Below, one piece after another: positions 1 through 34,031 of a stretch of DNA of 34,031 nucleotides. Every line of letters begins with the position of its first letter. The stretch's first letter is position 1. The DNA comes from Ruminococcus sp. (GTDB lineage Bacteria; Bacillota; Clostridia; Oscillospirales; Ruminococcaceae). The notes beneath the pieces were generated by a model. That model saw only the letters and a program-made list of their open reading frames with translations, did no database searches and was not told the origin of the DNA. Made by a program: the position numbers and the translations under genes. Where the stretch lies: contig JAAVHJ010000048.1 of NCBI GenBank assembly GCA_014799805.1, positions 1 through 34,031 of the forward strand. The letters run 5' to 3'.

Positions 1-737
1 CAGAAGAAGAACATTTAGAATGCATTAAATTTGCGATTGATTATACCAATCACAGAGTACCTGTCATTGCAGGTACGGGTAGTAATGACACCCGTTGTGC
101 AATTGAATTATCTGTCGAAGCACAAAAACTCGGTGCAGATGGTTTATTATTAGTAACACCATATTATAATAAAACTACACAAGCTGGGCTATTAAATCAT
201 TTCACGATTATTGCAAACAGCGTAAATATTCCAATTATTCTATATAATATTCCTGGAAGAACAGGCTTAAATATTTCTGTAGAAACAGCAGAAAAATTAG
301 CACATCATAGAAATATTGTTGCTATGAAAGAAGCATCTGGCAATATTAGTTACACAGCTCAAATTGCAGCAACATGTGGTGATTTAATTGATATTTACAG
401 TGGCAATGATGACATGATTGTACCAATTATGTCTTTGGGCGGAAAAGGTGTTATTTCTGTACTGTCTAATATTCTGCCAAAAGAAACACATGAAATTGCA
501 CAGCTTTGCTTAGATAATAATTTCCAGAAAGCAGGCGAATTGCAATTAAAATATCTGGAATTAATTAATTCATTATTCTGTGAAGTGAATCCGATTCCAG
601 TAAAAGAAGCTATGAATCGTTTGGGCATGCCTGCTGGAGATTGCAGAATGCCTCTTACAAAAATGAGTGCTGACAATGTAGCTAGATTATTATCTGCAAT
701 GCAGAATGTCGGATTACCTGTTTCTGTTGTAGATTAA
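1..737 (+). CDS. dapA: 4-hydroxy-tetrahydrodipicolinate synthase, 5' end outside window
   Basis: Condenses pyruvate with aspartate semialdehyde, the first committed step of the diaminopimelate/lysine pathway in the cytoplasm. The reading frame is open from base 3, so the gene enters the window already under way; about 245 codons are present and roughly 45-50 N-terminal residues are missing compared with the usual 290-300. Visible family motifs are the GTGSNDT segment, TPYYNKTTQ, the YNIPGRTG motif carrying the catalytic tyrosine, and VAMKEASG, whose lysine forms the Schiff base with pyruvate. dapB follows after 28 bases in the same direction, so the two are very probably cotranscribed. The internal ATG at 324 is not the true start. 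The family call is secure; the N-terminus cannot be judged. Confidence 0.96.
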   Translation, partial: EEEHLECIKFAIDYTNHRVPVIAGTGSNDTRCAIELSVEAQKLGADGLLLVTPYYNKTTQAGLLNHFTIIANSVNIPIILYNIPGRTGLNISVETAEKLAHHRNIVAMKEASGNISYTAQIAATCGDLIDIYSGNDDMIVPIMSLGGKGVISVLSNILPKETHEIAQLCLDNNFQKAGELQLKYLELINSLFCEVNPIPVKEAMNRLGMPAGDCRMPLTKMSADNVARLLSAMQNVGLPVSVVD

Positions 738-765
738 TATTAATTTTTACTTGAGGTGGAAAAAA

Positions 766-1536
766 ATGGAACAAAAACAAGTGAAAATTTTAATCAGTGG
801 TGCGTCTGGAAAAATGGGGCATGCTGTTGCAACAGCAATTTCTAAACGCAATGATTGCATTGTGAGTGCAGGTGTTGATTTACATACAGAGAAATATGCT
901 GATTTTGAAATTTATCAGAATTTTTCTGATGTGCCTGAAAAACCAGATGTTATTATTGATTTTTCAAATCCAGCTATTTTAGATGATTTATTAAATTATT
1001 GCCTTGTTAATGGCGTACCTTGTGTGCTTGCCACAACAGGCTACAGTGAAGAACAAATTTCAAAAATTCAAAAAACAGCAGTGTCTATTCCTGTGTTTTT
1101 CTCGTTTAATATGTCACTGGGTATTAATTTACTGGTTCAGCTTGCAAAAAAAGCAACCGCAATTTTAGGCGGTCAATTTGATATTGAAATTGTTGAAAAA
1201 CATCATAATCAGAAAATTGATGCGCCAAGCGGAACGGCTTTAATGCTGGCTGATGCAATTAATAGCACACTGGATAATTCTTGTCATTATGTCTATGACA
1301 GACACTCTAAGCGTCAAAAACGTGAAAAAACTGAAATTGGTATCCATGCAATTCGTGGTGGGACTATTGTTGGCGAACATGATATTATTTTTGCAGGACA
1401 TGACGAAGTTATCACATTATCCCATAGTGCTAATTCTAAAGAAGTATTTGCAGTTGGTGCAGTAAATGCAGCTGTATTTCTGGCTGACCAAAAAGCCGGT
1501 ATCTATGACATGAGTGAACTCATGAAAAATTTATAA
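766..1536 (+). CDS. dapB: 4-hydroxy-tetrahydrodipicolinate reductase
   Basis: NAD(P)H-dependent reductase that follows DapA in diaminopimelate synthesis. The 256-residue length is normal. The N-terminus has the Rossmann motif GASGKMGHAVA, and the centre has the signature EKHHNQKIDAPSGTA, with the catalytic histidine pair and the lysine that binds the substrate. A TTG at 751 would also open the frame, but it lies inside the ribosome site GAGGTGG (753-759). The ATG at 766, 6 bases further on, is therefore chosen. It lies directly behind dapA and ends at an intrinsic terminator, closing a dapA-dapB transcription unit. Confidence 0.96.
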   Translation: MEQKQVKILISGASGKMGHAVATAISKRNDCIVSAGVDLHTEKYADFEIYQNFSDVPEKPDVIIDFSNPAILDDLLNYCLVNGVPCVLATTGYSEEQISKIQKTAVSIPVFFSFNMSLGINLLVQLAKKATAILGGQFDIEIVEKHHNQKIDAPSGTALMLADAINSTLDNSCHYVYDRHSKRQKREKTEIGIHAIRGGTIVGEHDIIFAGHDEVITLSHSANSKEVFAVGAVNAAVFLADQKAGIYDMSELMKNL

Positions 1537-1556
1537 TATTTTTGATAATATTTTTA

Positions 1557-1592
1557 ACAGACGGTATTTGAAATAAATACCGCCTGTTTTTG
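1557..1592 (+). terminator. Intrinsic terminator of dapA-dapB
   Basis: Inverted repeat ACAGACGGTATTT / AAATACCGCCTGT with one mismatch and a short loop, followed by TTTTTGTC. It lies about 20 bases after the dapB stop. There is no T-run on the opposite strand, so it probably does not serve the convergent ABC operon ending at 1625. Confidence 0.85.
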
Positions 1593-1624
1593 TCATGTAA
1601 ATATGATAAAAAATAATTTAGCTT

Positions 1625-2467
1625 TTATTTGATGTCTTTTTTTTCAAAAATTCTTACGCCTGTCAAAAATGATAATGCGATTATCATACATGAAAATGCT
1701 ATCATTCTTGGCAGATGTTCTGCTGTTTGAAAATGTTGTGGATTTCTGAAAAAAATTTGATATGCTTGACCTGATGGTAAAACATCAAAAAAGATTTCAA
1801 GAAAATTGCGATAAATGCCTGTAGGATAATGCGGATTTTTGCCATATATTTCTGTAACGACACCATTTATGACAGGGAATTGATATGTTTCCGCAGGGAT
1901 AATCAAAAGAATACGAACTTGATTCGCAATAAATATTAAAACAAGCATAATAAAAGTTGTAAAAGCTGTACCAGCAGTTCGTTTGGGTATCATTGTCATC
2001 AACATGCAGTAGATGGAAATACATGCACAAACGCAAAGAATCCCACTGATAAAATATAATAGCAATAAGCCAAAATTTGTCTCAAATGCATCTAGTAAAA
2101 TACTTCCCAATAATAAAGCTGGTATCAGATATAATAAACATAATATAACACCAGCAATTATACAAGTCAAAAACTGTGCAGAATAAATATGCATTCTGAT
2201 ATGTCCAACAGATAATTTATTGCGTACTGTTCCGCCGTCATGTTCTTCACCACAAAATACGCAACAGATAAAAGCCATTATGATACATACAAAAATAACA
2301 TAGCCACCAATTACTTTATCTGCTTCTTGCAATTGTAAATATTTTATTTTTTCAGAGTAAATTGATATTGGTGTAAAAATTCCCAAAATCAGCATAACAA
2401 CTGCACTAAAAATAAATAAAATATTTTTTTTTAGTCTTGCCAAATTAGCAAGTAATAAATTACACAT
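1625..2467 (-). CDS. ABC-2 type transporter permease, antimicrobial-resistance type
   Basis: Integral membrane subunit of an ABC transporter. The 280 residues hold about six hydrophobic segments: an N-terminal one starting near residue 18, one near 60, then four between about 110 and 265. The stretch EEHDGGTVRNKLSVGH after the second segment resembles the cytoplasmic coupling region of ABC-2 permeases (EYExGTIRNKL type). The ATG at 2467 is chosen because GGGAGGTG lies 8 bases before it; a TTG at 2485 would place that ribosome site inside the gene. It overlaps the stop of the upstream ATPase gene by 8 bases, so the two are translationally coupled. It is the last gene of the operon headed by the two-component system, suggesting export of, or protection against, a cell-envelope-active peptide. 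The substrate cannot be told from sequence. Confidence 0.85.
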   Translation of the reverse strand: MCNLLLANLARLKKNILFIFSAVVMLILGIFTPISIYSEKIKYLQLQEADKVIGGYVIFVCIIMAFICCVFCGEEHDGGTVRNKLSVGHIRMHIYSAQFLTCIIAGVILCLLYLIPALLLGSILLDAFETNFGLLLLYFISGILCVCACISIYCMLMTMIPKRTAGTAFTTFIMLVLIFIANQVRILLIIPAETYQFPVINGVVTEIYGKNPHYPTGIYRNFLEIFFDVLPSGQAYQIFFRNPQHFQTAEHLPRMIAFSCMIIALSFLTGVRIFEKKDIK

Positions 2468-3374
2468 GTTCTGCACCTCCCACAAGAGAAATATAAAAGC
2501 TTTCTAAACTTTCATCATGCTCATTCATGGAAATAATTTCACAATTTTCTTTAGATAGTTCTATTGCAAACTGGGTGAAATTTAGCTTTGCATAGACATC
2601 AATTATATTCTTATCTAATATTTGATAAGAAATTGATTTTTTGTCTAGTAATCTTGTTAAAGCATTTGTATTAGTCACTGTCATTCTGACACATTTATAG
2701 CAGGAATTTTCAAGTTCTTTTGCACTCATTTCACGAATAATTCGACCTTTGTCAATAAATCCATAATGTGTTGCAAGTTTAGATAACTCATCAAGAATAT
2801 GACTAGAAATCAATACTGTGATATTTTTTTCATGATTTAATTTTAGAATCAATTCACGCATTTCAATAATACCTTGTGGGTCAAGTCCATTAATCGGCTC
2901 GTCCAATACTAAAAATTCAGAATTCCCACAAAGGGCAATTGCAATTCCTAAACGCTGTCGCATACCTAATGAAAAATTTCTAGCTTTTTTCTTTCCAGTG
3001 TTTTCTAATCCCACAAGCATTAGAATTTCTTGTAATCCGTCAAAATTGGATAAGCCTAAAATTTTATATTGTTGCTGTAAATTGTCTTCTGCTGTCATAT
3101 CAAGATAAATTGATGGTGTTTCTATCACAGCTCCCATTTTTCGGCGTGCTTTGGCAATTTCTTTGCTTGTATTTTTAATATTATATAGCTCAAATTCTCC
3201 GCTTGTGGGATATTGCAAACCGCATATTATGCGTATTAACGTAGTTTTGCCAGCTCCATTTTTTCCGATAAAGCCATAAATAGAGCCTTTCGGCACTTGC
3301 ATGGTTAAATTATCAAGTGCCTTGAACTGTTTGTATTTTTTACTAAGATTATTTATTTTTAAAATATATTCCAT
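2460..3374 (-). CDS. ABC transporter ATP-binding protein, BcrA/lantibiotic-immunity type
   Basis: Cytoplasmic ATPase that powers the permease encoded just downstream. Over 304 residues it shows Walker A GKNGAGKTT (37-45), the signature FSLGMRQR (134-141), Walker B FLVLDEP (154-160) with catalytic Glu159, and the H-loop as SSHILDEL. The FSLGM form of the signature and the roughly 80-residue C-terminal extension after the core are typical of BcrA, NukF and EpiF-like drug or lantibiotic exporters. The ribosome site AAAGGAAA precedes the ATG. It lies 45 bases after the small membrane protein gene and overlaps the permease gene. The family is secure; the antimicrobial role is inferred from this subfamily and from the two-component system in the same operon. 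Confidence 0.92.
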   Translation of the reverse strand: MEYILKINNLSKKYKQFKALDNLTMQVPKGSIYGFIGKNGAGKTTLIRIICGLQYPTSGEFELYNIKNTSKEIAKARRKMGAVIETPSIYLDMTAEDNLQQQYKILGLSNFDGLQEILMLVGLENTGKKKARNFSLGMRQRLGIAIALCGNSEFLVLDEPINGLDPQGIIEMRELILKLNHEKNITVLISSHILDELSKLATHYGFIDKGRIIREMSAKELENSCYKCVRMTVTNTNALTRLLDKKSISYQILDKNIIDVYAKLNFTQFAIELSKENCEIISMNEHDESLESFYISLVGGAEHV

Positions 3375-3419
3375 AAAATATTTTCCTTTCTATTCTATCA
3401 TTACAGACTAATTATAAAA

Positions 3420-4028
3420 TTATAAGCACGTAAATAAAAATAATCCCGTATATGCAATAATTCCCAATATAGTCATCATACCAAAAGAAAATAAATTTTT
3501 AGATTTCATAGAATCTTGTTTATTAATTACAAAATATAATAAAATGCCAATTATGATTTTCATAATTACTGCTGGTATCATATGCGAATAGTCGGAAATA
3601 TGTATTAAATTTTCTATTCCCTCCGCAGTAAAAACAGCAGGCAGAAGATTTTTTGCATAATATTTTATTTTATGATTTTCTTGATTTGCAAAATAAGCAC
3701 CAATCCCAAAAATACTACCTGCTAAAATTGCCATGACTGTCCAAAGGTACACACCACTTGTAAAATCAAATGCATGGTTATTATGAATTGCTTCAGAAAT
3801 ATAATACCCATAAACACAGCCAAACAGACAATTTATAGTAATCAGCATAGAATATACTTGATTATTTTTTGAAAAAAAGCTGAATAAAAAAGCAGGAATT
3901 AGCCAAATAGCTCCTGAATTTGCTAAAAAATTCAAATTAACAGGCAGGACTGCTTGTCCTGCCAATGTTACTATGCCAACAAGGCAACCAATTATAATTG
4001 CTAATATATTTTTTTGAAACACTCGCAT
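3420..4028 (-). CDS. Small polytopic membrane protein, DUF6518-like
   Basis: A 202-residue protein with six or so hydrophobic segments (near 9-32, 37-52, 58-78, 93-113, 150-166 and 180-200) and no soluble domain. Length and layout recall the uncharacterised DUF6518 family, but that assignment is from memory and moderate at best. AAAGGAAAA lies just before the ATG, and the gene begins 13 bases after the histidine kinase stop, so it belongs to the same operon. Its place between the kinase and the ABC ATPase suggests an accessory of the sensor or transporter, but no function can be read from its residues. Confidence 0.75.
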   Translation of the reverse strand: MRVFQKNILAIIIGCLVGIVTLAGQAVLPVNLNFLANSGAIWLIPAFLFSFFSKNNQVYSMLITINCLFGCVYGYYISEAIHNNHAFDFTSGVYLWTVMAILAGSIFGIGAYFANQENHKIKYYAKNLLPAVFTAEGIENLIHISDYSHMIPAVIMKIIIGILLYFVINKQDSMKSKNLFSFGMMTILGIIAYTGLFLFTCL

Positions 4029-4041
4029 GTAAATTTTTCCT

Positions 4042-6765
4042 TTACTTCTCTAAATTTATTTGTTCTATTGCTTGATTTTCTGGGAGCTGAATTTTTACTT
4101 TGAATAAATCACCATCAATATATAAACTTAATTTTCCGCCTTGTAATTCGATAAAGCTTTGTGCAATGGACAAGCCTAAGCCACTGCCGTCAGTATTTCT
4201 TGACCTGTCACCACGGACGAATCGTTCCATTAAAGCATCTGCTGAAATATTTAACTGCACAGCTGAAATATTTCTTAGTGTAATAATAATTTCATGATTT
4301 TCAGGATAAGCATGCAAATAGACTCTTGTTTGAGGCATTGCATATTTACAAATATTGCCAAATAAATTATCCATAGCTCGCCATAATAACTTGCCATCTG
4401 CGGAAACAATTAAATTCTGTTCTGAAATTTCATTGATTAGCGTTAAATTTTTTGCTTCAAAACGTTCTGTATATTCGCCGATTAATTGCTCTAATAACAC
4501 TTTTATATCCATGATTTCTTTTTCTGTTTTCATAGTTCCAGCAGTTGCTTTTGAGGCTTCCAGCACATCTTCTGTTAATTTACGTAATCTTGCAGATTGT
4601 CTTTGTAAAACGCTAATATATTCAATCGCTTGTTTATCTGTGAGATTTAATTTTGATAACAAATCCGTATAATTAATGATAGAAGTTAATGGCGTGCGGA
4701 TATCATGGGATACATTGGCAATTAATTCTGTTTTGAACATTTCGCTTTTTAGTCTATCTGAAACAGCTTTGTTCATGCCGTCACCAATGCAATTCAAATT
4801 TTCTGCATGTTTCTTGAATACACTAAATAATCTTTCTAGTTTAATTTTTTCATCAAGCTTACCGTTTGCAAGATTCTGACCGCCGACTTCCAGCAAATGC
4901 AGTTGATACACAACAAAAATTGTCCCTGCAATGCCGACTGCCCAAAATAAAATTTTTAATAATAAACCAAATTCTATTCTATCCCAAATGAATATAACAC
5001 TGATAATATCTAATAGGACAACACCTGTTGCAACAAGTCCAGCTTTCCAGACAAATGGCAAATAATCTAATAATTTTGCTTTTTCTTTGACTTGTTCTTT
5101 TGCTTGCTTTGCTTTTTCACTGCTTTTTAGTAATTGCTTTTTCGTCAATCTAAAAATTTTATAAATAACAGTATTTTCTATAATTGTCTTTGTTCTAACA
5201 CGGGTTGCCGTACTCATTGCCCACCAAAGAATAATGATTGCCCATAATGGCAGTAAAATTCCAAATAGTAATATTTCATTTCCGATATTATCAACAGCAA
5301 TAAAACTAGCTACAATGCCTATACAACCAAGAATTGCTGTAAAAATATCATAGGGGATTTTATCAAAGCTTGTTGCAACAGCATATTCTGACCCTGTGCG
5401 ATACCCAGCAGAAGCAATCGCAAAGATAAAGCTTACGAAACATAAAATTGCTGCAAGAACGCCAATAATTGGGATAGCATAGCGATATTGATAGGCTAAC
5501 ATTGTATAATCTTGTGCAGTTTTATAACTATCAATTGCTTTTAATGGTTGGTTGACATAGCCGATAATATAATGTGTTGTAGTAGTGATTGGTTCAGAAA
5601 TGCGTACATCATAATAAATATCATAATATTGCGGTTCGTCTATATTATTATTATTATTACTATTATTATTATCTACAGGATAGGAATCCAGTGTAAATTC
5701 CTCAAAATATAATGCTGCATAATCTTGAATTGGAATAAAAGACGGTGGGTCATTATGATAATTAATCACATAATGCCAATCATCTTGCTTTATAATATAT
5801 AAATCTGGGTTTTGATTCAATACTGCTTGCAAATAATTTTGAAATAAAATATTTTCTTGTACACCAGTATCATTATTTTCAATCAAAAGATAGAAATTAT
5901 TATCTGTATAATGATAAGATATATTTAATGCATCACAAATTGCTTGCATTTCATCTATAGAATAATCAACTTCTACTGCAAGGGGTATATTTTCTGCATT
6001 GACTTGTATCGTAAGTGGGAATACATTTTCTAATAATGCATTTGATTCTGTCGTATCTGACATTTCTTGGATTGCAATATCTGTTGTATTAGGTTCTGTA
6101 ACTAATTCTGCCGTATCTGTTGTATCAGGTTCTGTAACTAATTCTGTAGTTTCTGGAATATTTGTAGTAGACGGAATTATTTCTGTAACTTCTGTTTCAG
6201 GAATCAATTCATTTTGCGAATTTGGAAGTGTCGGAGCTGGTTCACCTCTTGGCACAATCATTTGTGTTGCATTGATAACATATTCTCCCTCAAGTGTATT
6301 GCAAAATCTTTGATAGTCTGCTTCAGACATAATTTTTTCTGATTGCATATTTTCTGTTTCTTCATGAAAATAAGTCTGTGAAATTGGCGAATTATCAGAA
6401 CCAGATTTTATTAATAAATTATCGTCCATGTCATAAACTGCAAAAGAAAAATTTGTTTTATTATTCGCATAATTCTGCATAAATTCTTGGTATAATACTT
6501 CTTTTCGTTGCTTAGAAACAGTTTCATCAAAATAACCGTTTGTTTGCAATTGCATGAAATTTTCATTTAATAACCAAATATCACTTGATAATTTAGATTC
6601 AAAATTAGATTTTTGAATCTCGCTTAACTCTTTATAATAATAACCACCATTATATAATTCAAGTGTTCCAAGAATGCCTAAACAAGCAACGGGAATACTA
6701 ATTACATAAGCAAGTATTGCAAGCATTTTACAAATACTATTTTTGCGTAATGGCTTTTTTTTCAT
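4042..6765 (-). CDS. Sensor histidine kinase with very large extracytoplasmic domain
   Basis: Membrane sensor that should phosphorylate the response regulator encoded just upstream. The 907 residues fall into: a membrane anchor (about 12-35); an extracytoplasmic region of about 390 residues; about five membrane segments (429-455, 473-492, 498-517, 573-594, 600-621); a HisKA domain with phospho-acceptor His687 in ANVSHDIRTP; and a HATPase domain with an N-box (DNLFGNICKYA, near 799) and G-box GSGLGL (860-865). The extracytoplasmic part has two soluble blocks joined by a Thr/Glu/Pro linker with repeated ELVTEP units (about 195-240), plus an Asn-rich tract (366-374) encoded by an ATT-type triplet run. 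It starts with ATGA overlap on the regulator stop, behind GAGGTGG. The size and five-helix bundle are unusual; typical peptide-sensing kinases are far shorter. Confidence 0.92.
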   Translation of the reverse strand: MKKKPLRKNSICKMLAILAYVISIPVACLGILGTLELYNGGYYYKELSEIQKSNFESKLSSDIWLLNENFMQLQTNGYFDETVSKQRKEVLYQEFMQNYANNKTNFSFAVYDMDDNLLIKSGSDNSPISQTYFHEETENMQSEKIMSEADYQRFCNTLEGEYVINATQMIVPRGEPAPTLPNSQNELIPETEVTEIIPSTTNIPETTELVTEPDTTDTAELVTEPNTTDIAIQEMSDTTESNALLENVFPLTIQVNAENIPLAVEVDYSIDEMQAICDALNISYHYTDNNFYLLIENNDTGVQENILFQNYLQAVLNQNPDLYIIKQDDWHYVINYHNDPPSFIPIQDYAALYFEEFTLDSYPVDNNNSNNNNNIDEPQYYDIYYDVRISEPITTTTHYIIGYVNQPLKAIDSYKTAQDYTMLAYQYRYAIPIIGVLAAILCFVSFIFAIASAGYRTGSEYAVATSFDKIPYDIFTAILGCIGIVASFIAVDNIGNEILLFGILLPLWAIIILWWAMSTATRVRTKTIIENTVIYKIFRLTKKQLLKSSEKAKQAKEQVKEKAKLLDYLPFVWKAGLVATGVVLLDIISVIFIWDRIEFGLLLKILFWAVGIAGTIFVVYQLHLLEVGGQNLANGKLDEKIKLERLFSVFKKHAENLNCIGDGMNKAVSDRLKSEMFKTELIANVSHDIRTPLTSIINYTDLLSKLNLTDKQAIEYISVLQRQSARLRKLTEDVLEASKATAGTMKTEKEIMDIKVLLEQLIGEYTERFEAKNLTLINEISEQNLIVSADGKLLWRAMDNLFGNICKYAMPQTRVYLHAYPENHEIIITLRNISAVQLNISADALMERFVRGDRSRNTDGSGLGLSIAQSFIELQGGKLSLYIDGDLFKVKIQLPENQAIEQINLEK

Positions 6766-7469
6766 ATACTACCACCTCTTTCTAATTTATAGCCTTGTCC
6801 CCAAACAGCTTTTAAATATCTGGGTTCAGCTGGATTAATTTCAATTTTTTCACGCAAATGTCTGATATGCACAGCAATTGTCCCCTCTGCACCATAGGGC
6901 AGTTCCCCACGAATTGCTGTGTAAATTTCGCTTGGCGAAAAGACTTTATTCGGCGACTGCATGAGAAATAATAAAATTGCATATTCTGTTGGTGTTAAAT
7001 TCACTTGTTCGCCATCAATCGTGACAATTTTCTCTGAATTATCTAAAAAAATATTTCCGCATTGATATTGCGTGGAAGAAACAGGTGCAACACTGCCTAA
7101 TTTTGTATAGCGTCTTAACTGAGATTTTACTCTGGCAAGCACTTCCATAGGGTTAAACGGTTTTGTAATATAATCATCAGCCCCCAAATTCAAACCTAAA
7201 ATTTTATCTGTATCTTCGCTTTTTGCAGTAAGCAAAATAACAGGCAAATTATATTGCTCTCTTAACTTGGTCATTGCTTCAATTCCGTCCATTTCGGGCA
7301 TCATAATATCCAGTAATAATAAATCAATTTTTTCTTGTTTTAAAATTTCCAGTGCCTCCTTCCCATTGTAAGCAACATGCAGAATATAATTATTTTCCTG
7401 TGAGAGATAAATTTTTAACGCATTGACAATGTCTTTTTCATCATCGCATATTAAAATATCATAAGCCAT
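6762..7469 (-). CDS. OmpR/PhoB-family response regulator
   Basis: DNA-binding partner of the histidine kinase. The 235 residues contain a receiver domain with the acidic pair at 9-10, phosphorylated Asp54 in LLLLDIMMPEMDG, Thr81 and Lys103 (ITKPF), followed by a winged-helix domain from about 135 with the usual LTPTEYAILLFLM and VHIRHLREKIE segments. It resembles VanR-like regulators. It is the first gene of the operon, and its stop overlaps the kinase start (ATGA). A promoter with phased TTTAAGA repeats lies directly upstream, suggesting autoregulation. The same repeats occur before the second ABC operon near 30.1 kb, so this protein is the best candidate for binding both. Confidence 0.95.
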   Translation of the reverse strand: MAYDILICDDEKDIVNALKIYLSQENNYILHVAYNGKEALEILKQEKIDLLLLDIMMPEMDGIEAMTKLREQYNLPVILLTAKSEDTDKILGLNLGADDYITKPFNPMEVLARVKSQLRRYTKLGSVAPVSSTQYQCGNIFLDNSEKIVTIDGEQVNLTPTEYAILLFLMQSPNKVFSPSEIYTAIRGELPYGAEGTIAVHIRHLREKIEINPAEPRYLKAVWGQGYKLERGGSI

Positions 7470-7518
7470 TATTATTTCTCCTTTTTTATTTTTATTTTAA
7501 AATTTTTTCTATTGTTAT

Positions 7519-7578
7519 TATTATACACGATATTTGTTTAAGAAACAAGGTGCAAAATGTTTAAGAATTGTTTAAGAT
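7519..7578 (-). promoter_or_regulatory. Promoter of the two-component operon with phased TTTAAGA repeats
   Basis: Read on the minus strand: -10 TATAAT (7519-7524) and a -35-like TTGTTT (7543-7548), spacing 18. On the plus strand TTTAAGA occurs at 7537, 7560 and 7571, spaced 23 and 11 bases apart, as expected for direct-repeat sites of OmpR-family regulators. The block 7560-7578 (TTTAAGAATTGTTTAAGAT) is repeated exactly at 30184-30202. Its use as the operator of the adjacent regulator is inferred. Confidence 0.65.
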
Positions 7579-7580
7579 AT

Positions 7581-7622
7581 AAAAAAATAAATCTGGCAAA
7601 ATTAATCTGCCAGATTTATTTC
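7581..7622 (-). terminator. Intrinsic terminator of the transglutaminase-like lipoprotein gene
   Basis: On the minus strand AAATAAATCTGGCA pairs with TGCCAGATTTATTT and is followed by a run of T. The 5' arm overlaps the stop codon at 7602. It separates this gene from the two-component promoter just downstream. Confidence 0.85.
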
Positions 7623-8810
7623 AAACGTGATTCTTAAAATATATAGATTTGAATCTTGCTGATAATTCACAGAACCACCCATTTGTTGAAAAATTTTTGC
7701 ATTCCAGATAGCATTATTTGAAAATAAATCCTGTATACAAGCTTGATAAGCATCTTCGGTTGCAAACATAATTTCAAGGTTTCCATCAGCCACATGTTCG
7801 GAAAGTCTTTTATCAATTTCTGTAAACTGGTAATTTAATAAATAATTATTTTCTTTCACAAAATAATTACTTTCTAAAGAATTACACTCTGGTTTAAAAA
7901 TTTCTTTGCCATCAAGCATTCTAGTTCTGAAAAGCATTTCATCATTGATTAAAAAATAACTATGATAAATCCAGTCATTCTGTTCGACAGAATCCATAGA
8001 AATAGGGTCATCCCAAGTAACATCAACCCAATAATAATTTTGATTTAATAAAATATAATTCCACACATGCGGTTCATTTTTCGCAGATCCAGAACAAATA
8101 CCACATTCTATCTCTAATGCATTCATGAGCATTTGAAATGCCTGTGCATAGCCTTGACAGACAGCTTTTCCATTAATTAAACAACCATAGGCAGTACTCC
8201 AAATGCCTTTTTCTGATAATAATGCAGAATCAGAATCATATTCTGTATGTGTGACTAAATAATCATGTATTTGTAATATTTTTTCATAATCAGAAAGATT
8301 TTTATCAAGGCTAACAATAATTTGCTGTATCATAGCTTCTAATTCAGCAGACATATTTTTTAGTTGCTCTGGTTGGTAATCATTCATGATTTTAAATGCT
8401 ACTTCTGAAGAAATTTCATTATAAGATAGTGAATAGGCACTAATCCAAAAAATTTCAGGATTTTTGTGTTCTAACAGATTAATTGCCTCTGCTAATTCAT
8501 CTGGATCTATTTTATAATCAAATTCTATGATTTCATGATATTGTGAAAGTTCTAAGTATAATTTATCATACAGTGTTTGTTCAGATTGATTTACTAGTTC
8601 TGTTGTGATTTCAGTTTCTTTATGTGGAAAAGTTGCTTTTTTAGTTTCTTGTGTTTCTACCATAGTAGAATCTATTATTGACACTGTTTCTGTATAAAAA
8701 TCTGTTGTAATAGATTCAGAAGATATCTCTTCTGGTGCAAAATCTAATATGGCTGAACAACCTGTAAAATTTATTGCTAATAGTAACCCAAGTAAATATA
8801 TTTTTTTCAT
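7602..8810 (-). CDS. Lipoprotein with transglutaminase-like domain
   Basis: A 402-residue exported protein. The N-terminus is a lipoprotein signal with lipobox FTGC and lipidated Cys18. A Ser/Thr/Glu-rich spacer runs to about residue 75, followed by the transglutaminase-like core (about 165-270) with the expected triad Cys218 in AVCQGYA, His248 in EPHVWN and Asp263 in WVDVTWDDP. About 130 residues with no recognised domain follow. Such proteins are usually thought to be peptidases or cross-linking enzymes at the cell surface; the substrate is unknown. The ATG at 8810 is chosen because the frame's earlier start at 8867 would lie in the -35 box of the promoter. It shares strand with the two-component operon but has its own promoter and terminator. 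Confidence 0.88.
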   Translation of the reverse strand: MKKIYLLGLLLAINFTGCSAILDFAPEEISSESITTDFYTETVSIIDSTMVETQETKKATFPHKETEITTELVNQSEQTLYDKLYLELSQYHEIIEFDYKIDPDELAEAINLLEHKNPEIFWISAYSLSYNEISSEVAFKIMNDYQPEQLKNMSAELEAMIQQIIVSLDKNLSDYEKILQIHDYLVTHTEYDSDSALLSEKGIWSTAYGCLINGKAVCQGYAQAFQMLMNALEIECGICSGSAKNEPHVWNYILLNQNYYWVDVTWDDPISMDSVEQNDWIYHSYFLINDEMLFRTRMLDGKEIFKPECNSLESNYFVKENNYLLNYQFTEIDKRLSEHVADGNLEIMFATEDAYQACIQDLFSNNAIWNAKIFQQMGGSVNYQQDSNLYILRITFEINLAD

Positions 8811-8838
8811 AAAAATAAATTCTCCCATATTTTTCTTA

Positions 8839-8867
8839 ATCATAGCACAAAATTTAGTTTTTGTCAA
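8839..8867 (-). promoter_or_regulatory. Promoter of the transglutaminase-like lipoprotein gene
   Basis: TTGACA (8862-8867), 17-base spacer, TATGAT (8839-8844) preceded by an extended TGC. A GGGAG ribosome site follows, about 11 bases before the ATG at 8810. This near-consensus match settles the start of the gene. Confidence 0.85.
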
Positions 8868-8938
8868 GTAAAAATCAAAGACTAGCAGGATAACTGCATA
8901 AAAAAATTAACAAAAGCGTTTTGTTTTTATCTTAGTAC

Positions 8939-8967
8939 TTGCAATTTATATGAGAATCTGTTATAAT
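8939..8967 (+). promoter_or_regulatory. Promoter of pfk and the LRR genes
   Basis: TTGCAA (8939-8944), 17-base spacer, TATAAT (8962-8967). The ribosome site GGGAGGA follows before the GTG at 9012. It is divergent from the lipoprotein promoter, with about 70 bases between the two -35 boxes. Confidence 0.85.
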
Positions 8968-9011
8968 AGAATTACTTGCAAAAAATTTAAAAACACAAGG
9001 GAGGAATTTTT

Positions 9012-10235
9012 GTGAATATTGCAGTTGCCCAATCTGGAGGGCCTACCTGTGCAATTAATGCAAGTTTGGTAGGCGTTTTCAAGCAAGGATTATTAACAAA
9101 AGAAATTGATGCAATTTTTGGGTCTATTAATGGCATTGAGGGCATGATTCATGATAAATTATTAAATTTAAAAAGCGTGATTCGGACGAATGAAGATATG
9201 GAATTGTTACGCCAAACACCATCAACTATGTTAGGGTCATGTCGTTATAAATTGCCAAATTATGAAGAAAATCCTGATATTTATGAAAAAATTCTGCATA
9301 CGTTTGAAATTCATAGAATTGGTGTATTTATTTATATTGGTGGTAATGATTCCATGGATACGGTTGTTAAATTATCAGCTTATCTGAAACAAATTGGTTC
9401 TGATGTGAAAATTATTGGTGTGCCTAAAACAATTGATAATGATTTACCTATCACTGACCACACACCAGGTTTTGGTTCAGCGTCTAAATATGTTGCTACG
9501 ACAGTACAAGAAATTATTCGGGATAGCTGTGTATATAGTTTGCCGTCTGTCACGATAATTGAAATTATGGGAAGAAATAGCGGTTGGTTGACAGCGTCAA
9601 CTTGTATGTTACGTGCCAATGGAGAAGAAGCACCACATTTAATTTATTTACCAGAAACTAATTTTTCAGCAGAAAAATTTATTGAAGATGTAAAAAAAGA
9701 AATGGCTAAGCATAAAGCTGTCATTATTGCTGTTTCAGAGGGTGTGAATTTTGAAACTGAAAATTCAGGAATAGAGGATTTTCAATCAGGTGCAGTAGAT
9801 AATTTCGGACATAAATACTTGTCTGGTATTGGAAAATTTTTAGAGCGTTTCGTTGCAGATAGAATTGGCTGTAAAGTGCGTTCAATTGAATTAAATGTCA
9901 TGCAAAGATGTTCTTCGCATATTTGTTCTAAAACAGATATTGACGAAGCAGAACGTATTGGCAGACATGCACTGAAAACAGCTCTTAATGGCGAAACTGG
10001 AAAAATGATGTATTTTAAGCGTATAAGTGATATGCCCTATGCAGTCACAATTGAAATGACAGATGCTGTAAATGTTGCGAATTTAGAAAAGAAATTCCCC
10101 AAAGAATGGATTTCACCCGAACAAAATCAAGTAACAGATACGGCAATTAGTTATTTTTTGCCATTAATTCAGGGGAAAGTTGATATTTACAGAAAAAATG
10201 GCTTGCCTGTGCATTTTAAAAGACCGTTGCGGTGA
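9012..10235 (+). CDS. 6-phosphofructokinase, probably pyrophosphate-dependent
   Basis: Phosphorylates fructose 6-phosphate in glycolysis. The 407-residue protein starts AVAQSGGPT, has GGNDS at 110-114 and PKTIDND at 138-144 with the catalytic Asp142. Compared with ATP-using PfkA, the Gly of GGDGS is replaced by Asp113 and the Gly of PGTIDND by Lys139. These two substitutions are the known marks of PPi-dependent enzymes. The start is GTG behind an excellent GGGAGGA; no ATG fits. Its stop overlaps the weak ribosome site of the first LRR gene, whose ATG is 7 bases on, so the LRR genes are likely coupled to it. PPi specificity is an inference from residues. Confidence 0.93.
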   Translation: MNIAVAQSGGPTCAINASLVGVFKQGLLTKEIDAIFGSINGIEGMIHDKLLNLKSVIRTNEDMELLRQTPSTMLGSCRYKLPNYEENPDIYEKILHTFEIHRIGVFIYIGGNDSMDTVVKLSAYLKQIGSDVKIIGVPKTIDNDLPITDHTPGFGSASKYVATTVQEIIRDSCVYSLPSVTIIEIMGRNSGWLTASTCMLRANGEEAPHLIYLPETNFSAEKFIEDVKKEMAKHKAVIIAVSEGVNFETENSGIEDFQSGAVDNFGHKYLSGIGKFLERFVADRIGCKVRSIELNVMQRCSSHICSKTDIDEAERIGRHALKTALNGETGKMMYFKRISDMPYAVTIEMTDAVNVANLEKKFPKEWISPEQNQVTDTAISYFLPLIQGKVDIYRKNGLPVHFKRPLR

Positions 10236-10242
10236 TAATATT

Positions 10243-11196
10243 ATGAGTTTAAAAGAAAAAATTCTTGCACAGTTGGGAATTTTTAAGAAAACAACAGACG
10301 GATTGCAATATTATAGGCAAGATAATGAGGTTTATATTGTGGGATATAAAGGCTCAAAAAAGCAAGTGTTTCATGAAATACCAGCCTATATAGAAGATTG
10401 TCCTGTTGTGTCACTTAAAAATTTGCAGAAAATGCCTCTTGTAGGTGAAATTAGGATTCCTGATACTATCCGTGAAATTGGTGACATGTGTTTTGAATTC
10501 CAAAAAAAAGTGACTAAATTTGTGATTCCAAATAGTGTAGAATCTATTGGAGAACATGCATTTGAATTTTGTGATATTCTGGAAGAAATCGTATTTCCTG
10601 ATCATTTAAAATTATTACCTATAGGAATATGTTCAGAAAATCCAAAATTGAAAAAAATTCACTTGCCTGAAAGTTTACAGGAAATTTCAGATTGTTTTGC
10701 TGGAGATTGTAGCTCTCTGGAAGAAATTATTATCCCTGAATCTGTGAAAATCATTCGTGAATTAGCATTTAATGATTGCAAAAATTTAAAAAATATTTAT
10801 TTACCAGAAAATTTAGAAGAAATTTCAGATTATTTTTTGAGTGGTTGTGATTCTTTGGAAGAAATGATAATTCCTGAACATGTTAAAATCATTGGAAAAT
10901 CTGCATTTGGTTTCTGTAAAAATTTAAAAACTGTGAAGTTGCCAGAAATTTTAGAAGAAATTCCAGATGATTTTATGAACGGTTGTGATTCTCTGGAAGA
11001 AATCATAATTCCCGAACATGTTAAAATGATTGGAAAATCCGCATTTTGTTTATGTAAAAATTTAACAAGTGTGAAATTACCTGAAAATTTGGAATTAATT
11101 AAAAAACATGCTTTTGCGGATTGTCCAAAATTAAAGACAGAAAATATTAATATTCCCGTCAACTGCGAAGTTAAGACAAAAGCATTTGATAATTAA
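10243..11196 (+). CDS. Leucine-rich-repeat protein, BspA/LRR_5 type, copy 1 (expanded)
   Basis: A 317-residue protein of BspA-like leucine-rich repeats built from 23-residue units of the form LEEIIIPxxVKxIGxxAFxxC. It lacks a signal peptide and membrane segments, so it is probably cytoplasmic, unlike the classic secreted BspA proteins. The first 90 residues form a distinct conserved head shared with the next gene. The ATG at 10243 matches the start of that paralogue; an earlier in-frame start at 10180 would overlap the phosphofructokinase gene by 56 bases. Residues 159-296 are three 46-residue units in tandem; the paralogue has only one. The role is unknown; such repeats usually bind other proteins. 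Confidence 0.85.
   Translation: MSLKEKILAQLGIFKKTTDGLQYYRQDNEVYIVGYKGSKKQVFHEIPAYIEDCPVVSLKNLQKMPLVGEIRIPDTIREIGDMCFEFQKKVTKFVIPNSVESIGEHAFEFCDILEEIVFPDHLKLLPIGICSENPKLKKIHLPESLQEISDCFAGDCSSLEEIIIPESVKIIRELAFNDCKNLKNIYLPENLEEISDYFLSGCDSLEEMIIPEHVKIIGKSAFGFCKNLKTVKLPEILEEIPDDFMNGCDSLEEIIIPEHVKMIGKSAFCLCKNLTSVKLPENLELIKKHAFADCPKLKTENINIPVNCEVKTKAFDN
10717..11130 (+). repeat. Three tandem 138-bp LRR coding units
   Basis: Units start at 10717, 10855 and 10993, each beginning with the codons for LEE(I/M)IIPE and each 138 bases (46 codons) long. The first two end with the same GCDS-type residues; the third diverges at its end into the C-terminal cap. The paralogue at 11218 has one such unit. After allowing for a 4-residue insertion in that protein, the length difference is exactly 92 residues, or two units. 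Confidence 0.85.
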
Positions 11197-11217
11197 ATTA
11201 ATACTTGAGGTAATGCT

Positions 11218-11907
11218 ATGAGTTTTAAAGAAAAAATATTAGCACAGTTGGGAATTTTTAAGAAAACGCCAGAGGGCTTGCAATATTATATGCAAGATAA
11301 TGAAGTATATATTGTGGGATATAAAGACTCGAAAAAACAAGTATTTCATGAAATACCAGCCTATATAGAAGATTGTCCTGTTGTGTCGATTAGAAATTTG
11401 CAGGGAAATTTGCAGGAAATGCCCCTTGTAGGAGAAATTAGAATTCCTGATACTGTCCGTGAAATTTATGACCTGTGTTTTGCATTTCAAAAACAAGTGA
11501 CAAAATTTTTGATTCCAGATAGTGTGGAATCGATTGGAGAACAAGCATTTGAATTTTGTGATATTCTGGAAGAAATTATATTTCCTGATAATTTGAAATT
11601 ATTGCTTCTAGGTGTATGTTCAGAAAATCCAAAATTAAAAACCATTCACTTGCCTGAAAGTTTAGAAGAAATTCCAGACTGTTTTGCTGGAGGGTGTAGC
11701 TCTCTGGAAAAAATAATTATCCCTGAATCTGTGAAAATCATTGGTGAATTAGCATTTTATGACTGCGAAAATTTAAAAACTGTTAAATTACCAGAAAATT
11801 TAAAATTAGTTAAGAAATATGCTTTTGCGACTTGTCCAGAATTAAAACCAGAAAATATTATCATTCCAGCAGGTTGTGAAGTTCACCCCGAAGCATTTGA
11901 TAATTGA
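11218..11907 (+). CDS. Leucine-rich-repeat protein, BspA/LRR_5 type, copy 2
   Basis: A close paralogue of the preceding gene, 229 residues. The head (MSFKEKILAQLGIFKKT onward) is nearly identical, apart from a 4-residue duplication giving NLQGNLQEMP. The repeat region carries one 46-residue unit instead of three and ends in the same cap with PEAFDN. The ATG follows TTGAGGT. It starts 21 bases after copy 1, and its stop merges with the ribosome site of copy 3. There is no signal peptide. The similarity of both DNA and protein points to a recent local duplication. Function unknown. Confidence 0.85.
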   Translation: MSFKEKILAQLGIFKKTPEGLQYYMQDNEVYIVGYKDSKKQVFHEIPAYIEDCPVVSIRNLQGNLQEMPLVGEIRIPDTVREIYDLCFAFQKQVTKFLIPDSVESIGEQAFEFCDILEEIIFPDNLKLLLLGVCSENPKLKTIHLPESLEEIPDCFAGGCSSLEKIIIPESVKIIGELAFYDCENLKTVKLPENLKLVKKYAFATCPELKPENIIIPAGCEVHPEAFDN

Positions 11908-11916
11908 GGAAATGAT

Positions 11917-12591
11917 ATGATTAGTTTGAAAAAATTTAAAAAGAATTTTTATAATTATCGTAAAAATTCTAAAATTACACCTGATGGTTTTCAGTATGTG
12001 ATTGAAAATCAGGAAGTATTTATCAGAGGTTTTAAAAAAGGCAATCCTGTTGAAATTCCAGCCTATATTGAAAATTGTCCTGTTGTTTATCTTGCAGGAT
12101 TGCATAATTTACCGTTATCTGGAGAAGTGAAAATTCCTGATACAGTAAGAGAATTAGAATGGGCTGTTTTTAATGTACAAGCTTATGCGACAAAATTTAT
12201 TTTGCCGGAGAATATCAAACAAATTGACGAACATGCTTTTGCTTGGTGCAAGGCATTAGAAGAAATTGTCTTTCCAGATTCTGTGATAAATTTAGGCTTA
12301 GGCACTGTCATGAGCTGCAAAAAATTAAAAACAATTCAATTGCCAAAAAATTTAGAATTGATACCAGATTATTTTGCAAGTGGCTGTACAGCTCTTGAAA
12401 AAATTGAAATTCCCGAACATGTGACTAGTATTGGCGAAATGGCTTTTAATGAGTGTGCTAATTTAACAAGTATTGTTTTACCTGAAAATTTAAAATTAAT
12501 TAAAAAATATGCATTTGCAGGTTGTTCTAAATTAAAATATCCTGTGATACCTGAACATTGTGAAGTGCATCCGAAAGCATTTCATGCATAG
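11917..12591 (+). CDS. Leucine-rich-repeat protein, BspA/LRR_5 type, copy 3 (diverged)
   Basis: The third and most diverged paralogue, 224 residues, with the same plan: a basic head, the conserved segment IPAYIENCPVV, IPDTVRELE, then repeats and the cap CEVHPKAFHA. The basic start (KKFKKNFYNYRKNSK) differs from the heads of copies 1 and 2. TGAGGA lies just before the ATG and overlaps the stop of copy 2 (9-base gap), so translation is probably coupled. It has no signal peptide or membrane helix. It is the last gene of the unit and is followed by a terminator. Function unknown. Confidence 0.83.
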   Translation: MISLKKFKKNFYNYRKNSKITPDGFQYVIENQEVFIRGFKKGNPVEIPAYIENCPVVYLAGLHNLPLSGEVKIPDTVRELEWAVFNVQAYATKFILPENIKQIDEHAFAWCKALEEIVFPDSVINLGLGTVMSCKKLKTIQLPKNLELIPDYFASGCTALEKIEIPEHVTSIGEMAFNECANLTSIVLPENLKLIKKYAFAGCSKLKYPVIPEHCEVHPKAFHA

Positions 12592-12594
12592 ATG

Positions 12595-12633
12595 AAATCC
12601 CCTAGTTTGTGAAAATAGCTAGGGATTTTATTT
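12595..12633 (+). terminator. Intrinsic terminator of pfk-LRR unit
   Basis: AAATCCCCTAG pairs with CTAGGGATTT and is followed by TTATTTC. It lies immediately after the stop of LRR copy 3. Confidence 0.85.
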
Positions 12634-12739
12634 CACATGTGGAAAAAATTATTTTTTTTACCAAAAATAAAATTTTTGTCCAATATTTTTGGATTTCTGT
12701 TGTTATAGAAATAGAAACCTACTTGCAAGGAGGAACGGA

Positions 12740-13297
12740 ATGGAGAACGGTATTCAAAGTTACGTCCGTTTTCTGAAAGGTGAACAATCAGAACTTAGAG
12801 TGATTATTCAATTATACTGGGATAGTATGCTATTATTTACCAATGGCTATGTTCATAATTTATCAGATGCAGAAGATATTGCACAAGAGGCATTTATTAA
12901 ATTATCAATTAAGCGTCCGAAATTAGTACATGAAAATCAACTCAAAGCGTATCTGTTTAAAATATGCCGTAATATGGCAATTAATTATTTAAAAAAGCAA
13001 AAACGGCATATCGGAATGTCACAAGAATTAACGGAAAATATAGAAGATGAATTGCAAGAAGTAGAATCCCGCATGGAGCTGAAAGATTCTAAACGGCAAT
13101 TACATCATGCAATGCAAAAATTAAAAACAGAATATCGGGAAATTTTATATTTAAGATATTTTGAACAGCTTACTATGCAGGAATGTGCAAAAATCATGAA
13201 ATGTTCAGAGAAACAAGCAACTGCAATTAGTTATCAGGCTCGGCAACAGCTCCGCAAAATTTTAGAAAAGGAGGGGTTTTCCATTGAAAACATATGA
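12740..13297 (+). CDS. RNA polymerase sigma factor, ECF/sigma-70 family
   Basis: A 185-residue alternative sigma factor. Region 2 contains DAEDIAQEAFIKL and the melting segment KAYLFKICRNMAINYLKK; region 4 (about 125-175) contains LKTEYREILYLRYFEQLTMQE and a helix-turn-helix with ISYQARQQLRKIL. There is no region 3, which fits the ECF group. The ATG at 12740 follows AAGGAGGA; the frame stays open upstream to 12689 but without a ribosome site. Its stop lies inside the next gene, which encodes a single-pass membrane protein, the usual arrangement of sigma and anti-sigma pairs. The secreted pectate lyase downstream is a plausible target, but I could not identify a common promoter sequence. Confidence 0.92.
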   Translation: MENGIQSYVRFLKGEQSELRVIIQLYWDSMLLFTNGYVHNLSDAEDIAQEAFIKLSIKRPKLVHENQLKAYLFKICRNMAINYLKKQKRHIGMSQELTENIEDELQEVESRMELKDSKRQLHHAMQKLKTEYREILYLRYFEQLTMQECAKIMKCSEKQATAISYQARQQLRKILEKEGFSIENI

Positions 13298-14279
13298 TGA
13301 AGTATTTGAAAATGTAATAAATGCCAGAAATGCACATCGCCGTAAAGTCAAAAGAATTCAGAATGCTGTTTCTGTGTCTATGATTTGTGCCGTTTGTATT
13401 GTAGGCTCTTCTATGTATTTGAAACTTGAAGAACCTGAGATTGTCCCTCCTCAAAGAGAAACAACAACAATGACGACAACAGCGGTCATTCATGAAACAA
13501 TAGAAACCTCTAATTCTAATACAGATATGTTCAGTGAAGAACCGACAGAATTTATTTATACAAGTAATAATTTAAATACGATTCCTCAAGAGATAAGCTC
13601 CAGTATTTCTGATTCTGAAATAAATCACACAGAAAACATAAACAGCACTTTACATTCGCAAGAAAGCATATCTACTGCAAATACAGCAGAAAATATCATT
13701 ACTTATCCAGAAGAAATCACAAATACTGTAATTAGTTCTGAAGATATTACTAGCAGTACGTATTCTACAACCAAAAAGCCAGTCACTACGCATACAGAAA
13801 CAAATACAATTACTTCTATAACAAATCCAACTACTACAACAAAACCTCCAGAACTAACAACCCCTCCAATAAATCCAGAACCACCAGAAACTCCAGAACC
13901 ATCATACCCAGCCACATCAGAGACAGAACCAGATCTAACAGACCCCATAGTAACAACAGGAATAACAGCTCCAACAGAAACATTATTGTGGACAACTGCT
14001 ACTTTAAACACAGCAACAGCACAAACAACAGCTTTAGAGTGGACAACAGCTTTAGGTGAAACAACAACTACAGAAACAACCACCACAGAAACAACAACTA
14101 CTACTACTACTACAATAGTAGATATTTTTGATTTTGATGAAAATATTATAATAACAGATAATTTAGAAATACCCTTAGAGGCTATGAATCATATCACTGT
14201 GATTGAAATAGATATTTATATTGATACAAATCTTTCTGACAGACAAACAGTTACAGAAGTGATTTGTGATATTTCATAA
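13284..14279 (+). CDS. Single-pass membrane protein with Thr-rich external region, probable anti-sigma partner
   Basis: Of 331 residues, the first 24 are basic and cytoplasmic, residues 27-46 form one membrane helix, and about 230 residues outside are Thr/Ser/Pro/Glu-rich and look like a cell-wall-spanning linker, ending in a run of Thr. A more ordered tail of about 50 residues (from VDIFDFDENI) closes it. It starts with TTG at 13284 behind AAGGAGGGG and overlaps the sigma gene by 14 bases. No zinc-binding anti-sigma motif is visible, so the anti-sigma role rests on position, coupling and topology. By analogy with SigI/RsgI pairs in cellulosome producers, the outer part could sense the wall or polysaccharide, but no carbohydrate-binding domain is recognisable. 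Confidence 0.7.
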   Translation: MKTYDEVFENVINARNAHRRKVKRIQNAVSVSMICAVCIVGSSMYLKLEEPEIVPPQRETTTMTTTAVIHETIETSNSNTDMFSEEPTEFIYTSNNLNTIPQEISSSISDSEINHTENINSTLHSQESISTANTAENIITYPEEITNTVISSEDITSSTYSTTKKPVTTHTETNTITSITNPTTTTKPPELTTPPINPEPPETPEPSYPATSETEPDLTDPIVTTGITAPTETLLWTTATLNTATAQTTALEWTTALGETTTTETTTTETTTTTTTTIVDIFDFDENIIITDNLEIPLEAMNHITVIEIDIYIDTNLSDRQTVTEVICDIS

Positions 14280-14320
14280 TTTTTATAAAAAAATTTTAAA
14301 AATTTTATAAAATATAACAT

Positions 14321-14349
14321 TTGCTTTTTTTGCATACTTATGCTAAAAT
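14321..14349 (+). promoter_or_regulatory. Promoter of the pectate lyase gene
   Basis: TTGCTT (14321-14326), 17-base spacer, TAAAAT (14344-14349) with TGC just upstream as an extended -10. It looks like a housekeeping-type promoter, so the gene need not depend on the adjacent ECF sigma factor. A GTGAGGTG ribosome site precedes the ATG at 14413. Confidence 0.65.
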
Positions 14350-14412
14350 AATATTTAGAACATAAATTGTTCATGATATTTTAATTTCTATTTTTTAGAG
14401 TGAGGTGTATGT

Positions 14413-17043
14413 ATGATAATCAAAAAATGGAAACATTGTCTTGCAACAGTAACAGCATGTGCAACACTTTTCGCAGGTGTCCCTTTTGCGAATCAAACAG
14501 CAAAGGCTGATGATGCAGTGCTTGCATTTCCTGGTGCTGTTGGAGCAGGAAAATATGCTACTGGTGGTCGTGGTGGGGAAATTTATCATGTTACAAACCT
14601 AAATGACAGCGGTGAAGGTTCATTTCGTGATGCAGTAAGCAAATCGAATCGTATTGTTGTATTTGATGTCAGCGGTACAATTGAATTAGCAAGTAATATT
14701 GTTTGTCAAAGTAATATTACGATTGCTGGACAAACTGCCCCTGGCGGTTCAGGCATTACGCTGAAAAATTATAAATTTGGCATGGGTGGGAATAATATTA
14801 TTGTCAGATTTATTAGCTCCCGCCCTGGACCTTATAAAGCAACTAGTTCAGGAAATGACGCCTGGGGCGGTAGTGGCGGCAGCAATTCTATTATAGACCA
14901 TTGTTCTTTGGGGTGGAGCTCTGACGAACAATGGGGATTATATTCTAAAAATGATAATTACACTTGTCAATATTCTGTGATAGGTCCTGCGAATAGTTGG
15001 GGCGGTCATGATAAAGGCATTCACGGCTTTGGTATTATGTTCGGACGGTCTAATTTTAGTTTTGACCATAATTTAATTATTCATAACGTTTCCCGTAATT
15101 TCCGTGGGAAAGTCACTGACAAAAATGCCGCTGATTTTACAAATAATATTATTTATGACTGGGGTTATCAAACCACTTATGGCACAATTGGACATGTGAA
15201 TTATGTAAATAATACGCTGAAAGCTGGTAATTCTACCGTCAGTGGTTTCCATTATGCACAAGTTTCTGATTCAGAAAATTTCATGCTATATCTATCTGGT
15301 AATAGAATTTTAAATCAAGATAATTCTGTCAGAAATGATGAAAATTCTAACTGGTCTGCGTTAAGTTATTCTGGCAATAAATCAGAAGATACTACCAAAT
15401 CAGAAGAACATTTTAAAATTACTGCAAATAATGCAGATGTTTCTACTGTTTTAACAGCAGAAAGTGCAGAAGATTCTTATTATCATGTGATTTCATTTGC
15501 AGGCAATGGTATTGCACCTGATTTAAGAACAGCAATTGATAAACAATGTGCAGATGAAACCTTAAACGGCACAGGCTCTTGCAGTGGTACAGCAGAATAT
15601 AATGCCTCTGTGACTGACCTTGATAAATATAGTATTCAATGCGGTGTTAGTTATACTTATCCAGAGGCTGTTTTAGAAAAAGAAATTATTGACAGTGACA
15701 ATGACGGTATGCCAGACGAATGGGAAGAATTGCGTGGCTTGAATCCTAATGATGCAAGTGATGCAAATGGTGATTATTGCGGTTTAGGTTATACGAATAT
15801 TGAATATTATATCAATGATTTGACAGTGAATGCTTTTCCAGAGGGTACTGTTACCCTTTCTCCAGAAAAAGCAACTTTAACAGCAACTTCCGCATTTACA
15901 CAAATAGAAGCAGAAGATTTCACAAGTCAATCAGGTATTCGTACGGAAGATACGTCTGATACATCGGGCAATCAAAATATTGGTTTTATTGAAAATGGCG
16001 ATTATGTCATGTATAAGCGACTTGATTTTGAAGATGGTGCAAAAGCAGTTACCATGCGTATTTCAGGTAATACAACAGGCATAGAATTATATTTAGATAG
16101 TTTAGAGAATTCACCAGTCGCTAATATTGCTTTTGAGGGTACTGGCGGTTTTAGTCAATGGCAAGACAGGACATTTAATATACCTGAAATTACTGGTACA
16201 CATGATTTATATATCAAATTTACTGGCGGAGAGGGCTATTTAGTGAATCTTAACTGGTTTTATTTTCAAAAAGATATGATTGCTTTAAATGGCAGACTTG
16301 CAAAAGATTTACTAATTTATGATGATGAAAATGCTTCTGATTGGAAATTTGCAGATAATCTTGCTGTAAATTCTCTGATATTTGGCGACCGTGATTTTAC
16401 TTTTACAAGCGTTCCTGATTCGCTTCTGAATGCAGAACAAATTCTAACTGCTTGTGATTCTAAAAATGATACTAAAACTAAATTAACAAGCTTTGTTGCA
16501 ACAGAAAATATTACAGTTTCTATTGCATTAGATGACAGAATTGAAACTCTTCCAGAATGGCTTTCTGATTGGACAAAAACAGAATTAACTGCAACTAGTT
16601 CTAATGATGTGAATTTTACGATTTATCAAAAAGATTTTTCTGCAAATGATACAATCACATTAGGTACAACGGAACAGTCCGCTTATTGTGTGAATTATGC
16701 AGTATTTTTACAGGAAACATCTACAGAACCTTCAACAACAGAGCCTTCGACAACAGAACCTCCAATAATAGAGCCTTCAACAACAGAACCTCAAACAACA
16801 GAAGATACTAGCGAAGAAGAATCAAATAATATTCTTTGGGGGGATGCTAATTTAGATGGTAATGTTGATATTCTTGATATTATTACGATAAATAAAACAA
16901 TTCTTAGTCAAAGAGTTTTAGAATCACAAGGATTTCTTAATGCTGATGTTAACCAAGATAAACAAATTACCCCTACAGATTCTTTAAATATTATGAAATT
17001 AATTGTTTGTTTATTAACAAAAGATGATTTCCCGATTCAGTAA
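14413..17043 (+). CDS. Secreted modular pectate lyase: PL1, CBM6-like, unknown module, dockerin
   Basis: An extracellular pectin-degrading enzyme of 876 residues. Order: signal peptide (1-32, cleavage after AKA); polysaccharide lyase family 1 beta-helix (about 35-425) with DHCSLGWSSDEQW (162-174) and the Arg-containing VSRNFRGK near 226-233, likely the catalytic region; a calcium-type DSDNDGMPDEWEE loop (428-440); a CBM6-like domain (about 495-620, IEAEDF start); an unrecognised module (622-768); a TEPSTTEP linker (769-805); and a type I dockerin (808-868) with two duplicated calcium segments, DANLDGNVDILD and DVNQDKQITPTD. The dockerin means it docks onto a scaffoldin cohesin. It has its own promoter and terminator. 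PL1 and dockerin are secure; exact substrate (pectate or pectin) is not. Confidence 0.93.
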   Translation: MIIKKWKHCLATVTACATLFAGVPFANQTAKADDAVLAFPGAVGAGKYATGGRGGEIYHVTNLNDSGEGSFRDAVSKSNRIVVFDVSGTIELASNIVCQSNITIAGQTAPGGSGITLKNYKFGMGGNNIIVRFISSRPGPYKATSSGNDAWGGSGGSNSIIDHCSLGWSSDEQWGLYSKNDNYTCQYSVIGPANSWGGHDKGIHGFGIMFGRSNFSFDHNLIIHNVSRNFRGKVTDKNAADFTNNIIYDWGYQTTYGTIGHVNYVNNTLKAGNSTVSGFHYAQVSDSENFMLYLSGNRILNQDNSVRNDENSNWSALSYSGNKSEDTTKSEEHFKITANNADVSTVLTAESAEDSYYHVISFAGNGIAPDLRTAIDKQCADETLNGTGSCSGTAEYNASVTDLDKYSIQCGVSYTYPEAVLEKEIIDSDNDGMPDEWEELRGLNPNDASDANGDYCGLGYTNIEYYINDLTVNAFPEGTVTLSPEKATLTATSAFTQIEAEDFTSQSGIRTEDTSDTSGNQNIGFIENGDYVMYKRLDFEDGAKAVTMRISGNTTGIELYLDSLENSPVANIAFEGTGGFSQWQDRTFNIPEITGTHDLYIKFTGGEGYLVNLNWFYFQKDMIALNGRLAKDLLIYDDENASDWKFADNLAVNSLIFGDRDFTFTSVPDSLLNAEQILTACDSKNDTKTKLTSFVATENITVSIALDDRIETLPEWLSDWTKTELTATSSNDVNFTIYQKDFSANDTITLGTTEQSAYCVNYAVFLQETSTEPSTTEPSTTEPPIIEPSTTEPQTTEDTSEEESNNILWGDANLDGNVDILDIITINKTILSQRVLESQGFLNADVNQDKQITPTDSLNIMKLIVCLLTKDDFPIQ

Positions 17044-17061
17044 TATTTAAATTATTTTAAT

Positions 17062-17096
17062 AAAGCAGGTCAGTGGAAAAGCTGTCCTGCTTTTGC
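17062..17096 (+). terminator. Intrinsic terminator of the pectate lyase gene
   Basis: AAAGCAGGTCAG pairs with CTGTCCTGCTTT with one T-T mismatch, followed by TTTTGC. It lies about 20 bases after the stop. Confidence 0.85.
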
Positions 17097-17121
17097 TAAA
17101 AATAAGAAAGTGTGAAAAAAT

Positions 17122-17652
17122 ATGATAAAATATAGAATTACAAAATATAATCCAATATTCAGAAATGAAAAAGGCTGTTATTTATTAAAAGATTGGACAT
17201 CTATTAGCGACATTGGAAAATATTATAATAATATTCAATTTACATTAGAAGAATATCTGAAAACCGAACAAGAATATATCAATTTTTATTATAAAATATT
17301 AAAAAAATTTAAAATTAATCATATCAAAATTTATAGTTTAGAAAAATATTTAACGCCTGATGAAGCCATGCAACGAATGCAGAAATATAACATTACTTTT
17401 AGTGAACAGGAAAAAAATAGATATACTAATTTGAAAAATAAATCCATGATTCCAATAGATAATTTTGATATGATATTTAAATTCGCTATGCGGGAGCTTA
17501 TCTGGTGCAAGATTGCAACACCCAATAAAAAAATAATTATCGAGTTTGGCTATGATTATTATACTTATTTAAGTTTAAAGAATTTAATAATCGGCGAAAA
17601 TTTAATAAAACAAACAGCTAGTAAAGGCATATTTATTGAGCCATTTATATAA
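17122..17652 (+). CDS. Uncharacterised small cytoplasmic protein
   Basis: A 176-residue protein that I cannot assign with confidence. It is rich in Lys, Ile, Asn and Tyr, with no signal peptide or membrane helix. The opening (RITKYNPIFRNEKGCYL, then DWTSISDIG) resembles a small-protein family I have met in other Firmicutes, some near polymorphic-toxin immunity genes; this is recollection only. The ribosome site is weak (GAAAGTG). It lies 26 bases after a terminator and 111 bases before aroC, with no clear promoter of its own. It is notably more AT-rich than its neighbours, which may indicate transfer. Confidence 0.65.
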   Translation: MIKYRITKYNPIFRNEKGCYLLKDWTSISDIGKYYNNIQFTLEEYLKTEQEYINFYYKILKKFKINHIKIYSLEKYLTPDEAMQRMQKYNITFSEQEKNRYTNLKNKSMIPIDNFDMIFKFAMRELIWCKIATPNKKIIIEFGYDYYTYLSLKNLIIGENLIKQTASKGIFIEPFI

Positions 17653-17693
17653 AAAATTATTTTTTATAATGCATGTGTTTGTTCTGTTAGATA

Positions 17694-17722
17694 TTGCATT
17701 TTGTTGAAAATTATGCTATAAT
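17694..17722 (+). promoter_or_regulatory. Promoter of aroC
   Basis: TTGCAT (17694-17699), 17-base spacer, TATAAT (17717-17722) with extended TGC. The ribosome site AGGAGCTG precedes the ATG at 17764. Confidence 0.8.
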
Positions 17723-17763
17723 AAATTTATAAAAAAATTTTAATCACTAGGAGCTGAAAATTT

Positions 17764-18858
17764 ATGAAAAATACATTTGGGCAGAATATTTCTGTTACAA
17801 TTTATGGTGAAAGTCATGGGAAAGCAATTGGTGTTGTACTAGACGGATTTGCCCCAGGAATTCCAGTAGATGAAGCATTTATGCAACGGCAATTAACACT
17901 GCGTAGACCCTCTGGGAAAATTTCAACGGCAAGGCAAGAGCCTGACCCATTTCAAATTCTAAGTGGTGTTTATGAAAATAAAACAACTGGCACACCAATT
18001 TGCATTATGATTCCTAATACACAGACGAAAAGCAAAGATTATTCTGCAACAAGAGCTTTGGCTCGCCCTGGACATGCAGATTACACAGCACATTGCAAAT
18101 ATCATGGTTTTGAAGATTTTCGGGGTGGTGGACATTTCAGCGGACGTATTACAGCTGGACTTGTTGCAGGTGGTGCAATTGCAATTTCTGCTTTAAAAGC
18201 AAAAAATATTTTAATTGGCACACATATTAAAAGCTGTGGTGGTGTGAAAGACCGTGATTTTGCAGAATTAAATTCTGATATTCAAGAATTAAATCAAAAA
18301 ATATTTGCTGTTTTAGATGCGACACAAGAAAAAATGATGCAAGAAAAAATTTCCGAAACTGCTCAAAAAGGTGATAGCATCGGCGGTGTTTTAGAAACAG
18401 CTATTATTAATATGCCCGCTGGTGTGGGTGAACCATGGTTTGATACAATAGAAGGCGTTCTTGCACATGCTTTATTTAGCATTCCAGCAATTAAAGGTGT
18501 ACAATTTGGTGATGCCTTTGACATGGTAGATAATTATGGTAGCCAATATAATGATAGTTTTAGAATGCAGGAAAATCATGTTATCACAGAAACCAATCAT
18601 AATGCTGGTATTAACGGCGGTATTACAAATGGCATGCCAATTCTATTTCGTTGTGCTGTAAAGCCTACACCATCTATTTATCAAGTACAGAAAACCATTA
18701 ATTTTTTTGAAAATCAGAATGCAGATTTGCAAATTAAAGGCAGACATGACCCCGCTATTATTCATAGAGCTAGAGTTGTTGTAGATAGTATCACAGCATT
18801 TGTATTATGTGATGTTCTTTCTGGAAGATACGGCACGGATTGGCTTACAAAAATTTAA
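17764..18858 (+). CDS. aroC: Chorismate synthase
   Basis: Final step of the shikimate pathway: converts 5-enolpyruvylshikimate 3-phosphate to chorismate using reduced flavin. The 364 residues match the family length. Signatures seen are GESHGKAIGVVLDG near the N-terminus, RRPSGKISTARQEPD, the HADYTAHCKYHGFEDFRGGGHFSGR segment and, near the C-terminus, GRHDPAIIHRARVVV. It stands alone here without other aro genes and is followed at 27 bases by a methyltransferase on the same strand, so the two probably share a transcript. The start is clear from AGGAGCTG. Confidence 0.97.
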   Translation: MKNTFGQNISVTIYGESHGKAIGVVLDGFAPGIPVDEAFMQRQLTLRRPSGKISTARQEPDPFQILSGVYENKTTGTPICIMIPNTQTKSKDYSATRALARPGHADYTAHCKYHGFEDFRGGGHFSGRITAGLVAGGAIAISALKAKNILIGTHIKSCGGVKDRDFAELNSDIQELNQKIFAVLDATQEKMMQEKISETAQKGDSIGGVLETAIINMPAGVGEPWFDTIEGVLAHALFSIPAIKGVQFGDAFDMVDNYGSQYNDSFRMQENHVITETNHNAGINGGITNGMPILFRCAVKPTPSIYQVQKTINFFENQNADLQIKGRHDPAIIHRARVVVDSITAFVLCDVLSGRYGTDWLTKI

Positions 18859-18885
18859 TAATTTAATAAAAATAGGGGTTTGGCT

Positions 18886-19557
18886 ATGAAAGATAATTTG
18901 TCAGCTTATAATGCAAATGATTATGATAATCATATTAATTCTGTTTTACCTTATTATCAAGAATTTCATGCACAAATTATTGATTTGGTACAAGTATTAA
19001 ATATTAATAATATGCAATGGCTTGATACTGGTTGTGGTACAGGGAATCTTGCTGAAAAAATAATCAAGAATTTTGCAAATATAAATTTAACTTTATGTGA
19101 CCCATCAGAAAAAATGCTTGCAATAGCGAAACAAAAACTTAGTAAATATCATAATCTAAAATTTATAAATATATCTACACAGGATATGCAATTTGAAAAT
19201 GAATTTAATCTGATAACCGCAGTGCAGGCACATCATTATCTTACGATGAAAGATAGAATAAAAGCAACACAAAATTGTTATCAAGCATTGAAAAAAAACG
19301 GGATTTATATTACTTTTGAAAATATAAAATTATCATCTGATAGCAGTGATAGGATTGCACAAAAACGATATGAAAATTTTTTGAAATCAAATGGAAAAAC
19401 ACAAGATGAAATAATTGCACATTTATCCCGTAGAAATCATGAAGTATTTCCAATTACGATAGAACAGCATATTAAATTGTTAAAAAATTGCAGTTTTAAA
19501 ACAGTAGATATTCTTTGGACTTCCTATTGGCAAGCAGGATTTTTTGCTGTAAAATAA
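18886..19557 (+). CDS. Class I SAM-dependent methyltransferase
   Basis: A 223-residue methyltransferase of unknown substrate. The SAM-binding motif I is WLDTGCGTGN (45-54), followed by the acidic post-I residue in LTLCDPSEKML and motif IV-like ITAVQAHHYL. The overall order (fold only, no recognition domain) matches small-molecule methyltransferases of the Methyltransf_25 type. ATG at 18886 is chosen because AGGGGT lies 6 bases upstream; a TTG at 18880 would be too close. It is the second gene behind aroC and ends in a terminator. No link to chorismate metabolism can be inferred from the sequence. Confidence 0.85.
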   Translation: MKDNLSAYNANDYDNHINSVLPYYQEFHAQIIDLVQVLNINNMQWLDTGCGTGNLAEKIIKNFANINLTLCDPSEKMLAIAKQKLSKYHNLKFINISTQDMQFENEFNLITAVQAHHYLTMKDRIKATQNCYQALKKNGIYITFENIKLSSDSSDRIAQKRYENFLKSNGKTQDEIIAHLSRRNHEVFPITIEQHIKLLKNCSFKTVDILWTSYWQAGFFAVK

Positions 19558-19592
19558 AAAACAGCTCCAGTTTATTTTCTGGAGCTGTTTTG
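19557..19592. terminator. Bidirectional terminator between convergent operons
   Basis: AAAACAGCTCCAG pairs with CTGGAGCTGTTTT around an 8-base loop, with A and T runs on both sides. It lies directly between the methyltransferase stop (+) and the DUF368 gene stop (-) and probably serves both. Confidence 0.88.
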
Positions 19593-19593
19593 A

Positions 19594-20508
19594 TTAATTT
19601 TCTTGTTTGCTTTTCATAGAGCCTAATAACTGCAATCCAATAATAATTACACCACCGATAATAAAAAATAAAACATGAAAACTAGAAAAACTTAACGGTT
19701 CTAAGCCAAGCGAAATTTTATTATCATCTGTGAGAGTCGTAGGACCCATTATGACGGAATACAAAGACCCTAACATCATGCCAACTATAAAAAATACTGT
19801 TGCACTTCTAAATTTTTCCAAGGCAATACGAATAAATCTGACAATAGAAACAATACCCGTAATCACACCAATTCCAAAGACGATTAAAATTGGCAAATAC
19901 TGCAAGTTTAGTGTTAATGTTTCTTTAATTGCACTGATAATAGAAATATATAATCCAAAAATTAATAACAAAGTTGAACCAGAAATGCCTGGTAAAACCA
20001 TTGCACATATTGCAATTGCACCAGCAATAAATACATAGACATAAGTCCCAATGCTTGCATTTTCCAAAGAAACAACATGATTTGTATTGCCGACTGTAAA
20101 ATATGTCAAAGCCCATACACCGCCAGCACCTAGCAAAATCATAAATGCCGTCCATAATTTTTCTTTTAGACATGCACGTTCCTGATAAATTACAACGGGA
20201 ATCGCAAATAAAATAAATCCAATAAATAGTGATGAAATTTGATAAATATGCGATTCAAACACAGAAGTTAATACCAAAATTGACGCAATCATACCAATTG
20301 CCCAACCAATGCCAAGCTTGACTAAATAAATCAAAGCTTTTTTCTTAGCCTCTAAATTACCTGTCATCAAATCATTTAGAGAACCAATGAAATTATCATA
20401 GAATCCTAGCAAAAACGCAACTGTACCACCAGAAACCCCAGGGACACTATCTGCTAATGCCATACATAACCCATGAAACATTGTCATGATGAGTTGTTTT
20501 ATTTTCAT
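19594..20508 (-). CDS. DUF368 membrane protein, PopT-like polyprenyl-phosphate translocase
   Basis: A 304-residue membrane protein with about eight to nine helices. The two family signatures are present: ADSVPGVSGGTVAFLLGFYD near residue 20 and AMVLPGISGSTLLLIFGLY near 170, an inverted duplication of a PGxSGxT motif. DUF368 proteins (PopT) were shown to help recycle undecaprenyl phosphate across the membrane for cell-wall building. That role is carried over here by family only. It is the last gene of the T-box-led operon valS-folC-unknown-DUF368; the ribosome site AAAGGAAG precedes the ATG, 17 bases after the previous gene. Confidence 0.88.
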   Translation of the reverse strand: MKIKQLIMTMFHGLCMALADSVPGVSGGTVAFLLGFYDNFIGSLNDLMTGNLEAKKKALIYLVKLGIGWAIGMIASILVLTSVFESHIYQISSLFIGFILFAIPVVIYQERACLKEKLWTAFMILLGAGGVWALTYFTVGNTNHVVSLENASIGTYVYVFIAGAIAICAMVLPGISGSTLLLIFGLYISIISAIKETLTLNLQYLPILIVFGIGVITGIVSIVRFIRIALEKFRSATVFFIVGMMLGSLYSVIMGPTTLTDDNKISLGLEPLSFSSFHVLFFIIGGVIIIGLQLLGSMKSKQEN

Positions 20509-20525
20509 AAATCTTCCTTTCTTGC

Positions 20526-20990
20526 TTAGCTTACCAAATACGGCAAGAATATTTTTAACAATAATCCAAGTGCAATCGCAAGTCCTGTAAATACAGGAAA
20601 TCCAACAGCAATTATAATAATACTATAAAAATCAAATACCAGATTTAATTTTTTTCCCTCCCGTTTCCAAATATGCACTTGTTTATTTTTTTTATAAATT
20701 TTATCTACAAACATAATTTCCGCTGGAAACGTATTTTGAAATTCTTGTTGATTAATATAATAAACAGCATGTGTGCCGACACCAATTTTTTTATTATCTT
20801 CAATGCGTAAGAATTCTCCTGTTGTTTTCTTTGTTATGAGTAGCAAGATAAAACTAATCATAAAAAATAACATCATAAAAATAAAAAATAGTTCTACTAA
20901 TCCAATTGCACCTAGGATAATATACATAGGATTCACACCGAGAATTAACAGTAATACAATTAAAATGATTGCACTTACAAGAATTTCCAT
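20526..20990 (-). CDS. Small membrane protein of unknown function
   Basis: A 154-residue protein that I do not recognise. Two long hydrophobic segments fill the first 54 residues, a soluble middle of about 65 residues follows (with a VGTHAVYYINQQEFQ stretch), and a further hydrophobic segment lies near 125-148. This resembles small proteins with a membrane-hairpin anchor and a domain on the cytoplasmic face, perhaps related to NfeD-like or DUF3592-like proteins, but the match is weak. It begins 4 bases after the folC stop behind AGGAG, so it is firmly in the valS-folC operon. Confidence 0.7.
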   Translation of the reverse strand: MEILVSAIILIVLLLILGVNPMYIILGAIGLVELFFIFMMLFFMISFILLLITKKTTGEFLRIEDNKKIGVGTHAVYYINQQEFQNTFPAEIMFVDKIYKKNKQVHIWKREGKKLNLVFDFYSIIIIAVGFPVFTGLAIALGLLLKIFLPYLVS

Positions 20991-20994
20991 GCAA

Positions 20995-22245
20995 TTACTC
21001 CTGATTTAAGAACCAACTTGCTAAATATAATGAACCACAAATCACAACTGCACCATGTGACCCTTTTGCCCATTTCAATGCATAAGGCAAAGCTTGTTCC
21101 AATTCTATCGTATTTGCTAAAGCATGTTGCTGAATAAACGCTTTTTGCAAATCCTCTTTTGGTATACTTATCCCAGAAAATCCATCTACACAAAGCACTT
21201 TGCTTAATACAAGTGCTAATTGAAATGCAGCAACATTTGCATCTTTTGTATTTGTCATGCCACAGATACCAATCCAAGAATCAATGCCACTTTCGCTTAA
21301 TAAATCCGTCAAAACGCCAATTCCATCTGCATTATGACCCCCGTCTAAAATAACAAGCGGATTTGTCTGTAATACTTGAATTCTACCTGCAACGACTGTT
21401 TCTGCAAGAGCTTTTTTAACAGCTTCTTCTGAAATGCAATAATAATAATTTTCCCTTAGTACATGCACAGTTTCTAAAGCTGTCAATGCATTATCAATCT
21501 GATGATTACCGCCCATTTTCGTCTGATATAGATTATTTTTATAATTAAATCGGCAACCCTCAATGCCAGATTCTTTTCTGTCGCAGAGAGATTCATTAGG
21601 AATAAAAATTTCACAATGTTTTTCTTTTGCCGTTTGACAGAAAATTTTTTCAGCTTTATTATTCGGCGAAATGACAACAGGACAATTATTTTTAATAATT
21701 CCTGCTTTATGCATAGCAATTTCTTCAATGCTAGTGCCTAATATTTGCATATGGTCTTTAGAAACCGAAGTCAGAACACTTACCAAAGGCTTTTTGATAA
21801 TATTAGTCGCATCCAGCAACCCGCCAATTCCTGTTTCTAAAATGACAAAATCTGTTTTTTCTTGTGCAAAATATAAAAATGCAATTGCCATTGTGATTTC
21901 AAATTGCGAATAGTCTGCTCCTGTAGCAACAGGAGCGACTTTTTCACAAAGTTCACAAAGTATATTTTCTGGAATATCCTGACTATTAATTCTGATTCTG
22001 TCACGATAATGCTTGATATAAGGCGAAGTCAAACTTCCCGTTTGATAGCCTGCATTTTTTAAAATATTAATTAAATATTCTGAAACAGAACCTTTTCCAT
22101 TTGTGCCAGCAATATGAATACAAGTTAATTTTTCCTGTGGATTTCCCAAAGCATTTAGCAAATCTGCGATTCTGTCTAAATTTTTCACAGGCGAACCGCT
22201 TTTGCTGAATCCCTGAATCCATTGCATAGCTTCTTCATAATTCAT
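20995..22245 (-). CDS. folC: Folylpolyglutamate synthase / dihydrofolate synthase
   Basis: ATP-dependent Mur-ligase-family enzyme that adds glutamate to folates. The 416 residues show the P-loop HIAGTNGKGSVSEYL (44-58), the ETGIGGLLDATN segment, the SKDHMQILG motif and, in the C-terminal domain, LDGGHNADG. It starts 31 bases after valS. The valS-folC neighbourhood is also known in Bacillus and other Firmicutes. As part of this operon, it should be influenced by the valine T-box upstream. Whether it also has dihydrofolate synthase activity cannot be told. Confidence 0.95.
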   Translation of the reverse strand: MNYEEAMQWIQGFSKSGSPVKNLDRIADLLNALGNPQEKLTCIHIAGTNGKGSVSEYLINILKNAGYQTGSLTSPYIKHYRDRIRINSQDIPENILCELCEKVAPVATGADYSQFEITMAIAFLYFAQEKTDFVILETGIGGLLDATNIIKKPLVSVLTSVSKDHMQILGTSIEEIAMHKAGIIKNNCPVVISPNNKAEKIFCQTAKEKHCEIFIPNESLCDRKESGIEGCRFNYKNNLYQTKMGGNHQIDNALTALETVHVLRENYYYCISEEAVKKALAETVVAGRIQVLQTNPLVILDGGHNADGIGVLTDLLSESGIDSWIGICGMTNTKDANVAAFQLALVLSKVLCVDGFSGISIPKEDLQKAFIQQHALANTIELEQALPYALKWAKGSHGAVVICGSLYLASWFLNQE

Positions 22246-22276
22246 AACTTTTCACCAGTTTTAATTTATTTTTATT

Positions 22277-24901
22277 TCAAGAATAAGCTTGCATAGACTG
22301 CAAAATTTTATTCATTTTTTCCTGAGCTTTGGCAAGTTTGGTTTTTTCAGCTTCCACAAGTTTTTCAGGTGCTTTTGCCAAAAATCCTGCATTATTTAAT
22401 TTTTTGCTCAAGAAATCAATATCTTTCTGCACTTTTTCTTTTTCTTTGTTTAATCTTGCTAATTCCTTTTCTTTATCAACAAGTTGATTCATCGGAATAA
22501 AAATTCTTGCTGCATCTGTAACAGCCCCAACAGAATCTGGAATTGCAAAACTTTCACCAATTTCAATTTCAGAAGCAGATGCTAATTTTTCAAAAAATAA
22601 TTTCGCACTGGCAAATAAATTTTTATCCTGTGTTTCAATATATAATTTTGCTTTTACAGACGGCGGAACATTTAATTCTGTTCTGGCATTTCTAACAGCT
22701 TTAATTGCAGAAATAATTTTTCCAAAATTAATTTCTTCTTGTGAAAAGCACAAATTTTCATCATAAACAGGATAATTTTCCAGCATAATCATGCTATTAT
22801 CAGCAACTAATACTTGCCAGATTTCTTCTGTAATAAATGGCATAAATGGGTGTAATAATTTTAACATGCCTTGCATTGCCCAAACAAGAACAGCTTGTGC
22901 AGAATTTTTTGCTTCCCCGCCTGCCTGAATTCTTGGCTTTGTCAATTCAATATACCAATCACAGAAAATATCCCAAATAAAATCATAAATTTTTGAACAA
23001 GCAACACCTAATTCAAATGCTTCAAGATTAGTATTGACTTCTTTGGCAAGTTGATTCAATTTAGAAATTAACCATTTATCTTCCATACTAAGTTGATTTG
23101 ATTCTGGCAATCCATTAAATTTAAAATCTTCTGGCAGATTCATCATAATAAATCTGGATGCATTCCAAAGCTTATTAGCAAAATTTCTGGCTGACTTTAC
23201 TTTTTCGTCTGTATAACGCATATCATTTCCAGCAGCATTACCTGTTGCTAGCATAAATCGCAGAGCATCTGCACCATATTTTGAAATTACTTCCAGAGGG
23301 TCAATGCCATTTCCTAAAGATTTAGACATTTTGCGACCTTGGGAATCTCTTACTAAACCATGAATTAACACAGTGTCAAATGGTACTTGTCCCGTATTTT
23401 CCAAAGCAGAAAACATCATTCTGATAACCCAGAAGAAAATAATATCATAGCCGGTCACAAGTGTATTCGTTGGATAGAAATAGTTTAAATCTTCTGTTTG
23501 CTCAGGGAATCCCAATGTAGAAAATGGCCATAATGCAGAGCTGAACCAAGTATCAAGTGTATCAGGGTCTTGTCTCATAAGCTTTCCACATTTTGGACAA
23601 TTACAAGAATTTTCTTTTGTGACTGTCATTTCTCCGCAGGAATCACAATAAAATGCTGGAATCTGATGTCCCCACCAGATTTGACGGGAAATACACCAGT
23701 CTTTGATATTTTCCAACCAGTGATAATAAATTTTATCAAAACGTTCAGGCACAAATTTTGTTTTGCCAGTTTTAACAGCATCAATTGCAGGTTGTGCAAG
23801 CGGTTTCATTTTGACAAACCATTGTGTAGAAACCTTTGGCTCAACAGTCGTACCACAACGATAACATGTTCCAACATTATGATTATATTCTTCAATGCGA
23901 ACTAATGCGCCCTCTTTTTCTAAATCTTCCACAATTGCTTTTCTTGCCTGATATCTGTCCATACCAGCATATTTCGGATAATCATCTGTAATTTTTGCAT
24001 CATCTGTCATGACATTAATCACTTCCAGATTATGACGTTTTCCCACTTCAAAGTCATTCGGGTCATGTGCAGGGGTGATTTTTACAACACCTGTTCCGAA
24101 ATCCATTTCTACATAATCATCTGCAACAACTGGAATTTCACGGTGTACAATTGGCAAAATTAATTTCTTGCCAACTAAATTTTTATATCTTTCATCATTT
24201 GGATTGACTGCAACGGCTGTATCTCCTAATAAAGTCTCTGGTCTGGTTGTTGATAATTCTAAATATTCGTCAGAATCTTTGAACTTGTAACGCAAATGCC
24301 AGAAATAGCCAGCTTGGTCTTCATAATTTACTTCTGCATCAGAAAGCGAAGTCAAACATTTCGGACACCAGTTAATAATACGTTCTCCTCTGTAAATTAA
24401 GCCTTTTTGATAATATTTTACAAAAACTTCTTTCACAGCTTTAGAGCAGCCCTCGTCCATTGTGAAACGCTCACGTTCCCAGTCACAAGACGAACCTAAT
24501 TTTTTTAATTGCTCTACAATGCGACCGCCAAATTTTTCTTTCCAAGCCCAAGCACGTTGCATGAATGCTTCACGTCCAATAGATTCTTTTGTAATACCTT
24601 CTTCACGCATAGAGGCAACAATTTTAGCTTCTGTTGCAATTGCTGCATGGTCTGTACCAGGTAACCAAAGTGTACTATAACCAGACATTCTTTTCCAACG
24701 AATTAAAATATCCTGCAATGTTTCATCAAGGGCATGTCCCATATGCAACTGCCCTGTGATATTTGGTGGTGGAATGACAATTGTATAAGGCTTTTTAGTT
24801 TCATCAATTTGTGCATGAAAACAACCTTTTTTCATCCAGTCGTTATAAATCCTGTCTTCAAAATCTTCAGGATTATAAACTTTTGCTAATTCTTTTGCCA
24901 T
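22277..24901 (-). CDS. valS: Valyl-tRNA synthetase
   Basis: Class I aminoacyl-tRNA synthetase that charges tRNA-Val. The 874 residues are the usual length. It has PNITGQLHMGH (the HIGH motif, 46-56), the editing domain with TTRPETLLGDTAVAV, two CxxC pairs typical of ValS zinc elements (CYRCG, and CDSCG with CNCPKC), KMSKS in the catalytic core near residue 530, and a C-terminal coiled coil (about 800-874) rich in Lys and Glu. It follows a T-box leader. The ribosome site AAAGGAG precedes the ATG. It is the first gene of a four-gene unit with folC and DUF368. Confidence 0.98.
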   Translation of the reverse strand: MAKELAKVYNPEDFEDRIYNDWMKKGCFHAQIDETKKPYTIVIPPPNITGQLHMGHALDETLQDILIRWKRMSGYSTLWLPGTDHAAIATEAKIVASMREEGITKESIGREAFMQRAWAWKEKFGGRIVEQLKKLGSSCDWERERFTMDEGCSKAVKEVFVKYYQKGLIYRGERIINWCPKCLTSLSDAEVNYEDQAGYFWHLRYKFKDSDEYLELSTTRPETLLGDTAVAVNPNDERYKNLVGKKLILPIVHREIPVVADDYVEMDFGTGVVKITPAHDPNDFEVGKRHNLEVINVMTDDAKITDDYPKYAGMDRYQARKAIVEDLEKEGALVRIEEYNHNVGTCYRCGTTVEPKVSTQWFVKMKPLAQPAIDAVKTGKTKFVPERFDKIYYHWLENIKDWCISRQIWWGHQIPAFYCDSCGEMTVTKENSCNCPKCGKLMRQDPDTLDTWFSSALWPFSTLGFPEQTEDLNYFYPTNTLVTGYDIIFFWVIRMMFSALENTGQVPFDTVLIHGLVRDSQGRKMSKSLGNGIDPLEVISKYGADALRFMLATGNAAGNDMRYTDEKVKSARNFANKLWNASRFIMMNLPEDFKFNGLPESNQLSMEDKWLISKLNQLAKEVNTNLEAFELGVACSKIYDFIWDIFCDWYIELTKPRIQAGGEAKNSAQAVLVWAMQGMLKLLHPFMPFITEEIWQVLVADNSMIMLENYPVYDENLCFSQEEINFGKIISAIKAVRNARTELNVPPSVKAKLYIETQDKNLFASAKLFFEKLASASEIEIGESFAIPDSVGAVTDAARIFIPMNQLVDKEKELARLNKEKEKVQKDIDFLSKKLNNAGFLAKAPEKLVEAEKTKLAKAQEKMNKILQSMQAYS

Positions 24902-24947
24902 AAAAATTTAACTCCTTTTTTTGAAATTTTTAATTATTTTTTATTTT

Positions 24948-25218
24948 GATAATAAAAAATACCCTAAAGCATTTGCTTCAGGGCGAACTAATTAATTTAA
25001 TAATAGTCCGTGTTACCACCTGAATTCAGAAGAAATTCTTCTGCACTCGTTCACACTGTAACGGGTGTACCCGTCGGGGATTACTTAGAAAAAATTTAAA
25101 AATTTTCTGTTCAAGCCGAAGCTCAAGGGCTACTTTCTGCTATTCCACACGCATTCTTACACCAGCCGAATGCTCTCTTTGCCGTTAAAAATAACATACT
25201 TCCTCCCTGTCACTGCTT
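24948..25218 (-). promoter_or_regulatory. T-box riboswitch of valS
   Basis: A leader RNA that senses uncharged tRNA. On the minus strand the conserved T-box TCAGGTGGTAACACGGA (25007-25023) is followed by the terminator CCCTGAAGC / GCTTTAGGG with a T-run (about 24950-24985). Upstream lie the Stem I landmarks AGTA, AGAGAG and GGCTGGTG. A GTA triplet at 25131-25133, before GCCCTTGAG, fits a valine specifier codon. The downstream gene valS supports this. The exact specifier assignment is from inspection, not from a covariance model. Confidence 0.92.
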
Positions 25219-25225
25219 TGCTATT

Positions 25226-25254
25226 ATCATAACATATTAAAATTCATTTGTCAA
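25226..25254 (-). promoter_or_regulatory. Promoter of the valS T-box operon
   Basis: TTGACA (25249-25254), 17-base spacer, TATGAT (25226-25231): nearly full consensus. It is divergent from the hydF promoter, with about 30 bases between the -35 boxes. Confidence 0.9.
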
Positions 25255-25283
25255 GACTATTTTTTTAAATTATTGATTCTCTC

Positions 25284-25312
25284 TTGCAATTGCATAAAAA
25301 ATCTGTTATAAT
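25284..25312 (+). promoter_or_regulatory. Promoter of hydF
   Basis: TTGCAA (25284-25289), 17-base spacer, TATAAT (25307-25312), 34 bases before the ATG at 25346. Confidence 0.85.
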
Positions 25313-25345
25313 AATATAAAATAATTATGAAAGAAGTGTTTTATT

Positions 25346-26548
25346 ATGACAAATGCAACTATGAATGCTACGCCATCAGGTGAAAGAATACAGATTGCCT
25401 TTTTTGGCAAAAGAAACGCAGGAAAATCTAGCATTGTCAATGCCATAACAGGACAAAATTTATCTGTTGTTTCAGAAATCAAAGGCACAACAACAGACCC
25501 AGTTTATAAAGCTATGGAATTATTGCCTTTGGGAGCTGTCATGATTGTAGATACGGCGGGTATTGATGACACAGGGGAATTAGGTCAGCTTAGAATTGAA
25601 AAATCTTTACAGGTTTTAAATAAAACAGATATTGCAGTATTAATTGTTGACGGCACACAGGGGAAATCAGCGGTTGATGAAAATTTAATCACGGAATTTC
25701 AGATTAGAAAAATTCCCTATATTATTGTTTATAATAAATCAGATATAAAATCAATGCAAGTAAATTCTATTCATGAAATTGCAGTCAGTGCCAAAACTGG
25801 TGAAAATATCCATGCTTTAAAAGAATTACTTGCCAAACAAATTTGTCAGCCTGTGAATCCAAAACCATTAGTGGCAGATTTTATTAATAAAGGCGATTGT
25901 GTATTATTGGTCATTCCAATTGACGAATCTGCTCCAAAAGGCAGGCTAATTTTGCCACAGCAACAAGTAATCAGAGCCTGTCTGGAAATTGGTGCAATGC
26001 CAATTTGTTGCCGTGATACAGAACTTGCTATGACATTAAAATTAATATCTCCTAAAATAGTGATTACAGATAGTCAAGCATTTGGCAAAGTTTCTAAAAT
26101 TGTACCTGAACATATTTATTTAACTTCATTTTCGATTCTATTTGCAAGATATAAAGGCAATTTAGAATTAGTTGTCCGTGGTGCGTCAAAATTAGATAAT
26201 TTAAAAACTGGTGATAGAATTTTAATTTCAGAGGGTTGCACACATCATAGGCAATGTAATGATATTGGCACAGTTAAATTGCCGTGTTGGATTTCTGAAT
26301 ATGCAAATTGTGAATTAAATTTCTCATGGACTTCTGGCAATGAATTTCCAAAAGATTTACAAGATTATAGTTTAATTATTCACTGTGGAGCTTGTATGCT
26401 TTCACCAAGAGCTTTACAATTTCGGCAAAATACGGCTGTCTCACAAAATATTCCTATTACAAATTATGGCACAGCAATTGCCCATTGTCACAGAATTTTA
26501 AAAAGAAGTTTGGAGCTGTTCCCAGAAGTTTCCAGTTTATTGAAATAA
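25346..26548 (+). CDS. hydF: [FeFe]-hydrogenase maturation GTPase HydF
   Basis: GTPase and scaffold that assembles and delivers the diiron subcluster to [FeFe]-hydrogenase. In 400 residues it has GTPase motifs GKRNAGKSS (21-29), the TTTD switch, DTAGIDD and NKSD, then a middle domain, then the cluster ligands in CTHH (298-301) and HCGAC (346-350), matching the CxHx(about 46)HCxxC signature of HydF. It implies that the host makes [FeFe]-hydrogenase and evolves H2. HydE, HydG and the hydrogenase itself are not in the window. ATG at 25346 has only a modest GAAAGAAG site; ATG at 25361 is an alternative. The small gene at 26561 follows after 12 bases. Confidence 0.95.
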   Translation: MTNATMNATPSGERIQIAFFGKRNAGKSSIVNAITGQNLSVVSEIKGTTTDPVYKAMELLPLGAVMIVDTAGIDDTGELGQLRIEKSLQVLNKTDIAVLIVDGTQGKSAVDENLITEFQIRKIPYIIVYNKSDIKSMQVNSIHEIAVSAKTGENIHALKELLAKQICQPVNPKPLVADFINKGDCVLLVIPIDESAPKGRLILPQQQVIRACLEIGAMPICCRDTELAMTLKLISPKIVITDSQAFGKVSKIVPEHIYLTSFSILFARYKGNLELVVRGASKLDNLKTGDRILISEGCTHHRQCNDIGTVKLPCWISEYANCELNFSWTSGNEFPKDLQDYSLIIHCGACMLSPRALQFRQNTAVSQNIPITNYGTAIAHCHRILKRSLELFPEVSSLLK

Positions 26549-26560
26549 GGAGTATCTTTT

Positions 26561-26917
26561 ATGTTGCAAATTGAACAAGTTATTTCAGAAGCTTATAACT
26601 GGATTTTGAAAATTTCGGAACAATATCAGGATATCTTAAAAATAAATATTCAAAAATATGTTATCACAGCAGATAAAAAAATTTTAATGGTAGATTTTGA
26701 GAATCATAATTATATTGCCCAATTAATAATTAATAATGATATTGACATGAAGCCTTATAAATTTTGTGAATTCCGTATTTTAGACTTGAATCAAGATATT
26801 TATCAGGAAGATGCATATTGCTATTGGGATAACGTGAATAGCAATATAGAAGAAATTTTAGAGGGTTTAAACAATGGACTAAAGATATTGCTTTTAACAG
26901 AAATTTTTATAAATTGA
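26561..26917 (+). CDS. Uncharacterised small protein after hydF
   Basis: A 118-residue soluble protein that I do not recognise. It has no signal peptide, membrane helix or clear motif; it is acidic and alternates hydrophobic and charged residues, with a conserved-looking tail of YCYWDNVNSNIEEIL near residue 90. AAGGAG lies 9 bases before the ATG, and it is followed by a terminator, so it is a real gene cotranscribed with hydF. Its size and closing W-x-x-V-x-S segment are like many small cytoplasmic immunity or DUF proteins. No link to hydrogenase maturation is visible. Confidence 0.7.
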   Translation: MLQIEQVISEAYNWILKISEQYQDILKINIQKYVITADKKILMVDFENHNYIAQLIINNDIDMKPYKFCEFRILDLNQDIYQEDAYCYWDNVNSNIEEILEGLNNGLKILLLTEIFIN

Positions 26918-26949
26918 AGTCCAGTAACATGAATTTACTGGACTTTATT
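26917..26949. terminator. Terminator after hydF unit, possibly bidirectional
   Basis: AAGTCCAGTAA pairs with TTTACTGGACTT around a short loop, then TTATTTCT on the plus strand. It sits between convergent genes (26917 and 26973); on the minus strand the T-run is weaker. Confidence 0.8.
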
Positions 26950-26972
26950 TCTACTGGAGAAAAAGCATATTT

Positions 26973-27587
26973 TTATTTGAGTAACTCAATCGTTTTTGTT
27001 GCATAAGAAACAAGCGAAATATCATGTGTTACCATAATAATTGTTTTTCCCTGCTGATTAAATTTTTTTAAAATTTCCATTACTTGAATCGCATTATTTT
27101 TATCAAGAGAGCCTGTTGGTTCATCAGCAAAAATAATATCACATTTTTTGTAAAGCAAGCGTGCAAGTGCCACTCTTTGCTGTTCTCCACCAGAAAGCGT
27201 ATATACATATTGATTGATTTTATCAGCTAATCCGACCGCTTGTAAAGCATTTTCAATTGATATATGATTTCTGCTTTTTTTGCCGATAATATTCAAATTT
27301 TCTTTTACAGTTTTATTTTCTACCAGTCCATAATTCTGAAATAAAAAACCGACATTATCACGCAGATATTTCAACTGATTTTTTCGCTTTGTAATATCTA
27401 TGCCATTTACTAAAATTTCTCCACTGTCAATTTTTTCTAGTGAACCCATCATATTCATCAAAGTTGTCTTTCCACAACCGCTATTGCCTGTAATCATAAC
27501 AAATTCATTGTCGTTTATAATTAAATTATAATTTTCAAATAAAACATGTTGACCAAATTTTTTGCTTATATTTTTTAATTCTATCAT
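26973..27587 (-). CDS. ABC transporter ATPase, bacteriocin-export/lactococcin-972-associated type
   Basis: A 204-residue ATPase of the MacB/LolD size class. It has Walker A GNSGCGKTT (34-42), signature LSGGEQQR (131-138), Walker B IIFADEP (151-157) and an H-loop in MVTHD. It overlaps the permease gene by an ATGA start/stop. Together with a permease of about 650 residues, this matches the ATPase that accompanies lactococcin-972-like loci (TIGR03608 type), as I recall that family. The substrate is unknown. The operon's promoter carries the same phased repeats as the two-component operon. Confidence 0.9.
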   Translation of the reverse strand: MIELKNISKKFGQHVLFENYNLIINDNEFVMITGNSGCGKTTLMNMMGSLEKIDSGEILVNGIDITKRKNQLKYLRDNVGFLFQNYGLVENKTVKENLNIIGKKSRNHISIENALQAVGLADKINQYVYTLSGGEQQRVALARLLYKKCDIIFADEPTGSLDKNNAIQVMEILKKFNQQGKTIIMVTHDISLVSYATKTIELLK

Positions 27588-29542
27588 GAAAAACCTCCTT
27601 TTAATACAGCAAGTACTTTTTTATGTTCTGTTTGCAAAATAAAAAATAGAATTGCCAACAAATCTAATAACATAAGACTCACACCTAATATTAGAACAAA
27701 ATAAAAATTACTATGAATTAAATTGCAGACTACTAAAATTGAAATTGCATAAATCGCAATTAGAAATATAATTTGTTTTTTATATTTGCTAATCATTCCA
27801 GAACCAAAAGCACGTTTTAAGCAATATTCTTTTCTATGCAAGCGATAATCAAAAGCTATCATTTGATATGACATGATAATTTCTAAAAATAATAATACTA
27901 ATACAATAAATAGTAATATTAGTAATTCTTTTTTAGATGTTTCAATCATGTATAAAATATTATCTTTTAGACAATATGATAGATAATTCAGATTATTTTT
28001 TGAATGAATTTCAGTTTCAAATTCGTTATTTTTATGAATTGCCAAAGCTGGCATATCTAAACGCTTTTCATAATTAGTACTGGATTTTTCAGGTGGCATA
28101 TTATCCAGAATCACATATGGATTATCAGCAATACTTATTAAATTTTCAGGATTGGAGCTGAAACAACAAATTTTTATTGTATTATCATTATCATAATAAA
28201 TAATTTTTTCAGAATAATTTTCTGCTGTGTTATAATTTTTCAAAAATGTTCGCAGACTATCAATTCTATTATTAGAATTATTTTGATTTTTAGGTAAAAA
28301 ATAAATCAAATCGGAATTTTCTGTTTTATCAATATAATCTGAAAAAATAGAGAAAATATAATCTTTTGCATTGCCATTACAATAAATTTGTTCTATCTCA
28401 ATATTATTATCTGAAGCATAATGCCTGTCCAATATGGTAATATCACATGCTTGATAATATCGGCTATATAAATCATTTATGGCAATTCTATTTGCATAGC
28501 TTTGTGCAAGTGTATCATCTAGTGCAAGAATCTCTTCTGGAACTTTACTAAAATCTTGGTTTGAAATTCTAATAATATCATAATCAAGATATTTTTTCAT
28601 TTGTGAGTTTGCATTGTAAGAATCTATGAAAGATTTTGACGCATACGAAACAGAAACAACTACACCAAGCAACATACAAGTAATAATTAATTTAAAAATT
28701 TTGCTTAACATAACAATTTTTTCAAGTAATTTATTTTCATGGGAGATTAATTTTAAATTAAATTTCAGATAAGAAAAATATGGCATAACACAAGTTAAAA
28801 TAATTAAAATACTATATGAAATTATTTTTTTATTAATAATAATAAAAAATATTTTTTGCATGAAAAAAATTGAAATAAATGCAATTGGCACTATAAGAGC
28901 TAAATCAGCAAGAATAGATTTTAACATAATTAAAGCTGGTGAATGCCCATAGCAAATAGCAATCATTTTTTCTCTTTTCAGAATGCTAACTTGATAATAA
29001 TTAACAAATAATAAAAATAATGCAATTACTAACCATAAAATATTCACTGGTTTCACACAATCTTCTGGATAACTTGTAATATAAGAATTTAAGCTATATA
29101 AATTAGCATGTTGTTCTAATTCCTTAATAAATTTTGAAATGTTATTTTCATCGCCTTTTACCCTAAAATAAATAGTTTCGTCTATCTCATGCAAATCTGA
29201 TAATTTATTTTCATTTATTTGAATTGTTCCCAGAAAAATGCTTTTTAATTTTTTAGGGACAGCATATTGAAAACAGGTATTCAAAGGCTGGTTCTCAAAA
29301 ATATCATAAACTGTAATATTTTGTTCTGAAATTTTTTGTTTATTTGCATAGACAAGAACATTATTTTTTTCTGATAACTTTTCTAAAATCTCAACTATAT
29401 CATCTGTTATCGAATTATCAAAATGAAAACTCCAGTCATTCATTTGCAATTCACTTGTAAAATATTTTACTTGGAGTTCATTTGTTAATAATAAGGCAAT
29501 TGTCATACAAATTAAAAAAAATATATATTTCATAATTTTCAT
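27584..29542 (-). CDS. Bacteriocin-associated integral membrane protein, ABC permease-like
   Basis: A 652-residue membrane protein. One helix (5-20) is followed by an external domain of about 140 residues, then helices near 166-184, 205-228, 231-258 and 282-302, a second external domain of about 235 residues (305-540), and three final helices (540-562, 591-609, 614-637). Length and layout match the bact_immun_7tm/DUF1430 family (about 650 residues, about seven helices) found with lactococcin-972-like bacteriocins and possibly acting in immunity or export. It is paired with the ATPase downstream. GGTGGTGAT lies before the ATG at 29542. The function is inferred from family context. Confidence 0.82.
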   Translation of the reverse strand: MKIMKYIFFLICMTIALLLTNELQVKYFTSELQMNDWSFHFDNSITDDIVEILEKLSEKNNVLVYANKQKISEQNITVYDIFENQPLNTCFQYAVPKKLKSIFLGTIQINENKLSDLHEIDETIYFRVKGDENNISKFIKELEQHANLYSLNSYITSYPEDCVKPVNILWLVIALFLLFVNYYQVSILKREKMIAICYGHSPALIMLKSILADLALIVPIAFISIFFMQKIFFIIINKKIISYSILIILTCVMPYFSYLKFNLKLISHENKLLEKIVMLSKIFKLIITCMLLGVVVSVSYASKSFIDSYNANSQMKKYLDYDIIRISNQDFSKVPEEILALDDTLAQSYANRIAINDLYSRYYQACDITILDRHYASDNNIEIEQIYCNGNAKDYIFSIFSDYIDKTENSDLIYFLPKNQNNSNNRIDSLRTFLKNYNTAENYSEKIIYYDNDNTIKICCFSSNPENLISIADNPYVILDNMPPEKSSTNYEKRLDMPALAIHKNNEFETEIHSKNNLNYLSYCLKDNILYMIETSKKELLILLFIVLVLLFLEIIMSYQMIAFDYRLHRKEYCLKRAFGSGMISKYKKQIIFLIAIYAISILVVCNLIHSNFYFVLILGVSLMLLDLLAILFFILQTEHKKVLAVLKGGFS

Positions 29543-29560
29543 AGCATATCACCACCAATA

Positions 29561-30088
29561 TTAATCAGATAAAAAATATTCATTAGCTACTTTCATTACT
29601 TCATTCAGTAAATCTTTTACTTCTGAATTATTTAATATTTCCTCTGGACTCATTCTATAATTTTTGATAATTTCTTGATTTTCATTTATATCAAAAGTAT
29701 ACCACTCTGTACCATTTTCTGTATTGTCTTGAATTTGAATTTGAAAATCCATTTCTTTAAATAAATGCGGTTTAATTGTAAGTGTTACATCATAATTTTT
29801 GACATAACCTGAATTTTCAGTATTGAAATATAATGCATTAGAAATACAATAATTTCCAGTAAATTTTAAATATTTTGGAAAAAATATTCCTACATTGCAA
29901 TCATCAATAGATTTTCTTTCTGGTTTCAAATCATATATATTAAAATTTATTTTCTCACAGTTTGGATTATTTTTCACCACCTTTACAAAGTAATTGTATC
30001 TGTAAGTAACCCAGATTAAATTTAAAGCTAAGAAAATCACAGCTACAAAAGATAAAATAATACTTAATCTACTTTTTTTCTTTTTCAT
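29561..30088 (-). CDS. Membrane-anchored protein of unknown function, first gene of ABC operon
   Basis: A 175-residue protein with a basic start (KKKKSR), one hydrophobic helix (about 9-27) and an external domain of about 145 residues that I do not recognise. It holds repeated Tyr/Phe-rich segments such as YLKFTGNYCISNAL. The ATG at 30088 is chosen because AAAGGAAG lies just before it; the longer in-frame start at 30106 places that site inside the gene. It begins the operon with the bacteriocin-type permease, where a lactococcin-972-like precursor would usually sit, but it lacks that family's small size and Trp-rich tail. It could be an accessory lipoprotein-like binding protein or a diverged effector. 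Confidence 0.75.
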   Translation of the reverse strand: MKKKKSRLSIILSFVAVIFLALNLIWVTYRYNYFVKVVKNNPNCEKINFNIYDLKPERKSIDDCNVGIFFPKYLKFTGNYCISNALYFNTENSGYVKNYDVTLTIKPHLFKEMDFQIQIQDNTENGTEWYTFDINENQEIIKNYRMSPEEILNNSEVKDLLNEVMKVANEYFLSD

Positions 30089-30133
30089 GATATATCTTCC
30101 TTTCATATTTTAGTATTTTTAGTTTGTAATATT

Positions 30134-30202
30134 ATCATAGCATATTATTTCTAATTTGTAAATTAAGAACAGATTAAGCTATTTTTAAGAATTGTTTAAG
30201 AT
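30134..30202 (-). promoter_or_regulatory. Promoter and four phased TTAAG repeats of the bacteriocin-type ABC operon
   Basis: Minus strand: -35 TTTACA (30157-30162), 17-base spacer, -10 TATGAT (30134-30139). Reading the plus strand, (A/T)TTAAG(A/C) occurs at 30162, 30173, 30184 and 30195, exactly 11 bases apart, running upstream from the -35 box. The last two lie within TTTAAGAATTGTTTAAGAT, identical to 7560-7578. This suits activation by an OmpR-family regulator, most likely the one at 6762-7469. Confidence 0.7.
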
Positions 30203-30221
30203 TATTATGTAAAAAAATTAT

Positions 30222-30262
30222 AAAACAAAAAAGCCCTGAAACGGATTTCAGAGCTTTTTTAT
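30222..30262 (-). terminator. Intrinsic terminator of nadA-mnmA
   Basis: On the minus strand AAAAAAGCTCTGAAA pairs with TTTCAGGGCTTTTTT around CCG, with one mismatch, directly after the mnmA stop at 30263. Confidence 0.88.
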
Positions 30263-31342
30263 TTATAAACTGCAAATTGTTCCGCCACCAACAACAATAT
30301 CATCTTGATATAAGACAACAGCTTGTCCTTTGGTAATTGCCCTTTGTGGACTGTCAAATTTCACATGTAAAAAACCGTTTTCATCTTGCCATGCAGTCGC
30401 TGGCTGTTCAGGGTGTCTATATCTGATTTTTGCACAGACATGAATTGGCTTTTCTAAACTCGCAACAGAAATTAAATTTACATCATCAGCAATTAGCGAA
30501 TCAGAAAATAATTCCTGATTTTGTCCAAGTACAACCTGATTGGTATCTGTTTTAATTTCGCAAACATATAAAGGCGTTTTTGCAGAAATGCCTAATCCTT
30601 TGCGTTGTCCAATCGTATAATGCACAATGCCTTTATGCTGTCCTAAAATATTGCCTTGTGTGTCAATAAAATCACCTGTTGTAAATTGCTTCCCTGTGAA
30701 TCGTTCTAAAAATTTCGCATAATCACCATCTGGCACAAAACAAATATCTTGACTATCTTTTTTATGTGCATTTACGAAATTATTTTGTTCTGCAATTTGT
30801 CTGATTTCTGATTTGTGATAATCTCCCAACGGAAACCGAACATGCTGTAATTGTTCTTGTGTGAGTGCATATAATACATAGCTTTGGTCTTTGGATTCAT
30901 CAAGACCTTTTTTTAGTAAATATCTTCCAGATTTCGTGTCAAATTCCGTTCTGGCATAATGTCCTGTGACAACATAATCAAATTGCATTTGATGCATTCT
31001 TTGTATCATGGCATCAAATTTCAGAAATCTATTACAGTCAATACAAGGATTTGGTGTTGCACCTTTTTCATAGCAATTTGCAAAACGATTCATAACAGTT
31101 TCTTTAAATTGTTCTGAAAAATTAAACACATAATGCAACATATTTAATTTACTGGAAACTAATTTTGCGTCCATGACATCACTGAGAGAACAACAAGATT
31201 TTTCTTTTGCAATGCCTGCATCTTCATTATGAAATAACTGCATCGTTGCACCGACACATTCGTAGCCAGCTTTTAGCATAAGCAATGCCGCAACAGAACT
31301 ATCTACACCACCACTCATGGCAATGATTGCTTTTTCTTTCAT
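30263..31342 (-). CDS. mnmA: tRNA-specific 2-thiouridylase MnmA
   Basis: Adds sulfur to uridine 34 of Lys, Glu and Gln tRNAs. The 359 residues have the PP-loop SGGVDSSV (10-17), the catalytic cysteines Cys100 (PNPCIDC) and Cys201 (QDICFVPD), and GHYAR at 127-131, all as expected. The ribosome site GGAGG is encoded by the last codons of nadA, and the gene starts 9 bases after the nadA stop, so the two are one unit. It is the only gene here related to tRNA modification. Confidence 0.97.
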   Translation of the reverse strand: MKEKAIIAMSGGVDSSVAALLMLKAGYECVGATMQLFHNEDAGIAKEKSCCSLSDVMDAKLVSSKLNMLHYVFNFSEQFKETVMNRFANCYEKGATPNPCIDCNRFLKFDAMIQRMHQMQFDYVVTGHYARTEFDTKSGRYLLKKGLDESKDQSYVLYALTQEQLQHVRFPLGDYHKSEIRQIAEQNNFVNAHKKDSQDICFVPDGDYAKFLERFTGKQFTTGDFIDTQGNILGQHKGIVHYTIGQRKGLGISAKTPLYVCEIKTDTNQVVLGQNQELFSDSLIADDVNLISVASLEKPIHVCAKIRYRHPEQPATAWQDENGFLHVKFDSPQRAITKGQAVVLYQDDIVVGGGTICSL

Positions 31343-31351
31343 GAATTAAAT

Positions 31352-32269
31352 TTAACCTCCTAACGCAATCATTTTGTCAATACAACGTCTTGCGTCCTGA
31401 ATTGTCTGCTTGTCTAATATAATTTCTTCCCCAAATTCACCTGTTAAATTCCTGTAAACATCTACTAAAGTTGTAGATTTCATATTAGGACAGATTAAAT
31501 CTTTTGTCAATGGATAAAATAATTTATCAGGACAGTCATATTGCAAATGCTCCGCAATACTGATTTCCGTGCCGATAATAAATTCTTTTGCATTAGAATT
31601 TTTTGCATAGTCCATAATAGCCGAAGTTGAGCCAACAAAATCAGCTTGTTCTACAACGCTTGGCATACATTCTGGGTGTACTAAAACAAGTGCTTGTGGA
31701 TGTAATGCTTTCATATTCTGGACAGCAGAGGGTTTTACACTAGCATGAATGGGGCAACCCCCCTGTAATAATTTCACTGTTTTTTCAGGTACTTGCTTTG
31801 CCACATATGCACCTAAATTGCAATCAGGAATAAATAAGATTTTATCATTTTCAATGGCTTTTGCGATTTTCACAGCAGAAGAAGAAGTCACACAGACATC
31901 TGCAATTGTTTTTAATTCTGCTGTCGTATTGACATAAGCCATGATACTATAATCTGGATATGATTTTTTTACCTGTAAAATCATATCTTTGTCCATTTGT
32001 TCCGCCATGGGACAGCCTGCCAAAGGATTTGATAATAAAACTTTTTTTTCTGGAGACAAAATTTTAACTGTTTCTGCCATGAATCGCACGCCACACATTA
32101 AAACTGTTTGATTTTCAACTTGAGAGGCTTTTACGCTTAATTGATAAGAATCACCCACAAAATCCGCAATTTCACTAATTTCACGGGCAACATAGCTATG
32201 TGCTAATATGCATATATCTTGTTCTTGTTTTAAACGTAATACTTCTTGTTGCATTTCAGATACTTTCAT
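31352..32269 (-). CDS. nadA: Quinolinate synthase
   Basis: Makes quinolinate from iminoaspartate and dihydroxyacetone phosphate in NAD synthesis, using a [4Fe-4S] cluster. The 305 residues carry the three likely cluster cysteines: Cys59 in MCGVRFMAET, Cys172 in GGCPIHA and Cys260 in ICPNMKSTT. HSYV at 24-27 and NPLAGCPMA match the family too. nadB and nadC, often adjacent in other genomes, are not here, so aspartate oxidation must be encoded elsewhere. The short form without a long N-terminal extension is common in Firmicutes. The ribosome site AAAGGCGGT precedes the ATG. Confidence 0.96.
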   Translation of the reverse strand: MKVSEMQQEVLRLKQEQDICILAHSYVAREISEIADFVGDSYQLSVKASQVENQTVLMCGVRFMAETVKILSPEKKVLLSNPLAGCPMAEQMDKDMILQVKKSYPDYSIMAYVNTTAELKTIADVCVTSSSAVKIAKAIENDKILFIPDCNLGAYVAKQVPEKTVKLLQGGCPIHASVKPSAVQNMKALHPQALVLVHPECMPSVVEQADFVGSTSAIMDYAKNSNAKEFIIGTEISIAEHLQYDCPDKLFYPLTKDLICPNMKSTTLVDVYRNLTGEFGEEIILDKQTIQDARRCIDKMIALGG

Positions 32270-32319
32270 TTGAATAACCGCCTTTATTTTAATAATATAG
32301 ATAGAAATACTATATATTT

Positions 32320-32348
32320 ATTTTACTACATTACACGGCATATGTCAA
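32320..32348 (-). promoter_or_regulatory. Promoter of nadA-mnmA
   Basis: TTGACA (32343-32348), 17-base spacer, TAAAAT (32320-32325), about 50 bases upstream of the nadA ATG. The AT-rich stretch just downstream (ATATATAGT) could hold a repressor site, but none is recognisable. Confidence 0.85.
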
Positions 32349-32367
32349 GGAAAAAATAATTATTTTA

Positions 32368-32871
32368 TTAATTCTTAGCGTAACACATGCGTAAACATTC
32401 GCTGTCATCATCATAAATAATGACAAAACTATAATCTTTCAGGAAAATATAAAACTCTTGTATTTCTCTTGGAAATTCTGTTAATATTTCTAAAATGCCG
32501 TCAATTGTGCCCTCATAGAGCCAACCATAAGCTGTTAAAAAATAATAATATTTATTTTTATCAGGCAGCAAGTTTTTAATAGATTTTATAGCATGTTCCC
32601 ATTTATTATCCGTATCAAATGGACATGCAACAAGTTTGGAATACTGCAAATTTTTACGAAAACTTGTCCATAAATAATAAATTTCTATCTGTTCAGGTGC
32701 TGGCTGATATTTAGGATACTCACAGAACGTATAATAAAATTTTCTAATAATTTTTGCATAGTTAAGTTTATCAGCCTCATGAAAATAATTTCTATTAATA
32801 TTTTTTAATTTTATTGTCTGCTCTATTTCATTACGGAGCTGATAGCGAAAATTTTTAGTTTCATGATTCAT
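32368..32871 (-). CDS. Uncharacterised protein behind structured leader
   Basis: A 167-residue soluble protein that I do not recognise. It is rich in Tyr, Phe, Lys and Glu, with an EQIEIYYLWTSF segment near residue 62, a WLYEGTIDGIL stretch near residue 122 and a closing SFVIIYDDD. It has no signal peptide or membrane helix. GGAGGA lies before the ATG at 32871. The T-run of an intrinsic terminator ends directly before this ribosome site, so expression probably depends on readthrough from the upstream leader. Size and composition resemble small immunity-type proteins, but this is only an impression. There is no other promoter close by. Confidence 0.75.
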   Translation of the reverse strand: MNHETKNFRYQLRNEIEQTIKLKNINRNYFHEADKLNYAKIIRKFYYTFCEYPKYQPAPEQIEIYYLWTSFRKNLQYSKLVACPFDTDNKWEHAIKSIKNLLPDKNKYYYFLTAYGWLYEGTIDGILEILTEFPREIQEFYIFLKDYSFVIIYDDDSECLRMCYAKN

Positions 32872-32887
32872 AAAAAATCCTCCAAAA

Positions 32888-32926
32888 AATAAACTCCCAG
32901 TTTTTTCACGAACATGCTGGGAGCTA
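32888..32926 (-). terminator. Intrinsic terminator directly before the gene at 32871
   Basis: On the minus strand CTCCCAG pairs with CTGGGAG around a 16-base region, then TTTATTTTTT. The GGAGGA ribosome site of the next gene follows at once, giving a transcription-attenuation layout. Confidence 0.75.
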
Positions 32927-32997
32927 TTTGTTATTCAATTGTGTTGTTTCGTTTAGAGACTTGTTAATTTGTGCATTGGTAACACACGCCTTTCATA

Positions 32998-33048
32998 CTA
33001 AGGTTTTTTCAAAATTTCTTTCATAGCAATTTTTGCAATTTTCATCAT
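32998..33048 (-). CDS. Possible 16-codon cationic peptide ORF
   Basis: Reads MMKIAKIAMKEILKKP before TAG, an amphipathic, lysine-rich pattern like small membrane-active peptides. The upstream site (ACGTGGTGC) is weak. So short an ORF in AT-rich DNA could arise by chance; the composition is the only reason to list it. Confidence 0.2.
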   Translation of the reverse strand: MMKIAKIAMKEILKKP

Positions 33049-33098
33049 GCACCACGTCTTTCAGAAAGAATTATGTTTAAGAAATTAAATTAAAATTC

Positions 33099-33218
33099 TC
33101 ATGGGAGCTTACCTCCAAATTCAACAAAATGGAATGCTTGATTTATAGAAAGTTTCTTTGCCATGATGTAAGCCTTAGCAGATGGTTCTAAATATGCTGG
33201 CTTGAAACGTAATTGCAT
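33099..33218 (-). CDS. Possible 39-codon ORF
   Basis: ATG at 33218 opens a frame of 39 codons, including a second in-frame ATG (MAKKLSINQAF), ending at TGA 33099. It is basic (starts MQLRFKPAY) but has no convincing ribosome site, and its start is buried in a hairpin. It may be chance. Confidence 0.25.
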   Translation of the reverse strand: MQLRFKPAYLEPSAKAYIMAKKLSINQAFHFVEFGGKLP

Positions 33219-33227
33219 AGTTAGAAC
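33185..33227 (-). other. 13-bp hairpin in the leader
   Basis: GTTCTAACTATGC pairs with GCATATTTAGAAC with one mismatch around a 17-base loop. It contains the ATG of a 39-codon ORF in its stem, so it could either regulate that ORF or simply be an RNA structural element. Confidence 0.6.
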
Positions 33228-33262
33228 AAGACGAAATTCCGACAATACCGTAGAATTATCAT

Positions 33263-33289
33263 ATTATAACACTTAGGGAACGTTGTCAA
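33263..33289 (-). promoter_or_regulatory. Second promoter candidate inside the leader region
   Basis: TTGACA (33284-33289) and TATAAT (33263-33268) with a spacing of only 15, or TAATAT at spacing 17. Both boxes are excellent but the best spacing is short, so its strength is uncertain. Confidence 0.5.
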
Positions 33290-33318
33290 ATAAAACTTAA
33301 CAATCAGTTGAAACCCTG

Positions 33319-33372
33319 CTACTTAACTACGGTTGACGAAACCGCCGTCTGCTGTGAATCCAAATTTTCCAT
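33319..33372 (-). CDS. Possible 17-codon leader ORF
   Basis: ATG at 33372 lies 8 bases after GAGGAGG (33381-33387), the best ribosome site in the region, and reads MENLDSQQTAVSSTVVK before TAG. It is acidic to neutral with no obvious run of one amino acid. The start lies inside a hairpin, as in leader-peptide regulation. No homologue is known to me. Confidence 0.35.
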   Translation of the reverse strand: MENLDSQQTAVSSTVVK

Positions 33373-33456
33373 TGGTTTCGCCTCCTCAGACTTGTTTCCT
33401 ATTGGGAAACATTACGGTTATTTGATTCGGTGATTGCAATCCTTAATCATGTATTT

Positions 33457-33485
33457 ATTATAGCACATGATTTAGTAAAAGTCAA
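33457..33485 (-). promoter_or_regulatory. Strong promoter of the leader region
   Basis: TTGACT (33480-33485), 17-base spacer, TATAAT (33457-33462) with extended TGC immediately upstream. It lies about 80 bases beyond the stop at 33565 and points into the non-coding region. Confidence 0.88.
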
Positions 33486-33564
33486 TAGTTTTTTTAAAAA
33501 TTTTTGAAAAAAATTTATATTTGTTCAACTAACTAAATTCTAATCTTATTACTTGTGCAGATTG

Positions 33565-34026
33565 CTAATTTGTATTATTTTCTTCATCAGTATTTTTATA
33601 AATTTTGAATGTATTTTCTGTATCTATATCAGAATAAGTATATTCATACTCTCCATTTTCTTTTTTAGATTTACTAACTACTATTCTTTGTTTCATAGGC
33701 ATACCAGTTTCATATGCTTCTTCCTGAGCTTTTATATTTTGATACATTTCTTCTAAATATGTATAATATTCATCAGAAGTCATTTGGCTTAATTCTATAT
33801 AATATCCAAAATCAGCTTCAAAAGATTCATCTAAATTCCATTCTATATTATATTCTTCTACAAAATCATTGAAAATAGTCCTGCATTCGTCAGCAGTTAC
33901 TTTGCTATTTTTTTCTTTTTGTCCTTGAATAGCATCATATGTCGATGTACCAAATACGCCTGCTGTTACGCCAAAAATAAAAAAACAGATACATGAAAAA
34001 ATGAGCTTAAAATTTTTGTGTTCCAT
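33565..34026 (-). CDS. Membrane-anchored or secreted protein of unknown function
   Basis: A 153-residue protein that I do not recognise. Residues 7-30 form a signal or anchor helix with no lipobox, followed by an acidic external domain of about 120 residues rich in Glu, Asp and Tyr, with MTSDEYYTYLEEMYQ near residue 80. The ATG at 34026 lies 5 bases from the window edge, so its ribosome site and promoter are not seen, and an earlier start cannot be excluded. No terminator is visible between its stop and the promoter at 33485, so its transcript may run into the leader region. Confidence 0.65.
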   Translation of the reverse strand: MEHKNFKLIFSCICFFIFGVTAGVFGTSTYDAIQGQKEKNSKVTADECRTIFNDFVEEYNIEWNLDESFEADFGYYIELSQMTSDEYYTYLEEMYQNIKAQEEAYETGMPMKQRIVVSKSKKENGEYEYTYSDIDTENTFKIYKNTDEENNTN

Positions 34027-34031
34027 TTCAA

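Follow-up and report, generated by a model that had tools for sequence, protein, structure and literature searches.

A TTAAG direct repeat with an 11-bp period as the probable operator of a VanR-like two-component system and a small set of envelope genes in Ruminococcus sp.

Does a short sequence shared by two distant operons of Ruminococcus sp. mark a common operator, and which regulator would read it? We analysed a stretch of 34,031 bases (the window), in which the 19-mer TTTAAGAATTGTTTAAGAT occurs at 7560-7578 and again at 30184-30202. An exact search of both strands of the window found no third copy, in agreement with the first-pass annotation that had pointed out the pair. Both copies have the same orientation and lie just 5' of minus-strand operons, and the sequence identity around them ends at the bounds of the 19-mer. 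The repeat as such is weak evidence: in 19 of 100 dinucleotide-shuffled versions of this AT-rich sequence (31% G+C), one or more 19-mers were exactly repeated (mean 0.32, maximum 3), and the bare identity was therefore rejected as evidence by itself. The real window contains 70 repeated 19-mers, and those other than the present pair belong to two paralogous genes (10267-11742), to an internal repeat of the kinase gene (6091/6127) and to a 20-bp inverted repeat between two distant places (17969 and 20492). Nor was the 17-mer pattern enriched in the window when up to two mismatches were allowed, with 10 matches against an expected 17.4. The case for the 19-mer is carried by its placement and by comparative data.

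The two promoters are both read on the minus strand, and their box positions are numbered from the -10 element. In the promoter of the two-component operon, the putative 19-bp operator core (7560..7578) consists of two CTTAA boxes 11 bp apart, at 7576-7572 and 7565-7561, starting at -63 and -52. The -35 element TTGTTT (7543..7548), placed by sequence and by promoter alignment, is separated by 17 bp from the -10 element TATAAT (7520..7525). A third CTTAA box (7538..7542, starting at -29), which is partly conserved in the genus, lies between the -35 and the -10. On the plus strand, the TTAAG units start at 7538, 7561 and 7572, so that the third unit is 23 rather than 22 bp from the next one and is not in strict phase. 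A consensus promoter scan did not list this promoter, the -35 of which has only three consensus letters. Just upstream of the 19-mer lies an intrinsic-terminator-like hairpin (7584..7622) belonging to the preceding gene, and the two-component operon therefore probably has its own promoter.

The ABC-operon promoter, which the same scan did find, carries an array of four CTTAA boxes (30163..30200) at exact 11-bp spacing, starting at -40, -51, -62 and -73; the corresponding TTAAG units start at 30163, 30174, 30185 and 30196, and all four are perfect. The innermost box adjoins the -35 element TTTACA (30157..30162), which is followed after 17 bp by the -10 element TATGAT (30134..30139), with TG before it. 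The second exact copy of the 19-mer (30184..30202) covers the two outer boxes, at -73 and -62. Here too a terminator-like hairpin of the upstream gene (30223..30264) lies just upstream of the 19-mer, so this operon also probably starts with its own promoter. At both sites the half-sites are arranged head to tail, about one turn apart, near a promoter and with an 11-bp period, as expected of OmpR-type direct repeats. Thus, the first-pass description of TTAAG units 11 bp apart beside the promoter, in the same orientation relative to a minus-strand operon, agrees with both loci. Its distances of 41 and 52 bases from the regulator's -10 are right if measured from the gene-side edge (7520), and its 39 and 50 for the ABC operon must be corrected: the pair at 40 and 51 from 30134 is formed by the middle boxes (30174 and 30185), and the exact 19-mer, at 51 and 62, is more distant by one helical turn. 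The matching distances thus set the boxes of the regulator against the two middle boxes of the ABC array, not the two 19-mers against each other.

The regulator (6762..7469, minus strand, 235 aa) contains a receiver domain (PF00072, 109.8 bits) and a Trans_reg_C winged helix (PF00486, 80.1 bits), the domain pair of the OmpR/PhoB family. Its best curated family is VanR-ABDEGLN (NCBIfam, 249.4 bits); as this is below the cut-off of 350, we call it VanR-like, not VanR. It is followed on the same strand by a 907-aa sensor kinase with a VanS-like catalytic part (4042..6765; 145.3 bits, cut-off 400). Gene spacing suggests that the operon probably also includes a DUF6518 membrane protein (3420..4028), an ABC ATPase whose best NCBIfam match is of the lantibiotic-protection type (2460..3374; 227.7 bits, cut-off 309.75) and an ABC-2 type permease (1625..2485). 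The ABC operon, also on the minus strand, begins with a 181-aa protein (29561..30106; a start at 30088 is also possible), which had a hydrophobic N-terminal stretch by eye and gave no family match. It continues with a DUF1430 permease (27584..29542; weak match to a bacteriocin-associated integral membrane protein, 33.3 bits, cut-off 189.35) and a lactococcin-972-exporter-like ABC ATPase (26973..27587; 229.9 bits, cut-off 254.85). All NCBIfam matches named for the two operons are under their cut-offs, and a Pfam scan of nine window proteins showed no vanHAX-like gene. N-terminal to its catalytic domains, the kinase carries a long region with Thr-rich linkers; its gene also has an internal 36-bp repeat, to which the repeated 19-mers at 6091/6127 belong. 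Elsewhere in the window, inspection by eye suggested three tandem leucine-rich-repeat-like genes (10180-12591), two of which share many exact 19-mers, and, at 12689-17043, genes for a sigma-factor-like protein, a protein rich in Ser and Thr and a secreted protein of 876 aa with a dockerin-like C-terminal end.

The regulator was found in 23 of 38 genomes of the genus, its own included. We examined 21 of these 23 loci, leaving out the own genome and one locus with 63 bp of upstream sequence. TTAAG-N6-TTAAG (at most one mismatch, same orientation, within 250 bp upstream) was present in 20 of the 21 promoters and exact in 11, against a dinucleotide-shuffle expectation of 0.54 (maximum 4). The sole promoter without it, in G035, has the site with two mismatches. 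The gap was specific: a gap of 6 gave 20 of 21, a gap of 5 gave five, and gaps of 3, 4, 7, 8, 9 and 10 gave none or one. In an alignment of 21 promoters at the -10, a set that now included our own but neither the locus with 63 bp of upstream sequence nor another that was badly anchored, the boxes were moderately distinct from the spacers; the letters of the second box were kept at 76-100%, and some boxes were shifted by one base. The anchoring favoured a TTG 23 bp before the -10, so the constancy of the -35 TTG in this alignment is partly built in.

Beyond the genus, 77 of the best 80 relatives listed could be scored, three having too little upstream sequence. The pair (at most one mismatch, either orientation) was present in 22 of the 29 relatives with 60-69% identity, in 11 of the 24 with 50-59% and in six of the 24 with 37-49%, where 1.1, 0.8 and 0.9, respectively, were expected. 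The boxes were kept also in relatives whose upstream region has 50-56% G+C. In five Bacillaceae-type records (L089, L090, L091, L093 and L102) the pair reads [AC]TTAAG-N5-CTTAAG, and its orientation is ambiguous because the CTTAAG unit is palindromic. Ten relatives were searched whole for exact TTAAG-N6-TTAAGA. In two of them (G189 and G191) the assembly-wide matches, one and two, were all in the regulator's own promoter; the other eight had none to eight matches, with none in G185, where the regulator's own site carries a mismatch. In our own genome, 11 OmpR-type regulators were found, and this one alone has TTTAAG-N5-TTTAAG with at most one mismatch within 250 bp upstream. Self-control of the VanR-like regulator, as the first-pass annotation had proposed, is thus a well-supported prediction, because its site is kept in the genus and often beyond it, and provides the sole exact sites in two relatives.

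A search of the whole genome with the 19-mer, allowing up to three mismatches, gave ten matches, of which two were exact, two had one mismatch and six had three; no match had two. The reversed control gave 17. The four near-exact copies, which lie before the regulator, the ABC operon and two VanZ-like units, are all located before genes and next to a -35/-10 pair. On contig C67, a single-mismatch copy precedes a VanZ gene of 208 aa (PF04892, 96.7 bits, cut-off 30.1). On contig C3, the other single-mismatch copy lies between divergent genes, with an 81-aa ORF on one side and, on the other, a 143-aa ORF followed by a VanZ gene of 217 aa (PF04892, 88.0 bits, same cut-off). The 143-aa ORF (L255:2487-2918), which separates operator and VanZ gene in our own genome, belongs to no family. 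G027 (L370), with a regulator of 98% identity, showed no such ORF at the corresponding position, and its C3-type array lies directly before the VanZ gene. The C67-type sites have the opposite orientation to those of the regulator, the ABC operon and C3. By eye, the ABC, C3, G027 and G024 promoters share a layout in which CTTAA abuts the -35, with 17 bp to the -10.

Six VanZ matches were found in our own genome. For the genus, 72 of 81 VanZ rows were scanned, nine weaker or fragmentary rows being left out; three of the 72 were too short to score, and 70 were placed in a tree. The VanZ subfamily of these sites takes up seven of the 70 tree rows (support 86/83) and was found only in regulator-positive genomes. 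Four of its seven members have a site within 250 bp (at most one mismatch). Among the rest, our own C3 member has its site before the extra ORF, and the G030 gene starts near a contig end, a matching array ending another contig with codons resembling the start of the gene; the G035 member has no site within 250 bp at one mismatch. In G024, an array precedes a VanZ gene of another subfamily. Taken over all VanZ genes, a site within 250 bp was found for 5 of 51 scorable genes in regulator-positive and 0 of 18 in regulator-negative genomes, a difference that was not significant (p = 0.32). Across the 38 genomes, exact arrays of three boxes were seen only in two overlapping rows at the ABC promoter and before a single VanZ gene in each of G027 and G029; allowing one mismatch gave 25 rows, against 69 for the reversed control. 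Raw pattern counts showed no enrichment (reversed control versus pattern, 5 versus 4, 197 versus 35, 13 versus 7 and 69 versus 25).

The small dispersed regulon of the first-pass annotation is therefore supported: the self-site is conserved, and the genome has only four near-exact 19-mers, the two outside the window leading to VanZ-like genes. The link from the regulator to the ABC operon is one that we infer from promoter architecture, which suggests that this operon would be a target. It is the least secure member of the candidate regulon, because the DUF1430 permease, used as a probe in a 148-genome family sample with few congeners, had relatives in two other genomes, at 20-25% identity. 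Two further groups of sites were observed. In five genomes that hold the regulator (L256:1034-1050, L360, L363, L364 and L365), a gene for a carbohydrate-type ABC permease is preceded by a TTGACA and, a few bases before that, by a TTAAG array, whose first unit is GTAAG in four of the five; this group is possibly a further part of the regulon. In four genomes, TTAAG pairs lie between a lipoprotein gene and a divergent gene for a secreted protein (L254:1238-1256, L159, L172 and L199), which in our own genome has a ricin-type lectin and a dockerin; the others have similar N-termini by eye.

The motif itself is not new, because its core is a published operator. According to the available text on CiaR of the streptococcal CiaRH system, its direct-repeat consensus is NTTAAG-N5-TTTAAG (PMC3091779), the same core string as at the two window sites, which match it exactly. 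In the promoter search described there, the -10 was placed ten bp after the repeat (PMC3091779). The window sites differ from this geometry. Neither site (7561 and 30185) has a TATAAT-like hexamer (at most two mismatches) at the 10-bp distance; instead, a -35 and then the -10 follow on the opposite side of the repeat. The CiaR repeat would thus seem to stand in place of a -35, as far as that text describes it, whereas the window sites lie upstream of a complete -35/-10 pair. The proteins differ as well: the window regulator is VanR-like, and, aligned by eye, its recognition-helix segment has TIAVHIRHLREKI, not CiaR's VVEVYVSKVRKKL.

Sites of the CiaR kind are nevertheless common in the genus. 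We listed TTAAG-N{2,8}-TTTAAG in 24 of the 38 genomes (G000-G023), ten of which lack the regulator at E 1e-60, some being incomplete assemblies. A gap of 5 accounted for 102 of the 150 matches listed, and each other gap for 1 to 14. The context was read for 99 of the 102 gap-5 rows, all but an overlapping row from the ABC array and two from G023; six of the 99 lay inside an ORF according to a crude ORF picker. A TATAAT exactly 10 bp downstream was present at 75 of the 99 sites when up to one mismatch was allowed and at 84 when up to two were. Sites with this CiaR-type -10 occur in genomes both with and without the window's regulator. The 15 sites that lack it at two mismatches, both window sites included, are all in regulator-positive genomes (15 of 62 sites versus 0 of 37 in negative genomes). 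After removal of the regulator's own promoters, the contrast was 10 of 57 versus 0 of 37 at two mismatches (p = 0.006), 8 of 57 versus 0 of 37 at three (p = 0.02) and 12 of 57 versus 7 of 37 at one (p = 1). The cut-off was set after seeing the data, and the contrast holds at two or three mismatches, not at one or none; we used it as supporting evidence only. The window sites are assigned to the VanR-like regulator mainly because that regulator's own promoter keeps the boxes far outside the genus and holds the only exact sites in two relatives. A genome-wide count of TTTAAGNNNNNTTTAAG was rejected as a regulon list, since it mixes two site classes and the reversed control is equal or commoner.

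The CiaR-type sites form an apparent regulon outside streptococci (G000:C37:7317-7333, L001; G000:C35:4126-4142, L024; and 82 further sites among those listed). In our own genome they lie before a dockerin protein and before a gene pair encoding a VTC-domain protein and a DUF4956 protein; in the other genomes, by eye, they precede the same gene kinds and short proteins reading MEQAKLDRINELAKKAK. A rough peptide query detected a second regulator, encoded in our own genome at C3:27929 (L046/L260), in 33 of 38 genomes. By eye its recognition segment is CiaR-like, the C-terminal segment being NIEVYISFLRKKL; among curated families it scores best against RppA (217.7 bits, cut-off 250).

Could this second regulator, rather than the VanR-like one, read the window sites, so that both window operons would be targets of its system? 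The core equals the CiaR consensus, many sites in the genus have a -10 at the CiaR distance, and the available text gives VVEVYVSKVRKKL as the CiaR helix (PMC3091779) to compare with NIEVYISFLRKKL. In addition, G007 and G013 have such a site some 60-65 bp before the gene of this regulator, and at one mismatch the site classes are alike in regulator-positive and regulator-negative genomes. We nevertheless consider this reading improbable: the CiaR-like label was given by eye to a protein that is closest to RppA, the window sites lack the CiaR promoter geometry, and the VanR-like promoter keeps its boxes outside the genus, where the assemblies of two relatives contain no exact match besides them and so show no trace of a CiaR-type regulon. 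It is likewise unlikely that one CiaR-type regulon comprises all the sites; the class contrast argues against it, but only at cut-offs of two or three mismatches. That both regulators read the sites, with promoter geometry deciding the main reader, is a more tenable alternative, yet still a doubtful one. Both site classes of one genome share the half-site and the 11-bp spacing, which would permit such cross-talk, but the four 19-mer sites of our own genome have a common spacer and flank, TTAAGAATTRTTTAAGAT, that its two CiaR-type sites do not have, a hint of separate specificity.

The sites might also be identical by chance in an AT-rich genome, or form an AT-rich UP-element without a specific binder, and the frequency of repeated 19-mers in the shuffled windows and the raw counts that do not exceed their reversed controls are what such an origin would give. 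Against this, both boxes and gap are conserved in orthologous promoters, even where the upstream G+C is 50-56%, and every near-exact 19-mer lies before a gene and next to a -35/-10 pair; chance is already disfavoured for the regulator promoter, and overall we regard it as very unlikely. At even odds, in our estimate, stands the broader proposal that the genus has two independent regulons, one VanR-like and one CiaR-like, which use the same TTAAG half-site and 11-bp period and are separated, or deliberately coupled, by promoter geometry and spacer letters. The geometries in question would be a repeat 10 bp from the -10 in one regulon and, in the other, arrays that precede a full -35/-10 pair and often lie on the opposite strand.

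We therefore favour the reading, at a probability of roughly three in four, that the 19-mer is the operator of the VanR-like regulator (6762-7469), which would activate its own operon and a small set of envelope genes; the regulatory proposal of the first-pass annotation is supported and enlarged. In this model, the phosphorylated regulator would bind TTAAG half-sites head to tail, one helical turn (11 bp) apart, at positions upstream of, or abutting, the -35 element. Activation, rather than repression, is suggested because the sites lie upstream of a full -35/-10 pair. The regulator would most likely activate its own operon, and further the DUF1430 ABC exporter (26973-30088) and the two VanZ-like genes elsewhere in the genome. 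Its sensor kinase would probably report envelope or antimicrobial-peptide stress. As judged from family names, the VanZ-like proteins, the DUF1430 exporter and the lantibiotic-protection-type ABC transporter point to defence against cell-envelope-active compounds, making this a probable envelope-stress regulon.

The closest named relative of both the regulator (249.4 bits) and the catalytic part of the kinase (145.3 bits) is the VanRS system of glycopeptide resistance, in which VanZ-family genes are partners, as they probably are here. The window system differs from VanRS in that its proteins score below the NCBIfam cut-offs (350 and 400 bits) and that no vanHAX-like gene accompanies them among the nine window proteins scanned. 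A literature search found no description of an enterococcal VanR operator to set beside the window sites, nor any site description for VanZ with response-regulator direct repeats, for VanZ/VanR regulons or for CiaR in Ruminococcus; upstream of two Enterococcus VanR-like genes (L112 and L114), no TTAAG pair was seen by eye. Outside the streptococci, BAS0540 of the Bacillus anthracis pair BAS0540-BAS0541 is an OmpR-family regulator reported, in the available text, to bind TTTAAGNNNNNTTTAAG before its own operon and a few others (PMC4938410). It is described there as CiaR-like in its DNA-binding domain, and its targets differ from those of the window regulator (PMC4938410). For RR_1586 of Clostridioides difficile, another OmpR-family regulator, the available text reports TTAAG-containing repeats among predicted sites and binding upstream of its own operon (PMC6222199); it differs from the window regulator in motif details and targets, and is described as involved in sporulation (PMC6222199).

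These results provide a candidate operator and a first target list, namely the regulator itself, an ABC exporter and VanZ-like proteins, for a VanR-like system that is found in many Clostridia and some Bacilli genomes among the matches listed. They also extend the range of the CiaR-type operator core far beyond streptococci and to genes of more than one kind; to separate the regulators, regulon predictions from TTTAAG-N5-TTTAAG therefore need promoter geometry. For this Ruminococcus, a shared tag placed once per helix turn suggests a small cell-envelope defence regulon built of known kinds of parts.
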